Shown here piece by piece: positions 1-64,000 of a DNA stretch of 64,000 nt. The translations under genes were made by a program, and so were the position numbers. Under the pieces are notes generated by a model. The model had not been told where the DNA came from and did not search any database. It saw nothing but the letters and a program-made list of their open reading frames with translations. The stretch spans positions 124,001 to 188,000 of the forward strand of contig DQPL01000131.1 of assembly GCA_015664885.1 (NCBI GenBank), written 5' to 3'. The DNA is from Gemmatimonadota bacterium (lineage in GTDB: Bacteria; Gemmatimonadota; Gemmatimonadetes; Longimicrobiales; Gaopeijiaceae). Position 1 is the first letter of the stretch, and every line of letters begins with the position of its first letter.

Positions 1-552
1 ATGTCCGACCGCCGCCCCATCTCCGCGGCGGGCATGAGCACGTTCGGCCGCGGCCGCAACTGGGGCTCCGCCTGGAAGCGATTCATCCGCGAGAACTCCG
101 ACCGCTCCCACTACTTCTACATCCAGAAGACAACGCTGCCATACGAAGACAACTACCTAGACCTGGATCCGGGCGTCACCGATCCGTTGGGGTTGCCCGT
201 CATTCGCATAACCGGACACTACAAGAAGAATGAGCTGGCTCTCGCGGCCTTCATGCAGGATCGAGCTGTGGAGTGGTACCAGAAGGCTGGAGCGACGGAG
301 ATCGTGCGCGGGGGCCTTGGAAATGCCATGGGCGCTTCGACGCACGCGTACGGTGGTACTCGTATGGGAGACGACGCCGAAACCAACGTCGTAGATCGCT
401 GGGGCTTCTCGCATGAGGCGCCCAACCTGGGTGTGCTCGGCGCCTCGGTGATGGGCACGAGCGGCGCGCGTAACCCAACGCTCACCGCACAAGCGCTCTC
501 CTGGCGTACGGCACAACACCTCGTCGAGAGCTGGAGCGACATCGCCGAGTAG
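1..552 (+). CDS. GMC-family oxidoreductase, C-terminal part (cut by window edge)
   Basis: The last 183 residues of a GMC-family flavoprotein oxidoreductase, which oxidises alcohols or sugars using FAD. The FAD-binding N-terminal half lies to the left of the window, so the ATG at base 1 is internal. What is visible is the GMC C-terminal domain: 'STHAYGGTRMG' at about 113-123, whose His115 fits the GMC active-site His region, and 'TSGARNPTLT' at about 153-162, the usual second catalytic region. The protein ends in an ordinary way at a TAG. The next gene follows in the same direction after about 85 bases, and both probably end at the terminator near 1900. The family is clear; the substrate cannot be read. 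Confidence 0.88.
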   Translation: MSDRRPISAAGMSTFGRGRNWGSAWKRFIRENSDRSHYFYIQKTTLPYEDNYLDLDPGVTDPLGLPVIRITGHYKKNELALAAFMQDRAVEWYQKAGATEIVRGGLGNAMGASTHAYGGTRMGDDAETNVVDRWGFSHEAPNLGVLGASVMGTSGARNPTLTAQALSWRTAQHLVESWSDIAE

Positions 553-638
553 AAATTCGATTTGCCGTGAGCCGTTCCAAGCCGTAGCCTATCGGTCGGT
601 TCCTGCACGATTTTGCCATGCCCTACGGGAGATGGATG

Positions 639-1865
639 ATGCCGAAGCGCCCACTGATGTTCGCCATAGCCTTGGTAGTGTCGGTTACGGCCCTCGCTTG
701 TGCCGCCGACGCACTCGACGACATAGCGATGGACACGGAAGGAATGGTTCCGACGTTCGAAGTCGATCCGTTCTGGCCAAAGCCGCTACCTAACCACTGG
801 ATCATGGGCGCGACGATCGGCGCAGACGTCGACTCTCGCGACCACGTCTGGCTCGTACAGCGCAACACGCCCGACCAGTTCGCGGGCCGCACCGAGCTCG
901 GCTCGGCACAGGACCCGGTACTCAGCGAGTGCTGCTCGCCGGCGCCGCCCGTGCTCGAATTCGATGCGGACGGCAACCTCGTCGGCTCGTGGGGAGGCCC
1001 GACCGATACGGGTGAGTGGGAGTGGCCGACGTCCAACCACGGCATCACCGTGGACCACAACGACAACGTTTGGATCGGCGGCAACGGCGGAGCCGACGCG
1101 CACATCGTGAAGTTCTCGCGTGACGGTCAGTTCCTGGCGCAGTACGGCCAGTCAGGGGCGCGGGCACGCGACGGCGGCGGCTTTGCGGCCAACAGCGACG
1201 ACGAGACGAGCTTCGGCCGAGTGGCCAAGATCTTCGTCGACGGCGTGGAAAACGAGGCCTATATCTCCGACGGCTACCTCAACCGACGGGTGGCAGTCCT
1301 CGACGCCAGCACCGGTGAGATGAAGCGCTTCTGGGGTGCCTATGGCGACGCTCCCATGGCCAGCGAGAATCCGGGCCGGTACGTGCCGGGCGAGACCCCG
1401 CCACAAGAGTTCCGCCCACCGGTGCACTGCGCCGAGCTCTCGGTCGATCGCCTGCTCTACGTATGTGATCGTCCGTCGAACCGGATCTCGGTATTCCAGA
1501 CCGATGGCACCTTCGTGAAAGAGGTGATCATCGCGCCCGCGACCTTGTCGCAGGGCTCGACCTGGGACATCGACTTCTCCCACGATCCTGAGCAGAGGTT
1601 CATCTACCTCGCCGATGGCCAGAACATGAAGGTCTACGTCATCGAGCGTGAGACGCTGGAGGTCCTGTACAGCTTCGGCGACGGTGGCCGGCAGCCTGGA
1701 CTCTTCTTCGCGGTTCACTCCCTCGCCGTGGACTCCCAGGGCAACATCTACACCACGGAGACCTACGAGGGTAAGCGCATTCAGAAGTTCAAGTACATGG
1801 GCATGGGCACCGTCTCCGGTAACGACGGAGCAGCGTGGCCGGCAGACCGACGCCGAGGCATGTAA
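639..1865 (+). CDS. PAL-like NHL beta-propeller, exported
   Basis: A 408-residue exported beta-propeller of the NHL type that resembles peptidyl-alpha-hydroxyglycine alpha-amidating lyase (PAL). PAL cleaves a hydroxylated glycine N-C bond using a Zn site and a Tyr/Arg pair. Residues matching the PAL set from memory are all present: Arg75 in 'LVQRN', His134 in 'NHGITVD', Tyr213 in 'SDGYLNRR', His263 in 'PVHCAEL' and His360 in 'AVHSLAV'. The start at 639 is chosen because GGGAG at 627-631 is spaced 7 bases from it; ATGs at 618 and 636 are alternatives. A hydrophobic signal peptide ends near 'ALACAAD', which is only a weak lipobox. A PQQ dehydrogenase lies just downstream on the other strand. 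PAL-like fold and active site are well supported; the true substrate is not. Confidence 0.75.
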   Translation: MPKRPLMFAIALVVSVTALACAADALDDIAMDTEGMVPTFEVDPFWPKPLPNHWIMGATIGADVDSRDHVWLVQRNTPDQFAGRTELGSAQDPVLSECCSPAPPVLEFDADGNLVGSWGGPTDTGEWEWPTSNHGITVDHNDNVWIGGNGGADAHIVKFSRDGQFLAQYGQSGARARDGGGFAANSDDETSFGRVAKIFVDGVENEAYISDGYLNRRVAVLDASTGEMKRFWGAYGDAPMASENPGRYVPGETPPQEFRPPVHCAELSVDRLLYVCDRPSNRISVFQTDGTFVKEVIIAPATLSQGSTWDIDFSHDPEQRFIYLADGQNMKVYVIERETLEVLYSFGDGGRQPGLFFAVHSLAVDSQGNIYTTETYEGKRIQKFKYMGMGTVSGNDGAAWPADRRRGM

Positions 1866-1890
1866 CGCCAGCCGAACCCTGGAAGCACGA

Positions 1891-1923
1891 GGGCCCCACC
1901 CGTGAGGGTGGGGCCCTTTTTTT
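1891..1923 (+). terminator. Strong intrinsic terminator
   Basis: A perfect 11-bp stem, GGGCCCCACCC (1891-1901) pairing with GGGTGGGGCCC (1906-1916), with a GTGA loop and a run of seven T (1917-1923). It lies 25 bases after the stop of the PAL-like gene and terminates rightward transcription before the convergent PQQ dehydrogenase. The T-run is on the plus-strand side only, so it should act mainly on the plus strand. Confidence 0.93.
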
Positions 1924-1963
1924 GCGAGGCCGGAGTGAGGCCGTCAGAGCTCGTTCGAGGCGC

Positions 1964-4072
1964 CTAGCGCGACTTCAACTTGAACACGTAGAGCGCGTTA
2001 CCGGAGTTGGGGTGGTGAATCTCCGGCGTAATCGCGCGTACGACGTTGCGCGGGCTTCCGCCACCCAGACCGGTCGTTACCGCGATGTACTGCTCGCCAC
2101 CCGCGCTGAAAGCCACAGGAAAGCCTTGAACCGAGGTGCCGAGGCGGGTCTGCCACAACTCTTCTCCAGTGCGCACGTCGTACGCATGGAAGTAGCGGTC
2201 TACATCACCTGCGAAGACGAGGCCTCCGTCGGTGGTCAGTGCGCCCGTCAAGAACGCCGCACGCTGCTCCACGCTCCAAAGCTCCTCCATGGTATCGATG
2301 TCGTAGGCCGCCAGCTTGCCGATCTTGCCGTCGCTGTCCGGCATCGCAAACCACGTCCGGTCGGCTGCGACGCCCCCCGAGCCCACCTGCAACGCCATCT
2401 CACGCCCCGAGATGTTGAGGCAGGTCTGACTCAGGGGAATGATGAGCGAGTTCGTAGGCGGGTTGAACGACATCGCCGGCCAGTTGTGGCCGCCAGCCGT
2501 GCTCGGGCACACTGCGAGCCACTCGCCAACCTTCGCGTCCACGATGTCCTGCCGGTACGTCACGGCGCCCGTCTTGGAGTCGATCTTCGTGAAGATGTTC
2601 TGATAGACGGTTTCTTTGTGGTCGAGGTACTGGCCGGTTTCGCGGTCGAGCTTCCAGAGGATTCCGTGCTTGCCGATGGTGAAGAGCAGTTTCTGCCCGT
2701 TGCTGTCGACCAGAACCTGCTCGAAGACCTCGTCGAGATCGAGCGCCTCTCCTGGTACGTGCTGGCGATACCACACGATGCGCCCGTCGTCCGGATCCAG
2801 CGCGAGCGTGGAGTTGCTGTAGAGCGCGGCGTCCTCCGTGGTCATGCCACGACTCGCGGGTACCCACGGCTTGGGCTGCGCCGTGCCCCAATACAGCAGA
2901 TCGAGCTCGGGGTCGTAGCCACCCGTGATCCAGGCATCGACGCCGCCACGCAGTTCGAAGGGGATGTCGCCCCACGTGTCCCCGCCGGGCTCCCCGGGAC
3001 GCGCGATCGTGAAGGTGCGCCACAACTCCTCGCCGGTTTCAGCGTCGTGCGCGGTGATGAAGCACGACTCCTCGAAGAAGCGCGTGCAGCCATTGATCCC
3101 GTTGATGACCTTCCCACGCGCGACCAGGGGTCCCGCGACGTTGGTAAAGCCCTGTCTGAAGTCCGCGACGTCCGTCTCCCAAACGAGCTCACCCGTCTTG
3201 GCGTCGAGCGCGACCAACGCTGCGTCCTTGGTGGGCACGTAGATCTTGTCACCGTAGATCGCGATCGAGCGGAGCTGCGTAAATCCTCCCCCACGGAAGC
3301 CCTCAGGGAAACCACGGCGGTACTCCCACAGCAGGTTTCCGGTCGCGCCGTCGAGCGCCTGAATCGTGTTCTCGGGATTCGTGAGGTAGATGACACCGTC
3401 GCGAACCAGGGGAGTCGGCTGGCTGACCCCGGCGTCCATCGACCAAACCCATGCCAGTTGTAGGTCGGCGACGTTGCCTCGATCGATCTGGTCCAGCGGG
3501 CTGTGCCCCCATCCATCATAGGTGCGGCGGTACATCAGCCAGTCGCCCGCCGCGGGGTCCCTCAACTCCTCGTCGCTCACCGACTTGAAGTCGACAATGG
3601 CCACATACGTCGACGTACGGCCCGGCCGTCCCCCGATGCCGCGACCGCGACCGCCCGGAGCCGTAGCGGTACGCTCCGGTGGCGAGCCGGTAGCGCCATT
3701 GAGCGCGCCTTCCGCGGCGACGGTCAGGGGTCGGGCTCCAGCCGGAAACCCGTTCCGCTCCAGGATGTACGCGACGACACCGGCATAGACGTCGTCTCCC
3801 AGCGAGTCCTCGTCGTCCGGCGGCATGGTGGTAGCGACGCTGAACAACTCGCCTACGGAGCGGCCGCCCCAGTAGCTGAGGAAGTTCGGCCCGGCGAGCT
3901 CGGGTGCCTCGAAGGACCCCAGCATGGTCTCCAGGTGGCACTCCGCACAGTGTTGCTCATACATCATGCGGCCGGCCGAGGCCTGGCCCGCGGTGAACGA
4001 GACGGACTCTTGCGCCAGGACCAAGCCTGGAAGCGTGCCCAGCGTGACGAGAGCAACGTGCACGGGCTTCAT
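1964..4072 (-). CDS. Cytochrome c / PQQ-dependent dehydrogenase fusion
   Basis: A 702-residue exported quinoprotein. A signal peptide (about 1-20, ending LVLA) is followed by a cytochrome c domain with 'CAECH' at 42-46, then an eight-bladed PQQ propeller from about residue 180 with repeated 'TGELVWE'-type tryptophan-docking motifs. Such enzymes oxidise alcohols or related substrates in the periplasm and pass electrons to heme c. The cytochrome is at the N-terminus, whereas classic type II quinohemoprotein alcohol dehydrogenases carry it at the C-terminus. The likely active-site stretch '[13 protein letters not shown]' has an Asp-x-Asp. Its ATG overlaps the stop of the upstream lipoprotein gene (ATGA), so translation is probably coupled. 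It is a close paralogue of the gene at 16996-19212. The family is secure; the substrate is unknown. Confidence 0.9.
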
Positions 4073-4464
4073 TCGTTCCCTACCTCCGAGGCAGATTCAA
4101 CGGACTGGGTGGGCATGATCAGGAAGCTCAAGTGGTCGCCTGGTGAGACCGGCATGGTTTCGCTGCGAAAGCCACCTCGGCCCACGAAGTCGACCTCGAG
4201 TTGGACCTCCTCCGCGAGCCACCTCATCTGGAACGTGCGCGACGTCTTCCCCACGACGAAACCAACCCGCCGCCTGGACGTGTTCCAGTACGCGTAGATC
4301 GTGGCATCCCGGAAATCGCGGTTCTCCACCGTGAGACGTACGTCCTCGTAGCCCGAATCCGACTCGTTGCTTGCGGGCGCCGTGAATGGGTTGGGGCCGC
4401 CGCCCGCACAGCCCGCGACGGTCGAAGCGATGAGAAGCACGGAAACGGCGAATAGCATTCTCAT
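4069..4464 (-). CDS. Small lipoprotein of unknown function
   Basis: A predicted lipoprotein of about 131 residues. It begins [14 protein letters not shown] and has a clear lipobox 'TVAGC' followed by a Gly/Pro/Ser-rich linker. The rest looks like a small beta-sandwich: '[18 protein letters not shown]', then '[11 protein letters not shown]' and '[11 protein letters not shown]'. I do not recognise a named family. An in-frame ATG at 4473 exists, but GGAAGGGG directly abuts it and is well spaced from the ATG at 4464, so 4464 is preferred. The stop overlaps the start of the PQQ dehydrogenase gene (ATGA), which makes it a likely partner or assembly factor of that enzyme. This role is inferred from position only. 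Confidence 0.72.
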
Positions 4465-4572
4465 GACGTGCATCCCCTTCCACCAGGCTAGGAAAGTGGC
4501 GGATCGCCAAGCTATCTGGCGGGCAGATCCCGGACAAGCTGGAGGTCTCTCGACGCCGCATCGCTGTGGACA

Positions 4573-5036
4573 TCAGTTGTTCAGGGCGCCGTTATTGATC
4601 CAATTCTTGATATTGGTGAGATCGATGCTATCGAGCGAGGAACCGAAGGGCATGGTCAGTCCGATGTGTTGGCGACCCTCCAGCCTAATGACCACGTAGC
4701 TGTTGGTGGCGTCAAAGGGCTTGACGAGTACGTACTCCGACTCGGCTCCCGGGCCACCACGTTCACCAGGTTTCCGTGATTCTCCGGGGCATTGGCGCGA
4801 AGAGTGAGACTGGCCTGACCCAGTCCGTGGCAACCGTCTGCGTTGGTGCACCCCCTGCGTACGAAGATCTCTTGAATGTCCCCCGCAAACGACGGATTCG
4901 CTCTGATCATGCGGTTCATTTGAGGCTCATCGTCGTCTCCGCCTGATGCGGTCGGATCAAGCGACCCTTCACCGCCGCACGAGGCGACCATGGTCCCTAG
5001 TACCACCAGCGAGAAGACCAAGCAGGGGTAGGTCAT
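4573..5036 (-). pseudogene. Frameshifted cytochrome-like lipoprotein
   Basis: Two overlapping reading frames together make one recognisable secreted protein. The first frame (from ATG 5036) gives a lipoprotein signal ending 'MVASCGGEG', then 'IFVRRGCTNADGCHG' and 'LTLRANAPEN'. The second frame (to the stop at 4573) continues 'ESEYVLVKPFD', 'LEGRQHIGLTMPFG' and 'IKNWINNGALNN'. This resembles the C-x4/5-GCHG domain common beside cytochromes, with Cys-x5-Cys-His instead of the canonical Cys-x2-Cys-His, so heme binding is doubtful. The frames switch between about 4744 and 4757, at GGCCCGGGAG; one inserted base there would restore a single frame. The start lies 2 bases after the upstream gene's stop (TGATCATGA). 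It is either a real lesion or a one-base sequencing error. Confidence 0.7.
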
Positions 5037-5038
5037 GA

Positions 5039-5995
5039 TCAGAAACGGGAGATCGCCACTCGAAATCCGATGAAAGGACGACGTACGCCGGGACCGGCTG
5101 CAGCCCGGGAAGCGGCGCGCAATTCCCTGGCAGAGTCCTGATACGAGCCGCCACGAATCACCCACAGCGCGTCGGCCTCGAGCGACTCGCGATCATCGCT
5201 CGCATCGTAGGGATAGGGCTCATAGGGACTCCGGGTCCATTCCCACACGTTGCCACTCATGTCGAAGACGGGGTAAGGACATTCCGAGCAGTCGAACGAG
5301 GCCACGGGCATGGTACCCGTCTCCCCGAAATTCGCTCGGTCTGCCCTGGGCTCGTTTCCCCAGGGATAGAGGCGCCCGTCGGCGCCCCGCGCCGCTTTCT
5401 CCCACTCCGCCTCGCTCGGCAGGGTCACGCGCCAGCCCTCGCCGAATAACTCTCGCAGCACCGGCGGAGTGCTGGGCGAGGCTTCCATTTCGCTCTGAAG
5501 CCAACGGCTGTACGCGAGGGCATCGGTCCACGAGATGGGCCGTACAGGATATTCAGGGGGGGCCTGGAACACCCGGACGTCCGCGGCGAAGCCCGTCGCT
5601 TCGACGAAGGCTCGGAACTGGGCCACCGTAACCTCGGAGCGGCCAAGGTAGAAGGTGGGGACGTTCACCATTCCTTGGGCGCTCGCCGCGGACCACCGTT
5701 CGTGGTCGAGGGCCTGTGGATCCGTCGTCACGTCGCCACCCATGAGGAACGGGCCCTCGGAAATTTCCACGAAGCCGAGTAGCTCGGTGTCAGGGAGGTA
5801 CCAGGCGTCTGAGCGAAATCCGGCAACCTGCTGGGGGCCGACCGGCGAAGCAGACGCACTCCCCGTCCCTGACGTGGCCGCGCTGCTCGAGGGCCCCATG
5901 TACATGCCCACCGCCGCGATCGATACCAGCGCGATCAAGGCCGTGAGGCCTACTCTCGAGATCGATCGCTCAGGGGCCCCCTTTACATGGTTCAT
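5039..5995 (-). CDS. SUMF1/FGE-fold protein, membrane-anchored, probably non-catalytic
   Basis: A 318-residue protein with an N-terminal membrane anchor (about 12-35) and a formylglycine-generating-enzyme (SUMF1/EgtB-type) fold. Family landmarks are 'GPFLMGGD', 'RSEVTVAQFRAFV', 'PVRPISWTDALAYSRWL', 'TLPSEAEWEKAARG', 'YPWGNEPRADRANF', 'DMSGNVWEWT' and 'VIRGGSYQDSARELR'. The pair of cysteines that true formylglycine-generating enzymes carry just after the 'GGSY' motif is absent here. A sulfatase-modifying activity is therefore unlikely, and a binding or structural role fits better. The start overlaps the stop of the RnfD-like gene (ATGA), placing it in the 7620-1964 operon. Confidence 0.85.
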   Translation of the reverse strand: MNHVKGAPERSISRVGLTALIALVSIAAVGMYMGPSSSAATSGTGSASASPVGPQQVAGFRSDAWYLPDTELLGFVEISEGPFLMGGDVTTDPQALDHERWSAASAQGMVNVPTFYLGRSEVTVAQFRAFVEATGFAADVRVFQAPPEYPVRPISWTDALAYSRWLQSEMEASPSTPPVLRELFGEGWRVTLPSEAEWEKAARGADGRLYPWGNEPRADRANFGETGTMPVASFDCSECPYPVFDMSGNVWEWTRSPYEPYPYDASDDRESLEADALWVIRGGSYQDSARELRAASRAAAGPGVRRPFIGFRVAISRF

Positions 5996-7620
5996 GGTCT
6001 GCCGACCCTATCGCACGCGAAGGTCCAACCGTGCTCGCATGCGCGCGCGTACAGCTCCGGTTCCGACATCTCGGTCAGGTCCTGTCCGCCCTCCCGCAGG
6101 AGCAACCGCAAGTCCAGCACCTTCGGCACCGTGCGACTGAACGTTCCTGGCTCGAGCAGGTTGACACACCCGGCTTGGAAGCGCAGCCGACACGCCCGGG
6201 CGAACCACGACAGCGCCTGTGCAGAATCAGGCGCCACGATCTCCCCCCTCAGGTAGTGGCCTCCCAGCTCGTTGCACGACCATCCGGAATCATCCGCGCA
6301 AAACACTCCCTCGATCTGGACCACACGGTCGCATGCATTGCGCCGGTCGTCGTCACAGGCTTCGAGCCAGAACGGGACGCGGTCCCCCTGATGCGTGCCG
6401 TCGGTCCGGCCCATGGCGGTCATGGAGCCGAACAAGACGATCCAAAGGGACAAGTGCACGAGATTCGAACGCGCGGGGGCCCAGTCGGGGACCCAGCGGT
6501 TCCATAGAGCGCTGTCCTGGAGAAAACGCACGGTACTGTCGATCCTGCGCACGCTCAGGTTCAGCAGCGGCACGCACAGGAGCTTGTCGTAGAACAGCGG
6601 AGCCCCGATGCGAGCCAGCATGGCATAGAGCGCAAACACACCCACTCCGTAGAGTCCCCCGAACACGAGCTTGCCGAGGGGTTCCTTAGGCGACGTTGAC
6701 GGATCGGTGATGAGCAGCAGAAGCCCGAGGAAGACCGGCGCCGGGAACTCGGAGTCCACGAAGTAGGGCACGCCGGTCCAGGCCGTATACAGGGCACTCA
6801 GGCCGAACAGCGTAGCGGCGGCGGACCCGGCCACCAGCGTGACCGAGAAGCGGTACATCACGACCAGCCCGACGAGGAAAAGGACCCCATACATGTGAGG
6901 ACCGGTCCCCTGAGTCGAGGCGATGATCTCGCCCAACGTCAGCTCGCTGGTCATGCCCGTGGCGATCAAGAGGACCGAGAAGAGCCCCAGCGAAAAGCCA
7001 GACGGGTTGAAGATGTGTCGGCTCCTGCCGTCGCGGTGCCATTGAACGAACTCCTTGCCCAGAAACCCGACCGCGATCAGCAGGAACTGTAGATAGAACC
7101 AGTCGTCCCGGAACCAAAGGAAGAGGTTGGTGCTGAAGATGATCGCGACCGGTCCGAAGCCCAGCGCGTAGGTCTCTCGTCGAGACCAGGCGAGTAGCAT
7201 GCTGAACGCGTAGGCGAAGACCAATTGCGCGACCAGCAGCCAGACGAACTCGGAGACCGGACGCCAATACAGGCCCCAGTACACGAACACGACCAGCTGC
7301 ATGGACGCCTGCACGTAGTGGTGCGGGAACAAGGCAATGCGCAGCGAAGAACCGGCCGGCTCCCGCTTCAGGCGGACGAAAAGCACCGCCTGCCAGGTGA
7401 GCAGCGCCAGGGCCGCTCCCCAGAAGGACCACGTCAGAGCGGAGCTCGCGCGTACTCGAGGAACGAAGGACAGAAGCACGAGAGCGAGCGTCAGTGCCGG
7501 CGGAAGCCAGAAGCCCTGACGCAGCGATGGGGTCGTCGACTCGCCGGAGGACCGGCCGTCGTCGCGACGCTCCTTTTCTCGGCGCCCCCGTCCTGTGCGC
7601 CGCTTCCCTGCAGAGGACAT
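5992..7620 (-). CDS. RnfD/NqrB-like membrane protein with C-terminal Sel1-type Cys-rich repeats
   Basis: A 542-residue inner-membrane protein. After a basic cytosolic start there are about ten hydrophobic segments (roughly 40-390). Family hallmarks of RnfD/NqrB, the ion-translocating subunits that carry flavin electrons, include 'RHIFNPSGFSLGLFSVL' and 'LLLITDPSTSPKEP'. The last ~130 residues are soluble and contain paired-cysteine Sel1/TPR-like units, for example 'ACRLRFQAGCVNL' and 'ACEHGWTFACDRV'. The start at 7620 is chosen because GAGGGGGG lies just upstream; longer readings are not supported. No other Rnf subunits are nearby, so this is a stand-alone member, possibly passing electrons within the operon. 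It heads the leftward operon and overlaps the next gene by ATGA. Confidence 0.78.
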   Translation of the reverse strand: MSSAGKRRTGRGRREKERRDDGRSSGESTTPSLRQGFWLPPALTLALVLLSFVPRVRASSALTWSFWGAALALLTWQAVLFVRLKREPAGSSLRIALFPHHYVQASMQLVVFVYWGLYWRPVSEFVWLLVAQLVFAYAFSMLLAWSRRETYALGFGPVAIIFSTNLFLWFRDDWFYLQFLLIAVGFLGKEFVQWHRDGRSRHIFNPSGFSLGLFSVLLIATGMTSELTLGEIIASTQGTGPHMYGVLFLVGLVVMYRFSVTLVAGSAAATLFGLSALYTAWTGVPYFVDSEFPAPVFLGLLLLITDPSTSPKEPLGKLVFGGLYGVGVFALYAMLARIGAPLFYDKLLCVPLLNLSVRRIDSTVRFLQDSALWNRWVPDWAPARSNLVHLSLWIVLFGSMTAMGRTDGTHQGDRVPFWLEACDDDRRNACDRVVQIEGVFCADDSGWSCNELGGHYLRGEIVAPDSAQALSWFARACRLRFQAGCVNLLEPGTFSRTVPKVLDLRLLLREGGQDLTEMSEPELYARACEHGWTFACDRVGRP

Positions 7621-7745
7621 GGCCCCCCTCGTTTGGCAAAGCCCGCTGCCAGTATGTCCGTGCTCCTCGATCAGGACAACTATCGCACCAACGATCGGGC
7701 CAGTGCGGCGCATGCGGCTATCTTGTCTCCACGGAGGAAGACTAG
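7621..7745. promoter_or_regulatory. Divergent promoter region
   Basis: A 125-base gap between the divergently transcribed RnfD-like operon (left) and malate synthase (right). It must hold the promoters of both. The malate synthase ribosome site GGAGGA lies 7 bases before the ATG at 7746. I could not assign convincing -35/-10 boxes. Confidence 0.5.
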
Positions 7746-9656
7746 ATGGCAGACACGCACGAACCGAGAGCTCGACCGCCTCGCGCCGTCGAGATCCGAA
7801 CAGGGCTGCGCGAAAAGTACTCGGACGTGTATACGCCCGAGGCGCTCCATGCGATCGAGGCACTCGCCGCGTTCGACGACGATCGCAAGCAAGTCATGAC
7901 GTCTCGCACGGAGCGACGGGCTGCCCGCTATCGTGGGCATCAACGCATGACGTTCCTCGACCCGGACGCAACGATTCCTGGTACCGACATCCGTGTCCAG
8001 GACGCGCGGGACGGGAACTTCGTGGGAAGTGAGATCCCTCACGACCTGCAGCGCCAGTGGATCCAGGGCACCGGTCCAGCCGCCAAACCAAACGCGAGCA
8101 TCGAGAAGTCGATCCGCAACGTGGCCTACGCGCTGCTGAGCGGCGCCGACGGATGGATGTTCGACGGGGAGGACGCGCTCGGTCAGACCAATACCATGGC
8201 GTTGGACAACCAGCGCAACCTCAAGCTCGCGCTCGCGCGAGATGAGCTCTTCCTCGAGGTGGCTGAAGGCGTGGCGGGTGAGATGAACGCGTGGGCGCAG
8301 GGCTTCTTCGCTCGCGACATCGTCACCGACTGGCGGGAGCAGCTCGACTTCACGACGGTCATCTTTCGCACGCGTGGTCTACACCTGGACGACCGGCACA
8401 TCCGCAACACCGACGGCTCGGGTTTCTCCGCGTCCATCGTCGACCTATGCCTGTTCGTCGTGAACAATCACAGGGCATTCCTGGACGCAGGACGGTCAGT
8501 GGTGCTCTATCTGCCGAAGATCCAGACCGCGGAGGACGCGGCTGTATGGAACGGCATGCTTGATGCCCTCGAGCGACACCTGGGCCTGGAACCAGGCACC
8601 ATCAAGGTCTACGTGCTCGTCGAGCAGGTCGAGGCCGCATTCCAGCTCATGGAGATCCGTGCCACGCTGGGCGGGCATTTCGTCGGATACAACACGGGTC
8701 GCTGGGACTACATCAATTCGGTAGCCGATGCGCTCGGTTGGGATTCCGGCTTCATCGATCCGAACATCGAGTCCATCGGCATGACGTACGGCTACATGCG
8801 TGTCTATGAGGACCGCGTGCGGCGGGCCACGAACACGGCCGACCGCGCGGGCAACTTCGCTCTGTGGCAGGGTGGCATGGAGCCCAACATTCCGGTCGGC
8901 TCGGCGAAGGGCATCGAAGACAGCATGAAGCGGGCTCTGGCTGGAGCCGAGCGCGAGCAACAGGAGGGCGCCAGCGGCAAGTGGGTGGCGCACTGGAAGA
9001 TGGTACACATCGTTCGCCCCGTCTGGGAAAGAGTCGGCGACGCCAACCAAGCAGGCCGTGCCTTCCCGCCGCTGACCCACACGCAACAGGACGCCTCCGA
9101 CCTGTTCCTACTCGAGCAGGCCCCGCGCACGATCCGCGGCGCTCGCAACCTGCTGAGCGTGGCTCTACAGTACGGCAATGCCTTCGGCCAGGGGATGCAG
9201 GCCGCAGCGCTCAAGCCCGCCGATTTCTTCGGGGACGACGACGTGCTCTACCTCATGGAGGACGCAGCCACTGGCGAGATCCGGCTGAGCATACTCTGGG
9301 AGTGGCTGCACAAACGCGGGCGGCTCACCGAGGACGACCCCGAAACCGGCGTGAAGGCTGGTGATCCCTTCACGCTCGAGCTCTACCAGCGCCTGCATGC
9401 CGAGGAGATGGAGAAGCTGCGTCGCGCCAGCAATCGCGACGTATACGATGACTCAAAGGCAACGACCTTACCCATCGCCGGCGCGATCGTCGAAGCCTAC
9501 ATCCAGGCCGACGCTAAGATGCCTTGGTACATCGACCTGCTCAACATCAACCTCGACAACTTCGACTTGGCATCCGCTCAGCAGCGCATCCAGATGTACC
9601 TCGACGCCTTCGCGAGCGACGGCACGCGCATCACGGAGAATTTGGACTTCGATTAG
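7746..9656 (+). CDS. aceB: Malate synthase (A-type)
   Basis: A 636-residue cytosolic enzyme that condenses glyoxylate with acetyl-CoA to give malate, the second step of the glyoxylate bypass. Landmarks in order are 'DGWMFDGEDALGQT' (Mg/glyoxylate site), 'FRTRGLH' (the active-site Arg), 'VYVLVEQVEAAFQLMEI', and the family signature 'GGHFVGYNTGRWDYI' near 314-328. It is longer than typical A-type enzymes (about 530 residues) because of N-terminal and internal additions. It has no signal peptide, unlike most genes around it. GGAGGA precedes the ATG. No isocitrate lyase gene lies in the window, so the bypass partner would be elsewhere. It stands as a single-gene unit between divergent and convergent neighbours. 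Confidence 0.93.
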   Translation: MADTHEPRARPPRAVEIRTGLREKYSDVYTPEALHAIEALAAFDDDRKQVMTSRTERRAARYRGHQRMTFLDPDATIPGTDIRVQDARDGNFVGSEIPHDLQRQWIQGTGPAAKPNASIEKSIRNVAYALLSGADGWMFDGEDALGQTNTMALDNQRNLKLALARDELFLEVAEGVAGEMNAWAQGFFARDIVTDWREQLDFTTVIFRTRGLHLDDRHIRNTDGSGFSASIVDLCLFVVNNHRAFLDAGRSVVLYLPKIQTAEDAAVWNGMLDALERHLGLEPGTIKVYVLVEQVEAAFQLMEIRATLGGHFVGYNTGRWDYINSVADALGWDSGFIDPNIESIGMTYGYMRVYEDRVRRATNTADRAGNFALWQGGMEPNIPVGSAKGIEDSMKRALAGAEREQQEGASGKWVAHWKMVHIVRPVWERVGDANQAGRAFPPLTHTQQDASDLFLLEQAPRTIRGARNLLSVALQYGNAFGQGMQAAALKPADFFGDDDVLYLMEDAATGEIRLSILWEWLHKRGRLTEDDPETGVKAGDPFTLELYQRLHAEEMEKLRRASNRDVYDDSKATTLPIAGAIVEAYIQADAKMPWYIDLLNINLDNFDLASAQQRIQMYLDAFASDGTRITENLDFD

Positions 9657-9677
9657 CGGGCGAAGCGTGTAAGTGAA

Positions 9678-9708
9678 TCGGCCCCGAGGCGTGCTGCCCC
9701 GGGGCCGA
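9678..9708. terminator. Terminator-like hairpin between convergent genes
   Basis: TCGGCCCCG (9678-9686) pairs perfectly with CGGGGCCGA (9700-9708) around a 13-base loop. It lies 22 bases after malate synthase and 47 bases beyond the end of the convergent SusD-like gene. There is no T-run on either side, so it may be a weak or Rho-assisted terminator. Confidence 0.5.
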
Positions 9709-9754
9709 TCCCCTGCATCCTACACAGGTGCGCGTTTTGCCGCGCAACTCCCGG

Positions 9755-11200
9755 CTAGCTGCGTATCACAGGCCTCTGACCCACGTCGCAGCCGGTGCTG
9801 CGCTGGTCTACCGTAAAGTTCTCGTTGAGGTCGTACTCGGACCTCGGCATGACCATGCGCACGCCGCCGTTCAACTCGTACCCCTGCTCCGGGAAGAACC
9901 CAGTGGAGCGTGGGAACCAGAGGACGTCGGTGTTCTGGATTTTGATAGCCCACCAACGCGAGGTGAGGAAGAGCTCCCTCCGCCTCTCCTCTAGGATCAT
10001 GTAGCGGATCTCAGTCGCGTTGCCCGGGTCAGCGTACGTGACCTGAGGTAGGCCGTGGAACGTTCGCAGCTCATTCACCAGATCGATCGCAGCCTGACCA
10101 CCCTGGGCCTCGGCCTTGATGAGCAAGAGCTCCTGCCAACTAACCAACGGAATGTTGTCCGAGTCCGCCGTGTACTTGAGCGGAACGTCTCTCGGCACGG
10201 GCCCCTGGACGGTCTTCATGAAGTGGCCAACCCTGGAGTCCAGGCTAGAACCGGCGTCCGAGGCGCGAACCGGCAAGCCGGACGCGTACACGGCTCGTCC
10301 GTCAGCCATGATGCTCAGGTTCAGGTATCCAGTGAAAGGAATGGGGCTGCCCCACGCCTGGCCCGTCACGGGATTCGGACCCTCGTGCCACCAGTCGTTG
10401 ACATCCAGCATGCCCGCATAACCCACCGCCGTGCCGGTGTTGTAGACCTTATTGCGCCGCTGCGGGCCTGCGCCGCGGATAACCCACGAGGTGAAACGCG
10501 CAGGCACGGCATTGGCGTCGGCCATAGCGCCGGACAAGTCTCCCCGGCTCCATTTCATGCGAGCGCGCAGCCCCACCGCCATGTTCGTGGCGCTGGAGGC
10601 GATTCCGTAAGGCATCTCGAAGTCGCCGATGCTCGATATGTGACCGAGCGCCGTCGCGATCCAAGTCTCGCCCAGACTGAGCGTCGCGGTCGCCGACATG
10701 AGCGAACCGCCGTCGACAGCCATCTCGCAGAAGAATTCGCCCAAGACATCCATGTTCGCCGCAATGTAGAGCGCGACGATCGCCTGTTTCTGGGTGCGAC
10801 TATCGACTTCGTCGTCGGTCCACTCTCCTAGCCGGGCGTACGTCTTGACGCCCAGCGCCCGGCCCACCTGGATGTTGTCGTACCAGTCATCGTCTTCGGG
10901 GGACGAGTCACAGTCCCCGCGATCGGGCCAGGCGTCGTACTGGGCGGCCGAGCCGGACACACCAGCGATTTTCTCCCAGACGTCCTCGTGACCTGCTGCC
11001 TGATAGGCCAGCGTCGAATACGCGCACTCGAACAGCGCGATGACCGAGTTCACCTGGGTGTCGGCACCCTCCGGGGCGTCGAGGGCCTCGTCCGTGAGCG
11101 CCGAGGGGAGATCGACGTCGAGCAAGTCCTCGCACGCACCCATCGCTCCGAGCGCCACTACGAGGCTGAGGCCAACCGCGATCCGTTTGATGTTGATCAT
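9755..11200 (-). CDS. SusD/RagB-like outer-membrane lipoprotein
   Basis: A 481-residue surface lipoprotein that would bind substrate and cap the SusC-like transporter encoded just upstream. The signal 'MINIKRIAVGLSLVVALG' ends in the lipobox 'AMGAC'. SusD landmarks are the N-terminal 'CEDLLDVDLPSAL', a helical TPR-like core, and the C-terminal 'EIRYMILEERRRELFLTSRWWAIK', shortened here to its key part 'ILEERRRELFL'. The start at 11200 is preferred because AGGA precedes it by 8 bases and it gives a compact signal. An ATG at 11215 overlapping the SusC stop (TGATG) is the alternative. Substrate is unknown; neighbours do not include glycoside hydrolases, so peptide or other small organic ligands are possible. 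Confidence 0.9.
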   Translation of the reverse strand: MINIKRIAVGLSLVVALGAMGACEDLLDVDLPSALTDEALDAPEGADTQVNSVIALFECAYSTLAYQAAGHEDVWEKIAGVSGSAAQYDAWPDRGDCDSSPEDDDWYDNIQVGRALGVKTYARLGEWTDDEVDSRTQKQAIVALYIAANMDVLGEFFCEMAVDGGSLMSATATLSLGETWIATALGHISSIGDFEMPYGIASSATNMAVGLRARMKWSRGDLSGAMADANAVPARFTSWVIRGAGPQRRNKVYNTGTAVGYAGMLDVNDWWHEGPNPVTGQAWGSPIPFTGYLNLSIMADGRAVYASGLPVRASDAGSSLDSRVGHFMKTVQGPVPRDVPLKYTADSDNIPLVSWQELLLIKAEAQGGQAAIDLVNELRTFHGLPQVTYADPGNATEIRYMILEERRRELFLTSRWWAIKIQNTDVLWFPRSTGFFPEQGYELNGGVRMVMPRSEYDLNENFTVDQRSTGCDVGQRPVIRS

Positions 11201-11214
11201 GTCATGTATCCTCA

Positions 11215-14200
11215 TCAGAACGTGACCCGAAGGGTCATATGAAGGCTGGCGAGCGGCGGCATGTTCCAGTAGTTGCCTCCACCACCCTGGGTGGGCGCGC
11301 CGTACTCAGGATCCGAAATCTGCACACCGTAGATGTCGGTCTGAGCACGCCAGAGCGTGAACACGTTCCGAGCCGATACCGCGAGGGACATGCTCTCCGC
11401 CCCAGTCACGCCGATCAAGGACGCAGGGAACCGATACCGGGCTCCGAGCTCGCGCAGCTTCCAGAAGTCCCCGTCGTAGTACCTCTTCGTACGGTTGTCC
11501 GTGAACCTCCCGCGATCGGCCGCCTGCCAGAGCGCGTTGTTCTCGAGTTGGGAGATTCGCGTGTTGTTGTAGATATGGCCCCACTCCGCGGCATTCTCGG
11601 AAGCGGTCCTGCCGAACTGGCCCTGTGCCATGGCGAAGAGTTGGAGAGAGTTGTCGAGAAGACTCAGGGTGGGCTGAATGCTGAAGATGTACGTGTAGAA
11701 CTCCGGACCGATCAGGATCGGGTCCGTCCCGACGTCCGCGCACGGAATCGGGGTGGCGCCGGGGCGTCGACCGGAGGCGGCGCCTGTCACGCCTTCCGCC
11801 GGGAAACCGGGGTCGCACATGGCGTTGATCGGCGTCCCGCGGGTCTCCCCAGCGGGGAACTCTGCGCCCGTAACCCAATACCGGGTTCTCGCGCTCGGGA
11901 ACGGATAGCCGATCTGAATGCCACCCGTGGGAGCGAACGTAGCGAGGTCGACGATCTCGTTGTTCGTATGGTCGCCCATGAAGTTGATTTCGAACGAGAA
12001 GTCATCGTTCTCGTACACGCGCGTGTTCAAGGATGCTTCCCAACCCCAGGTGTCGATCTGGCCGACATTGGACTGCACTGCGCCAGGAAGACCCAGGCTC
12101 GGTGCGAACCCGGCATTCAACAGTGCGTCCTTGTTCTGCTGCCTGAAGAAGGTGAACTCGCCGGAGATGCGATCATCCATGATCGCCATGTCGAATCCGC
12201 CCTCGTATTCGGTGCTCACCTCAGGTCCAACGTCGGGGTTACCCGGGCTAGAGGGTCTGAGGGCCGCAGTTCCGCCCGGTCCTGGGATGACTCCCCACAG
12301 GTTCGTCGCGGCGAAAACGCTCGGCTGACGACCTGCCTTCCCCCACGCGCCACGCACGCGCAGTGAGTTGATCAAGTCGAAGTTCCAGAAGGACTCCTCC
12401 GAAACCACGTAGGTGCCCGAGAACTTCGGGTAGATCTGCGCCTCGAAGTCGGCACCGAAGGCGGAGTTGTCGTCGAACCGCACCGCACCGGTAAGGAACA
12501 GGCGGTCGTTCCAGCCGATCTGCTCCTGCACGTAGAAACCGAGAGACTTGTTCTCGATATAGTCGTACGTGAGCGTCAACCGCTCCACCGGTGTCTGGTT
12601 GACCGACCGCGACAGCGGCGAGGCAAAGCCCTCGCCCTGAGTCCGAAGGTTCTCGAACCGCCGCATACTGTACTGGGCACCGAAAGAGGTCTTGAGATCG
12701 AGAAAGCCCACCGGGCTGTAGTCGATCGTGGCCGAGTAATCCAGGCTCTGGACCTCGGTCATGGGGTTCCCGTAGTCGATCGTCCCCGAGACTGTCTCAG
12801 AGTACACCGCCTGGTTGGGAGGCGGGGCGGGATTCCATGGGAAGAGCACCTGGTTGGTGTCCCAACCCTTGTCGATCCCGACCACAACGCGCTGGTTCAA
12901 CCAGCTGCTGAAGTTGTGGTTCACCGTTGCGCTCCCCGTGAAGCGAGTGTAGTCGCGGGTAGCGGTGATATTCGCGACGTCCGAAGGCAAGTGCTCCTGG
13001 AACCCGTATAGACGCTCGTTGGCGCCAGGGGCATTGGTGTCCAGGAAGTAGCCGTTCGCCCACCGTAGGTCCTGCCAGATCCCACCATCGGACCGCACGG
13101 GCGTGGCGAACCTGGTATTGCCGTCCACGTAGCCCGTCGAAACGTCGAGCGTAATGCTCTCGGAGAAGACGACGCTGACGTTGGCCCTCGTCCTGAAGGT
13201 CTTGTCGTTATTGTACCAGACGGCTCCGCCTTCATCTTCGTAGTTCGTCGATAGGAAGTACCTGATGTTCGACGTTCCTCCGCGGACCCCGAGGTCGTAC
13301 GAACTCGAGAGCCCGTTCCGGAAGAGATTCTCGCTTCCCCAAGGGAAGGCACCCTCACGGATGTACCGGTTGGCCTCGTCGTACATGTTGTACGTGAAGA
13401 GGTCCGATTCCGCACAAGGCGTCCTGCTCGAGGTCTTGCATGCATACATGGTGCCAAGGTCGCCAGCCGGGTCGCTCATGTAGTTGACGCCTTGTCGCAC
13501 CGACGCGCTGAACTGGGGCGCGCCTTCTCTACCTTTCTTGGTAATGATCTGGATCACGCCGGCGGACGCCTCGGTTCCGTATAGCGTCGCTGCCGCCGGA
13601 CCCTTGATGATCTCGATGCTCTCGATGTCCTCAGGATTGAAGTCGTCGAGAACGCTGACCTCGCCGCCAGTGCTGCCAGCTTCGTCCTGCATGATTGCAT
13701 ACCGGTAGCCGAGCATGGGGCCCGCTCTGCTCTGGTTGTTGACGCGAACGCCGTCCACGTAGATGAGGGGATTGGACGACAGGTTGAAGCTGCCGACGCC
13801 CCGAATCTTGATGGACGAGCCCGTGCCGACGTTTCCGCTCAGCCTAGTGAACTGCAGGCCCGGTGTCCGCCCGGCCAGCATGTCCTGCATGTTGGCGATG
13901 GCGACCCGCTCGGTGACCGCGGCCGCGTCCACGGTTGTGACCACGTTACCGATAGCCCGCTTCTGAGTACCGCCCGGTGTTCCGGTAACGATGATCTCAT
14001 CGAGGCTCAGCGCTTCTTCCGTGATTTCGAAGTTCTGCGCCATCGTCTCGCCCGCGCCCAACGTGACCGACTCGGTGGTCGTGCGATAACCGATCCGCTG
14101 GACCGTCACGGTATGGGTGCCGATGGGCACGTTGAGCAGAAGGTACGAGCCGTTCTGCCGTGTCAGCCCGCCCAAGTCCAGTTCGGCAATGAACACTTGA

Positions 14201-14349
14201 GCTGCCGCAACTGCCTGGCCGGTCTGACTGTCGGTCACCCGGCCGGTTATAGAACCGCCCTGGGCTGCGACATCGAGCGGCGCGAACAGCAGCATCGCCG
14301 CAAGCGCCCCCAAAGTCAGTGTCATACGCAAACGAATGCGTCGGTACAT
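11215..14349 (-). CDS. SusC/RagA-like TonB-linked outer-membrane transporter
   Basis: A 1044-residue TonB-dependent outer-membrane barrel. After the signal peptide (about 1-29, ending DVAAQ) comes a carboxypeptidase-regulatory-like domain ('GSITGRVTDSQTGQAVAAA'), then the SusC region 'LDEIIVTGTPGGTQKRAIG', the plug domain with 'IKIRGVGSFNLSSNPLIYVD', and a long barrel ending in aromatic 'MTLRVTF'. These are the standard marks of SusC/RagA proteins. The start at 14349 has GGAGGACC 8 bases upstream; a longer frame upstream has no support. The downstream SusD-like gene is coupled. Energised uptake through TonB is established for the family; the ligand is unknown. Confidence 0.93.
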   Translation of the reverse strand: MYRRIRLRMTLTLGALAAMLLFAPLDVAAQGGSITGRVTDSQTGQAVAAAQVFIAELDLGGLTRQNGSYLLLNVPIGTHTVTVQRIGYRTTTESVTLGAGETMAQNFEITEEALSLDEIIVTGTPGGTQKRAIGNVVTTVDAAAVTERVAIANMQDMLAGRTPGLQFTRLSGNVGTGSSIKIRGVGSFNLSSNPLIYVDGVRVNNQSRAGPMLGYRYAIMQDEAGSTGGEVSVLDDFNPEDIESIEIIKGPAAATLYGTEASAGVIQIITKKGREGAPQFSASVRQGVNYMSDPAGDLGTMYACKTSSRTPCAESDLFTYNMYDEANRYIREGAFPWGSENLFRNGLSSSYDLGVRGGTSNIRYFLSTNYEDEGGAVWYNNDKTFRTRANVSVVFSESITLDVSTGYVDGNTRFATPVRSDGGIWQDLRWANGYFLDTNAPGANERLYGFQEHLPSDVANITATRDYTRFTGSATVNHNFSSWLNQRVVVGIDKGWDTNQVLFPWNPAPPPNQAVYSETVSGTIDYGNPMTEVQSLDYSATIDYSPVGFLDLKTSFGAQYSMRRFENLRTQGEGFASPLSRSVNQTPVERLTLTYDYIENKSLGFYVQEQIGWNDRLFLTGAVRFDDNSAFGADFEAQIYPKFSGTYVVSEESFWNFDLINSLRVRGAWGKAGRQPSVFAATNLWGVIPGPGGTAALRPSSPGNPDVGPEVSTEYEGGFDMAIMDDRISGEFTFFRQQNKDALLNAGFAPSLGLPGAVQSNVGQIDTWGWEASLNTRVYENDDFSFEINFMGDHTNNEIVDLATFAPTGGIQIGYPFPSARTRYWVTGAEFPAGETRGTPINAMCDPGFPAEGVTGAASGRRPGATPIPCADVGTDPILIGPEFYTYIFSIQPTLSLLDNSLQLFAMAQGQFGRTASENAAEWGHIYNNTRISQLENNALWQAADRGRFTDNRTKRYYDGDFWKLRELGARYRFPASLIGVTGAESMSLAVSARNVFTLWRAQTDIYGVQISDPEYGAPTQGGGGNYWNMPPLASLHMTLRVTF

Positions 14350-14482
14350 TTGTTGGTCCTCCGTCTTGAGGGCGGACCCCTCGACCCGGACTCGCCACCT
14401 GGAGAGGGCAGGGTTCAGCCTGAGCTGAGAAGGGTCACACATCATTCAGAACCACCTTTGTCATACGCGTTACCGAACGTGA

Positions 14483-14500
14483 CCACCGATGGATTGGTGG
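14483..14500. promoter_or_regulatory. Palindrome upstream of the SusC/SusD pair
   Basis: CCACCGATGGATTGGTGG: two 8-base arms around GG with one G/T mismatch. It sits 134 bases before the SusC start, within the 395-base divergent gap (14350-14744). This is a plausible operator for either the SusC/SusD pair or the 14745 operon. Nothing else coding is seen in this gap. Confidence 0.35.
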
Positions 14501-14652
14501 GGGAAATCAAAGCACTCAATAGAACCTCAAAAGTAGCGTACGCCCTGGGTCGGGACCGTGCAAGAGTCATGCGTTCCACGACCCGTCCTATCGCAGACTT
14601 TTCGGGTGATCTCAGCGCGTCACGCAACGACGGCGGGCGGTTCTCGAACACC

Positions 14653-14683
14653 CTAGACGGCGGGGCTCGCCATCACCGTCTAG
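14653..14683. promoter_or_regulatory. Inverted repeat upstream of the CCWTNGY operon
   Basis: CTAGACGG (14653-14660) and CCGTCTAG (14676-14683) are perfect 8-base inverted arms with a 15-base spacer, centred about 77 bases before the ATG at 14745. The spacing fits a dimeric regulator site or an mRNA leader hairpin. Function is inferred from position only. Confidence 0.4.
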
Positions 14684-14744
14684 CCTGCCAACTGCCGACG
14701 CAGTAATCTGGCTTGAGCCTGAGGGCCGGATTCGGGAGGGTCGA

Positions 14745-15575
14745 ATGCACTTGTGGCGTCCGTCAGTCGTTCTTGCGGCTGCCGTCTGTCTGTTCGCGGC
14801 ACCAAGCGAGGCGCAGGTCATCCCGCAGGAGGGGCGGGTTTTCAACGAACAGCTGCTTCGGCCGTCTGGCCAGGCGGTTGTCCCCCTATTCGAGGGATGG
14901 TTCGAGAACTCGGACGGCACCTCGGACATCTGCTTCGGATATTTCAACCTCAACACCGCAGAAGCCCTCGACGTGCCGCTGGGGCCGGACAACTTCATCG
15001 AGCCGAGCGAGTTCGACGGCATGCAACCGACGCACTTCGATCGCGTGCCGGAAGCCGGTTACCGACGTCATTTTTGCGTTTTCACCGTCACCGTGCCCGA
15101 GGACTTCGCTCAGGGCCGGGTGGTGTGGACGCTGCGCACACGAGGCGAGCCGCTCTCGACCCCGGGCAAGCTGCTGCCACCTTACTATTTGGACGAACCC
15201 GAGACCGGAGGCCGGGGCGTCGTGGCCCCTGTGCTCAAGCTGGACGCCGACGGACCCGAGTTCCAGGGTCGGACCGGCCTCACTGTCTCGCCCCGTACGG
15301 TCGCCGTTGGAGATCCGCTCACGTTGACGGTCTGGGTCGATCACCCGGCACCGAGAAGCTGGGTGGGCTGGACCGTGCACCAAGGGCCGGGCCACGTGGA
15401 GTTCGGCGAGGCCGAGATGCAAGTGGAGCAAGCAGACGGAACGGCGACCACGACGGCGAGATTCAGCAAGCCCGGCGAGTACCTCGTGCGGGTACAGTCT
15501 ATTTTCTCGACAACGTCTTTCGAATACCATTGTTGTTGGACGAACGGATACATCCCGGTGACGGTCACGCGATAA
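14745..15575 (+). CDS. Secreted 'CCWTNGY' protein, copy 1 (unknown family)
   Basis: A 276-residue exported protein with a signal peptide (cleavage near SEAQ, residue 23). I do not recognise a named family. The body is probably beta-rich. Two signatures recur in its paralogue at 61725-62708: 'GWFENSDGT...FGYFNLN' near 51-70 with 'EFDGMQPTHF' after it, and a C-terminal Ig-like strand 'FSKPGEYLVRVQ' followed by 'CCWTNGYIPVTVTR' at the very end. The vicinal Cys-Cys could bind a metal or form a disulfide. GGGAGG lies 5 bases before the ATG. It opens a five-gene operon, and in both copies it lies next to a cytochrome c/PHM-like gene, so the two proteins probably act together. Confidence 0.82.
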   Translation: MHLWRPSVVLAAAVCLFAAPSEAQVIPQEGRVFNEQLLRPSGQAVVPLFEGWFENSDGTSDICFGYFNLNTAEALDVPLGPDNFIEPSEFDGMQPTHFDRVPEAGYRRHFCVFTVTVPEDFAQGRVVWTLRTRGEPLSTPGKLLPPYYLDEPETGGRGVVAPVLKLDADGPEFQGRTGLTVSPRTVAVGDPLTLTVWVDHPAPRSWVGWTVHQGPGHVEFGEAEMQVEQADGTATTTARFSKPGEYLVRVQSIFSTTSFEYHCCWTNGYIPVTVTR

Positions 15576-15624
15576 AATGCGCATACGACAAACCAGCCTT
15601 TTACAGATAAGGGCGGAGGACATC

Positions 15625-16992
15625 ATGACAAGCGACAGCTCAAGCCACGGGCGATTTGAACAGGGCCTCGGCACCGGTCTGGCGACCCTGGTCATTCTGA
15701 CTTCACTCGCGACTTCGCCCGCGCACGCGCAGGAAGTGACGTACGCGAAGGACGTCGCTCCGATCCTCTACGAGAACTGTGCGAGCTGTCACCGTCCCAA
15801 CGCCTTTGCGCCGATGTCGTTGCTCACGTATGAAGACGCCAGGAGGTATGCGCCCCGCATCAGGGCGCGCGTCGAGGCGCGCATGATGCCGCCCTGGCAT
15901 GTGGATCGTAGCGTGGGAATCCAGGACTTCTCAAACGATGTATCGCTGAGCGACGAAGAAATCGAGACGATCGTTCGCTGGGTGGACGCGGGTGCACCCC
16001 AGGGTGACGAAGCGGGCATGCCGCCGCCGCCCGACCTGCTGGAGGGCGGTGCTTGGCAGCTCGAGCAGGAGTTCGACCGGCCGCCCGATTTGATCGTTCA
16101 GTCGACACCCTATGACGTCGTCGACAATGGACAGGACCAGTGGTGGGCACCGAGCGTGCCGTTCGAGGGCCTCGACGAAGACCGGTGGATCAAAGCGTAC
16201 GAATTCAAGCCGGCCTGGCCGATGGGCCTCAGGGTCGTTCACCACGGTCATGCCTACCTGCGAGTAGCCGGCCGACAGATCGGCCTTGCGCACTACGGAA
16301 TCGGGAAACGCTACGAGACGTTCCCAGACGACGTCGGCATGCTCTTTCCGGCCGGTGAGGCTGAAGTGACGTGGAATCTCCACTACTTCCCGGTCGGCAT
16401 CAACGTGCCTCAGGACGTCGTGGACGTCGGGGTGTGGTTCTACCCGAAGGGCGAAACGCCCAAGACCGAGACCCGGGGCGAGGTCTTGATGCGAGCCGAC
16501 CGCATGGGTGGCATGCCGAGGGGCGGCGACATCCTGGTTCCACCGCACGGGCAGCAAGTGCTGCAAGGCGTGCACGTGCTCGACGAGCCGACGCTGATCA
16601 CCAGTTTCAGGCCCCACCTGCACATGCGGGGCAAAGAAATGTCGATGGAGGCGATCTACCCGGACGGTCGGCGTGAGGTGTTGGGCAAGGTCTCCGATTA
16701 CAAGCACATCTGGCAGATCGCATACCAGTTCTCGCCGGACGCGAGGCCGCTCCTGCCCAAGGGCACGATGCTCATCTTCACGTCCGTGTTCGACAACACC
16801 GCCGCCAATCCGCTCAATCCCGATCCCGAGCAGTGGGTGGTATTCGGCAGACGCGGCGTAGACGAGATGTCCCACATGTGGGTGGGCATCACCGAGCTCC
16901 AGCAGGCGGAGTTCGATCGGCTGGTCGCTGAGCGCACGGCCAAGCTGGTCTCGGAGGAGGAACAGGGCGGAACCGAAGACCAGCGTCGCTAG
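15625..16992 (+). CDS. Cytochrome c fused to PHM-like copper monooxygenase domain, copy 1
   Basis: A 455-residue exported protein. After a signal peptide (about 1-36) comes a cytochrome c domain with 'CASCH' at 52-56. The rest matches copper type II ascorbate-dependent monooxygenases (PHM/DBH fold). Candidate CuH ligands are His206-His207 ('VVHHGH') and His253 ('WNLHYFP'); candidate CuM ligands are His331 and His333 ('RPHLHMRG') and Met415 ('DEMSHMW'). This spacing follows PHM, which hydroxylates a C-H bond. Fusion to heme c suggests electrons arrive through the cytochrome instead of ascorbate; that is inference. The start at 15625 is chosen because GGAGGA lies 6 bases upstream; an ATG at 15577 just after the previous stop lacks a ribosome site. 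The operon continues 3 bases later. Confidence 0.82.
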   Translation: MTSDSSSHGRFEQGLGTGLATLVILTSLATSPAHAQEVTYAKDVAPILYENCASCHRPNAFAPMSLLTYEDARRYAPRIRARVEARMMPPWHVDRSVGIQDFSNDVSLSDEEIETIVRWVDAGAPQGDEAGMPPPPDLLEGGAWQLEQEFDRPPDLIVQSTPYDVVDNGQDQWWAPSVPFEGLDEDRWIKAYEFKPAWPMGLRVVHHGHAYLRVAGRQIGLAHYGIGKRYETFPDDVGMLFPAGEAEVTWNLHYFPVGINVPQDVVDVGVWFYPKGETPKTETRGEVLMRADRMGGMPRGGDILVPPHGQQVLQGVHVLDEPTLITSFRPHLHMRGKEMSMEAIYPDGRREVLGKVSDYKHIWQIAYQFSPDARPLLPKGTMLIFTSVFDNTAANPLNPDPEQWVVFGRRGVDEMSHMWVGITELQQAEFDRLVAERTAKLVSEEEQGGTEDQRR

Positions 16993-16995
16993 GCG

Positions 16996-19212
16996 ATGCC
17001 TGCGTCTCTGACGAGGCCTCCGCGACTCGTTCGCATATCGCTCTTCCTCGCGGTCGCCATCTGGGTGTCGCCGGGCGTGCCGGCGGCCCATGGCACGGCC
17101 TCCGCGCAGCAGGCATCGTACACGCAAGATCAGGCTGAAGCCGGCGCGGCGGTGTACCGGGAGACGTGTGCGGAGTGCCACCTCGCGAACCTGAGAGGTT
17201 CGTTCGAGGCGCCGGAGCTGTCCGGTCGCAGTTTCCGGTCGACCTGGCGCGGCGGCATGGTGGCCGGTCTGCTCGACCTGATCCGAGAGACTATGCCTCC
17301 AGACGCGCCACGCACGCTGAGCGAGCAACAAACCGCATCGGTGGCGGCCTACCTGTTGCGCGAGAACGGAGTCTCGTCGGCCAATACCCCACTGAGCCTC
17401 TCCTCCCCGGGCCGAGTGTTCGTGGCGGAAACCACATCAGCGAGGCCGGCCCCAGGTGCCGAGCGTACACCGATCCCCGGGCGGGTCGGCACGGTGTCTT
17501 CACCGGGGGCAGTGAATGCCGCACCGGAAGTGGGCTCGCTCTCCGAGACGCCCACCGGGGTCACCCGCAGCTACGGTGTGCCCTCGCGTTTCACGCCGGT
17601 CTCCAACTCGGACCTGGCAGACCCCCCCAGGGGTGACTGGCTCCAGTGGCGTGGCAGTCCAGGAGCGCAGGGCTACAGCCCGCTGAGCCAGATCGACCGC
17701 CAGAACGTGGACCGTCTCCAGCTCGCCTGGGTGTGGGGCATGGAGCCTGGCACGAGTCAGTCGTCGTTCCTGGTGCGAGACGGCGTCATCTTCCTGCCCA
17801 GCCAGGCCAACGTCATTCAAGCGTTGGACGGCAAGGACGGTACGCTGCTGTGGGAGTACCGCCGGACGTTCGCAGAGGGTACCAGCATCGGACGGGGCCA
17901 CTTGAGGAGCCTCGCGATCTGGGAGGACCTGGTGCTGGTGGCCACGCTCGACGCCCACCTGGTCGCGCTCGACGCGCGCACCGGTGTCGTGCGCTGGGAG
18001 ACACAAGTCGCTGATCACGACCTGGGCTTCGCCTACAGTTCCGGCCCCGTCGTGGCCGACGGCAAGGTCATCACCGGCATCGGTGGATGTACTCGCTTCC
18101 AGGAGGAGAGCTGCTTCGTCACCGCCCACGATGCGCGCACCGGCAAGGAGCTCTGGCGCACCTACACGGTGGCCCGCCCCGGCGAGCCCGGCGGCGACAC
18201 TTGGGGCGACTACCCGCTCGAACTGAGAGGCGGCGCGGACATCTGGATCACGGGCAGTTGGGACCCCGAGCTGGGTCTCGTCTACTTCGGCACCGCGCAG
18301 GCCAAGCCTTGGATGGCGGCCAGCCGCGGGCTCACGACGGCCGACTCTACGCTCTACGCCAACTCCACGCTGGCGCTCGACGTCGATGACGGGCGCATCG
18401 TCTGGTACCGGCAGCACGTGCCCGGCGAGACGCTCGACATGGACGAGGCCTTCGAGCAAGTCCTCGTAGACGTCGACGGCGTGCCACTTCACCTATCCAT
18501 CGGGAAGTCCGGAATCCTGTGGAAGCTCGATCGGCGGGACGGGACCTTCCTGGGGCTGACGGAGACAGTCTACCAGAACGTGTTCGCGGGACTCGATCGC
18601 GAGACCGGTGCAATCCGCTACCGCGAGGACATCCAAAACGCCCAGTTGGGTGAATGGCTCTCTGTCTGCCCGTCCACCGCGGGAGGCCACAACTGGCCCT
18701 CTACCGCGTTCTACCCGCAGAGCGCACTGCTCGTGGCCCCCTTGAGCCAGAGCTGCATGGAGATGTCCGCGCGTCCGACGACCCTGGAAGTCGGGAGGGG
18801 CGGTACCTCGGCGGTCCGCATGTGGATGCCGATGCCTGGCAAAGAGGGGCGGTTCGGCAAACTGGCCGCCTACGACGTGCGCACACTGGACGAGGTCTGG
18901 AGTGTAGAGCAGGAAGCGCCTTTCCTGACTGGCGTGCTCACGACCGGCGGCGGGCTCGCCTTCGTGGGAGACTACGACCGCTGGGTACGTGCCTACGACG
19001 TGGACACCGGGGAGCCACTTTGGGAGAGTCGATTAGGCAGCTCGGTGGAGGGCTTCCCGGTCAGCTTCGAGATCGACGGCGTCCAGTACATCGGCATCCC
19101 GACCGGGCGAGGTGGCGGCAGTCCGTGGCGCATCGGAAACTTCCTCACGCCCGGACTCGTGAGCCCGAGCGGCCACAATGCGCTCTACGTCTTCAAGCTC
19201 GGCGGGTCCTAG
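16996..19212 (+). CDS. Cytochrome c / PQQ-dependent dehydrogenase fusion, second paralogue
   Basis: A 738-residue exported quinoprotein with the same order as the gene at 1964-4072: signal peptide (about 1-38), cytochrome c with 'CAECH' at 58-62, a low-complexity linker, then an eight-bladed PQQ propeller from about 210. Shared stretches such as 'GSFEAPEL' and '[10 protein letters not shown]' show common origin. The likely catalytic segment is '[16 protein letters not shown]', again with Asp-x-Asp. It would oxidise an alcohol or hemiaminal-like product in the periplasm and reduce its own heme. It begins 3 bases after the PHM-like gene stops and the next gene begins on the base after its stop, so the three are surely co-expressed. 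Confidence 0.9.
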
Positions 19213-20244
19213 ATGAGGCGTTTCATGCAGCTCAGAACTCTGTCGCTGTTTGCAGCGCTTCTGACAGCCGCGGCCGCGGACGCCAGCGCCCAATCGTCCG
19301 GGGCATATCGCGTGGTCGACGACTGGGCCACGCTCCCTGACGGGAGAGCCTGGGGAGCAGTGACCGGCGTCTTCCCCGACCCGGACGGAAGGCACCTGTG
19401 GGTGCTGGACCGATGTGGGGCCAACAGCTGTCTGGGCTCGGATCTGGACCCCGTTCTCAAGTTCGACCTCGCAGGAAACCTGGTCGCGAGCTTCGGCGCT
19501 GGGCTCTTCGCTTGGCCGCACGGCTTCTACGTGGACGCCGCCGGCAACATCTGGGTCACTGATGGTCCCACGGGTGCACGCGCCGAAGCGGGAGCCGCCG
19601 AGCAAAAAGGGCAGCAGGTCTTCAAGCTCAGCCCGGAAGGCAGAGTCCTCATGACGCTGGGCATCGCCGGCGTCTGGGGGGGACCGGCGGATCAAGACCG
19701 CTTCAACGGCCCGTCCGATGTGCTGGTGGCTCCAACCGGCGAGATCTACGTGCTGGACGGCCACGGCGAGGGCGGCAACAACCGCGTGGTCAAGTTCACC
19801 AGCGATGGTCGCTTCGACCTCAGTTGGGGGACGGGAGGACCAGGACCCGCCGCAGGCGAGCTCTCTGACGCGCACGCGATCGCGATGGACTCCCAGGGAC
19901 GGATCTTCGTCGGCGATCGTCGCAACATCCGCATCCAGATTTTTGATCGCGACGGGAATTTTCTGGAGCAGTGGAGCCATTTCGGTCCACCGAGCAACAT
20001 CTACATCGATGCCAACGATGTCATGTACGTGACCGACACCCAGACGGGCGCGCTACCCGGGTGGTACGCGGAGCGGCGGGGTGAAGGATGGGTCCGAGGC
20101 ATCCGGGTCGGGGACGCTAGGACCGGCCTGGTGACCGACTTCATACCGAGTGACGCGGAATTCGCGGCGGCGGATCGCGCGGGCAACGTGTACGGGGCTC
20201 AGGTGCCAGGCCAGACGCTGGTGAAGTACGAGAGCATCCGCTAG
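19213..20244 (+). CDS. PAL-like NHL beta-propeller in the PHM operon
   Basis: A 343-residue exported NHL propeller (signal peptide ending near ADASAQ, residue 27). Compared with peptidylglycine lyase (PAL), it keeps Arg67 ('VLDRCG'), His103 ('WPHGFYVD') and His221 ('DAHAIAMDSQG', followed by 'GDRRNIRIQIF'). The catalytic Tyr position seems to be His184 ('LDGHGEGGNNR'), and the third Zn His is not obvious near 'PSDAEFAAAD'. It may therefore be a PAL-fold protein with altered chemistry or a substrate-binding propeller. It starts directly after the PQQ gene's TAG (TAGATG). Location beside a PHM-like gene is suggestive, since PHM and PAL are partner activities in animals; that link is inference. 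Confidence 0.78.
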   Translation: MRRFMQLRTLSLFAALLTAAAADASAQSSGAYRVVDDWATLPDGRAWGAVTGVFPDPDGRHLWVLDRCGANSCLGSDLDPVLKFDLAGNLVASFGAGLFAWPHGFYVDAAGNIWVTDGPTGARAEAGAAEQKGQQVFKLSPEGRVLMTLGIAGVWGGPADQDRFNGPSDVLVAPTGEIYVLDGHGEGGNNRVVKFTSDGRFDLSWGTGGPGPAAGELSDAHAIAMDSQGRIFVGDRRNIRIQIFDRDGNFLEQWSHFGPPSNIYIDANDVMYVTDTQTGALPGWYAERRGEGWVRGIRVGDARTGLVTDFIPSDAEFAAADRAGNVYGAQVPGQTLVKYESIR

Positions 20245-20290
20245 TCGGCGGGATCACAACGGAAGCCTACTTCCGCGTGTCAGCCACTTC

Positions 20291-22621
20291 ATGATGATTC
20301 CCCACCGACCTCCGACGGGCTGGATCGCGGTCGTGGCTTTGATCGCGACATGGACCACGCTCGCAGACCCGCCCAGGCTGACCGCTCAGTCGGGCTCGGG
20401 CGTCGGAGTCGAGGGCCCCGCCCCACCGGTAGCGCCCGAGGTCATCACCCGCGACGACCTCGGCAATGCCACGGTGCGCGCGGTCCGGTTGACGCAACCG
20501 ATTCAGCTCGACGGACAGCTCGATGAAGCCTTCTACCAAGTGACCCATTCCATCTCGGACTTCATCCAGAGCGTGCCGGACGAGGGTGAGCTCGCGACCG
20601 AGCGGACCGAGGCATGGCTCGCTTTCGACGACGTGGACATCTACGTGTCAGCGCGGGTCTGGGACTCCGCGCCGGAAAGCGAGTGGGTCGCCAATGAGCT
20701 ACGCCGCGACACGCAGCAGCTCAGGCAGAATGACACGTTCGGGGTGATGTTCGACACGTTCTACGATCGCCGAAACGGCGTGATGTTCTACACGAATCCA
20801 CTCGGCGCGCTCGCCGAGTTCGGGATCACCAACGAGGGCAATCCGAACAGCGACTGGAACCCCGTGTGGGACGTGCGCACCGGCCGCTTCGAGGGCGGTT
20901 GGACCGTCGAGATGCGAATCCCGTTCAAGTCACTTCGCTATCGACCCGGCTCAGAGCAGGTATGGGGCCTCCAGATGAGGCGGGCGGTCCGTCGGAAGAA
21001 CGAGTGGACCTATCTCACACTGGTACCCAGTGCGGCATCGGGCGGAGGCCCGGCGGGGTCGTTTCGGGTGTCGAGGGCAGGTACGCTGGTCGGGCTGGAG
21101 GCGCCTGCTGCGAGCAGGGTCATCGAGGTCAAGCCGTACGGCATTACGGGGATTCAGACCAACGTGATGACCGTTCCCGAGCTTCGGAACGACTTCAGCG
21201 CGGACGCGGGGTTGGATCTCAAAATCGGGATCACCGACAACCTGACCTCCGATTTCACCTTCAACACCGATTTCGCGCAAGTCGAAGTCGATGAACGGCA
21301 GGTGAACCTCACCCGGTTCGACCTATTCTTCCCCGAGAAGAGAGAATTCTTTCTGGAAGGTCGAGGCATCTTCGGTTTCGCGACCCCGGGCGTAAACCGG
21401 GGGTCTGGTCCCGGCGGTCGGGGCAGTGGCGTAAGAGCCCCAACGCTGTTTTTCAGCCGACGCATCGGCCTTCAGGGCGGCCAGCCCGTGCCGGTCCTGG
21501 GCGGAGGACGGATGACGGGGAAAGTGGGCGCTTTCGATGTTGGCGCCCTGAGCATCCGGACCGACGATCTGGAGAGCGCGGGCGCGGTGTCGACGGTCTT
21601 CACGGTACTCCGGCTGCGCAGGGACATCCTGCGTCGCAGCAGCGTGGGCGTGATGTTCGAGAACCGATCAGAGTCCGTCGTGGGGCCCGGATCCAACCAG
21701 GCGTACGGGGTCGACGCCACCTTCTCGTTCTTTGAAAACCTGAATCTGCTGGGCTACTACGCGAAGACCGAAACCGAAGGGCTGACGGGGATGGACCACA
21801 GCTACCGGAGCCGTGCTAGCTACGACGGGGACGTGTGGGGAGTTCAGGTCGATCATCTGCTGGTGGGCGACGACTTCAACCCGGAGCTCGGCTTCGTATC
21901 GCGAAAGGGATTCCGTCAGAGCTTCCTCGCGGGCCGGTACAGCCCGCGGCCGGCATCCGTCGAGTCCATCCGCCAGCTCACGTTCGAGGCTCGGCTCAAC
22001 TACTTGGAAAACGCAGAGCTAGGGTTCGTCGAGACCCGGCAACGACTGGGCCATTTCGAAATCGAACTGGAGAACAGTGATTCCTTCAGCGCGGACTTTA
22101 CCGACACCTACGAGAACCTGACGCAAGCTTTCCCCATCGCTACGAACGTGACCATCCCTTTGGGACGATACGCTTTCCGCGACGTGCAGCTGCAGTACAG
22201 CTTCGGTCCCCAGCGGCCGTACTCGGGCGAAATGTCGGTAAAAAGGGGCAGCTTCTTTGGCGGCAACCGAACCTCCGTGGGCTTTCAGCAGGCCCGCATC
22301 GAAGTGCTTCCCCAACTCTCCGTCGAGCCCGGTCTCTCCTTCAACTGGGTCGATCTGCCTCAGGGCGACTTCACCCAGCACGTGGCCTCGGTGCGCGTCA
22401 GCTACAGCTTCTCACCGCGACTCTTCCTGAGCGGATTGCTCCAGTACAGCGACGGCAGTGATTCCTTCAGCACCAATTTTCGACTGCGTTGGGAGTACGC
22501 CGCCGGCAGTGAGATCTTCATCGTATATACGGAAGAGCGTGACACCGACGTATTCGACCGCTTCTCGGCACTATCGAACCGGGGCCTGGTCATCAAAGTG
22601 AATCGGCTACTCCGGCTCTGA
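20291..22621 (+). CDS. DUF5916 outer-membrane protein with CBM9-like domain
   Basis: A 776-residue exported protein. After a signal peptide (about 1-34) there is a CBM9-like domain ('IQLDGQLDEAFYQ', then 'DTFGVMFDTFYDRRNG' and 'WTVEMRIPFKSLRY'), followed by a beta-barrel-like region of the DUF5916 family with 'FFPEKREFFLEG' as its hallmark and alternating strands to the end ('LVIKVNRLLRL'). Such proteins are thought to sit in the outer membrane; their function is not established. A small hairpin, CGGAAG-CCTA-CTTCCG (20260-20275), lies in the 46-base gap before the start, so expression may be tuned separately within the operon. It is the last gene of the 14745 operon and may handle substrate or product passage. 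Confidence 0.85.
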   Translation: MMIPHRPPTGWIAVVALIATWTTLADPPRLTAQSGSGVGVEGPAPPVAPEVITRDDLGNATVRAVRLTQPIQLDGQLDEAFYQVTHSISDFIQSVPDEGELATERTEAWLAFDDVDIYVSARVWDSAPESEWVANELRRDTQQLRQNDTFGVMFDTFYDRRNGVMFYTNPLGALAEFGITNEGNPNSDWNPVWDVRTGRFEGGWTVEMRIPFKSLRYRPGSEQVWGLQMRRAVRRKNEWTYLTLVPSAASGGGPAGSFRVSRAGTLVGLEAPAASRVIEVKPYGITGIQTNVMTVPELRNDFSADAGLDLKIGITDNLTSDFTFNTDFAQVEVDERQVNLTRFDLFFPEKREFFLEGRGIFGFATPGVNRGSGPGGRGSGVRAPTLFFSRRIGLQGGQPVPVLGGGRMTGKVGAFDVGALSIRTDDLESAGAVSTVFTVLRLRRDILRRSSVGVMFENRSESVVGPGSNQAYGVDATFSFFENLNLLGYYAKTETEGLTGMDHSYRSRASYDGDVWGVQVDHLLVGDDFNPELGFVSRKGFRQSFLAGRYSPRPASVESIRQLTFEARLNYLENAELGFVETRQRLGHFEIELENSDSFSADFTDTYENLTQAFPIATNVTIPLGRYAFRDVQLQYSFGPQRPYSGEMSVKRGSFFGGNRTSVGFQQARIEVLPQLSVEPGLSFNWVDLPQGDFTQHVASVRVSYSFSPRLFLSGLLQYSDGSDSFSTNFRLRWEYAAGSEIFIVYTEERDTDVFDRFSALSNRGLVIKVNRLLRL

Positions 22622-22646
22622 TGAAGTCCGGCTCCGGAAGCTCGTG

Positions 22647-23771
22647 CTAGAGCACTCCTTCGAGCGCTCGTACCCGATGGTTTTCGCTGTCGGTCACGTA
22701 GACGACCCCTCCGGAGACGCACACACCGTGCGGGCGAGCAAGGCTGCAATCGTGGGGGTCACCATCGGGGCCATCACCCCGCTCACCCGTGCCGAGCACC
22801 GTCTCGATCAGGCCGGTGGCCAGGCTCATGCGGCGGATCGCGTGGTTCTCGGTGTCGACGATGTACAGGCTTTGATCCGACGCCGAATAGGCGATGCCCT
22901 TAGGACCGTTGAAGGTCGCGGCCATGGCTTGGCCGCCGTCTCCGGTCAAGCCGCGCTCGCCGGTTCCTGCGATCCGCTGGAGGCGCCCGGCCTGTAGATC
23001 AAGCCGAAACACCGCATTTCCCTCGCGCAGAACGAGGTAGGCGTTCCCGCGCTCGTCAGTATCGATCGAGCGGGGTCCCCTGAGCGGGGTGCCCTCCAGC
23101 GGGGCCTCGTCCGGTGTGGTCTCGCGCTCCCCAGTGCCCGACAGCGTCGAAATCATGCCAGACCGCATGTTCACTTCACGAAGCCGCTGGTTGCCGATGT
23201 CGCAGATCAGCAAATTGCCGTTCTCGCCGAAAGCGATGCTATGCGGCTGGCGGAGCTGCGCTTCGGCGGCCGGCCCCCCGTCCCCTGAGAAACCTGCCTC
23301 GCCGGTGCCTACCACGGTGGATACCAATCCGGTCAGGGCGTCCACGCTGCGCACCACGTGCGCGTCCCGTTCAACCACGAACAGACTTCCCTCGTGGTCG
23401 AAACGGATCTCGTGCGGCGCCGAAAAAGACGCCTCTAGCGCCCTGCCACCGTCGCCCGCGTACGCCTTTTCACCATTGCCCGCGACTGTGGTCAGCAAGC
23501 CGGTACTCAGGTCCAATCTGCGGGTGCGGCCGGTATCGACCTCGCAGAAGTACAGCGCGCCGTCTGGACCAAGGACGACACCGTACGGGTTGTTGACTGG
23601 AGTTTGGGAGCCCGGTAGGCCTTCCCTACCCTCCGGCGCATATCCCGCGACCCCCGTGCCGGCGATGGTTCGCACCTGACCCTGACGGGCAAGGGCGAGC
23701 CCGGGCCGAACGCCCAGGGCGGCCGTGGCGAGGGCGGTCTGGAGAAAGCGTCGGCGGGTGAAGTCGACCAT
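22647..23771 (-). CDS. Tat-exported NHL-repeat protein
   Basis: A 374-residue propeller protein. The N-terminus 'TRRRFLQTALATAALG' is a twin-arginine signal. Five or six near-repeats of the type 'GTGEAGFSGDGGPAAEA', alternating with 'PHSIAFGENGNLLICD'-like strands, form NHL blades. This family occurs widely as secreted proteins with no proven enzymatic role. The ATG at 23771 is preferred over 23780 because it leaves only five residues before the RR motif; neither has a clear ribosome site. It is a single gene, convergent with the DUF5916 gene (25 bases apart). Confidence 0.85.
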   Translation of the reverse strand: MVDFTRRRFLQTALATAALGVRPGLALARQGQVRTIAGTGVAGYAPEGREGLPGSQTPVNNPYGVVLGPDGALYFCEVDTGRTRRLDLSTGLLTTVAGNGEKAYAGDGGRALEASFSAPHEIRFDHEGSLFVVERDAHVVRSVDALTGLVSTVVGTGEAGFSGDGGPAAEAQLRQPHSIAFGENGNLLICDIGNQRLREVNMRSGMISTLSGTGERETTPDEAPLEGTPLRGPRSIDTDERGNAYLVLREGNAVFRLDLQAGRLQRIAGTGERGLTGDGGQAMAATFNGPKGIAYSASDQSLYIVDTENHAIRRMSLATGLIETVLGTGERGDGPDGDPHDCSLARPHGVCVSGGVVYVTDSENHRVRALEGVL

Positions 23772-23901
23772 CTGGCACATCCAAGCTGTGGGTGGTCAGC
23801 GCAGCGGCGCACTCCAATCTTCGCATCTCGACGCTCAGCATACCATAATGCATGTACCCGAGGCCTGGGTCCTCGAAGTATCCCTCGGCTGGGAGGTATC
23901 C

Positions 23902-24117
23902 ATGGGTTTCCTCGGAGGACTGTTCGGACGCTCCCGCGACCGCAAGCACGCCGCGACGGATCGCTGCATGGAGTGTGGGATGACGAAGGGCAGACACACC
24001 GACTGGTGCACGGCCTCGGATGACGTCGCGGCGGCAAGCGCGGCGCAGGCCGCGCCGGAGACGGCGGCACCTGAGACGGCGCCCGAACAGGCGGGCGAAG
24101 CGCCACCCTCGGTGTAG
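23902..24117 (+). CDS. Small Cys-containing protein, 71 residues
   Basis: A short protein that starts 'MGFLGGLFGRSRDRK', then has 'CMECGMTKGRHTDWC' at about 24-38, and ends in an Ala/Pro/Glu-rich tail. The Cys-x2-Cys followed by His and Cys looks like a zinc knuckle. GGGAGG lies 5 bases before the ATG, which supports translation from 23902; open sequence farther upstream runs into the divergent gene's promoter. No family is recognised. It stands alone between a divergent Tat protein and a convergent LytTR fragment. Confidence 0.6.
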   Translation: MGFLGGLFGRSRDRKHAATDRCMECGMTKGRHTDWCTASDDVAAASAAQAAPETAAPETAPEQAGEAPPSV

Positions 24118-24118
24118 C

Positions 24119-24385
24119 TCAGGCCAGTTGTTCGAGCCGCCGCTTGATTTCGGCCGTCCGGCGGCGGCTCACGCGTATTTCTACACCGTCCCTCAACAAG
24201 AGGCGCGCGCTCCCGTCCGTTTCGGACACGAACTTCTCGATGTGGGCCACGCCCACGAGATCCGCGCGGCTGGCGTGAGCGAAGTCTGAGCCGAGCCTCG
24301 TCTCGAGTTCGGTCAGCGTGTAGTCGACCAGGTACTCCTTCTCCGCGGTCAAAGCGTACGCCTCCCCCTCACGCGCGACGAACAC
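24119..24385 (-). pseudogene. Orphan LytTR DNA-binding domain fragment
   Basis: 88 residues that make up most of a LytTR DNA-binding domain, the C-terminal half of LytR/AlgR-type response regulators: 'YLVDYTLTELETRL', 'ASRADLVGVAHIEKFV' and 'VEIRVSRRRTAEIKRRLEQL'. The receiver half is absent. The only in-frame start is a GTG at 24385, and an in-frame TGA lies 9 bases before it. Directly upstream, in another frame, is the first part of a type IV pilin gene. The two seem to be joined by a deletion at about 24372-24388. It is either a remnant or an assembly join. Confidence 0.7.
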
Positions 24386-24473
24386 CGTAGGTCAGGATCA
24401 GCATGGACATCACGACTTCGAGCAGCGTGAAGCCACCGGACCCGCCGTCGGCCGGTGTGATGCGCGCGCTCAT
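24369..24473 (-). pseudogene. Truncated prepilin (PilV-like), 34 residues
   Basis: The start of a type IV prepilin: 'DGGSGGFTLLEVVMSMLIL' contains the prepilin peptidase site G|FTLLE and the first part of the hydrophobic helix. It then reads 'TYGVRRA' and stops, whereas such proteins usually run over 120 residues. Its ATG overlaps the stop of the GspH-like gene (ATGA), as in normal pilin operons. The truncation point coincides with the start of the LytTR fragment, so the missing part was lost together with the 5' part of a regulator gene. Confidence 0.7.
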
Positions 24474-24922
24474 GTGCCCACCATCACTTGGCTGAGCGGC
24501 CGAAACGTGAGCTGCGCGCTTTCGCCACCGCGGGCGCACCCGATCTGGACCGATGAGTCGAAGGAGTTGCACCTGGTGTCGGCCACGCCGTTGGGCGCCA
24601 TGCACAGAAGGAGCGTTTCCTTGGCTATCACGTCCGTGCGGTGGGATGTGGCGAAGTTGACTCGCTCGACGACCACCGTTCCGTCCGAGATCCAAGCGCT
24701 GTCGCCGACGGGATCGACGAACAGTCGCGCGACGGTCCCATGCTCGATGGCGCGGGCACGAGCTCGAGCGTGCAACGCCACCAGAGCGTTGCGCGAGGAA
24801 GCCACGGACATCCTGTCCATGACTCTTCCTCCCGACGACAAGCCGGTGCCGATCAGGGCGCTGACCATGATGCACACAATGACCGTCTCGACCATCGTGG
24901 ATCCACGTGTTCCTCTACTCAT
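24470..24922 (-). CDS. GspH/FimT-like minor pseudopilin
   Basis: A 150-residue protein with a type IV prepilin N-terminus: 'RGSTMVETVIVCIMVSAL', with the cleavage site G|STMVE and Glu at +5, followed by a globular C-terminal part containing 'RARAIEHGTVARLFVDP' and three cysteines. Length and layout fit GspH/FimT minor pilins, which prime pilus or pseudopilus assembly. The start at 24922 has a purine-rich GGCGGGA upstream. Downstream it overlaps the truncated PilV-like frame by ATGA. With the following pilins lost, this gene may no longer work in an intact pilus operon here. Confidence 0.75.
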   Translation of the reverse strand: MSRGTRGSTMVETVIVCIMVSALIGTGLSSGGRVMDRMSVASSRNALVALHARARARAIEHGTVARLFVDPVGDSAWISDGTVVVERVNFATSHRTDVIAKETLLLCMAPNGVADTRCNSFDSSVQIGCARGGESAQLTFRPLSQVMVGT

Positions 24923-25359
24923 TGTCCCGCCTCTCCTCTCACCGGTCCGAGCACTCCGAGCAAGCCGACTTGTGTCCGTGTACATAGCCAGCCTTCGCCT
25001 GCGGTCACGTCCGGGAAGGGTCGAGACAAAAAATCCCGGTGCTGAGTGCCTTGGGGTTAGGGCCTCTATCCTTTGAGGCCCCCCTTACGCACCAGCCCCG
25101 GGACGGGGTCGGTGGGTGGGGGGTCACAATCCACGCGACACCTCATTGCTTTTGCGTAAACCGTGCCAAATACGAAAATCGCCTCTTTCCGGCCGTTTCG
25201 GCGGATGGGACCCGCTTTGCGACCAACACATCTTTGCCGAGACGGATACTTCTTACCGGCTTCGCGAGGACGGCTCGGTGTGCGTTTTCCGCTTGCCACC
25301 ACTGCGAGGCACCCACTACCCTGCCTGCTTCCCAGCTTGGCGCCCACCTAAGGCACAAC
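24923..25359. other. Non-coding gap with a hairpin
   Basis: A 437-base stretch between the pseudopilin gene (leftward) and the LinD-like gene (rightward). No convincing gene is seen. It holds a GGGCCTC-TATCCTTT-GAGGCCC hairpin (25060-25081) and, around 25140-25190, a locally AT-richer patch that may carry the promoter of the LinD-like gene. Promoter boxes could not be assigned with confidence. Confidence 0.5.
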
Positions 25360-27147
25360 ATGAAATCCAGCGGCAGACCTTCTCGGCGAGACTTCATCAA
25401 GGGCGTAGGACTGACCATGGGCGCGGGGGCGCTGGGCACCTATCCGCCTGAGCTGTCGGGAGCGGCGCCCGTGAGGCCCAGCGCGGCGCCGCCGTCGGTA
25501 TTTCCGGAGCTCAACGACCGCGCCCTGGGTTGGCTCCAGTTCTTGTGGGAGAAGTCCACTACTCAGGACAACTGGAGCCGCTGGGGCATGCCCCATCCCT
25601 GGTGGGATCAATACAGCTTCCCCGGCGTCACGGGCTATCCGCGCTTCGATCTGCAATACTCGACGTATGCGGTGCTCATGATGGCGGACCGAACTCCGGC
25701 CTGGCGTGAGGCCTATACCCGCATCGTCGATGAGCTCGCGAGCCGTTACGTCACCTACTGGGGTGCGGTGGACTGGCTGACTCAGATCGGGCCGGACCCG
25801 GCGCGGGAGAACTACCCGCCTCAGTTCCGCGCAGGCATCCCCCAAGATCTTCGCGGCAACTACGACCGCATCGGGTGGACCGCGAACGGCGTGGAGCCGT
25901 GGGGCCTGCAAGAGGACCCGATCGGCGCCGACGGAAATCTCTTCTACAAGGGCTGGCTCGGCCTCACGCTCTCCATCTATCACTACGTCTCGGGGGACGA
26001 CAAGTGGGAGCAGCCATTCTCGGTCACGGGCTACCGGGACCAGGATTTCGAGTGGGATCATCACCGCATGGTCGAACTCATGGAGGCCCAGTGGCGCGCC
26101 CACCCCGAGGGGCCTCACTGCGAGAACACCAAGATCTGGCCGTTCTGCAACAGCGCCGCGGCGCTGGGCGTGTATCTCTACGACAAGATCCACGGCACGC
26201 AGAGGCACCTCGCCGTCCAGAACTGGTTGGAGTACCTGAAAGACAACTACATGGGGGTGTCCAGCGACGGAAACCTCGAATGGTTCACGAACTGGTACGA
26301 CCCCATCGTCAACCACAAGGCGAACGGTGGCGCGGGCTCGGGGCTCGGCCCCGCGTTCCTAATCCTGCCGCAGGACCCGGAGCTGGCCTCCTTCATTTAC
26401 GAGGCTTCGGCCAACGCAGCCGGGTGGAGCAATCCACGGGTAGCGGCGAGGCCCAACTCGACGGGTCTGTTGATGGCGCGTGAGGTGGGGGACGAGACCG
26501 CGATCGCGCGCTTGAGCGCTGCGGCAGAGCAAGCCTATGAGCCGCGTTTCTTTGGGGAGCACGGCGAGAAGTTCGGCTGGTGGTTCGGACTCAACGAGGG
26601 ATACCCGAGGGGACAGCGGAGCGCGATGATGATGGTCTCCGAGGTCGGCCAGGGAGGCGACTGGGCGCGCGCTTTCGAGGTTCCGCACATGGACAAATTC
26701 GACGCGCCAACGGTCGAGGGAGTCGACTTCCCCTCACTCGGCATTCGTCAGGCGTGGAACGACGTGGAGAGCGGGACCCTCTACGTGGGCACGTACGCCT
26801 CCACGCCAGATCGGCGCGGCGCCGAGACGAGCTGGCAGGTGACGAACCTGCCGAATCCAGACGACGTGTTCGTGATCTGCGACGGCCAGCCCTTCGAGCG
26901 CTTCGAGGCGGAGGGCCCCGGCACGATTCGCATCAATACGGACATCGACAGCCACCAGTTCCACATCTTCACCGACTATCGAGGTCGTGCAGCGCCGACC
27001 GGGGACCCATCAGGAGAACGGCCGAGCAGTAGCGGCTCGGCGGCCTTGGCGCTCGCTGAGCGGCCGGGTCGTGGCGCCGTTCCGAGCGCTCGCGCCGCAT
27101 CAAGCGAGTTGGTGCCGGATGGGAGTCCGGGCTGCAACTGCTGCTAG
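25360..27147 (+). CDS. Linalool dehydratase/isomerase-like protein, Tat-exported
   Basis: A 595-residue protein with a Tat signal ('SRRDFIKGVGLTMGAGALG'). The core resembles linalool dehydratase-isomerase (LinD): 'FDLQYSTYAVLMMADRT', 'DPIGADGNLFYKGWLGL' near 186-202, and 'CENTKIWPFCNSAA' with Cys254 and Cys263. The nine-residue Cys spacing equals that of the LinD catalytic pair as I remember it (Cys171/Cys180). LinD's His129 ('YKGH') is Trp199 here ('YKGW'), so the reaction is probably different. The C-terminus adds about 100 residues and ends in 'GCNCC'. The start is the ATG with AAGG upstream that gives the Tat motif. It is a single gene, convergent with Wzi. Confidence 0.72.
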   Translation: MKSSGRPSRRDFIKGVGLTMGAGALGTYPPELSGAAPVRPSAAPPSVFPELNDRALGWLQFLWEKSTTQDNWSRWGMPHPWWDQYSFPGVTGYPRFDLQYSTYAVLMMADRTPAWREAYTRIVDELASRYVTYWGAVDWLTQIGPDPARENYPPQFRAGIPQDLRGNYDRIGWTANGVEPWGLQEDPIGADGNLFYKGWLGLTLSIYHYVSGDDKWEQPFSVTGYRDQDFEWDHHRMVELMEAQWRAHPEGPHCENTKIWPFCNSAAALGVYLYDKIHGTQRHLAVQNWLEYLKDNYMGVSSDGNLEWFTNWYDPIVNHKANGGAGSGLGPAFLILPQDPELASFIYEASANAAGWSNPRVAARPNSTGLLMAREVGDETAIARLSAAAEQAYEPRFFGEHGEKFGWWFGLNEGYPRGQRSAMMMVSEVGQGGDWARAFEVPHMDKFDAPTVEGVDFPSLGIRQAWNDVESGTLYVGTYASTPDRRGAETSWQVTNLPNPDDVFVICDGQPFERFEAEGPGTIRINTDIDSHQFHIFTDYRGRAAPTGDPSGERPSSSGSAALALAERPGRGAVPSARAASSELVPDGSPGCNCC

Positions 27148-27155
27148 CTGGGGAG

Positions 27156-28898
27156 CTAGTTGGGGAGCCAAGCCACGCGAAGCTGGGCTAAGTAGTTCGA
27201 CCGGTTCTCGTCGGTGAAATTGAAGTGGTCCACGTATTCGTAGCCTAGGCGCAGGGAGGTGCGAAGGCGCGAGCCCAGGCGTTCGTGCGTCCAGTCGACC
27301 ATGGCTCTGAGGCGGACCTCGTCGGGGTTGTCGGCCGCACGCTCCCATGGGCGTCCGTCGATCGGGAAGGTCCAATCGTCCCCGCTGTATCCCTCCCACG
27401 CGCCGGCGAAGCTCACCGCGTCAGACGGCCCTCGCCAATCGAGCCCGAGCTGCAGAGATGTGGCAAGCGGGCCCAGCGGGTATCCGAGCACTCGCCGATC
27501 GACCGTGAGCCCGTCGCGCAGTTGGTGATGGGTGTTGGCACGCATGCCAGCGAAATGCCCCTCGATCCAAAGGTCCACACGTCCCTCGACACCCCGCCCC
27601 ACAGCCTTGATACCGAGCGTCCACGCCGCGTCGGCCCAGAACGATTCAGAGTGCGCGAACACCGTCCTGTCTAGATCGGTCGAGAGTCCCTCGAGATAGA
27701 CCTCCAGACCTGCGCCGGGCATCGTGATGCGGAGATCGCCCATAATGACCTTGTCCGAGATCTCCGCACCAAGAGGCTTGATGAGGAAGATGTCGAGGAG
27801 TCGCTGCGAGAACGTCGCCGGCGGAGCGCCATCGCCTCCCTGATTGTTCAGTAAGCTCACGCCCAATTCGACCGAGCGGCTTGGGCGCAGGGTGCCTTCG
27901 AAAACGATGAGCTTACCGTGGGGCATTCGCCGGTTGCCGCCGAGATCGCCGACCCACGCCGATCCGGTGAACGCGCCCAAGGCTCCAAGGAACCAAGGGA
28001 ATCGCCACGGACGCTCGTTCGCCAGCCGAATCATGTCGAGTCCGCGAGCGTTGTGGGAGAGCATGGGGCCCGCCAGCCGTCCATGACCGGTCGCGACATG
28101 GTTCCGGCCTACCTCCAAGGCAACGCTCCCGAACACGGCACGCACGTATGCGTCCAAGAGGGTCGCCCCGTCGGCGTTGCCCACCCCAGTCGCGCGGGAG
28201 TACCACACACGAGGACGGACCTGCACCGCCACGCGGGACGAGAGCTGGACATCGGCCGTCGCCTCCGCTGCCGCCGTCTGTCCGTCAGCGAGGACCCGGC
28301 CCTGGTTGCGTTGCAGAAGCGGGTTTATGTCACCCTCAATGAGGTTGTCGCCCGGCTTGAACACGTCATCATAGCTCGTCCGAATGGCTCGGAGGGGGCT
28401 CGCCGCTGACGCCAGATCTATCTCCACGGACCGTAGCGCGACACTCGCTTCGGCCCCGCCGCACGCAGGGCCCACGGCCGGACAAAGCAACGACAACTCG
28501 CGCGCGAAGCGCGCCTCGAGGCGGTCGAGCGCTTCCCGAAATCGGGCTCGGACTTCGTCGGAGTCGGGCAACCTCGCGCGAGCCTGCGCGGTAAGACGCG
28601 CAAAGGCCATGCGGGAATACGGACGCTGAGCCATCGAGGGCGCCTCGACCAGCCCGGAGGCGAAGAGCGCATCGATGTCGGCATAGGCCGGGTCGAGATT
28701 CGGCACGTAGCTAGAGCCTTGAGCGAGGCTCCCGGCGGGAGTCAGCGTCCCGAGCCCCAGCAACAGCACAAGAACGCCGACAGCCCGATCGACTGACCAG
28801 CGGATTCGGGAGGCGTCCAAAAGTGAATGCCCTGCCGGAGGTGAGGTGCCGGTCACGTGGTCTGCGCCTTGGTTTCGTTCGACTTTCGCGAATACCAT
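27156..28898 (-). CDS. Capsule assembly Wzi-family outer-membrane protein
   Basis: A 580-residue predicted beta-barrel of the Wzi family, which in enterobacteria anchors capsular polysaccharide to the outer membrane. Typical marks are the opening after the signal peptide ('SSYVPNLDPAYADIDALFASG'; key part 'YADIDALF'), 'RPYSRMAFARL', and many amphipathic strands ending 'LRLGYEYVDHFNF' and 'LRVAWLPN'. The start is uncertain: the ATG at 28898 has no clear ribosome site, and a GTG at 28856 would give a shorter leader. Divergent from a glycosyltransferase gene, which fits a surface polysaccharide role, though no capsule operon is visible. Confidence 0.8.
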   Translation of the reverse strand: MVFAKVERNQGADHVTGTSPPAGHSLLDASRIRWSVDRAVGVLVLLLGLGTLTPAGSLAQGSSYVPNLDPAYADIDALFASGLVEAPSMAQRPYSRMAFARLTAQARARLPDSDEVRARFREALDRLEARFARELSLLCPAVGPACGGAEASVALRSVEIDLASAASPLRAIRTSYDDVFKPGDNLIEGDINPLLQRNQGRVLADGQTAAAEATADVQLSSRVAVQVRPRVWYSRATGVGNADGATLLDAYVRAVFGSVALEVGRNHVATGHGRLAGPMLSHNARGLDMIRLANERPWRFPWFLGALGAFTGSAWVGDLGGNRRMPHGKLIVFEGTLRPSRSVELGVSLLNNQGGDGAPPATFSQRLLDIFLIKPLGAEISDKVIMGDLRITMPGAGLEVYLEGLSTDLDRTVFAHSESFWADAAWTLGIKAVGRGVEGRVDLWIEGHFAGMRANTHHQLRDGLTVDRRVLGYPLGPLATSLQLGLDWRGPSDAVSFAGAWEGYSGDDWTFPIDGRPWERAADNPDEVRLRAMVDWTHERLGSRLRTSLRLGYEYVDHFNFTDENRSNYLAQLRVAWLPN

Positions 28899-29013
28899 GA
28901 TGAGCTATGGGGCGTATGGTGAACAGTGGACGAACACCTTGTAGCTTGTGTCGCGACTACTCTCTGGGGCTTTCCGATCAAGTGACACTCATTGTCCGAG
29001 CGGAGGCGAAGGC

Positions 29014-29721
29014 GTGATCCCGCGCGTGATTCACCAGATCTGGCTCGGCGAATCAGGCGGGCCGCAGCCGTTTCCGCGGTTCCGCGAGGCAGCCGCGACT
29101 TGGCGAGCGCAGCACCCCGGGTGGCAGTACCGGCTGTGGGACGGTGCCGAGGTCGATCAGCTGTTCGCGTCCGCCAGACCCGACCTTCACGCGCTCTATC
29201 GCGCTTATCCGCATTGGGTGCAACGCGCTGACGCGGCCCGGTATCTGATCCTTCATGAGCACGGCGGTGTGTACGCCGACCTCGACATCCAATGCGTGGG
29301 AAGCTTCGACACGGTCGCCGACGCCGATCTGTTGCTCGCGCCGACCGCACCGTTTGGACTGTCCAACGACCTCATGGCTGCGACTCCCGGGCATCCCCTA
29401 TTCACCTGCCTGTTGGATGAGTTGGCCACCTCGCACCGTCTTTGGGGGAGACCGTGGGTGCCCCGCCACTTCCAGATCATGTGCGGTACCGGCTCTTTGT
29501 TTCTGTCGCGTGTCTTCGCGAGGCTCGACGCAGGCACGTCCGTGCGGCTGCTCACCTCCGGTGAGTACGGCCACGGTAGCGCCGACGAGGCACTCGTTCA
29601 CCATATCGAGGGTAATTCGTGGGCGGGCTGGGACACCAAAGCCCTCGTCTTCCTTCAAGACCGCTGGCCATTTCTCATGGTGGGTACGCTGATCCTCATT
29701 GCTGTGTTGGCCTCTCCTTGA
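29014..29721 (+). CDS. GT32-family glycosyltransferase
   Basis: A 235-residue glycosyltransferase with the Och1/GT32 pattern: 'IPRVIHQIWLG' at the start, 'WQYRLWDGAEV', and 'RADAARYLILHEHGGVYADL' leading into the DLD metal/nucleotide-sugar motif at 89-91. The C-terminus ends in a hydrophobic helix ('WPFLMVGTLILIAVLASP') that may anchor it to the membrane. The GTG at 29014 is preferred because GGAGG lies 7 bases upstream and the family begins here; an ATG at 28948 would add an unrelated leader. The stop overlaps the likely TTG start of the hemolysin III gene. Donor and acceptor are unknown. Confidence 0.85.
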   Translation: MIPRVIHQIWLGESGGPQPFPRFREAAATWRAQHPGWQYRLWDGAEVDQLFASARPDLHALYRAYPHWVQRADAARYLILHEHGGVYADLDIQCVGSFDTVADADLLLAPTAPFGLSNDLMAATPGHPLFTCLLDELATSHRLWGRPWVPRHFQIMCGTGSLFLSRVFARLDAGTSVRLLTSGEYGHGSADEALVHHIEGNSWAGWDTKALVFLQDRWPFLMVGTLILIAVLASP

Positions 29722-30356
29722 CCGCCCCCGGCTACACCCCCCGCGAGGAGCGCGCCAACATGCTCACGCACGGCGCCGGCATCATCGCCAGCGCAGCCGG
29801 GACCGTAGTGCTCGTCGTCTTGGCGGCACGAGCAGGAGTAACCGCAGTAGTGGCAGTATCCGTCTTCGGGGGCTCGCTGATCCTGCTCTACACAGCTTCT
29901 ACGCTGTACCACGGGACGCGCACGCAAGCCACCAAGGTGCGCCTCAAGGTGCTCGACCACTGTGCGATCTACGTGCTCATCGCGGGCACCTACACGCCCT
30001 TCACCTTGGTGGGCCTAAAGGGCGCCTGGGGGTGGAGCCTGTTCGGCATCATCTGGGGGCTGGCCGCGGCTGGCGTCGTCTTCAAGCTCTTCTGGACCGG
30101 GCGCTTCCCAAGAGTCTCGACCGGACTCTACATCACCATGGGGTGGCTCATCGTCATCGCCGCCGTCCCGACCATCCGAGCGCTAACCCCACTTACACTG
30201 GCCTGGCTCTTCGCTGGAGGCGTGGCCTACACCTCGGGCACGTACTTCTACCACAACCGCCGCATCCCGTACGCGCACGCCATCTGGCACGTCTTCGTGC
30301 TGGCGGGCAGTGTCTCCCACGGCATCGCGGTGGGTCTACAGATGGTGAGCGCGTGA
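29718..30356 (+). CDS. Hemolysin III / PAQR-type membrane protein
   Basis: A 212-residue integral membrane protein of the hemolysin III family (COG1272, PAQR superfamily), with seven helices. Landmarks are 'YTPREERANMLTHGAG' at the start, 'STLYHG', 'VLDHCAIYVLIAGTYTPF' and, near the end, 'IWHVFVLAGSVSHGIAV'. The Ser/Asp/His residues in these motifs form the conserved metal site of PAQR proteins. The family motif begins before the first ATG (29760), so a TTG at 29718 overlapping the upstream stop (TTGA) is the likely start. Despite its name, hemolytic activity is not established for most members; a membrane-lipid hydrolase role is likelier. Confidence 0.85.
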   Translation: MTAPGYTPREERANMLTHGAGIIASAAGTVVLVVLAARAGVTAVVAVSVFGGSLILLYTASTLYHGTRTQATKVRLKVLDHCAIYVLIAGTYTPFTLVGLKGAWGWSLFGIIWGLAAAGVVFKLFWTGRFPRVSTGLYITMGWLIVIAAVPTIRALTPLTLAWLFAGGVAYTSGTYFYHNRRIPYAHAIWHVFVLAGSVSHGIAVGLQMVSA

Positions 30357-30382
30357 CGAGCGAGCCTCAATCTTCGTTCTAG

Positions 30383-31459
30383 CTACCGCCCCGCTTCCGC
30401 CCGCTCCTCATAGCGCGCGCCACTCAGCACGCCCGCGATCGCGTAGTTCCCTTCGTGGCAAGCATACTCGTACACGCGGTCGCCGAGGGTCTTGAACGGA
30501 ACCTGGCCGCTCCACGCGCTGGTGTAGGTCGACGGGTCATCGATCGTGAACTCGTAGAGCATGGTCTCGTCATCAACTCGAGTGAAACGCTCCGTCACCT
30601 TGCGATCCGCCGACGGGTGGATGCCGAGGAACTCCTGATCGGAATTGATATTGGTCGTCTCGACCACGAGCGTATTGCCTTCATACCAACCCCGGGAGTC
30701 ACCGAACCAGGGCCGCAGCTCCTCGCCCAGCGCTTCGGGGTCACTCAGCCGAATGATGCGCACGTCGTGCACCATCTCCGCCATGATCATGACGTAGTGG
30801 GCGTTCTGCACGATGGTGTAGTTGTTGTTGTACCAGTAGTTGGGCAGCATCGGCGGACCGGCGCTGGACCCGAAGGAGACCAGGCAGCGTTCGGCGTTCG
30901 GGCGGAGCTCCGGATGGTCGTATTGACTGAACTGGCTGCGGAACTTCGCCCGGTCGATCATGCGCTGGCGAGCCCCATCCGTCAGCGACGGGATGCGTCC
31001 GTCCGTGGGACTCATGACGAGCGAGCTCCTGGGCTCACCGTTCACGATGGCGACTTTGTCGCCCGGCGCCCTATAGACCTCGTTGTAACAAGAGGTCCCC
31101 GAGTCGATGCAGATCGGGTCCGTACCACCTGCGGGAGGCGGTGCGCGATCGGGATCGCTTGCGGCGTTGGTGCGCGCGACGAGCTCGGCCTGGCCGGTCT
31201 CGATCTCGGTGACCTTGTCCCAAGTGAGCACGGGCTCCCAACCAGCGGGGCGCTGGAGCGGAGTCAGCGTCGCATTGGTCCAGTTTCCTTGCAGGTCGGG
31301 ATGACCGTGCACGGTCGTTGGGACTTGCCACTCCCCCGAATCGGCGGGACGGGTCTGAGCATCCGCGGAGCGGGGCAGAGCCGCCGCGAACATTATCAGG
31401 GCAATCGCAACGGTCGCGGAGTGCTTGAGCGGAGACGAGGTCGAGAGAGTCACGGTCAT
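30383..31459 (-). CDS. Secreted protein of unknown function ('PDLQGNW' type)
   Basis: A 358-residue exported protein with a signal peptide ending near SADAQ (residue 35). The opening 'GHPDLQGNWTNATLTPLQR' and later 'GRIPSLTDGARQR', 'WFGDSRGWYEGNTLVVETTN' and 'VTERFTRVDDETMLYEFT' resemble a widespread group of secreted proteins in Acidobacteriota and Gemmatimonadota whose function is not known to me. Cysteines are few ('DSGTSCYNE', 'ERCLVSFG', 'EYACHEGNY'). It stands alone: convergent with hemolysin III, and upstream lies the decayed kinase. Exported location is well supported; nothing more is claimed. Confidence 0.72.
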   Translation of the reverse strand: MTVTLSTSSPLKHSATVAIALIMFAAALPRSADAQTRPADSGEWQVPTTVHGHPDLQGNWTNATLTPLQRPAGWEPVLTWDKVTEIETGQAELVARTNAASDPDRAPPPAGGTDPICIDSGTSCYNEVYRAPGDKVAIVNGEPRSSLVMSPTDGRIPSLTDGARQRMIDRAKFRSQFSQYDHPELRPNAERCLVSFGSSAGPPMLPNYWYNNNYTIVQNAHYVMIMAEMVHDVRIIRLSDPEALGEELRPWFGDSRGWYEGNTLVVETTNINSDQEFLGIHPSADRKVTERFTRVDDETMLYEFTIDDPSTYTSAWSGQVPFKTLGDRVYEYACHEGNYAIAGVLSGARYEERAEAGR

Positions 31460-31579
31460 CTTGCTTCCTCCGAGCAGACAGACGTTCCTCGAAGGCGTCC
31501 GCCCGAGTGCGCGGACCCTTCAGATCTCAAATATGCGAACCGGGGCCCAGTCCAGCTAGTGAGAGGGCGGCGAGAGCAC

Positions 31580-33326
31580 CTAGGCCGACGCTTGCGGAGC
31601 GTCCCTAACGTCGAGCGCGGCTCTCACGCGCTCGCGGAGCTCCGCCCTGGTGAAGGGCTTCCTGAGTAGAGCGCCGAGACGGTCCTTGAATTGCTCTTCC
31701 ACCGCCTTGTTGTCGATGTAGCCGCACATGAAGAGCACCAGCGTCTCGGGCGAGACCGTCGCCAGGCGGTCGGCCAACTCGGGTCCCTTCATCCGCGGCA
31801 TCACAACGTCGGTCAAGACCAAGTCGACCGGTGAGTCGAGCCGGCCAACTTCCCGATCGCCTCCATCTTCTGGCTCTGCCGAAGCTCGTTCTCTTTGTGC
31901 CTCTCGTCGGTGATGTCCTGCACAATCATCTCGAAGGCAGGCTCACCGTCGGCCAAGCGAATAATCTTGCCATTGAGCCGCACGGAGATCAGCGAGCCGT
32001 CGGCTCGGAGCCAATCGACCTCCCAGTTCCCGACCGCCTGCGTCTGCAGAGCCTCGTCGACGAGTCGAGGGCGTGCCTGGGGTGACGCGTAGAGCGAATC
32101 CGCTCCGACCTCCATGAGCGCGGTCGCGGAATCGTAGCCGAGCATCGAGACCAACGCCGCGTTGACCTCTAGGAAACGACCGTCCAGCCTCGCTAGGGAC
32201 ATGCCGAAGACCGCATTGTCGAGGATCGACTGGTAGCGCTCGCGCGTGGCTCGCTCAGACTCTTCGGCGCGCTTTCGGCTCTGCAACGTCTCGTCGAACT
32301 GCTGAACGACGGCCCGGAACTCCGTCGGGGTCCCCTCAGGCACGTGAACGGACGTGCCCCCCTGCGTGTCATCAGCACCCCGCTCGCGAGCTCACGCAGC
32401 GCTGAACTGATGCGCCGGTACGAAAAGCCGGCGAAAAGCATGCCCACCAACAGAACCAGGAGCGTCGCGCTGATCTGCCGTGCCGCCGCGGCCCTCGCCG
32501 GTCCGAAAATGGTTTCCGCGGGGACGCCGACGTAGACCCACCAGCCATTCTCGAGCTCGATCTGACCCCATGCCCGCTCAATGTCTTCGAAGTCTGGGCC
32601 GCGGGCGATCGACCGGCCGGGTGCAACGAGCTCGTCGGTACCCCTGCGCGGGGGCAGAGGCTGTCCGACCCATTGCTCTGCGTTCAGCGAGCGGGCGATG
32701 ACGATGTGGTCGGCCGTCTCGATCGTGACGAGCACTTCGTCCTGGCGATCGCCGCTCATGAGTTCCGCGAACCCAAACAACGACACCGCACCGGCAATGG
32801 CACCCGCGAATTGCCCTTGCTCGTCCAGGACCGGTGCCACGAGTGGAAGCACCCACGTACCGCTCAGGTCACTGAGCAGTGAGTCTCCCACGAAATACCC
32901 GGGGTCGTCCGCCATGGGTCGGAACCATACCCAGTCCGCCGACGAGGCCTCCTCCGGGATTGGCTCGGCGGAGCATAGCGACCTGCCATCGCGGTCTACC
33001 GTGGTGGCACTGGAAACGAAGAGGATGATGTTGGCGAGCGTCTGCATCGAGTTGTCGCACGGCGTTCCCGTAACGAACTCCATGCCTAACCCCGCCGAGG
33101 CGTTGGTCAACCCGGCCTCGGCCTGCGCAAGGAACTGGCGGAGGCTCGAAGCTGTCGCCTCGGCAATGGCGAGCGACTCCGCCTCAGCTGTTTCCACTGC
33201 CCTCTGCGACTCTCGGTACCCCCACTAGACCTGAAGCGCGACCAATGGGATCGCCAACGCCGCGACCAGAGCAATGAGTTGCGCCGTGAGCGAACGCGGC
33301 CTGATGGGATTGAAGGCGAACGACAT
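31580..33326 (-). pseudogene. Decayed hybrid sensor histidine kinase
   Basis: Remains of a membrane sensor kinase in order: start ATG 33326 (overlapping the ApbE stop as TGATG), first TM helix 'LIALVAALAIPLVALQV', an in-frame TAG at 33227-33225, a Cache-type periplasmic sensor (about 33197-32480), a second TM helix, then a frameshift at a G6 run (32357-32362). In the new frame follow a HAMP-like end ('EFRAVVQQFDETLQ') and a PAS domain. The H-box begins 'QSQKMEAIGKLAG' and breaks off between about 31824 and 31840. The rest of the kinase and the first half of the receiver are missing. The receiver resumes at 'DLVLTDVVMPRMKG' and ends 'ALLRKPFTRAEL'. Three different lesions make a functional protein unlikely. 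Confidence 0.85.
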
Positions 33327-34348
33327 CACGCCCCCCGATGTGACGCGAAGCCCGTGGTGCGCACCGCCTCGCCGGCCTTGCTCACCACCAACCCCTCGAC
33401 CCCGTCGAGCGCGTCCAGTAAGCGGACGCCTTTGTCAGGTCCCAGCACCATCACCGCGGTCGACAGTGCGTCGGCGGCCATCGCTGTGGGCGCAACCACC
33501 GACACTGATGCCGTATGGCTGGGAGAGTGGCCCGTGCGGGGATCGATGATGTGATGCGCGCTCCGGTCCTCCGTGAACGACTGCATATAGTCCCCCGAGG
33601 TGGCTATGCAGCCGCCCGCGAGACGAACGAAATCGAGGGTGCCGCGCGCGTCCCGGGGATCCTGCACGGCGACGGTCCAAGGCTCATTCGGCGATCCCGC
33701 GCCGCCGCTCGCCATGTCCCCTCCGGCGTCAACGAGCACACGATCGGCCCCCGCCGCCACCAGCGTGGCGAGGGTGCGGTCGACGACGTAGCCCTTCGCG
33801 ATCCCGTCGAGCGTGACCGACATGCCAGGGCGACCGAGCTCGATGCCAACGCCGTCAATGTGCACGCCTTCGTGCCCCACCACCCCGAGGGCGTTCTTCA
33901 CGGCGAGGGGGTCTGGCAGCCCTTCGCCGCGCGCGGCCCGCGAGGCGTAGAGCCTCAAGAGCGGCGCGACGGTCGGGTCGAATGCGCCCTCGCTCATGCG
34001 CGCGTACTCGAGCGCCTGAGACATCACCTCGAGCAGCTCCGCGGGCGCGTCATCGACACTGCCCGCCGCATTCAGAATCGAGAGTGGACTGTCGGACCGG
34101 TAACGACTCAAGATCGCCTCCAGCCGGGTCATCTCCGCGAAGGCGTCGTCGACCATCGCCCGTGCCTCAGCCGCATCGGGATGCACGACGGTCACGGTGA
34201 CGAGCGTCCCGAGCCGCGTGCGTGTGAGGCTTACGCGATGGAGAGCCGCTCGTCGCAGCAGCTCGGCTATCAGGCCGGTGCCGAGCGCAGTTCCGACCCC
34301 AGCGACCGCGCCGATCCGGAGCACCTGTCTGCGCGTGAACTCAGCCAC
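33326..34348 (-). CDS. apbE: FAD:protein FMN transferase (ApbE)
   Basis: A 340-residue exported enzyme that links FMN covalently to a Thr or Ser of membrane flavoproteins such as RnfG/NqrC/NosR. The Tat-like start 'FTRRQVLRIGAVAGVGTAL' is followed by ApbE motifs: 'EMTRLEAILSRYRSDSPLS', 'GAFDPTVAPLL', 'VTLDGIAKGYVVD', 'ADRVLVDAGGDM', and 'TSGDYMQSF' with 'HHIIDPRTGHSP'. It overlaps the end of the NosR-like gene by 8 bases, so that protein is the obvious substrate. The stop overlaps the start of the decayed kinase. Confidence 0.93.
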   Translation of the reverse strand: MAEFTRRQVLRIGAVAGVGTALGTGLIAELLRRAALHRVSLTRTRLGTLVTVTVVHPDAAEARAMVDDAFAEMTRLEAILSRYRSDSPLSILNAAGSVDDAPAELLEVMSQALEYARMSEGAFDPTVAPLLRLYASRAARGEGLPDPLAVKNALGVVGHEGVHIDGVGIELGRPGMSVTLDGIAKGYVVDRTLATLVAAGADRVLVDAGGDMASGGAGSPNEPWTVAVQDPRDARGTLDFVRLAGGCIATSGDYMQSFTEDRSAHHIIDPRTGHSPSHTASVSVVAPTAMAADALSTAVMVLGPDKGVRLLDALDGVEGLVVSKAGEAVRTTGFASHRGA

Positions 34349-36491
34349 GGGATGCCGCCATGGTGTCCGATACCCGGAGCTGCACGAGCCGGGGGAGTAT
34401 GATCTCCATGTCGTGCCTGCAGACGCCGGCCTTCTCGATCAGCTTGGTCTCGCAGACGTTGCACCGAACGCACTCCTTGAAGTCCACGACCTCGCTGCGG
34501 ATCGCGCCGGTCGGGCACCCCTGCTCGCACACCTTGCAGTGCCCGCACTGTTCGACGCGGCGGATGCGTTTCAGCGAGATCAGCGAGCCGATCGCGAGCG
34601 CCGCACCGAGCGGGCACACGTACCGGCAGTAAAAGCGCGGCACGATCGCGGACGCGACCAGAAAGCTCAGCGCGATGCCCCACAACAGGACCGAGGTGCT
34701 CGGGAAGAAGACCGTGCCGAACGGCTCCACGTATTGGTACAGACTGACGTGGCTGCCGGCGATGGCGGGGATCAGGATCCCGGCAAGCAGGGCGTATTTC
34801 ACCCACAGCGCGCGGTCGTGCACAGCTTGCGGCACCTTCTTGCGGAAGCGCGCGGGCACGACGTTTTCGAGCAGGTCCTGCAGGGCGCCGAACGGGCATA
34901 GGAAGCCGCAGAAGATGCGACCGAAGAGCACCGTCGTAATCACCGTGAAGGTGACCATGAGTAGGAGCGCCAGGTCGTCGAAGTACACGGAAGGTCCAGC
35001 CCAGATGCCGCTCGTGATGTGAGAGACGGACAGGAATCCCCCGTCGATCCAGCCAAGGAAAACGAGCGTGACGGCGAGGGAGACTGCGCGCATCGATCGC
35101 TTTTTCATGAAGAAGGCGAGCGTGGCGAGCAGCAGCACCACGGCTGTCGCGCCCAGCCGCTTCACTTGAGTTCGTTCGAGAGCACGCGCGAGGATGGTCT
35201 CGTCCTCGACATATACGAGGTCGAGCTCGCCGAGGTTCGAGGCCGGGGCGAGCGAAGCGGTGGTCGTGCCGAGCGCGTCGGCCGAGGATGCTGCCCCCGG
35301 TCCCTCCGCGGCTGAGGTCGTCACGGAAGCGGTACTGCCCTCGACGGTGGCCGCTGGCACGCTGGACGCTGCGTCGCTCGGTGATTCGACCGTCCCCGGC
35401 ACTGTCTCTTCCAGGTCCCTGTCAGCCTCGACCGCCTGAGCTGCCGCCACGAGCGCATCGGCCGCGGCTCCACGACGCGCCTCGAGCGTGAGGTACTCGA
35501 CCGCGAAGAGCTCCAGGTTCGGCCGCAGATCGAACAGGATCTCGAACGGCCTGGTGATGTCGATGCGTGCGTCCAGGATCATGGCGCCCGTGAGCCGTAC
35601 CTGGTCGTACATGACGCCGCCCGCGGCCAATCCAAAAGGAAGAACCTGGCCTTCGGGAGTCGGGATCGTGTCACCGTCTTGAACGACCGACCACCCTTCC
35701 CGCCTGAAGTACCGGAGCCGCGGGCCGTCCACGCCATACGCGAAGACATGCCCACCCCCCAAGAACTCGCGCGCGCGGTACGCGCTAGCCAAAGCGTCCG
35801 TGCCGACGAGGCGCTCGCCGAACGCATCGTCGAACAGGTGCACCAGCGACATCTCCGCCATGCCGATGCGGCTGTTCACGACCATCACCTTCACGAGCTC
35901 GGTTTCGCGTAGCTCCAACCACGAGAGTGCGTTCGCGTCCTCGATGACTCCGGGGGCTCTAGCCACCCGCGTGAAGTACGCCTCGGCCACCCGGCGAGCC
36001 GCGTTGCGCATGCCCAGCGAGATCGCCCGCACGCTGACTGTCGCGCGCGAGATGCTTTCTACGTCCCGGAAGGGCCGGAACGCCTCTCCGATGTGCTTGT
36101 CCGCGTATTGCTCCTGAAAACCGTAGGGCCGCAGGAAGTCGCCGCGACTACTACGCATCGACTCTACGTAGTCCGTAATGCGCATGCCGGTCAGGCGCCC
36201 GTCGAGGCCGAGACCCACCAGCATTCCGATGGGGGCGCTATACCCGCTTCTCTCTGGGGGGACGTCGGCGGTATGGAAGACGTAGCCGACCAGGCTCTCC
36301 GTTCCGGAACCGGCGCTGAACGCCTGCATTACTGTGGGATCCGTGCCCCACTCCACGAAGCGGTCCGCACCCGGCATCACCGCGTGCATCAGGTCTTCTG
36401 ATACGTCCCGTATGCGCTGAGCGGCCACCTCGGCGGGGATCAGCAAGGCGAGGGAGAGCGCGCACCACAAGGTGCGAGAGATGAGCGTCAT
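34341..36491 (-). CDS. NosR/NirI-like FMN and iron-sulfur membrane protein
   Basis: A 716-residue protein. After a signal peptide (ending EVAAQ) comes a periplasmic FMN-binding domain; the likely flavinylation site is Thr151 in 'VESISRATVS', where the usual Gly of S-G-A-T is Arg. A variable Ala/Ser/Thr-rich linker leads to about five TM helices with Cys motifs 'CGFLCPFGAL' and 'CRYVCPLGAAL', then two ferredoxin-type clusters, 'CGHCKVCEQGCPTG' and 'CVRCNVCETKLIEK', of which the second looks incomplete. NosR proteins move electrons across the membrane to periplasmic reductases. There is no nosZ in the window. The start at 36491 gives the cleanest signal. ApbE is coupled downstream. Confidence 0.88.
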   Translation of the reverse strand: MTLISRTLWCALSLALLIPAEVAAQRIRDVSEDLMHAVMPGADRFVEWGTDPTVMQAFSAGSGTESLVGYVFHTADVPPERSGYSAPIGMLVGLGLDGRLTGMRITDYVESMRSSRGDFLRPYGFQEQYADKHIGEAFRPFRDVESISRATVSVRAISLGMRNAARRVAEAYFTRVARAPGVIEDANALSWLELRETELVKVMVVNSRIGMAEMSLVHLFDDAFGERLVGTDALASAYRAREFLGGGHVFAYGVDGPRLRYFRREGWSVVQDGDTIPTPEGQVLPFGLAAGGVMYDQVRLTGAMILDARIDITRPFEILFDLRPNLELFAVEYLTLEARRGAAADALVAAAQAVEADRDLEETVPGTVESPSDAASSVPAATVEGSTASVTTSAAEGPGAASSADALGTTTASLAPASNLGELDLVYVEDETILARALERTQVKRLGATAVVLLLATLAFFMKKRSMRAVSLAVTLVFLGWIDGGFLSVSHITSGIWAGPSVYFDDLALLLMVTFTVITTVLFGRIFCGFLCPFGALQDLLENVVPARFRKKVPQAVHDRALWVKYALLAGILIPAIAGSHVSLYQYVEPFGTVFFPSTSVLLWGIALSFLVASAIVPRFYCRYVCPLGAALAIGSLISLKRIRRVEQCGHCKVCEQGCPTGAIRSEVVDFKECVRCNVCETKLIEKAGVCRHDMEIILPRLVQLRVSDTMAASRG

Positions 36492-36516
36492 AGGGCGAAG
36501 GCCTAGCGCGCAACCG

Positions 36517-38256
36517 CTAGCGCGCGACCGCCATCCCGTCCTTGTGAGGCGTCGAGCCACCTGTCATCACACCGGTCTCGGCGTTGAACATGATTCCCTG
36601 GGCACCGCCGACGCCTCCTCGCGTTGTTCTGCGGCGGATCTCATGACCCCATGCCTCTAACTGCATCAACACATCTTCGCTGATCCCCGGCTCGACCGTG
36701 ACCCTCATGCCACTGTTGTGATTGATGCGCGGGATCTCGACCGCCTGCTGCATGTTCATGCCGAACTCGACCACGTTCAGGAAGATCTGAACGTGCTGCT
36801 GCGGCTGCACCGAGCCACCCATCGCGCCGAAGGTCATGAAGAACTCGCCGTCCTTGAACGCCATGGCCGGGATGATGGTGTGGAAGGGGCGCTTGTGCGG
36901 CTCGACGACGTTGGCGTGGCCCGGCTCGCGAGAGAAGAGTCCACCTCGGTTCTGGAGCGTGTAGCCGGTGCCGGGAGGCACCAGACCGGAGCCGAAGCTT
37001 GAAAAGAGACTATAGATGAACGACACAGCATTGTGGTCTGCGTCCATGACCTCGAGCAGGATCGTGTCGCCGTCCCCATTGAGGCCGGACTCCGGGCGCT
37101 CCATGGCTCTGGTCGCATCGATGCGCTGGAACTGACTGCGCGCGTACTCGGTGGAGATCATCTCCTGGATGGGCAGATCGTTGAACTCGGGGTCCGCGTT
37201 CCACTTGTCGATATCCGCGTAGGCCAACTTCTTGGCCTCGATGAAATGGTGCAGGTACTCGGCGGAGTTGTGGCCCAGGGCACCCATGTCGACGTTGCCC
37301 AGGATCTTGACCATTTCCAGCGCCGCGATGCCCTGGCCGTTCGGCGGCAGCTCGTACAGGCGGTAGTTCTCGTAGTCGGCGTATATGGGTTCGACCCACG
37401 TCGAGGTATGATCCGCGAAGTCCTTCATGGTGAAGAAGCCGTCGTGCTCGTTCGAGTAGGCGACCATCGTCTCGGCAAGGGAGCCCTTGTAGAACGCGTC
37501 CCGACCCTCTGCTGCGAGCAGTCTGAACGTGTTGGCCAGGTCGGGATTCCGGAACACATCCCCCGCTCGGGGTGCCCGCTCACCATCGATGAGCCAGGTG
37601 GCTCTGGTCGACGGTTCCGTGCTTCTCTCGAGCCCCCGCCATTCACTCGCGATGATCGGTGATACCGGAAAGCCGTGCTCGGCATAGTAGATCGCGGGCT
37701 GTAGCACCTCGGCCATGCTCATGGTGCCGTACTTCTCCAGCACCTCGAACCAGCCATCCACCGCGCCGGGAACCGTCACGGAATAGATGCCGCGAATCCG
37801 GTCCATGTCGTGCTTGTCGAGCTTCTCGTTGAGCGCCTCGAGCGTCATGGCATACGGTGCGCGACCACTCGCGTTGAGGCCGATCAGCTTCTTCTCGGCA
37901 GCGATGTAGACCATGATGAACGCGTCCCCGCCCAAGCTCGTGCTGTGCGGTTCGACCACCGTGAGCACAGCCGCCGTCGCGACGGCTGCGTCGATGGCGT
38001 TCCCGCCCGCCGCGAGGATGTCGAGACCGGCGTTCGACGCGAGAGGCTGACTCGTGGCCACTACACCACGCAGGCCAGAGACTGGAGACCGCAGTGTCTC
38101 GTATTCAAAAGTCTTTGGAGTCTCGGACCTGGATACCCGGTCAGCCTGCCCTCCTGCTTGTTGTGCTTCTGCCCGCTCGAGACCGAGGCTGAGCAGGAGG
38201 CATGGCAGCAGTGCGAGCACGGTCACGAAGCGACGCTCGAGCATGGAGTTCAGCAT
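36517..38256 (-). CDS. ggt: Gamma-glutamyltransferase
   Basis: A 579-residue periplasmic enzyme that cleaves gamma-glutamyl bonds, for example in glutathione. It is made as a precursor that self-cleaves before a Thr. The signal peptide ends near RAEAQ. Landmarks are 'SNAGLDILAAGGNAIDAAVA', 'GVVATSQPLAS', and the processing site 'GDGDTILLEVMDADHNAVS', with Thr398 as the likely nucleophile, followed by 'FGAMGGSVQPQQHVQIF'. The start at 38256 is preferred because GAGGG lies upstream; the ATG 12 bases earlier is possible. The gene lies 25 bases before the NosR-like start and 65 bases after the oxidase gene, so it likely shares a transcript. Products (Glu, Cys-Gly) would feed amino-acid use. Confidence 0.92.
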   Translation of the reverse strand: MLNSMLERRFVTVLALLPCLLLSLGLERAEAQQAGGQADRVSRSETPKTFEYETLRSPVSGLRGVVATSQPLASNAGLDILAAGGNAIDAAVATAAVLTVVEPHSTSLGGDAFIMVYIAAEKKLIGLNASGRAPYAMTLEALNEKLDKHDMDRIRGIYSVTVPGAVDGWFEVLEKYGTMSMAEVLQPAIYYAEHGFPVSPIIASEWRGLERSTEPSTRATWLIDGERAPRAGDVFRNPDLANTFRLLAAEGRDAFYKGSLAETMVAYSNEHDGFFTMKDFADHTSTWVEPIYADYENYRLYELPPNGQGIAALEMVKILGNVDMGALGHNSAEYLHHFIEAKKLAYADIDKWNADPEFNDLPIQEMISTEYARSQFQRIDATRAMERPESGLNGDGDTILLEVMDADHNAVSFIYSLFSSFGSGLVPPGTGYTLQNRGGLFSREPGHANVVEPHKRPFHTIIPAMAFKDGEFFMTFGAMGGSVQPQQHVQIFLNVVEFGMNMQQAVEIPRINHNSGMRVTVEPGISEDVLMQLEAWGHEIRRRTTRGGVGGAQGIMFNAETGVMTGGSTPHKDGMAVAR

Positions 38257-38333
38257 GGTTTCCCTCATGTGGCTTTCGGGATTTTCACGACAATAGTATG
38301 ACCCTCAAGTCTGCGGCGCTGTTCAGAGCCCCC

Positions 38334-39434
38334 TCATTCCATATCTGCGAAGAATTGCGTGAGACCGTCCATCACGCGCTGCGCTTCTGTCGCGTTCGGC
38401 TCCAGTGACGATTCGCCGCGCTCCCAGGTCTGACCCAGAAGGATGCCGTCCTGTCGAGGAATCATGGACAGACCGCTGGCACCTATGAGGTAGTCCACCT
38501 CCGGCTGCGGCAACAAGACCGTGAGTTGACCCTTGATGGGTATGAGTTCGTCGTCACCGAACAGCTCCTTGGAGCCCAAGCCGGTGCAGTTCACGATCAG
38601 TGCTTCGGGCAGAGCCAGCAGCGCTTGCAGGCTGTCGAAGTCGCGCACGACTAGGTCACCTCCCGCCAGCAGAACATCGCGCAGCACCGCATCCAGATAG
38701 CGCGATGGCTCGATGAGCATGGTCCAGAAGCGTCGGGCATAGGCTCGCGGGAAGGGATGCTCGCCCGGGCCTAGCTGCACGTTCTCCGGCGCCAGGTCTC
38801 CTAGTGGGTCTGGACTGGACGGTTCTGCCGGCAGCGTCTCCGACAAAGCGTATCGTTCGATCCAACGAACGCCGTAGTGGTCGCTGACGAGATCCTGGAA
38901 GTAGCGATGAGCCAGGCGCGCCGCGCGGCGTTGTTGGGCGAGATAGGCCGGCGTGCGCATGTCGGTGTCGCCACCGATCCCGGCCGAAAACCAGGCCGCG
39001 GACATGTTGGACGTCGTTCTCGGGGGCACGTCCTTGGCGTAGATCGTCACGTCCAGGCCATGTCTCTGGAGGAGTCGCGCCGTAGCGAGGCCGACGGCCC
39101 CGCAGCCAATGACGGCGGCCCTGGTCTCACCAGTCTTGAGCGCCTCTTCCATCGCCAGATGCGCCGTGCCCCACGACATCGAGACGCCGTTCGAGCCGTG
39201 GCCGTAGTTGTGCACAACGGTCGTTTCGTCGAAGCGCTCGACCTCGAGGCGGAATCCGGACCTGCGAAACGGACGCAAGCCGACGGTGGTCCGGATCACC
39301 CGCTCGGGGGACACGTTGACCTTGGCGAAGTGCCTCGAGGGGCTGGTGGCTCGCGCACAACTGCCCAGGCTCGCCCCCAATACGGCGACGCCGGCTACCT
39401 TCAGCAACTGACGGCGATCGAGCTTGCTATCCAT
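38334..39434 (-). CDS. D-amino-acid-oxidase-like flavoprotein with permuted C-terminal motif
   Basis: A 366-residue FAD oxidoreductase with a Tat lipoprotein-like signal ('DRRQLLKVAGVAVLG', then 'LGSC'). The FAD Rossmann motif 'AAVIGCGAVGLATARLL' lies at 107-122, not at the start. Before it, at 52-92, is the stretch that normally closes D-amino-acid oxidase: 'VGLRPFRRSGFRLEVE' and 'VVHNYGHGSNGVSMSWGTA'. The rest follows the usual order ('NCTGLGSKELFGDD', 'SMIPRQDGILLGQTWE') and ends where that motif is expected. This reads as a circular permutation. It probably oxidises a D-amino acid or sarcosine-like substrate in the periplasm. Confidence 0.82.
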   Translation of the reverse strand: MDSKLDRRQLLKVAGVAVLGASLGSCARATSPSRHFAKVNVSPERVIRTTVGLRPFRRSGFRLEVERFDETTVVHNYGHGSNGVSMSWGTAHLAMEEALKTGETRAAVIGCGAVGLATARLLQRHGLDVTIYAKDVPPRTTSNMSAAWFSAGIGGDTDMRTPAYLAQQRRAARLAHRYFQDLVSDHYGVRWIERYALSETLPAEPSSPDPLGDLAPENVQLGPGEHPFPRAYARRFWTMLIEPSRYLDAVLRDVLLAGGDLVVRDFDSLQALLALPEALIVNCTGLGSKELFGDDELIPIKGQLTVLLPQPEVDYLIGASGLSMIPRQDGILLGQTWERGESSLEPNATEAQRVMDGLTQFFADME

Positions 39435-39555
39435 AAGACGCGTCCTCCCTCGCCCACATTGCTACGCTCATCAGTTGGTGGCAATTGCCTGCGTCTCCGC
39501 GGCGACCCCACTTTGTGCGCTCGGCCCGCACCCCGAGGTGACCGAAGGAGAAGTC

Positions 39556-41433
39556 ATGCGCTCTACCCGTCTGATGATCACAAGCGTCGCATTGCTCGCA
39601 TCAGTTGTCGTCGAGTCGGCATGCGCCCCGCAAGAAGTCGAAGCACCGATGGCCGTCGACTGGCCGATGTATCGAGGCAACCTGGCTGGAACCGGGTATT
39701 CGCCACTGACGCAAATCACGACGGGGAATGTCGCGGAGCTGGCCGGCGCCTGGACCTACTCCCTGCGCAGTGCTCCGCCGACCGGCGCTGACGGCTCGAG
39801 CCAGACCCGCCAGCGAGAGCCGAACTCGCAGGTCACGCCGATCGTGGTCGGCGACGTCATGTACCTGTCTGCCGTGGACCGCGTGGTCGCGCTGGATCCA
39901 ACGACAGGTGCAGAGATCTGGCAGCACGCGGTCGAAGACGGCGCGCCCTCGCGGCGCGGCGTGGCGTACTGGGCCGGCGAGGACGGCACGCCCGCCCGCA
40001 TCATCTTCACGGCGGGGACACGGCTGGTAGCGATCGACGCAGCGACCGGCGCGCTGGCGGCGGACTTCGGCCAGGGCGGCGAGGTCGACATGGTGATCCC
40101 CTACAACTCGGTGCCGCTGGTGTACGAGAACATCGTCGTGGTCGGTGCGAATACGCCGCGCGGGACCAGTGGGGGCATCGGTAACGCACGCGCATTCGAC
40201 GCACGCACGGGCGCCAAGCTCTGGGAGTTCAGCTCCGTTCCGCAGCCGGGGAGCGTTGGACACGACACCTGGGAGGGTGACAGCTGGCAGGGCCGTCTCG
40301 GAGCCAACGCCTGGCCATTCTACTGGACTGTGGACGAGCAGCGCGGACACGTGTACCTGCCGCTCGCCTCGCCCATCCCTTTCGCATACGGCGGAGACCG
40401 CACGGGCGCCAACCTGTTCGCGAACTCGCTGGTCGCAGTCGACGTGCGGAGTGGTGAATATGTCTGGCACTTCCAGACCATCCATCACGACCTGTGGGAT
40501 CACGACCCGCCTGCGCCCCCCGTGCTCTTCCCCATCACGCGGGCCGGTAGCACGGTCGACGCACTCGGCGTAACCACCAAGTCCGGGTACATCTACATCC
40601 TCGATCGCGAGACAGGTGAGCCGATCTTCGGCGTTGAAGAGCGCGCGGTGCCGGCGAGTGATGTTCCCGGTGAGGTGACCTATCCGACCCAGCCATTTCC
40701 AGTGAAGCCTCAGGCGCTGGCGCGGACCAGTTACGAGCCGAGCGACATAGTCACCGCCGAGGACACGTCACCGGCACACGCCGCGGCGTGTGCCGAGCTG
40801 GTGGCAAGCGTGGGAGAGATCTACAACGAGGGCGCATTCTCGCCGTGGGTGTACCGCGAGGAAGGCGCGTCGCCCAGGGCCACTCTGCTGTTCCCTGGAC
40901 TGGTCGGCGGGCCCAACTGGGGTGGCCCCGCGTTCGATCCCAACTCCGGATACGTCTTCGTCTTCAGCCAGGATGCGGGTTCTTTCGCCTGGGTGGAGGA
41001 GGCGCCCGAAGGCTCGGCCGTGCCCTACCGGCGGAACGGCCCCCGACCTTCGGGCTTCGACGTGCGCATGGGGGATGCACGCTGGCCGTGCCAGAAGCCG
41101 CCCTGGGGCCGCATGACCGCCATCGACGGCTCGACCGGTGACATCGTGTGGGAACGCGCCGTCGGCATCACCGAAGGGCTACCCGCGGACCGGCAGAACA
41201 CCGGTCGGCCTGGGCGTGCAGCTGCGATCGTAACGGCCGGGGGCTTGCTGTTCGTGGCATCGACCGACGACAACCGTCTGCGCGCACTTGAAGCCGAGAC
41301 CGGCCGGGAACTCTGGGTGGTCACCTTGGAGCGGAGAGGCAACGCCGATCCCATGACGTACCTGGGCGCGGACGGGGCGCAGTATGTGGTGATCGTGGCT
41401 ACGGATGCCGTGGTGGCGTACAAGCTGCCGTAG
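39556..41433 (+). CDS. PQQ-dependent dehydrogenase, membrane-glucose-dehydrogenase-like
   Basis: A 625-residue exported quinoprotein without a cytochrome domain. The signal ends near 'VVESACAP'. The propeller opens 'DWPMYRGNLAGTGYSPLTQI' and carries 'TPIVVGDVMYLSAVDRVVAL', 'WHFQTIHHDLWDHDPPAPP' and 'GGPNWGGPAFDPNSGYVFV', typical of the PQQ glucose/quinate dehydrogenase group; Asp in 'LWDHD' is the likely catalytic base. AAGGAG lies 6 bases before the ATG at 39556; open sequence upstream overlaps the divergent gene and has no support. It would reduce quinone or a separate cytochrome. The sugar or alcohol substrate is not known. Confidence 0.87.
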   Translation: MRSTRLMITSVALLASVVVESACAPQEVEAPMAVDWPMYRGNLAGTGYSPLTQITTGNVAELAGAWTYSLRSAPPTGADGSSQTRQREPNSQVTPIVVGDVMYLSAVDRVVALDPTTGAEIWQHAVEDGAPSRRGVAYWAGEDGTPARIIFTAGTRLVAIDAATGALAADFGQGGEVDMVIPYNSVPLVYENIVVVGANTPRGTSGGIGNARAFDARTGAKLWEFSSVPQPGSVGHDTWEGDSWQGRLGANAWPFYWTVDEQRGHVYLPLASPIPFAYGGDRTGANLFANSLVAVDVRSGEYVWHFQTIHHDLWDHDPPAPPVLFPITRAGSTVDALGVTTKSGYIYILDRETGEPIFGVEERAVPASDVPGEVTYPTQPFPVKPQALARTSYEPSDIVTAEDTSPAHAAACAELVASVGEIYNEGAFSPWVYREEGASPRATLLFPGLVGGPNWGGPAFDPNSGYVFVFSQDAGSFAWVEEAPEGSAVPYRRNGPRPSGFDVRMGDARWPCQKPPWGRMTAIDGSTGDIVWERAVGITEGLPADRQNTGRPGRAAAIVTAGGLLFVASTDDNRLRALEAETGRELWVVTLERRGNADPMTYLGADGAQYVVIVATDAVVAYKLP

Positions 41434-41464
41434 ACTCAGTCCCGCGCCCTAAACGTGCCGAAGT

Positions 41465-41495
41465 GGCGACCCCGCATCCAAGTTGCGGGGCCGCC
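41465..41495. terminator. Bidirectional terminator-like hairpin
   Basis: GGCGACCCCGCA (41465-41476) pairs with TGCGGGGCCGCC (41484-41495) with one mismatch and a 7-base loop. It lies in the 68-base gap between two convergent genes (ending at 41433 and 41502). No T-run is seen on either side. Confidence 0.55.
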
Positions 41496-41501
41496 CTCCT
41501 G

Positions 41502-43796
41502 CTAGTACGCCAGCGGTCCCGGCCGTATCTGGAACTTGACGATCTTGCTCGACGTTCCCGCCCCACCCTCGATGTGCCACGGCGCATTCGTACCGAAGTC
41601 GGCCCAAACGCCACGCCCCTTCCATCCGGCGTCCGGATCGTCGATGCGACCATCCAGCCCGCGAGAGTAGAAGCCCATCGGGTACGGCACCCGCATGCGC
41701 ACCCACTCGCCGGAGTCGGGATCCAGCGCTAGCAGGGCATCGGATGTGGAGCCGTTTGCGATGGGAATGTCTTCGCCCAGCCCCAGCGTATTGAACTGGT
41801 CCACCCAGTTGTAATAGTGGAAGTCGGCACCCCCCGCGGTAACCGCATTCTTCATTTGGGGTCCCGGAGCGGGGTAGAGCGTCCAGCCCTCGGGGCAGTG
41901 CTGGCCGGTGGCTTCCGGCCCGTTCAGCACCTTGCACTTGCTGCGGTCGAAGCTAGCCAGGTGGCTGCTGCCGGAGAGAGCGGTCCAGATGATGCCATCG
42001 CGGGTGATGTCGATGCCGCGCGGCGAGAATCCCCACTGGTCCGGGGGCACGGCTGAATTCTCGAAGGGCGGCTCGTAGACCTCGGCTTTGCAGGTCAGCG
42101 GCGGATTGTCACCCAACTCCAGCCGGAAGATCCGGCCGGGCACCCCGCCCGTGCGCGCAATCCAGATGGAGTTGTCTACCGGATTCACGATGATCCCGTA
42201 TGCGAACCCGGTGAGCTGCGTGTCTAGGTTCGGATCTGCCTCACCGCGGCCTGAATTCCAAGGCTTCGTAATGCGTCCGTCGCCATTACTATCGATGACC
42301 GTGGGGCACCAGCCTTGAGCTGCCTCGGCACGCGCCGCGAGGCGCGCCGGCGCCTGGTCTCTGACGCGATCCACCAGCGCACCCGCCGGGCCGTCCCAGA
42401 GAACGCTGCTGCTCACCCAGCCGATGACGCGACTGTCCCCGCTGAAGTACATCGTATTCTCCGAGTCCTCACCTAACTGCAGATGGTGGGTCCCGAAACA
42501 CGTATCGATGAGCGTAAACTCTTCCGTATCCGGGTGGAAGACCGACGCCTGACGGCCGCTGAAATTGATGGGCGCGTACTGGGCGTACTTGTTGGACGAA
42601 CCCTCGCGGCACCACTCGGGGTTGTTCGGAGAATTGCGGATCCGGGACGTGAGCCACACGCGGCCCTCCTGATCCATCATCGGATTATGGACGTTGGCCG
42701 GACCGTTCAGGATGACCTCCTCGCCCCAGAACGCCGAGGGCTGGAAGCCGGGCGCGGTAGAAAAGTAGGACTCGGTCTCGGGGTCCCAAACGGGCACGCG
42801 CAGGTCGCGAGCCTTGTTCTTGCCAGGGTTCACGATCAGCAGCTGGTCGTCCGACATCGACACGCCATACACGGCGCCACCGGCGTTCACGGAAGGGTCG
42901 CGCTTGTCTGAGGCTACCTCGTCGTGCACGTAGGACGTGCCATCACCCCAATCCCAAAGCGTGAGCACCACGTTCCGCTCCTCACCATGGGGCCGCGGTG
43001 GCTGCGGCGGCACTTCGCCTGCCATGATGCGGTCGGTCCAGTCGGCAAACTGCGGCACGGCGCGCTCCATACCCATCCCGGCGACCTGCATGCTCATGCG
43101 CGGGCCTCGCTGGCCAAAGTTCAGCCGATGACTCCACACCTCCTCGCTGGAAGCGAAGCTGCCATCGATATGGCTGGTCTCGCGCGTGATCTGGTTGCCG
43201 AGCTGATGACAGAGCTGACAGCCCTGCTTCAAATTGTCGATCCAGGCAGCTTGTGAGCGGATATTGGTGCTGATGCCGTTGCCCGACGGGCCCGTGCCCG
43301 GAAAATCACTCTCGGACGGGACTTCCATGAGCGAGTACCAATAGCTGGCCGGATATACGCTCGCTTCCTCCTGCGGCGTCTCCGGATAATGCGCCGCCAG
43401 AACCAGGTCGTCGCCGGGCGCGGCGGCGAGTGGCTCGGAGTCGGCCAGGCCGTAGCCCCGGACCCACACTTCGTAGCTCGCGTCCGGGAGCTCAGGCAGA
43501 ACGAAGCGCCCATCGTCGTCACTCACCACAATCTTGGTGAAGCCGGTCTCGAGATCGTCGGTCTCGGCAATCACCCAGACGCCGGCCTCGGGACCGTCAC
43601 GTCCCTGCACCACGCCGCTGATGACGGCATCGTCCTCGGCCGCGCCTACCACGCTCGAAGTCCCCATGCGGTCGCCCAGCGTACAAGACGACGCTATGAG
43701 CACGACCGCCAAGCAGGCACCGAGCGAAAGCATGCGGTGCATGACGTCACGGACGGACGTGGATGGGGCGGCGGACAGCTGCGGCGTCGAGCTCAT
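41502..43796 (-). CDS. Exported propeller protein with carboxypeptidase-regulatory-like and CxxCH segments
   Basis: A 764-residue predicted lipoprotein ('VVLIASSCTLG'). First comes a carboxypeptidase-regulatory-like domain ('ISGVVQGRDGPEAGVWVIAE', then 'DDGRFVLPELPDASYEVWVRG'). Next is a segment with one heme-type motif 'CQLCHQLGNQITR'. The remaining ~500 residues form a beta-propeller of the virginiamycin B lyase-like type, with 'DGIIWTALSGSSHLASFDR' and 'NPVDNSIWIARTG' as examples. I infer an exported oxidoreductase- or lyase-like protein, but no function is known for the combination. The start at 43796 gives the lipoprotein signal; the ATG at 43742 is an alternative. Divergent from the PQQ sugar dehydrogenase gene. 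Confidence 0.72.
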   Translation of the reverse strand: MSSTPQLSAAPSTSVRDVMHRMLSLGACLAVVLIASSCTLGDRMGTSSVVGAAEDDAVISGVVQGRDGPEAGVWVIAETDDLETGFTKIVVSDDDGRFVLPELPDASYEVWVRGYGLADSEPLAAAPGDDLVLAAHYPETPQEEASVYPASYWYSLMEVPSESDFPGTGPSGNGISTNIRSQAAWIDNLKQGCQLCHQLGNQITRETSHIDGSFASSEEVWSHRLNFGQRGPRMSMQVAGMGMERAVPQFADWTDRIMAGEVPPQPPRPHGEERNVVLTLWDWGDGTSYVHDEVASDKRDPSVNAGGAVYGVSMSDDQLLIVNPGKNKARDLRVPVWDPETESYFSTAPGFQPSAFWGEEVILNGPANVHNPMMDQEGRVWLTSRIRNSPNNPEWCREGSSNKYAQYAPINFSGRQASVFHPDTEEFTLIDTCFGTHHLQLGEDSENTMYFSGDSRVIGWVSSSVLWDGPAGALVDRVRDQAPARLAARAEAAQGWCPTVIDSNGDGRITKPWNSGRGEADPNLDTQLTGFAYGIIVNPVDNSIWIARTGGVPGRIFRLELGDNPPLTCKAEVYEPPFENSAVPPDQWGFSPRGIDITRDGIIWTALSGSSHLASFDRSKCKVLNGPEATGQHCPEGWTLYPAPGPQMKNAVTAGGADFHYYNWVDQFNTLGLGEDIPIANGSTSDALLALDPDSGEWVRMRVPYPMGFYSRGLDGRIDDPDAGWKGRGVWADFGTNAPWHIEGGAGTSSKIVKFQIRPGPLAY

Positions 43797-43923
43797 GGCC
43801 AGGCCTCGTTCGAATCGAGAACGATGGTGCGGAGGAGCGGCAAAAGTAGGTGGCGGTGCGGAAGAGGGCCAACGGTGATATCTGTCCATCTTCGGGTTCG
43901 GCCACACATAGGAGTCCAGCCGC

Positions 43924-45327
43924 ATGTCCACGTATCGCCTCGCCGCTGTGGCCCTGCTGATCGCCACCCCCGCGTTCGCGCAAACCGCCAACGACCCCTT
44001 CCCGGCGCCGATCGCGGCAACCGCCGGGGTGATCGTCGTCGGGTTCCAGGAATTCGCGACCCTCCCGGACATGGACGGGCGTCCAGCTCGGCCCATGCTG
44101 CTCATCGATGAGCCCGGCAGTGGCCGCCTGTTCGCGAACGACATGCGGGGACCGCTCTACACCGTCAGCTACGACGGTCGCGTAGCGCTCTACCTCGACG
44201 TGAACGCACCCGAGTGGGACGTACCCGTCGAGTCGTCAGGCAGAGAGCGTGGAATGCAGAGCTTCGCGCTTCATCCGCAGTTCAACGAGCCCGGCACCGC
44301 CGGATACGGGAGGCTCTACACGTGGACCGACACCGAGGACACGAGCCCAACACCGGACTTCACGCCCGGCGGGGGCCAGGACGCGCACGACACCGTACTG
44401 CTCGAGTGGACCGCGCTCGACCCTGAAGCAGCGACCTACGACGGAGGCCCACCGCGACATGTGCTTCGCCTGGAACAGCCCTTCGGCAATCACAACGGAG
44501 GTCGGATCGCGTTCAACCCGCGGTCCTCGCCGGGAGATCTGGACTTCGGGATGCTGTACGTCGGCATCGCGGACGGCGGCAGCGGAGGTGATCCCTTGGA
44601 TCTCGCGCAGAACCTCGGTTCCGCGTTCGGCAAGATCTTTCGCATCCAACCGCTCGGTTCGAACAGCGCGAACGGCCGTTACGGAGTGCCCGCCGATAAC
44701 CCATACGCCGGGGACGGGAATGACCGCACCCTGGGCGAGATCTATGCGTCGGGCCTGCGCAACCCCCAGCAGTTCGGCTGGGATCCGCAGAACGGCAACT
44801 TCTTCGTAGCGGACATCGGCCAGAACATCATAGAGAAGCTCAGCCTCGCTACCTCCGGAGCGGACCTCGGTTGGAACACGTGGGAGGGCAGCTACCGCTT
44901 CATCAGCCGCTCCGAAGTCGACCTGGCCAACCCGCAGGGTGAGCCCTGGATCACGTATCCGGTGGCCGAGTACGGACAGCTCGATCCTCTTCTACAGCGC
45001 CAGTCCGCGGTGACCGGCGTCGTAGTCCCCCGCGAGGGCACGATTCCCCAGTTGCAGGACCGGGTCGTCTTCGGTGACTTCCCCAGCGGCGAGATCTTCC
45101 ACATCGACGCAGACAACCTGCCGTCCGGTGGGCAGAACACGATGGGCCGGGTGCTCTTTAGAGACGAGGGCGAGCCCAAGACCCTGCTCCAGCTCATTCA
45201 GGCGAAGAACGCCGAGCAAGGGCGGGATGTGGCCACACGCTCCGATCTGCACTTCGGCACGGGGCCTGGTGGCCGGGTTTTCGTGCTGAACAAGCAGGAC
45301 GGGGTGATCCGGGAGGTCGTGCGTTAG
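43924..45327 (+). CDS. PQQ-dependent sugar dehydrogenase (soluble type)
   Basis: A 467-residue exported enzyme of the soluble glucose dehydrogenase/GSDH family, which oxidises aldose sugars with PQQ in a six-bladed propeller. The signal ends at 'ATPAFAQ'. Landmarks are 'GMQSFALHPQFN', 'GNHNGGRIAFNP' (the His of the catalytic motif), 'VGIADGGSGGDP', 'NLGSAFGKIFRI', 'ASGLRNPQQFGWDP' and 'VADIGQNIIEKLS'. It is in a plus-strand pair with a small AbrB-type gene 18 bases downstream. Confidence 0.9.
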   Translation: MSTYRLAAVALLIATPAFAQTANDPFPAPIAATAGVIVVGFQEFATLPDMDGRPARPMLLIDEPGSGRLFANDMRGPLYTVSYDGRVALYLDVNAPEWDVPVESSGRERGMQSFALHPQFNEPGTAGYGRLYTWTDTEDTSPTPDFTPGGGQDAHDTVLLEWTALDPEAATYDGGPPRHVLRLEQPFGNHNGGRIAFNPRSSPGDLDFGMLYVGIADGGSGGDPLDLAQNLGSAFGKIFRIQPLGSNSANGRYGVPADNPYAGDGNDRTLGEIYASGLRNPQQFGWDPQNGNFFVADIGQNIIEKLSLATSGADLGWNTWEGSYRFISRSEVDLANPQGEPWITYPVAEYGQLDPLLQRQSAVTGVVVPREGTIPQLQDRVVFGDFPSGEIFHIDADNLPSGGQNTMGRVLFRDEGEPKTLLQLIQAKNAEQGRDVATRSDLHFGTGPGGRVFVLNKQDGVIREVVR

Positions 45328-45345
45328 AAGGCGCGGAGACCACAC

Positions 45346-45561
45346 ATGATCATTAGCAGGCTCACAAGCAGGTCCCGAACCATACCGATGGCAGTTCGCT
45401 CCGCCCTAGGTCTCGGGGTGGGCGACGAGATAGTGTATGAGATCCTCGACGGCGGCCGCGTCGCAATGACGAAGGCTCCGACGGATTGGACCAAGGACCC
45501 TTTCCAGGCGTTCCGCGAATGGGAGGGTGAGCCCGACCGGAAAGCCTATTCCGCACTCTGA
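45346..45561 (+). CDS. AbrB/PrlF-type antitoxin-like protein, orphan
   Basis: A 71-residue protein with a SpoVT-AbrB swapped-hairpin fold: 'RLTSRSRTIPMAVRSALGLG' followed by 'GDEIVYEILDGGRVAMTKA'. The tail 'DPFQAFREWEGEPDRKAYSAL' matches small antitoxins of this type. The usual Lys of 'IPKxVR' is Met here. No toxin gene follows; the next gene is convergent. It could be an orphan regulator acting on the sugar dehydrogenase promoter, or a leftover of a toxin-antitoxin pair. Confidence 0.8.
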   Translation: MIISRLTSRSRTIPMAVRSALGLGVGDEIVYEILDGGRVAMTKAPTDWTKDPFQAFREWEGEPDRKAYSAL

Positions 45562-45607
45562 GCGGGGCACGGCATCCGGTACCGCAGCGCTACTGCTGCG
45601 TCCTGAC

Positions 45608-47047
45608 TCAATACGGCAGGAAGTAGAACACAGCCGCCAGAAACGGGATCAGCAGGAGCATCATCGTGATCGCGTAGCCGAACATGTCCCTCGCACGCAG
45701 TCCCGTGATGGCCAGCAGCGGAATCGCCCAAAACGGGTTGAGCAGGTTCGTGTGCGCGTCGCCCGCCGCGTAGGCCACGATGGTCTGACCCGGCGGAATG
45801 CCCAGGTCCGCCCCGGCGGCGAGCATGGGCCCGCCGATGATGGCCCACTCGCCGCCCGCTGAGGGCACGAAGACATTGAGTACGCCACCCGTGATCCATG
45901 CGGTCACCGCAAACGTGTCTTCCGTTGCGATCGACAGCAGCGCCTCGGTCATGGTGTCGACCAGCCCGGTTCCGGTCATGATACCGATGATTCCGGCATA
46001 GAAAGGGAACAGCAGAATCACACCCGCGGTGCCTGACACGGCCTGGTAGAAGTCCTTCTGGTACTTGGACGGGCTCATGTACAGCAGAAGCCCGATCATG
46101 AGGAAGGCGAAGTTGAAGACGTTGAGGTCGAGCGCCCCCAGGCCTTCGGTCAGAAAGACGTTGGCTGACAGCACTACGCCGGTCAGCGCGAGCACGCCAC
46201 CAAGGATCTTGCTGTTGTCGAGCCTGTCGGCAATCGATGGTTTGGCGTTGCCCTGGCCTCGGGGATCCGACTCCGATGCCGAAGAGTCGTTGGCCTCCGG
46301 CTCGGCAGTCGCATCGTCTTCGAGGTCGACGTAGTACTCGATGCCCCTACAGCTCTCGGCGGGCGGACAAAGCAAGAAGAGAGTGATGCACACGTACACC
46401 AACGCCAAAGCCGTGAGCATCAGTGGATAGGAGTGAAAGACCCACTCGGTCGCGGGCACGACGCGGTCGATGAAGCCGAGCTCCATCAGGACGTTGCCGT
46501 CGATGGCCTGCAGCAGCCCCGGCGAACTGGACATGCCCCATCCCCACGTAAGGCCGAGCCCGATGTAGCCGGCCACCGCCAGGAGCGGGTAGTGCACCGC
46601 CATCCGCCGGTTCTGGGCCTGTTTGCCCATCTCCCGTGCCAGGATCGCGCCGAAGATCAGTCCCAGCCCCCAAGAGATCCACGACGCCAATATCGATCCG
46701 ATCGCGACCAGGAGAACGGCCTGCGGGCCGTTCCGAGGCAGCCCAACTAGGCGGGTGATCATTCCCTTCACGCGCGGGTGATACGCCACCACGGATGCGG
46801 TCACGAGTATGAGCACCATCTGCATCCCGAACTGGAGCAGCGACCAGAAGCCGCCATACCACGCTGAGGCGACCTCTCGCAACCCGGACCCTTCGGACAG
46901 AAACGCGGTGAGCCCGGCGACATACGTAAGGATGATCGCGAACAGGAACGGGCTCGGCATCCACCGTTCCACCCGGTCGGCTATGGCTTCGCCAAATTTC
47001 TGGACGGGCGTGAGACGCGGCGGGTCCGCGGGCTGCGCGTTCGGCAT
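45608..47047 (-). CDS. atoE: Short-chain fatty acid transporter (AtoE)
   Basis: A 479-residue inner-membrane transporter of the AtoE/ScfA family, which takes up short-chain fatty acids such as acetoacetate or butyrate. About twelve helices are seen. Family marks are 'RWMPSPFLFAIILTY', 'QFGMQMVLILVTASVVA', 'GLTWGWGMSSSPGLLQA', 'VFVPSAGGEWAIIGGPML' and 'YAAGDAHTNLLNPFWAIPLL'. A cytoplasmic acidic loop (about 260-290) is family-typical. The ATG at 47047 is preferred; a GTG at 47098 would add an unneeded leader. Acetyl units from such acids would make the malate synthase in this window useful. Confidence 0.93.
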   Translation of the reverse strand: MPNAQPADPPRLTPVQKFGEAIADRVERWMPSPFLFAIILTYVAGLTAFLSEGSGLREVASAWYGGFWSLLQFGMQMVLILVTASVVAYHPRVKGMITRLVGLPRNGPQAVLLVAIGSILASWISWGLGLIFGAILAREMGKQAQNRRMAVHYPLLAVAGYIGLGLTWGWGMSSSPGLLQAIDGNVLMELGFIDRVVPATEWVFHSYPLMLTALALVYVCITLFLLCPPAESCRGIEYYVDLEDDATAEPEANDSSASESDPRGQGNAKPSIADRLDNSKILGGVLALTGVVLSANVFLTEGLGALDLNVFNFAFLMIGLLLYMSPSKYQKDFYQAVSGTAGVILLFPFYAGIIGIMTGTGLVDTMTEALLSIATEDTFAVTAWITGGVLNVFVPSAGGEWAIIGGPMLAAGADLGIPPGQTIVAYAAGDAHTNLLNPFWAIPLLAITGLRARDMFGYAITMMLLLIPFLAAVFYFLPY

Positions 47048-47148
47048 TTGGGGTTCCAAGTCGTTCTGGCGGCTGATGTGAGACACCGGGAGTCGCACAT
47101 GTTAGGATGCGAGGAAGGATTCAGCGACTTGGCCAAGTAGGCGCAACG

Positions 47149-47394
47149 ATGCCGATCTACGAATACGAATGCCGCGAGTGCGACCACCCATTCGAGCTGC
47201 TCGTGCTAGGCGCGACGACGGCCGCCTGTCCTGCCTGCGAGGCCACTGACGTCGAAAAGCTGGTGTCCCTCTCCTCGTCCAGCTCGGACAGCAGTCGGCG
47301 TCGCAATATCTCTCTGGCACGAAAGTATGGTGGCAAGGACGAGATAGAGAAGGCGCATGCCGAGCACGACGCGAGGCACAAGCACAGCCACTAG
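47149..47394 (+). CDS. FmdB-family zinc ribbon protein
   Basis: An 81-residue protein of the FmdB family, a putative regulator or nucleic-acid binder with one zinc ribbon. 'MPIYEYECRECDHPFELLV' and 'ACPACEATDVEKL' hold the two Cys-x2-Cys pairs. The C-terminal part is Ser-rich, then His-rich ('HDARHKHSH'), which is unusual and may bind metal. The start at 47149 matches the invariant 'MPIYEYEC' opening. It is one of four plus-strand genes at 47.1-49.0 kb. Confidence 0.88.
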   Translation: MPIYEYECRECDHPFELLVLGATTAACPACEATDVEKLVSLSSSSSDSSRRRNISLARKYGGKDEIEKAHAEHDARHKHSH

Positions 47395-47438
47395 TTGGTG
47401 CAGAACCAGCGTTCCTGGCAACCACACGTCTCCGTGAG

Positions 47439-47867
47439 ATGACTCCAGAGCTGAAGCAGAACGTGCAGCAGGCGGTGCCGTTCTTTGCGATCCGCAACAT
47501 GGCCGACTCGCTTGCCTTCTATATGGAGGGGCTCGGGTTCACCATGCGGGACAAGTGGATCGACGAGGGCGTGCTGAGGTGGTGTTGCCTGGAACTAGGC
47601 GGTGCAGCGCTCATGCTCCAGGAAACCCGAAGCGAGCTGTACGATTCATCGGTCACAGTGGGCGGTGGCGTCAGCATCTGCTTCATGTGTCGAGACGCCC
47701 TGGCCATGTACGACCAAGCTCACATGGCGGGACTCGAGCCGAACGAGCCGTTCGTCGGGAACAGTCTCTGGGTCACGAGGCTGCACGATCCGGATGGATA
47801 CCGAATCGAGTTCGAGGGCCCCACGGACGTGCCTGAGGGCACTCGGCTGTCTGAGCATCGGAGTTAG
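47439..47867 (+). CDS. VOC/glyoxalase superfamily protein
   Basis: A 142-residue cytosolic protein of the vicinal-oxygen-chelate fold (glyoxalase/bleomycin-resistance type). 'AVPFFAIRNMADSLAFYMEG' and 'VTRLHDPDGYRIEFEGPTD' are the two βαβββ landmarks, with the metal-binding Glu of the second ('IEFEG'). It also has 'LELGGAALMLQE'. Substrate unknown; most such genes encode detoxifying or antibiotic-binding proteins. The start lies 45 bases after the FmdB-like stop. Confidence 0.85.
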   Translation: MTPELKQNVQQAVPFFAIRNMADSLAFYMEGLGFTMRDKWIDEGVLRWCCLELGGAALMLQETRSELYDSSVTVGGGVSICFMCRDALAMYDQAHMAGLEPNEPFVGNSLWVTRLHDPDGYRIEFEGPTDVPEGTRLSEHRS

Positions 47868-47950
47868 CAGAGGCCAGCGTCCCGTTACGCATTGTTTCAG
47901 CCGGTGCGGCCGCGGGCTACGTTGGAGCCCCGCGTCAGCCCTGGAGCCTC

Positions 47951-48976
47951 ATGATGAGAAACATCGCCGCTTTCTGCATCACCGCACTCGTCCTTGCCAG
48001 CCTCGGCTGTGGAGACCCGCAACCCGAGCAAACGGACGACGCCATGTCCGCTGACCCCGGGGCCGGAACAGTCCTAAGAGTGGACCCTGCATTGGATGCA
48101 CTCGTGCCTGCCGACTACCAAATCGAGAAGCTGAGCGACGGCTTCGCGTTCACCGAAGGACCGGTATGGATCAGTGACGGCTCCTACCTCCTGTTCAGCG
48201 ACCTCCGCAGCAATCGAATCCACAAATGGGAGGCATCCGAGGGCCTGACCACATTCATGGACCCGGTGTTCGAAGGTGACCCGGCGGGCAGATCTGTCGG
48301 CTCCAACGGCCTCAACATCGATTCCGAAGGGCGCCTGATCCTGCTCGAGCACGGGAATCGTCGTGTGTCCCGGATCGAGGCGGACGGCAGCATCACGGTG
48401 CTCGTGGACAACTATCAGGGTAGGCGGCTCAACAGTCCCAACGATTCCGCGATCCGGTCGGATGGCTGGCTGTATTTCACCGACCCGCCTTACGGGCTCG
48501 CAGGACTCGAGGACGATCCTGCGCGGGAGCTCGACTTCAACGGCATCTACCGTCTCAGCCCAGACGGAGACCTCGAGCTGCTCGAGCGAAACCAGACCCG
48601 CCCCAACGGCATCGTGTTTTCTCCGGACGAGAACACGCTCTACGTCGCCAACTCCGACGCCTCGAACAAGGTGTGGATGGCGTACGAGGTGCAGGAAGAC
48701 GGCACGCTCGCCAACGGCCGAGTTTTCTTCGACGTGAACTCGGAAACCTCTGAGGGCGCCGCTGATGGGATGAAGGTCGACGTGGCCGGCAACATCTTTG
48801 CGACCGGTCCAGGCGGCGTATGGATCTTCGACCCCACCGGAAAGCATCTGGGCACGATCCAACCCGATGAAGTTCCCGCCAACGTCGCGTGGGGCGACGA
48901 CGGAAGGACGCTCTACATGACGGCGCGCACGGGGCTGTACCGGATCGCGCTGACTACGCAGGGGGTGATTCCGTAG
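47951..48976 (+). CDS. SMP-30/gluconolactonase-like lipoprotein
   Basis: A 341-residue predicted lipoprotein ('LVLASLGCGD') with the SMP-30/gluconolactonase six-bladed fold. Metal-site residues are visible: Glu in 'FTEGPVWISDGSYLLFSD', Asn in 'LNSPNDSAIRSDGWLYFTDP', and Asp in 'EGAADGMKVDVAGNIF'. It would hydrolyse a sugar lactone in the periplasm, the product expected from the PQQ sugar dehydrogenases nearby. The lactonase role is family knowledge; pairing with those enzymes is inference. A GGAG-type site (CCTGGAGCCTC) precedes the ATG. Confidence 0.9.
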   Translation: MMRNIAAFCITALVLASLGCGDPQPEQTDDAMSADPGAGTVLRVDPALDALVPADYQIEKLSDGFAFTEGPVWISDGSYLLFSDLRSNRIHKWEASEGLTTFMDPVFEGDPAGRSVGSNGLNIDSEGRLILLEHGNRRVSRIEADGSITVLVDNYQGRRLNSPNDSAIRSDGWLYFTDPPYGLAGLEDDPARELDFNGIYRLSPDGDLELLERNQTRPNGIVFSPDENTLYVANSDASNKVWMAYEVQEDGTLANGRVFFDVNSETSEGAADGMKVDVAGNIFATGPGGVWIFDPTGKHLGTIQPDEVPANVAWGDDGRTLYMTARTGLYRIALTTQGVIP

Positions 48977-49146
48977 GCGGGGACTGAGCTCCTGGGCGGT
49001 CGTAGACACTCTCACGCGAAGGAAAGCATGCGTGTTGGCACCACGCTTTCGCCCGGCGCGAGGCGTGGCCTACGATTGACGCACTTCCGAAGCCCGCTCA
49101 CTATCTGAGCCGACTCGCCCATTCTCGCCCGTTCCGTGAGATCGAT

Positions 49147-51729
49147 ATGAGGTTCCTGACGTCCGCGACCACGCTCGCTATCCTAGCCTGCGGCGCCGCC
49201 CCGGCCACCGCGCTGGCTCCGCCGCCCGAGTCGGCGACGCTTACAGCGCCGCAACAGTTTCCAGGACGCGGACGCGGTGGTGGCGGTGACGGTGACGGTG
49301 ACGATCAGGAGGAGTCGTCCGGACCACGCCCTTACGAAGAGGTGGTGACCGACGAGGCCGAGACGCGCACGGGCATGTTCACCACGCACAAGATCGGCGA
49401 CAAGCTCCTCTTCGAGATCCCTGCAGAGATGCTCGGCCAGGACCAGCTCCTGGTCATCGAGATCGCGGAGACCGCTCTTGGCATCGGCTATGGCGGGCAG
49501 TCGATCGCCAACGACGTATATCGCTGGGAGAAGAAGGGTGATCGCGTGCTGCTGCGCGCCATCTCCTACGACGCGGTCGCGGATGGCTCGTCGGCGGAGG
49601 CTGATGCGGTCGACCGTGCTAACGTGGCGCCGATCGTGGCGGTCTTCGACGTGGAGGCCTATGGCGACGACGAATCGATGGTCATCGACGTAACCGAGAC
49701 ATTCACTGACCCGCCGCCGGAGCTCGGTCTTCGCGAGCGCGTACCTGGCAGCATCGACGGCGACCGCACCTGGATTGATCGGGCAGTACCATACCCCGAC
49801 AACGTGAACGTGTATTCGACACTCACCTTCCGTAACAGCGCGGCCAACGGTCGGGGTGGCCGTGGCGGGGCGCCGACGCCGGCCAGAGGCCGTGGGCGAG
49901 GCGGAAACAACAACCCCTCGAACACCGTGGTCGTGAGTTGGTCCTTCCATCATCTGCCGGACGTGCCGATGCAGGGCCGTCTCTGTGACGACCGCGTCGG
50001 ATACTTTTCCGCGCGCTTCACTGACTTCACGGACGAGAATAACCAGGTGAAGCAGACGTGCTACATCACGCGATACCGGCTCGAGAAGAAGAACCCGAAC
50101 GCGGCGATGTCCGACCCGATCAAGCCCATCATATACTACATCGATCCGGCGACGCCCGAGCAGTGGGTTCCGTACTTCAAGGCCGGCATCGAGGATTGGC
50201 AGGAGGCCTTCGAGGCGGCTGGCTTCAGCAACGCGATTCTGGGATTGGACGCGCCCGACGATCCCGACTGGTCGCCGGAGGATGCCCGCTATTCCGTCAT
50301 CCGCTGGCTGCCTTCGACGACCGAGAATGCTTCGGGACCGCACGTTCACGATCCGCGGTCCGGCGAGATCTTGAGTGCCCACATTCAGTTCTATCAGAAC
50401 GTCCAGCGTCTGCAGCTCACTTGGTATTTCACCCAGACGGCCGCCGTCGATCCGCGCGCTCGGGTCTTCCCGTTCGACGACGACCTGATGGGTGAGTTGC
50501 TACGCTTCGTCGTTGCGCATGAGGTTGGGCACACGCTCGGCTTTCAGCACAATATGAAGGCGAGTGCGATGTATCCGACGGACTCGTTGCGCAGTGAGAG
50601 CTTCCTGCGAGAGTGGGGCCATACGCCCACACTCATGGACTACGCGCGCTTCAACTACCTCGTTCAGCCCGAGGATAACATTCCGGTGGAACTATTGATC
50701 CCCAAGATCGGACCGTACGACGAGTGGGCCACGCGATGGGGCTATGCGGAGCTGGACGCCGACTCGCCCGAAGCGGAACGGGCGATCCTCGACGAATGGG
50801 CCCGCGAGCAGGACGATGCACCGTGGCTGAGATTCACGACCTCCGATGACGCGGGCAGTGACCCCGCGGACCAGACGGAGGCCGTCGGCGACGCAAACCC
50901 CGTGCTAGCGACGCGGTGGGGCATCGCCAATCTCGAGCGCTCGATGGCCTACCTCATCGACGCGACGGTGAAGCCGACCGAGGGGTACGACGACCTGGAG
51001 ACGCTCTACGGCCGTATGGTCGGACAGTGGCGGACCGAGTTGACCCATGTGGCTCGGCTCATCGGTGGTGCGGATACGCAGGAGCGGTACGGTAGTCAGC
51101 CGGGTGCGCGGTTCACGCCCGTGAGTCGCGCGCGCCAGAAGGAGGCCATCGAGTTCCTGAACGAGATGGCATTCCAAACGCCGGACTTCCTGCTCGTGGA
51201 CAGCATTGTGCGCCGTATCGAGCCCGTCGGCTCAATCGAGCGGGTTACCGCCGCTCAGGCCTCGGTCCTGCGTCAAGCGATCCAGAACAACCGTCTAATC
51301 CGGATGAGCGAGTACGCGCATGTGCTCGGCGCTGCGAACGCCTACACCATCCTGGAGCTTTTCGAGGACGTGAGGGACGGCGTATTCACCGAGCTCGCCG
51401 ATGCCTCCGAGATCGACGTCTTCCGGCGGTCGCTTCAGCGGCGCTACGTCGAACTCATGAGTAACAAGATCAACCCGGATCCGCCTCAGGAGGGTGGGGG
51501 CGGGCGTGGTGGCTTCCCCGGTGGTCGTGGGGGTGGCCCTCAACTGGATCCCGAGCTCTCCGACATCCACCCCGCGGTTCGCGCGCACCTGAGTGAGCTG
51601 GACGACATGATCGAGGCGGTGATACCGCGCACGGTGGACATGCAGAAGGCCCACCTCGAGGATCTCCGGTTCCGGATTTCTGAGGCGCTCAAGGGTCGCA
51701 CCGTCGGCGCCGGGCCGCCTATCGCCTAG
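49147..51729 (+). CDS. Secreted zinc metalloprotease (metzincin, DUF4953/DUF5117 type)
   Basis: An 860-residue exported metalloprotease. The catalytic motif is 'HEVGHTLGFQHN' (His458, Glu459), the HExxHxxGxxH pattern of metzincins. Family parts in order are 'ETRTGMFTTHKIGDKLLFEIP', shown here by its core 'GMFTTHKIGDK', then 'YYIDPATPEQWVPYFKAGIE', 'SGEILSAHIQFYQN' and the DUF5117/DUF5118-like propeptide and C-terminal helical region. Two glycine/arginine-rich insertions ('GRGRGGGGDGDGDD' and 'GRGGFPGGRGGGP') are probably flexible. It is followed by a convergent gene that overlaps its stop by 4 bases. Confidence 0.9.
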   Translation: MRFLTSATTLAILACGAAPATALAPPPESATLTAPQQFPGRGRGGGGDGDGDDQEESSGPRPYEEVVTDEAETRTGMFTTHKIGDKLLFEIPAEMLGQDQLLVIEIAETALGIGYGGQSIANDVYRWEKKGDRVLLRAISYDAVADGSSAEADAVDRANVAPIVAVFDVEAYGDDESMVIDVTETFTDPPPELGLRERVPGSIDGDRTWIDRAVPYPDNVNVYSTLTFRNSAANGRGGRGGAPTPARGRGRGGNNNPSNTVVVSWSFHHLPDVPMQGRLCDDRVGYFSARFTDFTDENNQVKQTCYITRYRLEKKNPNAAMSDPIKPIIYYIDPATPEQWVPYFKAGIEDWQEAFEAAGFSNAILGLDAPDDPDWSPEDARYSVIRWLPSTTENASGPHVHDPRSGEILSAHIQFYQNVQRLQLTWYFTQTAAVDPRARVFPFDDDLMGELLRFVVAHEVGHTLGFQHNMKASAMYPTDSLRSESFLREWGHTPTLMDYARFNYLVQPEDNIPVELLIPKIGPYDEWATRWGYAELDADSPEAERAILDEWAREQDDAPWLRFTTSDDAGSDPADQTEAVGDANPVLATRWGIANLERSMAYLIDATVKPTEGYDDLETLYGRMVGQWRTELTHVARLIGGADTQERYGSQPGARFTPVSRARQKEAIEFLNEMAFQTPDFLLVDSIVRRIEPVGSIERVTAAQASVLRQAIQNNRLIRMSEYAHVLGAANAYTILELFEDVRDGVFTELADASEIDVFRRSLQRRYVELMSNKINPDPPQEGGGGRGGFPGGRGGGPQLDPELSDIHPAVRAHLSELDDMIEAVIPRTVDMQKAHLEDLRFRISEALKGRTVGAGPPIA

Positions 51730-53843
51730 CCCCCACCACCCCCCGCTGCCAGCCCTGCCTCCGCTCGATCTCGGATGTAGTGCTGAAGTGAGACGAGCTC
51801 GTCGAACGTGATGTCCCTGTATGCGGGCATGCCATCGTCCGCCCGTCTCCCGTCACGCACGACACTGGCGAAACGCTCCAGCGAAGAAATGATGCGCGAC
51901 GCGCGCAGGTCAGGTGCCAAGCCTCCGGAGACCGACCCGGGCCCATGGCACAAGTTGCAGCGCTGCCCGAAGAACGCCGCACCCGCCGTCGCCATCTCGG
52001 CATCGACTTCGAAGTCGTCTTCGATCGGCACCGGTACCACCGGGTCTGGTTGCACCGGCAAGGACGCTCCACCCTCGAGCGAAAACGCCACCAGCATGCG
52101 AGTATGCACGCCGTAGGACCACCCATAGCTGGCCTGCAAAGCCCCGCCCAAACCGGCCATGACGCCGCCCCAGCCCACCAACAGCGCCACATACTGACGC
52201 CCGTCGACCGAATAGGTGATCGGCGGAGCGGTGATGCCCAACCCGAGGTCTGTGGTCCACAACTCCTCGCCCGTGTCGGCACGGTACGCGACAAAGGACC
52301 CGTCGATGCGGCCCTGGAAGACGAGGTTGCCGGCCGTGGTCACCGTGCCCGGATTGTACAGGCCCGGCAATGGCACCTCCCAAGCAATCTCTTTGCGCAC
52401 CGGATCCCACGCTTGCAGTGAGCTCAAGAGACCGTCCTCGCGCGGTGAAGCACCGCCCAGACCGCCGCCCACCCCCGTGCCACCGGTCCATTGCTCCGCC
52501 TGAAAGGTCTCGAGGTCGATGCCAGAATCGTCCCAGCTACGGTTGAGGTGGATCGCCGGATAGAAGGCGAGCCCCGCCTCCGGGTTGAACGACATGGCGT
52601 GCCAGTTGTGCCCCCCCAGCGGGCTGGGTGTGACCATCGCGATACCGTCTTCATACCTGGAGCCCGGCACCTCGACGGGACGACCGGTCTCCAGATCGAT
52701 GCTGCTCGCCCATGTCGTCTCGACGAACTTCTCCGCGGAGAGAACCTCCCCCGTCGCGCGGTCGATGACGTAGAAGAACCCGTTCTTGGGCGCATGCAGC
52801 ATGACCTGGCGCTCGCGGCCGTCGATCTCGAGGTCGGTGAGAACGATGTCCATGTTCGAGTTGTAATCCCAGGTGTCACCGGGCACGGTCTGATAGTGCC
52901 AGATATACTCTCCCGTGTCCGGATCGAGTGCGACGATCGAGCACAGGAAGAGATTGTCACCTCCATCAGGGCTTCGGATCTTCCGGTTCCAGGGCGAGCC
53001 GTTGCCGGTGCCGATGTAGAGCTGATCGAGTTCGGCGTCATAGGTGAAGCCATGCCAGGCGTTGCCGCCGCCACCGTGGCGCCACCACTCTCCGGTCCAC
53101 GTCTCCGCGGCCATCGCCATCGCGTCGTTCTCGAAGCCGTCCGCCGGGTTGCCCGGCACGATCCAGAAGCGCCAAGCCTGCTCGCCGGTCTCGGCGTCAT
53201 AGGCCGTTACGTAGCCCCGGTTGGGACCGTTCTCGGTTCCACCGTTGCCGATGAGCACCTTGCCTTTGAAGACCTTCGGCGCGCCAGTGATGTACATGGC
53301 CAGGCCGGGCTCGATGGTGTGCACGCTCCAGAGCTCCCGGCCGGTCGCAGCGTCCACTGCGTTCAGGCGCCCGTCCCACGTCGCGACATAGACCTTGTCG
53401 TTCCAGTAGGCGATTCCGCGGCTGTGGTCCCACCCCACTCGGAGCCGCTCGACGTAGTCGCGCACCTGCGGGTCGTATTCCCAAATGAGCGCCCCCGACG
53501 TGGCATCGACCGCCCGGACCCTGTTCATGCTTCCGATGAAGTACATGACTCCCTCGACCACGAGCGGAGTGGAGGCGAGCCCGCGATCCTCGGGCAACTC
53601 GAGCACCCAGTCCGGCGACAGCTCCGCTACGTTCGCATCGTTGATCTGCGTGAGCGGACTAAACCGCAATTCACTCGACGTGCGACCGAATGCGAGCCAG
53701 TTCTCTCCACTCGTCTCGTCGGCCATCGCGACATCGTCGACAATCAACCTGCCGGGGGCTTCGGGAGACGAGTCAGCGCATCCCGCTAGTGCAACGAGCA
53801 GGGAGGCAACGAGCGCGAGGTTGCAGCGTGTGGCTCGTAACAT
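51726..53843 (-). CDS. PQQ-dependent alcohol dehydrogenase with C-terminal cytochrome c
   Basis: A 705-residue predicted lipoprotein ('LLVALAGCADS'). The eight-bladed PQQ propeller ('NWLAFGRTSSELRFSPLTQI', 'DATSGALIWEYDPQV', 'GVMAGLGGALQASYGW') is followed by a C-terminal cytochrome c domain with 'CNLCHG' and the distal Met in 'DDGMPAYRD'. This is the usual quinohemoprotein alcohol dehydrogenase order, unlike the two N-terminal-cytochrome enzymes in the window. The active-site stretch is 'PGDTWDYNSNMDIV', with Asn, not Asp, two residues after the catalytic Asp. AGGAG lies 7 bases before the ATG at 53843. It is a single-gene unit. Confidence 0.9.
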   Translation of the reverse strand: MLRATRCNLALVASLLVALAGCADSSPEAPGRLIVDDVAMADETSGENWLAFGRTSSELRFSPLTQINDANVAELSPDWVLELPEDRGLASTPLVVEGVMYFIGSMNRVRAVDATSGALIWEYDPQVRDYVERLRVGWDHSRGIAYWNDKVYVATWDGRLNAVDAATGRELWSVHTIEPGLAMYITGAPKVFKGKVLIGNGGTENGPNRGYVTAYDAETGEQAWRFWIVPGNPADGFENDAMAMAAETWTGEWWRHGGGGNAWHGFTYDAELDQLYIGTGNGSPWNRKIRSPDGGDNLFLCSIVALDPDTGEYIWHYQTVPGDTWDYNSNMDIVLTDLEIDGRERQVMLHAPKNGFFYVIDRATGEVLSAEKFVETTWASSIDLETGRPVEVPGSRYEDGIAMVTPSPLGGHNWHAMSFNPEAGLAFYPAIHLNRSWDDSGIDLETFQAEQWTGGTGVGGGLGGASPREDGLLSSLQAWDPVRKEIAWEVPLPGLYNPGTVTTAGNLVFQGRIDGSFVAYRADTGEELWTTDLGLGITAPPITYSVDGRQYVALLVGWGGVMAGLGGALQASYGWSYGVHTRMLVAFSLEGGASLPVQPDPVVPVPIEDDFEVDAEMATAGAAFFGQRCNLCHGPGSVSGGLAPDLRASRIISSLERFASVVRDGRRADDGMPAYRDITFDELVSLQHYIRDRAEAGLAAGGGGG

Positions 53844-54028
53844 CGGGCACTCCTGAGAAGCGAGTCCGAACAGCCGGACCAAGCTAGGCGCGCCTCCTTT
53901 TGGGGGCTAGCGAGGCTGGCACGCGCCCGAGCTACCGGGCATGGTGATGGCCCTGCGGCAGCCGCAACCGCGGGACTGAGATTCGAGGGGAACACAAGCG
54001 GGGCGTCGATGGCCAGGAGTCAGAAGAC

Positions 54029-54823
54029 ATGAGGCACGAGAGCGCGCGAATTTTGGCAGCGCTGGTCCTTTGCTCAGCAGTCGCCACACCAGGGACGCTC
54101 AGCGCGCAATCCGATCGACCGGCCGAGCTGTCGAGTTCGGTAGGCGACGGCTTCACCATCGCAGTCGTCGGAGACGTGATCATCGCGCATTCCCTCGAGC
54201 ACATGATGTCCAATCCGGCCTTCGCCGAAGTCGCGAGCCTGCTGCAGAGCGTGGACGTCGCGACCGGCAATCTGGAGACTCAGATCATCGACGGCCGCAC
54301 CTTCGTCGGCTCCAGGGGCGGGTACCGAGGGGCCGGTATCCCGGAACAGGAGCATCTGGATACCAACCCCAGCATCGCCGACTACCTGCCGGTGTTCGCG
54401 AAAGCAGCCATCGACAATGGCGCCGACCTCTTCCAGGGGACCGGCGTGCATGTGCTGCGCGGCATCGAGATCTACAAGAACCGCCCCATCTTCTACGGCC
54501 TCGGTGAATTCATCCGTCAGCGCGACATCGGCAGACTCGCCGGTCGTGGCGATCCCACTCGGGACGAATGCCCCGGCTGCCCCTTCCCCGCGAAGTACGA
54601 GAGCATCGTCGCCGTGAGCGAGTTTAGTGGCGACCGCCTCGTCGAGGTCCGCCTGTATCCGGTCGAGCTACGCTACGACAGCGAGCGATTGGCGCATCGC
54701 GGCATCCCCGAGACGGCTTCTCCCGAGACCGACCGCCGCATCCTGGAGAGACTCCGTGAGCTGTCGGCCCCGCTTGGCACCACGATCGTGATTGAGGACG
54801 GCGTGGGCGTAATTCGCCGGTAA
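54029..54823 (+). CDS. CapA-family protein with a large internal deletion
   Basis: A 264-residue exported protein whose ends match the CapA/PgsA poly-gamma-glutamate synthesis family, a metallophosphatase-like fold. The start has 'FTIAVVGDVIIAHSLEHM' and 'DVATGNLETQIIDGR'; the end has 'AAIDNGADLFQGTGVHVLRG' and 'IEIYKNRPIFYGLGEFI'. The middle, which normally includes the 'NNH' motif and runs for well over 100 residues, is missing. The two parts meet at about residues 97-112 (54317-54365), and the frame stays open. 'QGTGVH' is 'GHGPH' in intact members. It is probably inactive as CapA. The stop is just 1 base before the convergent permease gene's end. Confidence 0.75.
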   Translation: MRHESARILAALVLCSAVATPGTLSAQSDRPAELSSSVGDGFTIAVVGDVIIAHSLEHMMSNPAFAEVASLLQSVDVATGNLETQIIDGRTFVGSRGGYRGAGIPEQEHLDTNPSIADYLPVFAKAAIDNGADLFQGTGVHVLRGIEIYKNRPIFYGLGEFIRQRDIGRLAGRGDPTRDECPGCPFPAKYESIVAVSEFSGDRLVEVRLYPVELRYDSERLAHRGIPETASPETDRRILERLRELSAPLGTTIVIEDGVGVIRR

Positions 54824-54824
54824 C

Positions 54825-56147
54825 TCACTCCGCGCCACGCACCGCCAGGCGGGTCCACAGGTACACTACCGTGCCGGCCGCGATGAGTGCGAAAGCCACC
54901 CCGGCCTCGCTGGGGCGGTCGAGCGCCAGGTAGGTGAGCGTCCAGACGGTGAGGCTCAGGTAGACGATGGGTGTGATGGGGTACGCCCATGTGCGGTAGG
55001 GCCGGGGTAGGTCGGGCTCTTTAATCCGAAGCACGAAGACGCCCGCAACGGTCAACAAGCTGTTGAGGCCCAGCACGAAGCCGGAAAAGACAAGGATCGA
55101 CTCGAACGAAGCGGTTACGATGAAGACGATCGCGATCGCAGCTTGCGTGAAGATCGCGGTGGTGGGAATACCGTCTTCGTTCGTCTTCGATAGCCAGCGG
55201 AACGGCCGATAGTCCTCCCCGATCACGTGGAGGACACGAGGCCCGGCGACGACCATGGCGCTCACCGTCGAGACGAGCAGGAGCGCGAGGGCCACGCCCA
55301 TGATGTCGGCTCCCAGCGGGCCGAAGATATGAGTCGCCGCGATGTAGCCGACCTCGACCTGCCCGACCATCTCGGACATCGGTGCCGCTCGGAGAAACGC
55401 GTAGTTGAGACCGACATAGAGCACTAGCACGAGTGCCGTGCCACCCCCCAGGATCCACGGCAACTGACGCGGTACGTCATCCAGCTCGCTGGTCAGGTAC
55501 GTCACGGCGTTCCAACCGGTGTAGGCGTACGAGACATATATGAGCGATACCGCGAAGCCGCCGCCGAACACCAGACCCGCGTCGCCGGAAGCCGGCACGA
55601 GCGCGACCGGTTGCGGATCGGGCGTCATGAAGAGCGCGGCAGCGCAGAACGCGAGGATGAGGACGACTTTGACGCTGGTGAAGCTCGACTGCAGCGCGCC
55701 CGAATTCCTGTGCGTGGTCGAGTGGATGCCCGAGAGCGCAACGACTAGGACGACCGCGAGAGCAGTCTCCGGGAGCCCGGGGAAGACCGCCGACAGGTAG
55801 GCCCCGAACGTGATCGCGGCCAGTGCGGTCGGCGCGGCAAAGCCGATCGTCGCCGAGATCCAGCCCGATACGAAGCCTGCCCCCGGATGATAGATGCGGC
55901 CCAGGAAGGTGTACTCGCCGCCGGACCGCGGCATGGCAGCGCCGAGCTCGGCGTAGGTGATGGCCCCGCAGAAGGCGGCAATGCCACCCAAGACCCAGAG
56001 CATGAGCAGCGGAAACGTCGACTGGAGGTCCACGAGTTGGAATCCGAGGCTCGTGAAGACGCCCGTCCCGATCATGTTCGCGACCACGATGGACGCGGCG
56101 GCATAGAAGCCGTATCCGGTACGTCGCGGCGGCGCGGTGTGGGTCAT
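54825..56147 (-). CDS. APC-superfamily amino acid permease
   Basis: A 440-residue inner-membrane transporter with about twelve helices. 'IVVANMIGTGVFTSLGFQL' is the TM1 substrate-binding turn of the APC superfamily, followed by 'ITYAELGAAMPRSGGEYTFL' in TM2-3 and 'YTGWNAVTYLTSELDD' in TM6. It should exchange or import an amino acid or polyamine. The start at 56147 is the first ATG before the helices; longer reading upstream is low-complexity and unsupported. It is last in the leftward run 64000-54825; 19 bases separate it from the HupE gene. Confidence 0.9.
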   Translation of the reverse strand: MTHTAPPRRTGYGFYAAASIVVANMIGTGVFTSLGFQLVDLQSTFPLLMLWVLGGIAAFCGAITYAELGAAMPRSGGEYTFLGRIYHPGAGFVSGWISATIGFAAPTALAAITFGAYLSAVFPGLPETALAVVLVVALSGIHSTTHRNSGALQSSFTSVKVVLILAFCAAALFMTPDPQPVALVPASGDAGLVFGGGFAVSLIYVSYAYTGWNAVTYLTSELDDVPRQLPWILGGGTALVLVLYVGLNYAFLRAAPMSEMVGQVEVGYIAATHIFGPLGADIMGVALALLLVSTVSAMVVAGPRVLHVIGEDYRPFRWLSKTNEDGIPTTAIFTQAAIAIVFIVTASFESILVFSGFVLGLNSLLTVAGVFVLRIKEPDLPRPYRTWAYPITPIVYLSLTVWTLTYLALDRPSEAGVAFALIAAGTVVYLWTRLAVRGAE

Positions 56148-56166
56148 TGGTGTCGGAGTCCCGAGC

Positions 56167-57174
56167 CTACGCTCCCCAAATCGAGGGCAGGCGATCGAAG
56201 AACCACATCGTGGCCAGCGCGCCCAACGCGTATCCCAGGAAGGGATCGAGCTTCGGTAGCTGCAAGCGCTTGGTCGCCAGCAGAAGACGGTGCACGAGCA
56301 GCAGCACCAGCACGAAGGCCAACTGCCCGGCCTCGACGCCCAGATTGAAGAACAGCAACGCCGACGGTATCGCGCTCTCCGGCAAGCCGATGTCACCCAG
56401 CGCCCCCGCGAAGCCCAACCCGTGCAGCAGTCCGAATACGAACGCCACCAGCCACGGCTTGCGGTGGGTCAGATGCGCGGGCCCGCGACCCGCCACGACG
56501 ATCTCACGAGCGAGCAACACGATGGAGAGCGCGATGGCGGCCTCGATGGGGGCGCGGTGAATCGGGATGTAGCCGAGCGCGGACGCGGCGAGCGTGACGC
56601 TGTGGGCCAGAGTGAACGCGGTGATCGTCTTGACCAGCGGGACGAACCCGCGCACGAGCAGCATGAGCCCGAGCACGAAGAGCAGATGGTCGATGCCGAG
56701 CAGAATGTGCTCGGTCCCGAGCCTCAAGTAGGTCCCCGCCACGCGGAAGAGTGATGCTCCGTTGGCGCGCAGGTCGCCTAATGCCACCGGGACGACGCCA
56801 CGACCGCCTCGGAAATAGCCGGACCCCGCAGACCCGTCCGCCCAACGAGCGAGCACGACGACGCCCGCCAACGACCACGGAAGCGTAAGCACGTCGCCCG
56901 CTTCGAGGGGCGTTTCGCACTCGAATACGAATCCGGACAGGACGCGGATGCCGATGTCTTCTGCGGCCACGGGTGTGCAGCGCGCCGGCAGCACCGCGCG
57001 CGGGTCGGTGATGCGCGGGACCTTGGCGTCGACCACGGAGAGCAAGTAGCGGCCCTCCGCGATCTCGTCCAGAAAGACTCGCGCAACCGAGGTCACATCT
57101 ACGTCGTGTGCGAGCACGGGCGACGCCCCCGTCAGACCGCACGCCAAGATGCCGCAAGCCCACGCGGCCCTCAC
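56167..57174 (-). CDS. HupE/UreJ-family membrane protein
   Basis: A 335-residue protein with a signal peptide (ending SPVLAHD), a beta-rich periplasmic region of about 150 residues, and a C-terminal HupE/UreJ-2 domain with about six helices. 'GTEHILLGIDHLLFVLGLML' carries the His/Asp metal site, and 'ITAFTLAHSVTLAASAL' and 'FGLLHGLGFAGAL' are further family marks. Such proteins are thought to move Ni or Co, or to act in an exported process with a nearby parvulin-like protein. Its start overlaps the upstream gene's stop (ATGA). Confidence 0.88.
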   Translation of the reverse strand: MRAAWACGILACGLTGASPVLAHDVDVTSVARVFLDEIAEGRYLLSVVDAKVPRITDPRAVLPARCTPVAAEDIGIRVLSGFVFECETPLEAGDVLTLPWSLAGVVVLARWADGSAGSGYFRGGRGVVPVALGDLRANGASLFRVAGTYLRLGTEHILLGIDHLLFVLGLMLLVRGFVPLVKTITAFTLAHSVTLAASALGYIPIHRAPIEAAIALSIVLLAREIVVAGRGPAHLTHRKPWLVAFVFGLLHGLGFAGALGDIGLPESAIPSALLFFNLGVEAGQLAFVLVLLLVHRLLLATKRLQLPKLDPFLGYALGALATMWFFDRLPSIWGA

Positions 57175-57971
57175 GGCTGATCCCGATTGGCTTCGACGAC
57201 CACGGTGTAGCGGGCCCGCAGCTCCGAGACGGCACTCGCGAGGCGCTCGTCCTCGTTCTCGGCAATCCAGTCGTTCCGCACTACGTCCCGTATCTGCTCG
57301 AGCGACGGCGTCTCAGATGCGAAGCGCTGTTTGATCCGGAACCAATGCTCCCCTCGTACGCTCTGGTACCCAGCCACCCATGCGCCTTCCGCGGCGTTGA
57401 AAATCAGGTCGGCGCCCTCCGCTCCAAACAGCAATACGAGATCGTTGAGGTCGAGCCTCGGCATCACCCGATGCCCAACCATGGAGTCCTCGGGAAGCTG
57501 CTCTGGCTCCACGCCTTCCCGGAGCGTGGGGGGAGGCGGCGCTCCTTCCGCCACCACGAGTTCATCGACCGTAACCGCCGGTGATCTCACGTACCACTCC
57601 AGCTTGGCCGTGTAGTACGCCTCGAGCTCCTCTGCGCTGGGCTGAATGACGTCGCCGCTCAAGACGTGCAGCATCTTCTGCACGAGGATGTCGTCGATGC
57701 GCTCATCCGCCGACAATCCCATGGCCTGGGCCTCGCGCACTAGCACGCGCTCATCGATGTACTGCTGCTCCACCAGTCGCCGCTCGTCATCTGTCAGGCG
57801 CGTTCCTCGACCGGCCTCGACCTGGAGTATTCGCCACTCGATCTCCTCCCGACTCACCTCGATGACGTCGTCGGAGCGCGTGAACAGCGAGCCAACGACA
57901 AAGAGCGCGGCGGCCAGGAGAAGGAAGTGGAACAGCGGCTCGCGTACGACTGCTTTCACGGCTGACTTCAT
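57171..57971 (-). CDS. Membrane-anchored parvulin-like peptidyl-prolyl isomerase
   Basis: A 266-residue protein with an N-terminal membrane anchor ('PLFHFLLLAAALFVVGSLF'), a SurA-like helical N-domain ('RLTDDERRLVEQQYIDERVL', 'VLVREAQAMGLSADERID') and a parvulin-like domain near 130-240. It lacks several of the usual parvulin active-site residues as far as I can tell. It commonly accompanies HupE/UreJ genes, and here the stop overlaps the HupE start by ATGA. A GTG at 57983 is an alternative start. A folding or chaperone role for exported partners is inferred. Confidence 0.8.
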   Translation of the reverse strand: MKSAVKAVVREPLFHFLLLAAALFVVGSLFTRSDDVIEVSREEIEWRILQVEAGRGTRLTDDERRLVEQQYIDERVLVREAQAMGLSADERIDDILVQKMLHVLSGDVIQPSAEELEAYYTAKLEWYVRSPAVTVDELVVAEGAPPPPTLREGVEPEQLPEDSMVGHRVMPRLDLNDLVLLFGAEGADLIFNAAEGAWVAGYQSVRGEHWFRIKQRFASETPSLEQIRDVVRNDWIAENEDERLASAVSELRARYTVVVEANRDQP

Positions 57972-57987
57972 GGCGCTCGCCACTCCA

Positions 57988-59061
57988 TCAACGCAGCTCG
58001 CGGATTGAGAGATTCCAGTGGTGGTGGTAAAGAATCCAGCCGAGGTCCGGAGCCCAAGATGTCACGTCCAACCGGCCCGATTCGATCAACGGCGTGAGCT
58101 CCGGGCGAGTACTCACCGGGATCGTATCGCTGATGAAGACGCGGTCCACGGGACAGGACGGCTCGCCAAAGCGATCAGCGGCAGGCCCGCACAGCACGCC
58201 GTGGGTCACAACGGCCCAGACACGGGCCGCCCCGAAACGCCCCTTGAGATCGGCGGCGCTGTCGATGTTCGTGCCCCCGGTTGCGATCTCGTCATCGAGA
58301 TTGAGCACGGTCGCGCCGTCGATCGCATCCACCTGTCCGAAGAGCCCGGCCAAAGTCGACTCCCGGCTCGACTTGCGACGCTTGGCCCCATAGACGACCG
58401 GGAACGTGATACCAAGCTGCTCACTGGTTTGGGCGACTGCGGATTCCATACGTTTGGCGGCCGTGTCGTCTGGAAAGCACAGGCATATCGGATGGCCGAG
58501 TGCCATGGCCTCGTCAACCGCCCGTTTCAGCATGCGGCGGACCATCGAGACTTCGGTGATGAACCCGGTGCGGCCGCTCATTACCACTTGAGGGGCGTGC
58601 AGGTCCACCGCGATCACGCGGTCGAGGCGACTGTACGTCGCCATCATCATCAGATCGATGATCAAGGGGGGTAGAGCGAACTCCAGGTTCCCCTCATCCT
58701 TGTCCGAGCGACCCAGCGGAAAGTAGCCGGTTACGACAGTAATGCGGCTGGCGCGACGCCCGCTCAGGTAGCGCAGGATGAGCATGAGCTGCAGCAGCAT
58801 ACCGGGAGTTCCCGGACCACTCGTCAGCACGACACAGTCGTGTCCGGCGATGTGCTCCTTGCCCAGGCGCACATAAGGCTCACCGTTCACACGGTATCCA
58901 AACTCGAAGTCGGCCACATCGATGGAGGTATCGAACTCGTAGCTGCCGGCCTCCACGCGACTTGTCACGTCGAGCGCAAGGCTCTCGAATCCCGGCATCG
59001 GGATCAACGTCAAGCCACCGTGCTGGTTGAAAGGACGAGTTGTGGTGTCAGGCTCGTTCAC
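57988..59061 (-). CDS. Divergent ribose-phosphate pyrophosphokinase
   Basis: A 357-residue cytosolic protein of the PRPP synthetase family, which makes PRPP from ribose-5-phosphate and ATP. Motifs are 'RITVVTGYFPLGRSDKD' (the catalytic flexible loop region), 'RVIAVDLHAPQ' and 'VLNLDDEIATGGTNIDSAAD', the PRPP loop. The usual 'DTGGT' is 'ATGGT'. These differences and an extended N-terminus mark it as a divergent branch, and the real substrate may differ. It sits 16 bases upstream of the parvulin-like gene, among exported proteins. Confidence 0.82.
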   Translation of the reverse strand: MNEPDTTTRPFNQHGGLTLIPMPGFESLALDVTSRVEAGSYEFDTSIDVADFEFGYRVNGEPYVRLGKEHIAGHDCVVLTSGPGTPGMLLQLMLILRYLSGRRASRITVVTGYFPLGRSDKDEGNLEFALPPLIIDLMMMATYSRLDRVIAVDLHAPQVVMSGRTGFITEVSMVRRMLKRAVDEAMALGHPICLCFPDDTAAKRMESAVAQTSEQLGITFPVVYGAKRRKSSRESTLAGLFGQVDAIDGATVLNLDDEIATGGTNIDSAADLKGRFGAARVWAVVTHGVLCGPAADRFGEPSCPVDRVFISDTIPVSTRPELTPLIESGRLDVTSWAPDLGWILYHHHWNLSIRELR

Positions 59062-59095
59062 CGTGTCTCCCCTTTGAGGAATCGACCTGCCATTC

Positions 59096-61681
59096 TCAAC
59101 GCGAAGGATAGCCGCCGACCCAGACCGGACTCGACCAGGCCATGGCGTCGTTCACCTGCCGCACACGGATGTAGTAGTAGTCCCCCTCTTGGGGCTCCCG
59201 CGCGTCCGTGTAGCTGAAGGCGACGTCACGCTCTCCATCGCGGATGATGTGTCTCAAGGTAATTCCGTCGTCGGGATAGCCGTCGGCCGGAAGCGCACGC
59301 TCCAGCCTGCCGCGACGCAGGTCGGCGAGCCCTAACCTGACCCGTTGACCGGGGATGGTCACAGGCAGCCGCACGAACGGGGGCGCCGACCCGGTCTCAC
59401 GAGCCTCGTCCAGATCCAGAACGATCGCCGCCCCCGGCTGAACGTTCGAAAGCGTCAACCGCAGCGAGCTCCAGTCGCCACGGGTGTGGGTGGCAAAGCG
59501 CGCGCCGTTGCCCTCGCGCTCCAGGAGCTGGGTTCCCGGGTTCACGAAGTCCGTCGCTTCGATGGCCTCGAGTTCGGCTCCTTCGACCGCGATCGTGCCC
59601 CGCCAGTGCCGCCAACCCCGGGGCACGTCGAGCTGTACGGGCGTCTCGTCGGAGTGAAAAGAGAGCAACAGCTCCATCGACTGGGAGGCATCAGCCGTCT
59701 CGTCGGTCAGGTAGTCCTGCCACCAGATCGCTTGGCCATTCTTGAAGAGCGTGATGGACTCGATGGCAGCGGTGCCAACGACGCGTCCCGTGACAATCCG
59801 GGCCTCGGCAGAGGGCGCGCGCTGGCCCATGCCGACCCCGTTGAGCTCGACGTCGAGGATGATGCGATCACCTGTCGTCGCATATGTTTGCCGCGCTTTC
59901 ATAGCGTCGAACAACGCGTCGCGCGACCGCTCGGGCGCCATCACCGCGCCGAGACCGCCCCGTTGTGCGAGCGAATTGCGGTTGGGCGCCGAGTAGCCGG
60001 GGTGGGAAAGATGGTCGTCCGAGGCGGCGACGAACCCGACCTGATGGCCGCGCGAGAGATAGCTGCGCGCGAACCACTCGAAGGTGCCGTGCATCGACAT
60101 CATCTCGACGAGCGGCTCGAGCGCCGGGTTCGATTGGCGGAAGTCGCCCGGGTTGTGCGCGTGAGGAATGGTGAGCACGTCGTCCGGATCGTAGCGCTCC
60201 TGTAGGCCCTTGTAGAGCTCCGATAGCACGGGATACTCCAGCGCCGAGACCCGCTCGTAGTTCTGGACGCTGCGGAAGATCACGTTGTGGTGGCCGCCGA
60301 AACGCGTGTGCCTCGTCCACTCGTAGCCCAGATAAGGGATGAACTCACCGGGTGCGTCGAAGGTCTTGGTAGCCTCCTGCATCAGCGCCCACTCACCGTC
60401 GTCGAGCCAGATGTCGTGCTCGGCGTGCGTCACGAAATCGAGCCGGGCGTCATCCCTGGCGAAGCGCATGAAGAAGTCGATGGTGCCGATGCCTTCGGCA
60501 TAGCCCGAGTGCCCATGCGTGTCGCCCCAATAGATGCGACGCTCGGGATTCTCGACGACGAGGATCGGATTGGCCTCGCCTCTGATCGAGCCGTCCTGCG
60601 AGCGGAGGCTCACCCAATGGGGTCCCGGCTCGTCCAGGCTGAGCTCCACCAGGGCGATCGCTTCAGTCCCGCCTTGGGTAGTCGCGCGCACCTCGCCGTT
60701 CACCAGAACGTCGAAAGCCGGGATCCGACCGGTGGCTCGATTGAAGTAGCGGTCCTCGGCGCGAACCGAGAGCGTGAACGTCTCGCCCGGCTCGACGATG
60801 CTGGGGGCGAATCCGTGAACGCCCGCAACCTGCTTGCCGGTGATGATGATCGGCTGGATGGGCAGCGGACGCCACTCGCCGGACCCGTCGAGGTCCACAT
60901 AGAGCGGCAAGGGCATGCGCTCGCTAGAGGTGGTGGGGAGCAGCAGCCCCCGACCACCCGCGCTCGTCTCACCGTAGGTGATCGTCACCGTCTCACCGGC
61001 CTCGAGCGTGCCTTCTGTCAGGCGAAAGGCGATGGCAGGTTGGGGTCCACGGAACCCACCGTGCGGACCCGACGCCATGTAGATCCATGGTTCGAACACC
61101 GCGTCCGAGTCACTCGTTTCGATCGTCACGTATCCGTCGAGCGCCGGATTGTCCGCTTGAAAGCGTCCGAAGTTCGCGGAGAAGTGCCGCGCGACCCAGA
61201 ATCCGCCGCCTGGCTGGACCGCATGGGTGCCGACCGTCCAGATCTGTCGGATCGTTGCATGAGTGCGCGCCTCGAACGGGCCCAGCGACTCGGCCGTGAG
61301 CTCGCCGAGCGCGCCTTCTTCGTCACGCAGCGTGAACTCACGTACGAGCCGGTCGAGGCTTTCCGATTGACGCACCGCGCCGCGCCCGCTCGGCGGCATC
61401 GTGGACTGGAGCCGAATGCGAGGGCCTTCGAGGCCGACCTCGCCCCCCACCATCGAGTAGGCGTCGGCCCAATCGGCGAGCACCTGCGCGCGAACCGCGA
61501 TGGTCGACGCATCCGTCGGAGTGGCGGCCACATCCGACTTCAACTCATCGACGGCGGCACGAAGCTCGGGCGTGAGATAGTGGTCACCGCCGGACACGCC
61601 TGAATCGCATGCCGCTAGGGATACCACGGCCGCGAGAGAGGCGCACAGCCGGGTGGATCGGGCCTGAAGCATCGTCGCCAT
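59096..61681 (-). CDS. DUF3604 lipoprotein
   Basis: An 861-residue predicted lipoprotein ('AAVVSLAACDSG') of the DUF3604 family, which has a PHP-like metal-dependent fold. The domain is near 385-640: 'YWGDTHGHSGYAEGIGTID', 'FVTHAEHDIWLDDGEW', 'ARSYLSRGHQVGFVAASDDH' and 'ATTGDRIILD' line the probable metal site. Ahead is a long Ig-like/beta-sandwich region (about 130-375). Family function is not proven; phosphoesterase-like hydrolysis is expected from the fold. It lies 43 bases after the CCWTNGY copy 2 stop and 34 bases before the PRPP synthetase gene. Confidence 0.87.
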   Translation of the reverse strand: MATMLQARSTRLCASLAAVVSLAACDSGVSGGDHYLTPELRAAVDELKSDVAATPTDASTIAVRAQVLADWADAYSMVGGEVGLEGPRIRLQSTMPPSGRGAVRQSESLDRLVREFTLRDEEGALGELTAESLGPFEARTHATIRQIWTVGTHAVQPGGGFWVARHFSANFGRFQADNPALDGYVTIETSDSDAVFEPWIYMASGPHGGFRGPQPAIAFRLTEGTLEAGETVTITYGETSAGGRGLLLPTTSSERMPLPLYVDLDGSGEWRPLPIQPIIITGKQVAGVHGFAPSIVEPGETFTLSVRAEDRYFNRATGRIPAFDVLVNGEVRATTQGGTEAIALVELSLDEPGPHWVSLRSQDGSIRGEANPILVVENPERRIYWGDTHGHSGYAEGIGTIDFFMRFARDDARLDFVTHAEHDIWLDDGEWALMQEATKTFDAPGEFIPYLGYEWTRHTRFGGHHNVIFRSVQNYERVSALEYPVLSELYKGLQERYDPDDVLTIPHAHNPGDFRQSNPALEPLVEMMSMHGTFEWFARSYLSRGHQVGFVAASDDHLSHPGYSAPNRNSLAQRGGLGAVMAPERSRDALFDAMKARQTYATTGDRIILDVELNGVGMGQRAPSAEARIVTGRVVGTAAIESITLFKNGQAIWWQDYLTDETADASQSMELLLSFHSDETPVQLDVPRGWRHWRGTIAVEGAELEAIEATDFVNPGTQLLEREGNGARFATHTRGDWSSLRLTLSNVQPGAAIVLDLDEARETGSAPPFVRLPVTIPGQRVRLGLADLRRGRLERALPADGYPDDGITLRHIIRDGERDVAFSYTDAREPQEGDYYYIRVRQVNDAMAWSSPVWVGGYPSR

Positions 61682-61724
61682 GGTCGGCTAGAGAGAATCC
61701 GCTCGCCGACTAATGGATAGGCGC

Positions 61725-62708
61725 TTACCGCGTTACGCGCACCCTGACGTACCCGTTGGTCCAGCAGCACTGGTCGTTCGAGGCGCTATCCACCGCATTG
61801 AAGTTGTCCACCTGCGCGCGCAAGACATACTCACCCGGCTCAGAGAACGTCACGATCACGCTGGCTAAGCCGTGCCCTTCCTCGAGACGGACGCTCTCTG
61901 GCCCGGGAGGATTGTTGTTCCTCGCGATGGCGCGACGACCCGCGGCGCTGGTGGAATCCACCACCTCCTCCTGCTCTGGCACCGGGTTGGACTGGTGCCG
62001 CGTGAACTCGACGTCCCCAGAACTCTGGTACGTGGACCAAACCACACGCAACGCAACGCCTTCCGCGGAACGAAAGTCGTCGGGGTCCCTCTCTGAAGGG
62101 TCCCTCGCGTTGATCGAGAGCACGATCGGAGAGCCTACCGTGGCCGTCACCGTACGCCCTGCGGCGATGCCTCCAGGTCCCCTTCCCTCCTCGCCGCTGC
62201 CCGACTCGAACCAGACGAGTGGGTGGAGGGAGCCCTGGGGCCGCTTGTTCCAGTCCAGCTCGTAGGCGATGGCGCTGGTCCGGCCGGGCACTCGCATGAC
62301 CTCTTCGGTCCCGTCGCGGGCCCCAAGATTCCACCAGACGTCCTCGCCTTTCCGGTCCGCCGGCAAAGTCACCGCAAACACGCCGCGGTGCCGTCCAGGA
62401 AGGAAAATGGTGGGCTGCATCCCATCGTACTCGGCGACTTCGATGCGATTGTCCTCGCCCACGGGGATCGCCACGACGGTCTCTTGGTTCAGATTGAGGT
62501 ATCCGAACGCGACGGTGTAGGTCCCGTCTTCGTTGGCGTACCAACCCTCCATAAATGGGATGACGTTTTGTTGCCCACCGGATGACGGCTGGGGCTGCAA
62601 GAGCAAACGGCCGTCCGTCGCCTGGGCCTCGAGCGCCGCCGCGCCAGCGACAACACCGCACAGAAGCAGCACGAAGGCCACCCCCCGACCCACCGTGCGA
62701 ATCCTCAT
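61725..62708 (-). CDS. Secreted 'CCWTNGY' protein, copy 2 (unknown family)
   Basis: A 327-residue exported protein (signal ending near AALEAQ). It shares with the 14745-15575 protein the motifs 'GWYANEDGTYTVAFGYLNLN', then 'DNRIEVAEYDGMQPTIF', and the C-terminus 'FSEPGEYVLRAQ' followed by 'CCWTNGYVRVRVTR'. The middle is longer and holds a loop rich in Glu/Arg/Asn absent from copy 1. GAGGG, overlapping the upstream stop, lies 8 bases before the ATG, and only 11 bases separate it from the cytochrome/PHM-like gene. It is the second instance of this pairing, in reversed gene order. Confidence 0.82.
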   Translation of the reverse strand: MRIRTVGRGVAFVLLLCGVVAGAAALEAQATDGRLLLQPQPSSGGQQNVIPFMEGWYANEDGTYTVAFGYLNLNQETVVAIPVGEDNRIEVAEYDGMQPTIFLPGRHRGVFAVTLPADRKGEDVWWNLGARDGTEEVMRVPGRTSAIAYELDWNKRPQGSLHPLVWFESGSGEEGRGPGGIAAGRTVTATVGSPIVLSINARDPSERDPDDFRSAEGVALRVVWSTYQSSGDVEFTRHQSNPVPEQEEVVDSTSAAGRRAIARNNNPPGPESVRLEEGHGLASVIVTFSEPGEYVLRAQVDNFNAVDSASNDQCCWTNGYVRVRVTR

Positions 62709-62719
62709 CGTCAGTACCC

Positions 62720-64000
62720 TCAGGAGATGATCTTTGCCTTCTCCTTGCGCTCCTCGACCAGCCTGTCGTAGCCATCTTCATCGAGGTGAGTGACACCGAG
62801 CCAGAAATGTGACATCTCGTCGGCGGTCCGGCTCCCGTAATCGACCCACTGATCCGGATCCGGGTTGTTCGGATTAGCCGCCGTATTGTCGAACCACTGT
62901 TTCATTACGAGCACTGCGCCGGCCGGAATCAGGGGTGCCACGTCGTCCTCGTAAATGTGGCTCTGGTGCCACACGGCGCTCCAGTTGGAGACCATGCTGA
63001 TGACCTCGGTGCGCCCCGTCTCCGGATAGAAGATCTCCAGGGACGCGGACCGCAGGCGCAGGTGCCCGTGCGGCTGGAAGCTGTCGAGACGGACCGGATG
63101 GTCGAACGACTTCAAGCCCTCGGTCATCTCGATCCCGTTCGGCGGCAGCAGCAGGTCGCGCTGACCCTCCATGAACCCGTACAGGCCCAGGTCCTGCTTG
63201 TACTCGTATTCGTAGTCCTCCGGATGCAGCCAGATGCCCAACTCAACCACGTTGTCGTGGATCACCTCGTCCGCTGCCAAAGTCCCGAGCCCGCCCGGAT
63301 ACATGTGGATGTCCCAACGCAGCCAAGAGTCTGCAGGAAGGACTCGGCAAACGCCGTCGGGAATGAGCTCGCCCAGCTTGCCCATCGCGTACTCGGTCGC
63401 TCGATCGCCCGTGCCGACGAAAGAACCGTCGTCCTGCCTGAGCTGGAACGTGGAGTTGGCGTGGTGGACCACACCCTTGGCGTTCCCGGAGGGTTTCACC
63501 TGAAGGGCTTTGATGCAGCGATCACCAGTAATCCCGATCGGAGCGAAGGGGCGATGCCACAGGTCGAGTCCGGAGGCCGGCACGTCGATGGGGCTCGAGG
63601 GAACGACCACATCGGGCGTACCCAAGGTGGGCGTAAACGACCACTCTTCGGTATCCGGCAAGTCGGCCATCGCGGGCATGTCAGCCGGATCGCCCATGGG
63701 CGCACCCTGATCGACCCACTCGACGATGGTGTTGATGTCCTCATCGGAGAGGCGCCAGTCGTGCTTGAGCTCCTGGATGCCGATGTCGTTGTCGTAGTAG
63801 TACGGCGGCATCAGACGGTTGGAGACCTGACGGCGGATGCGCCGCGCGTAGCGCTTGGCATCGTCGTAGTCGACCAGATTGATGGGTCCGATCCCACCTG
63901 GCCGGTGACAAACCGTGCAGTTCTTCTGGATGATGGACGCCACATCAGCGGCGTACGTCACATCCACGTCGATCCCGTCCGCCGAGGCGAAAGTGACCTG
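62720..64000 (-). CDS. Cytochrome c / PHM-like copper monooxygenase fusion, copy 2 (cut by window edge)
   Basis: At least 426 residues, continuing past the right edge, where the signal peptide must lie. The frame reads through from the last base with no stop. A cytochrome c domain has 'CTVCH', and the PHM-like part repeats the copper-site pattern of copy 1: 'VVHHANSTF', 'WDIHMYPGG', 'QPHGHLRL' and 'DEMSHFWLGV'. Common stretches such as 'RIRRQVSNRLMPP' and 'FDNTAANPNNPDPDQW' show that both genes are paralogues. It probably heads the leftward run that contains CCWTNGY copy 2, DUF3604, a PRPP synthetase and HupE. Confidence 0.82.
   Translation of the reverse strand, partial: QVTFASADGIDVDVTYAADVASIIQKNCTVCHRPGGIGPINLVDYDDAKRYARRIRRQVSNRLMPPYYYDNDIGIQELKHDWRLSDEDINTIVEWVDQGAPMGDPADMPAMADLPDTEEWSFTPTLGTPDVVVPSSPIDVPASGLDLWHRPFAPIGITGDRCIKALQVKPSGNAKGVVHHANSTFQLRQDDGSFVGTGDRATEYAMGKLGELIPDGVCRVLPADSWLRWDIHMYPGGLGTLAADEVIHDNVVELGIWLHPEDYEYEYKQDLGLYGFMEGQRDLLLPPNGIEMTEGLKSFDHPVRLDSFQPHGHLRLRSASLEIFYPETGRTEVISMVSNWSAVWHQSHIYEDDVAPLIPAGAVLVMKQWFDNTAANPNNPDPDQWVDYGSRTADEMSHFWLGVTHLDEDGYDRLVEERKEKAKIIS

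Follow-up and report, generated by a model that had tools for sequence, protein, structure and literature searches.

Conserved pairing of a heme c-fused PHM-like protein with an Ig-like partner, and its linkage to quinoprotein-type and PAL-related genes in a Gemmatimonadota genome

The conserved core of the locus analysed here is a two-gene module, g1 plus g2, and not the five-gene operon put forward in an earlier note on the same DNA. The module lies in the window (the whole 64 kb stretch of DNA that was analysed) at the head of a run of five genes, g1 to g5. We consider it reasonably probable that g1 and g2 form a conserved periplasmic module in which g2 would be a heme-fed dicopper monooxygenase and g1 its obligate partner, and that at this locus the module works with the products of the next two genes, g3 and g4. 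The proposal starts from the g1-g2 gene unit, the folds, the absence of variation in the metal and heme ligands, the co-divergence of the two genes and the recurrent linkage of g3, all of which are observed; the reaction, the direction of electron flow, the substrate and the role of each partner we infer.

All five genes are on the plus strand. g1 (14745-15575) encodes a predicted secreted partner protein of 276 aa with two Ig/MSP/PapD-like beta-sandwich domains and a C-terminal CCWTNGY; g2 (15625-16992), a predicted secreted protein in which heme c (CASCH; Met104) is fused to a PHM/DBH-type dicopper core; g3 (16996-19212), a 738-aa protein with an N-terminal cytochrome c, a PQQ-ADH-type propeller and a lanthanide-type motif, D481-x-D483; g4 (19213-20244), a PAL-like NHL propeller; and g5 (20291-22621), a CBM9/DUF5916 outer-membrane protein located downstream of, and outside, the conserved unit. 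The g2 reading frame extends from 15577 to 16992; its start was corrected to the ATG at 15625, which is preceded by a ribosome site of the GGGCGGAGG type, and g2 residue numbers are counted from the ATG at 15577. The gaps after this correction, 49, 3, 0 and 46 bases, are exact in the list of open reading frames, and the domains first assigned to the five proteins (CCWTNGY in g1, CxxCH with a PHM-like core in g2, cytochrome c/PQQ in g3, PAL-like in g4, DUF5916 in g5) hold, the last with a Pfam PF19313 match of 57.9 bits against a cut-off of 22.6. Each of the five reading frames opens with a signal-peptide-like stretch, read directly from the translations, and the products should therefore be exported. 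Scanning for promoters and terminators gave nothing exceeding shuffled sequences. The source genome is a near-complete MAG (~4 Mb, 99.3% complete). Further along the window, the gene at 25039-27147 (plus strand) encodes a member of the linalool dehydratase/isomerase family (Pfam PF18566, E 5e-17) that also matches a TAT signal weakly.

Across 121 genomes of the phylum, at least 100 of the 102 places occupied by g1 are adjoined within 1.5 kb by a g2 on the same strand; G000:C8, one of the two exceptions, does have an adjoining g2. The order varies, g1 being upstream in 34 of 100 pairs and downstream in 66. Where the window ends there is a second pair (minus strand, 61728-64000), with g2 upstream: this g2 paralogue (62720-64000) runs off the window end, and the g1 homologue occupies 61728-62708. 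In four additional genomes, identified from other loci, g2 stands beside 79 of 86 g1 genes. Among the g2 matches listed, 28 of 128 places are without g1, and most of these belong to a lower-scoring branch. In a mirror-tree comparison the g1 and g2 distance matrices correlate at r = 0.958 (73 pairs; 0 of 2000 permutations reach it), a result of the kind that would be expected for linked genes generally, and r is 0.94 inside each of two major clades. Since the two genes co-diverge, the pair duplicates as a unit.

The 73 pairs also share a pattern of cysteine motifs: in every one, either g1 has a CCW[TS]N end or g2 has a GCPLC C-terminus, never both (the second g2 of locus L040 is partial, yet shows GCPLC). 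Independent co-variation of the two motifs was rejected, as the labels fall into two clades with a single switch on the tree; being one evolutionary event, the switch counts as a single data point. The pattern is suggestive of a need for a cysteine pair somewhere in the g1-g2 complex. When the AlphaFold model of g1 (pLDDT 82.5) was compared with Foldseek, it yielded two Ig/MSP/PapD-like sandwich domains with no enzyme among the consistent matches, and neither solved structures nor Pfam provided a relative except for a weak PKD match. The idea that g1 is itself an enzyme was rejected for want of a convincing match in fold or sequence. Rather, it is probably an obligate secreted partner in most g2 members, either a subunit or a metallation/assembly factor.

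The module is present in many copies. The source genome has about 15 g2 places and about a dozen g1-g2 pairs. A Vicinamibacteria MAG of 4.2 Mb (G121, locus L040) has 39 g1 and 61 g2 matches, with 36 of its 53 clear g2 genes adjoined by g1; g1/g2 matches number 18/23 and 11/24 in two Gammaproteobacteria MAGs and 28/31 in another Gemmatimonadetes MAG. Sampling of 247 genomes from the phylum of the Vicinamibacteria MAG gave g1-like matches, some of them weak, in 25. Elsewhere the pairs adjoin genes for SusC/SusD, cupins, metallo-beta-lactamase-fold proteins, creatininase, M19/M20 peptidases and xanthine-dehydrogenase subunits, a set that hints at amide and C-N bond breakdown as the business of many of these neighbours.

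Description of g2 as a heme-fused PHM-like copper enzyme, already present in the earlier note, is borne out. Its CxxCH heme motif is CASCH (C68, C71, H72), with M104 as the second heme-site residue, and its candidate copper ligands are H222, H223 and H269 for one site and H347, H349 and M431 for the other. Every one of these residues is invariant in 86 of 86 full-length g2 homologues, drawn from several phyla, and because they never vary we take the heme and both copper sites to be under full constraint. Some homologues carry extra domains: a C-terminal extension in L019:2430-4274 (minus strand), redoxin in L041 and L046, TPR repeats in L047. Foldseek with the AlphaFold model of g2 (pLDDT 82.8) placed human DBH or rat PHM in all of its top 31 matches (E 7e-13 to 4e-9; best DBH 7.2e-13, PHM 2.6e-11, TM normalised by PHM ~0.6), the first match of any other kind being some thousand times weaker, at a TM-score of ~0.2; these model-based matches support a two-domain PHM fold.

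Alignment with hhalign to a single PHM sequence, that of the rat (a query agreeing with 1yjk except in the first residue), gave E 6e-4 at a probability of just 28.8%, and paired the LHY, PHLH and DEM of g2 with the VHY, VHTH and DEM of PHM, that is, with H172, H242/H244 and M314. H269 is in this way aligned with H172, and the CuM-type ligands H347, H349 and M431 with H242, H244 and M314, which we take to be the CuM ligands of PHM. The HH pair (H222, H223) falls immediately ahead of the aligned stretch and was matched to H107 and H108 by motif and order; the identity of the CuH ligands of PHM follows published work (PMC6123673). Profile searches were less responsive to g2: Pfam PF03712 (Cu2_monoox_C) matched below its cut-off (E 0.049; 13.5 bits against 23), PF01082 was not among the matches, and PHM was not found by profile search of PDB sequences. 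The disulfide cysteines of PHM are absent, g2 having, on direct reading, no Cys beyond the CASC pair. Such large divergence, with a Pfam match below cut-off and none of the disulfide cysteines, would suit a copper protein whose redox role is not that of a monooxygenase but, for example, that of an oxidase or sensor, and which had kept the PHM ligands and used its heme as an electron acceptor; but the six catalytic ligands, the CuM methionine included, are invariant, a fact hard to explain without PHM-type O2 chemistry, and we hold this alternative to be distinctly unlikely. Most likely, g2 is an O2-dependent periplasmic copper monooxygenase which receives electrons via its own heme, maybe from g3.

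The g3 protein combines a cytochrome c with a PQQ propeller (E 1e-62), and the solved structures nearest to it are PQQ alcohol dehydrogenases (4cvb, E 1e-101). Asp481 (catalytic), Asp483 and Lys504 (PQQ contact) are invariant in 8 of 8 sequences, and D481 and K504 are aligned with their counterparts in 4cvb. The D-x-D arrangement is treated as a lanthanide motif in work that also describes sorbose dehydrogenases, putatively lanthanide-dependent, close to 4cvb (PMC11996626). The propeller and the catalytic residues thus agree with the original naming of g3 as a PQQ enzyme, but that name is weakened by the genome around it. PqqC is present in 17 of 121 genomes of the phylum, the other genomes of which served as the positive control for the search, and absent from the source genome and all of the family's listed genomes; PqqE is likewise absent from source genome and family, and the two proteins agree in seven genomes tested. 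Three more PQQ-type propeller genes were seen in the window of this genome without PqqC and PqqE, at 1964-4072 (minus), 39649-41433 (plus) and 51726-53747 (minus).

Because the genome is without PqqC and PqqE, g3 must either scavenge its PQQ or be empty. That it is an empty quinoprotein scaffold, not a dehydrogenase, would account for the absence of both proteins from a genome and family whose phylum has them elsewhere, and would accord with its 292-bit match to TIGR04528, the 'acido-empty-quinoprotein' group A. That match, however, is far under the cut-off of 650 and is exceeded by the one to TIGR03075 (357 bits), the residues of the active site (Asp481, the D-x-D pair, Lys504) show no variation, and scavenging of PQQ is possible. 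We judge an empty g3 to be rather unlikely and lean, since the catalytic residues persist, towards a g3 that would work with scavenged PQQ.

Searching related genomes for the gene order upheld the operon in part: g1-g2-g3-g4 recurs, but conservation does not extend to g5. G116, a genome of the same genus, as well as G085/L039, L028 and L029 (the last cut by the contig end) share the window's four-gene order, with about 65-93% identity per gene. L027 has g1-g2-g3; the order g3-g1-g2 is found in G045, G078, G086 and G099; in L032 a DUF5916 gene accompanies g2-g1-g3. g3 orthologues adjoin g1-g2 in 7 of 121 genomes, in two different orders. The fifth gene is missing at the corresponding place in G116, G085, L028 and L039 and for this reason is placed outside the conserved unit, which leaves g1 and g2 as the real core in place of the five genes first proposed. 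Should the non-conservation of g5, and the many unrelated contexts in which g1-g2 pairs occur, be taken to mean that the five genes are merely neighbours with any functional link confined to g1-g2, then the finding of g3 orthologues beside the pair in two orders, joined by g4 in several genera, would be difficult to accommodate; we think this reading very unlikely.

Homology marks g4 as a genuine PAL relative: with rat PAL as query (identical to 3fvz over its length), hhalign returned E 1.7e-25, probability 99.7 and 35% identity over 230 aa, and g4 has NHL repeats. In PAL we take the zinc histidines to be H585, H690 and H786 and the catalytic tyrosine to be Tyr654, and also consider R533 and R706. 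Of these, H585, H690 and R706 are kept in g4 as H103, H221 and R236, and R533 is probably R67, outside the aligned range; the third zinc ligand, H786, becomes E316 in g4-type proteins, and Y654 becomes H184. The relationship to PAL asserted at the outset is secure, but the two replacements weaken the claim of lyase activity; a His2Glu metal site in g4 is possible, and classical PAL chemistry doubtful. By alignment, none of the PAL active-site residues (Arg, His, Tyr, His, Arg, His) is missing from a second NHL propeller of the window (636-1862, plus strand), which has homologues in 55 of the 121 genomes of the phylum. It was rejected as the true partner of g2, occurring within 10 kb of g2 3 times against 2.4 expected.

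Genes like g4 are found within 10 kb of g2 12 times against 3.4 expected, a count for which p-values are optimistic, the genomes being related. Together with the descent of g4 from the PAL line and the conservation of g1-g2-g3-g4 in several genera, this excess would fit a sequential pathway, g2 hydroxylating a C-H next to N or O and g3 then oxidising, or g4 cleaving, the product, in effect a periplasmic PAM-like route with heme c replacing ascorbate. We regard such a pathway as unlikely, in that Glu replaces one zinc His of g4 and His its catalytic Tyr, the propeller in which those residues survive is no more often near g2 than chance predicts, and L027 and the g3-g1-g2 genomes have no adjoining g4.

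In the mechanism that we favour, g2, with its PHM/DBH fold, would act as an O2-dependent dicopper monooxygenase whose own c-type heme replaces ascorbate as the supply of electrons to the copper sites, assisted by g1 in one of the two capacities suggested above. The g3 protein, a quinohemoprotein-type dehydrogenase with a heme of its own, might pass electrons to g2 heme-to-heme, or else oxidise the product of g2, and the PAL-derived propeller g4 may process the hydroxylated product. This partnership of g3 and g4 with the module is proposed for the window's paralogue and its orthologues. Dehydrogenase-heme systems that feed electrons to a copper enzyme are known, cellobiose dehydrogenase doing so for LPMO. 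A broader picture, offered tentatively, is that PHM-type copper monooxygenases driven by heme c, together with their obligate partner of Ig-like fold, make up a large, undescribed family in bacteria, and that some MAGs of Acidobacteriota, Gammaproteobacteria and Gemmatimonadota carry dozens of such pairs; at this locus the family would contribute to a periplasmic route resembling PAM, along with a protein descended from PAL and a (possibly lanthanide) PQQ dehydrogenase giving electrons heme-to-heme in place of ascorbate.

PHM and DBH are mainly known from animals, where they draw electrons from ascorbate and where a PHM-type enzyme finishes peptide hormones. The parts of the module belong to known superfamilies. 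In the open-licence literature we found no published cytochrome c-PHM fusion with a g1-type partner, which is weak evidence of absence, and no published description of a PQQ-type dehydrogenase and then a PAL-like propeller encoded after g1-g2. If the proposal is right, a bacterial branch of PHM that carries heme, depends on an obligate partner and occurs tens of times in a genome would amount to a sizeable reservoir of unexplored O2-dependent C-H oxidation in uncultured bacteria, and the origin of PHM and PAL, as well as ascorbate-free electron supply to copper monooxygenases, would become directly testable.

Comparison with known systems can be made protein by protein. In its propeller, catalytic Asp, Lys and D-x-D, g3 resembles the PQQ alcohol/sorbose dehydrogenase 4cvb and the putative lanthanide sorbose dehydrogenases (PMC11996626); unlike the 4cvb-type enzymes it has an N-terminal cytochrome c, resides in a genome without PqqC and PqqE, and is linked to g1-g2. 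g4 shares with the PAL domain of peptidylglycine alpha-amidating monooxygenase (3fvz) the NHL propeller, two zinc His, R706 and probably R533, but has Glu316 for the third zinc His and His184 for the catalytic Tyr, and is a separate gene. g2 is like PHM and DBH in fold, in the flanking motifs and in having the CuH His3 and CuM His2Met ligands in the same order; it differs from them in the N-terminal heme c, which stands in place of the DOMON domain of DBH or the ascorbate feed, in its lack of the disulfide cysteines, in an identity of about 15%, in the obligate g1 partner of most members, and in being bacterial with many paralogues. Finally, g3 and g2 taken together recall cellobiose dehydrogenase and LPMO, by an analogy from general knowledge, in that a dehydrogenase with heme could feed a copper monooxygenase; the folds are different, however, the heme is c here and b there, and here both partners carry one.

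Follow-up and report, generated by a model that had tools for sequence, protein, structure and literature searches.

D-amino-acid oxidase (DAAO) is among the best-studied flavoenzymes, and the order of its fold has been taken as fixed. The protein described here shares with the DAAOs of human, pig, Rhodotorula and Rasamsonia (Pfam family DAO, PF01266) the core fold, the HNYGHG flavin loop, the carboxylate-binding arginine and the dinucleotide-binding motif, but it carries their C-terminal ~60 residues at its N terminus, begins with a twin-arginine translocation (Tat) and lipobox signal, and has a serine in place of the active-site tyrosine. Its best solved match, by sequence and by structure, is human D-aspartate oxidase (DASPO; 6rkf), from which it differs in its swapped order and in having no match for the arginine residues that contact the side-chain carboxylate there. 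Conventional bacterial DAAOs, found in Streptomyces, Mycobacterium, Nocardia and some Gemmatimonadota, are homologous to it over the full length once it is reordered, but they keep the conventional order and lie on the opposite side of a branch with 100/100 support. Glycine oxidase ThiO, sarcosine oxidase and MnmC share the superfamily fold of the core (Z 17–18), but their sequence similarity is far lower and their NCBIfam models score well below cut-off. In Gluconacetobacter diazotrophicus, a predicted Tat-exported L-amino-acid oxidase is encoded beside a cytochrome c gene (PMC5053998). This enzyme offers a parallel in how it may work, but it was rejected as a characterised family member because it belongs to a different flavoprotein family (PF01593 amine oxidase, not DAO); it is not reported to be permuted. 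Searches of the open-access literature for circular permutation combined with DAAO, flavoenzymes or oxidoreductases found no earlier description of a permuted DAAO family, and databases annotate the permuted proteins only generically, as 'FAD-dependent oxidoreductase'.

The window analyzed here is a 64,000-nucleotide stretch of contig DQPL01000131.1 from a Gemmatimonadota bacterium of the Gaopeijiaceae. It encodes a flavoprotein (Table 1) that a sequence-only reading had described as a circularly permuted, DAAO-like protein with an N-terminal Tat signal. The motif positions given in that reading were borne out, with GLRPFRRSGFRLE running from residue 52, HNYGHGSNG extending up to residue 83, and GCGAVG at residues 110–115. 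The N-terminal tail segment reads GLRPFR...VVHNYGHGSNG...WGTA over residues ~44–100, and the protein's C terminus is the point where the tail segment of a DAAO would normally start. The conventional order of the DAAO/DASPO family, with the Rossmann fold first and the HNYGHG segment last, is therefore not the order of this protein.

Table 1 Features of the permuted flavoprotein gene in the window.
Feature	Position (nt)	Strand	Basis
Gene of circularly permuted DAAO-type flavoprotein	38334..39434	(-)	366 aa, ATG start
Residues 1–26, twin-arginine signal (DRRQLLK) with lipobox-like LGSC at its end	39357..39434	(-)	Read from sequence
Residues 44–100, closing segment of a conventional DAAO moved to the N terminus: strand GLRPxR, strand, VVHNYGHGSNG flavin loop, helix	39135..39305	(-)	Pfam DAO 301–351; 6rkf residues 280–329; AlphaFold2 elements
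Residues 100–105, short linker from old C terminus to old N terminus	39120..39137	(-)	Sits between both aligned segments
Residues 104–364, core, Rossmann fold through helix preceding old tail	38343..39125	(-)	VIA-align to DAAO/DASPO
Residues 110–115, GCGAVG dinucleotide-binding motif	39090..39107	(-)	Sequence
Arg54, counterpart of DAAO carboxylate-binding Arg	39273..39275	(-)	Alignment; invariant 61/61
Ser323, at the place of the active-site Tyr	38466..38468	(-)	Alignment; Tyr in 40/61 relatives

Profile and pairwise comparisons recover the two parts of the fold in swapped order. The window protein passes the cut-off of the DAO superfamily profile PF01266 with 104.8 bits (curated cut-off 27.9), with residues 106–363 matching profile positions 2 to ~298/299 and positions 301–351 matching upstream. 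In the PDB, 6rkf is matched by residues 104–355 at its positions 13–264 and by residues 47–93 at 280–329. Because the two swapped segments together match this solved D-aspartate oxidase at 1.2e-26, and because dozens of independent genomes preserve the order, the arrangement is not due to chance. When the window protein is reordered, it aligns with DASPO and human DAAO as a single stretch, 1–319 of 326 residues, and the scores rise somewhat (99.5 vs 97.1 bits for 6rkf and 77.8 vs 67.9 bits for yeast DAAO). A profile made from nine conventional bacterial DAAOs (A3) finds the permuted proteins as two swapped domains and, in the mirror test, the permuted profile finds the conventional proteins as swapped pieces. 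The window protein matches the permuted profile collinearly, tail before core; no solved structure in the PDB gave a collinear full-length match to that profile.

An AlphaFold2 model calculated with 61 sequences has a mean pLDDT of 93.2 and a pTM of 0.88. In this model residues 41–100 lie within one compact domain at pLDDT 96–99, forming strands 46–57, 62–68 and 71–77 and helix 87–99, and a short loop leads from there to the Rossmann strand at 105–109. The sequence-only reading had proposed comparing such a model with DAAO, and the core does superpose: on DASPO with Z 23.5 (2.2 Å, 253 residues, DASPO 2..264), and on residues 1..269 of human and pig DAAO, from model residues 104..364, with Z ~22.6 (VIA-align). 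The structural aligners preserve sequence order, so that the superpositions cover the core only and say nothing about the place of residues 44–100. From homology and the confident one-domain model, we infer that this segment fills the place of the DAAO residues after 269. Both sequence and structure identify DAAO and DASPO as the closest solved relatives. With profile, pairwise, structural and phylogenetic evidence all supporting a permuted DAAO-type flavoprotein, we consider it very likely, indeed close to certain, that the protein is permuted and belongs to the permuted family. Taken as a whole, membership in a widespread bacterial family of circularly permuted DAAO-type flavoproteins is the best explanation of this gene, and a probable one.

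The active site combines a conserved arginine with a variable partner. Arg54, which we take to be the counterpart of the carboxylate-binding human R283 and yeast R285, is present as in the DAAO/DASPO family. The active-site tyrosine of that family is absent, with Ser323 in the column that presumably corresponds to human Y228 and yeast Y223; across the 61 family sequences this column holds Tyr in 40, His in 14 and Ser in 4. The flavin loop is nearly invariant in the same alignment. The window protein has unusual residues at S81, N82 and Q335, positions at which Gly, Gly/Ala/Ser and Gly, respectively, prevail in the family, and its sister species shares all three as well as S323. The DAO signature around HNYG is fitted by the window's VVHNYGHGSNGVSMSWGTA; in its strict form the signature is matched by 25 of 61 relatives and by 4 of 9 conventional DAAOs. 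In the predicted reaction, Arg54 would hold the carboxylate of a small and probably D-configured amino acid while the Cα–N bond of this substrate is oxidized, and the resulting imino acid would hydrolyze to a 2-oxo acid and ammonia. The N-terminal segment would fold back to its former site next to the flavin.

Judged from these residues, D-amino-acid oxidation appears the most likely chemistry for the permuted family, and for the window protein specifically its chances are about even. Because the tyrosine is absent and S81, N82 and Q335 are unusual, the substrate of the window protein may differ. A permuted enzyme devoid of D-amino-acid activity, having moved to other amines, imino acids, or modified or L-amino acids, has somewhat less than an even chance of being the correct description. 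It would account for Ser323 and the divided Tyr/His/Ser column, for the retention of the lineage's unusual flavin-loop residues in the sister copy, and for the second-carboxylate arginines of DASPO finding no match in the alignment with the reordered window protein. However, the carboxylate-binding arginine is invariant, and every one of the closest solved relatives is a DAAO or DASPO, none a glycine or sarcosine oxidase.

Features of a Tat lipoprotein, namely a twin arginine, a hydrophobic stretch and a lipobox cysteine, can be read in the window protein, and most permuted members look like Tat-exported lipoproteins. Cys26, in a lipobox-like L-G-S-C, is found in 14 of 14 members of one set and in nearly all of the 61 family members, and the twin arginine together with a cysteine near residue 26 is nearly invariant. 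Because Cys26 is so well conserved, the window protein is probably exported by Tat and lipidated, rather than being a free periplasmic enzyme. The signal would export the folded, FAD-loaded protein, and lipidation of Cys26 would anchor it to the membrane. A second permuted clade, from Rhizobium, Bradyrhizobium, Mesorhizobium and Nonomuraea, lacks this signal. The apparent export and lipid anchor also raise the possibility, a tentative one, that the enzyme is not an oxidase that forms hydrogen peroxide but a periplasmic dehydrogenase whose electrons pass to the respiratory chain or to a c-type cytochrome. A cytochrome c gene directly behind the permuted gene of Kozakia, genes encoding redox proteins of haem or NosR-like type in the vicinity of some gammaproteobacterial members, and the Tat-exported Gluconacetobacter oxidase beside its cytochrome c (PMC5053998), albeit from another flavoprotein family, point in this direction. 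This association is nevertheless sporadic, with most loci having no adjacent cytochrome, and the closest characterized relatives use oxygen.

Permutation is a trait of the whole family and not of a single odd gene, and it reaches well beyond the locus on which the sequence-only reading was based. A scan of GTDB genomes found at least 581 stretches encoding relatives, and in all 80 of the best 80 of these loci the permuted profile matches as one collinear domain, so that the same order is seen in homologues, as that reading had suggested checking. The best 80 loci include Acidobacteriota, Gemmatimonadota, Pseudomonadota, Bacteroidota, Verrucomicrobiota and a Zixibacterium, with cultured Sphingomonas, Sphingopyxis, Dokdonella, Dyadobacter, Ekhidna and Luteolibacter among them. 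One sphingomonad order has the gene in 10 of 99 sampled genomes. Records from a plasmid collection add Niveispirillum, Kozakia, Rhizobium, Bradyrhizobium and Nonomuraea (Actinomycetota), bringing the permuted form to at least seven bacterial phyla, with the actinomycetotal and rhizobial members remote. Within the window's phylum, permuted homologues occur in 43 of 200 genomes (E ≤ 1e-30). The Gaopeijiaceae-level family, whose place in Gemmatimonadota is borne out by agreement between proteins of some members and named MAG loci (L017 with L046, L026 with L100), has homologues in 24 of 58 genomes, nearly all collinear and a few of them short, weak matches, and only permuted forms were seen there; the window genome itself carries a second permuted gene, on the same contig 113 kb away. 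The conventional profile gives a DAAO-type match in 66 of 298 phylum genomes, seven of them full-length and hence conventional (one divergent) and 59 ending at ~240–282, like the permuted core. Detailed reading of four permuted and all seven conventional genomes agreed with this profile-based classing. Because the permuted form is thus the usual DAAO type in the phylum (59 vs 7 genomes), surveys of D-amino-acid metabolism in bacteria could count too few cases of it if they demand the conventional order.

A single origin of the permutation is likely. In a tree that compares 33 permuted with 14 conventional sequences after reordering, the two forms split at 100/100 and in 100% of bootstrap trees; as this tree is unrooted and lacks eukaryotic DAAO, it agrees with a single origin without proving one. 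Repeated permutation, with independent events in, say, the exported clade and the signal-less rhizobial and actinobacterial clade, is improbable. In its favour, these clades are strongly divergent from each other, and one change between the forms received a support of only 75 in a first quick tree that used distant outgroups. Against it, the careful tree, with more conventional sequences, separates the forms fully, and both clades have the junction at roughly the same position. The permuted form would most simply have arisen when a DAAO gene was duplicated in tandem or fused, after which the outer parts were lost. No duplication intermediate with tails at both ends was found in the best 80 of at least 581 loci. 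Two candidates in which the conventional profile overran its usual end (G388 and G336) proved to be ordinary permuted proteins, and a match across the junction in Mycobacterium lentiflavum belongs to a conventional DAAO with a chance extension. In Mesorhizobium the permuted gene (L142:2792-3855) is annotated as two overlapping coding sequences; a natural split was rejected as the explanation, since the break falls inside the Rossmann motif and a frameshift is likelier.

That the order is an artefact of misassembly, a mis-called start or an overlooked second tail copy downstream can be dismissed as extremely improbable, for although the source is a fragmented draft assembly of 136 contigs, the paralogue on the same contig and dozens of independent genomes share the order, it recurs in Dyadobacter, Sphingopyxis and Luteolibacter among other cultured isolates, and a six-frame scan of positions 36001–41500 found each tail motif once, in the permuted gene, and therefore no second tail, which excludes the objection that the sequence-only reading had raised in advance.

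A natural permutant this widespread indicates that the flavin-binding tail of DAAO is movable. Permuted DAAOs supply natural scaffolds with relocated termini on which biosensors and biocatalysts could be built, and recognizing them exposes a family hidden by its generic annotation. A more far-reaching proposal, which we regard as speculative and rather doubtful, is that the single ancient permutation founded a separate branch of mostly exported, lipid-anchored DAAOs across many phyla, acting as periplasmic amino-acid dehydrogenases linked to the respiratory chain with a substrate range of their own; moving the N terminus off the flavin-binding strand may have aided membrane anchoring.

The orthologue in the sister species (G020:C5:158369-159275, L182) has an internal deletion of 191 bp that breaks its frame. 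Over the still-coding parts that flank the deletion, dN/dS between the two copies is ~0.13, so the gene was under purifying selection. The broken copy may reflect a recent loss or an assembly fault, and because of it the gene may be dispensable.

A γ-glutamyltransferase gene lies 65 bp downstream of the permuted gene on the same strand, followed by genes for a NosR-like protein and ApbE. The proposal in the sequence-only reading that the transferase supplies amino acids to the flavoprotein fared poorly: the two genes stay paired in the sister species, which supplies the genus's one other genome, but no relative of the transferase occurs in the flanks (up to 8 kb) of the best 80 of at least 581 related loci, and we rejected it as a metabolic partner. 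No metabolic neighbour is conserved family-wide in the flanks of these 80 loci. All four signal-less members seen (L139, L142, L143 and L144) have a gene for a TPP enzyme directly downstream; the three enzymes scanned resemble indolepyruvate/phenylpyruvate decarboxylase, that is, 2-oxo-acid decarboxylases, at scores below cut-off. The Kozakia gene is preceded by hydrolase genes, one encoding a PF00144 serine hydrolase, and followed by a cytochrome c gene. By association, the TPP-enzyme and Kozakia neighbours fit amino-acid chemistry. A BBE-type FAD oxidoreductase gene precedes the permuted gene in two of the four signal-less loci.

Several other neighbours were observed. The NosR-like protein, an unclassified protein (30383–31459) and a PQQ-type dehydrogenase of the window (within 30383–36560 and 39556–41433) have relatives near the gammaproteobacterial permuted genes L039, L042, L049 and L084; they were rejected as a functional module, since the recurrence is confined to a few gammaproteobacterial loci. 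The listed open reading frame of the PQQ dehydrogenase overlaps the start of the permuted gene (39424–39556), and an in-frame ATG at 39556, which opens a lipoprotein-like signal, is the likelier start. Beyond it, an 880-residue open reading frame (41502–44144) drew no match from Pfam or NCBIfam under the thresholds applied. In sphingomonads (L094, L097, L098, L099, L105 and L107), an hslU-like gene whose product starts MNxxLTPKxIVAALDxHIIGQ follows the permuted gene by ~60–70 bp. In L099 an hslV-like reading frame, whose family occurs in six loci, lies immediately upstream, and with hslV-like and hslU-like genes on its two sides the sphingomonad flavoprotein seems to sit between hslV and hslU.
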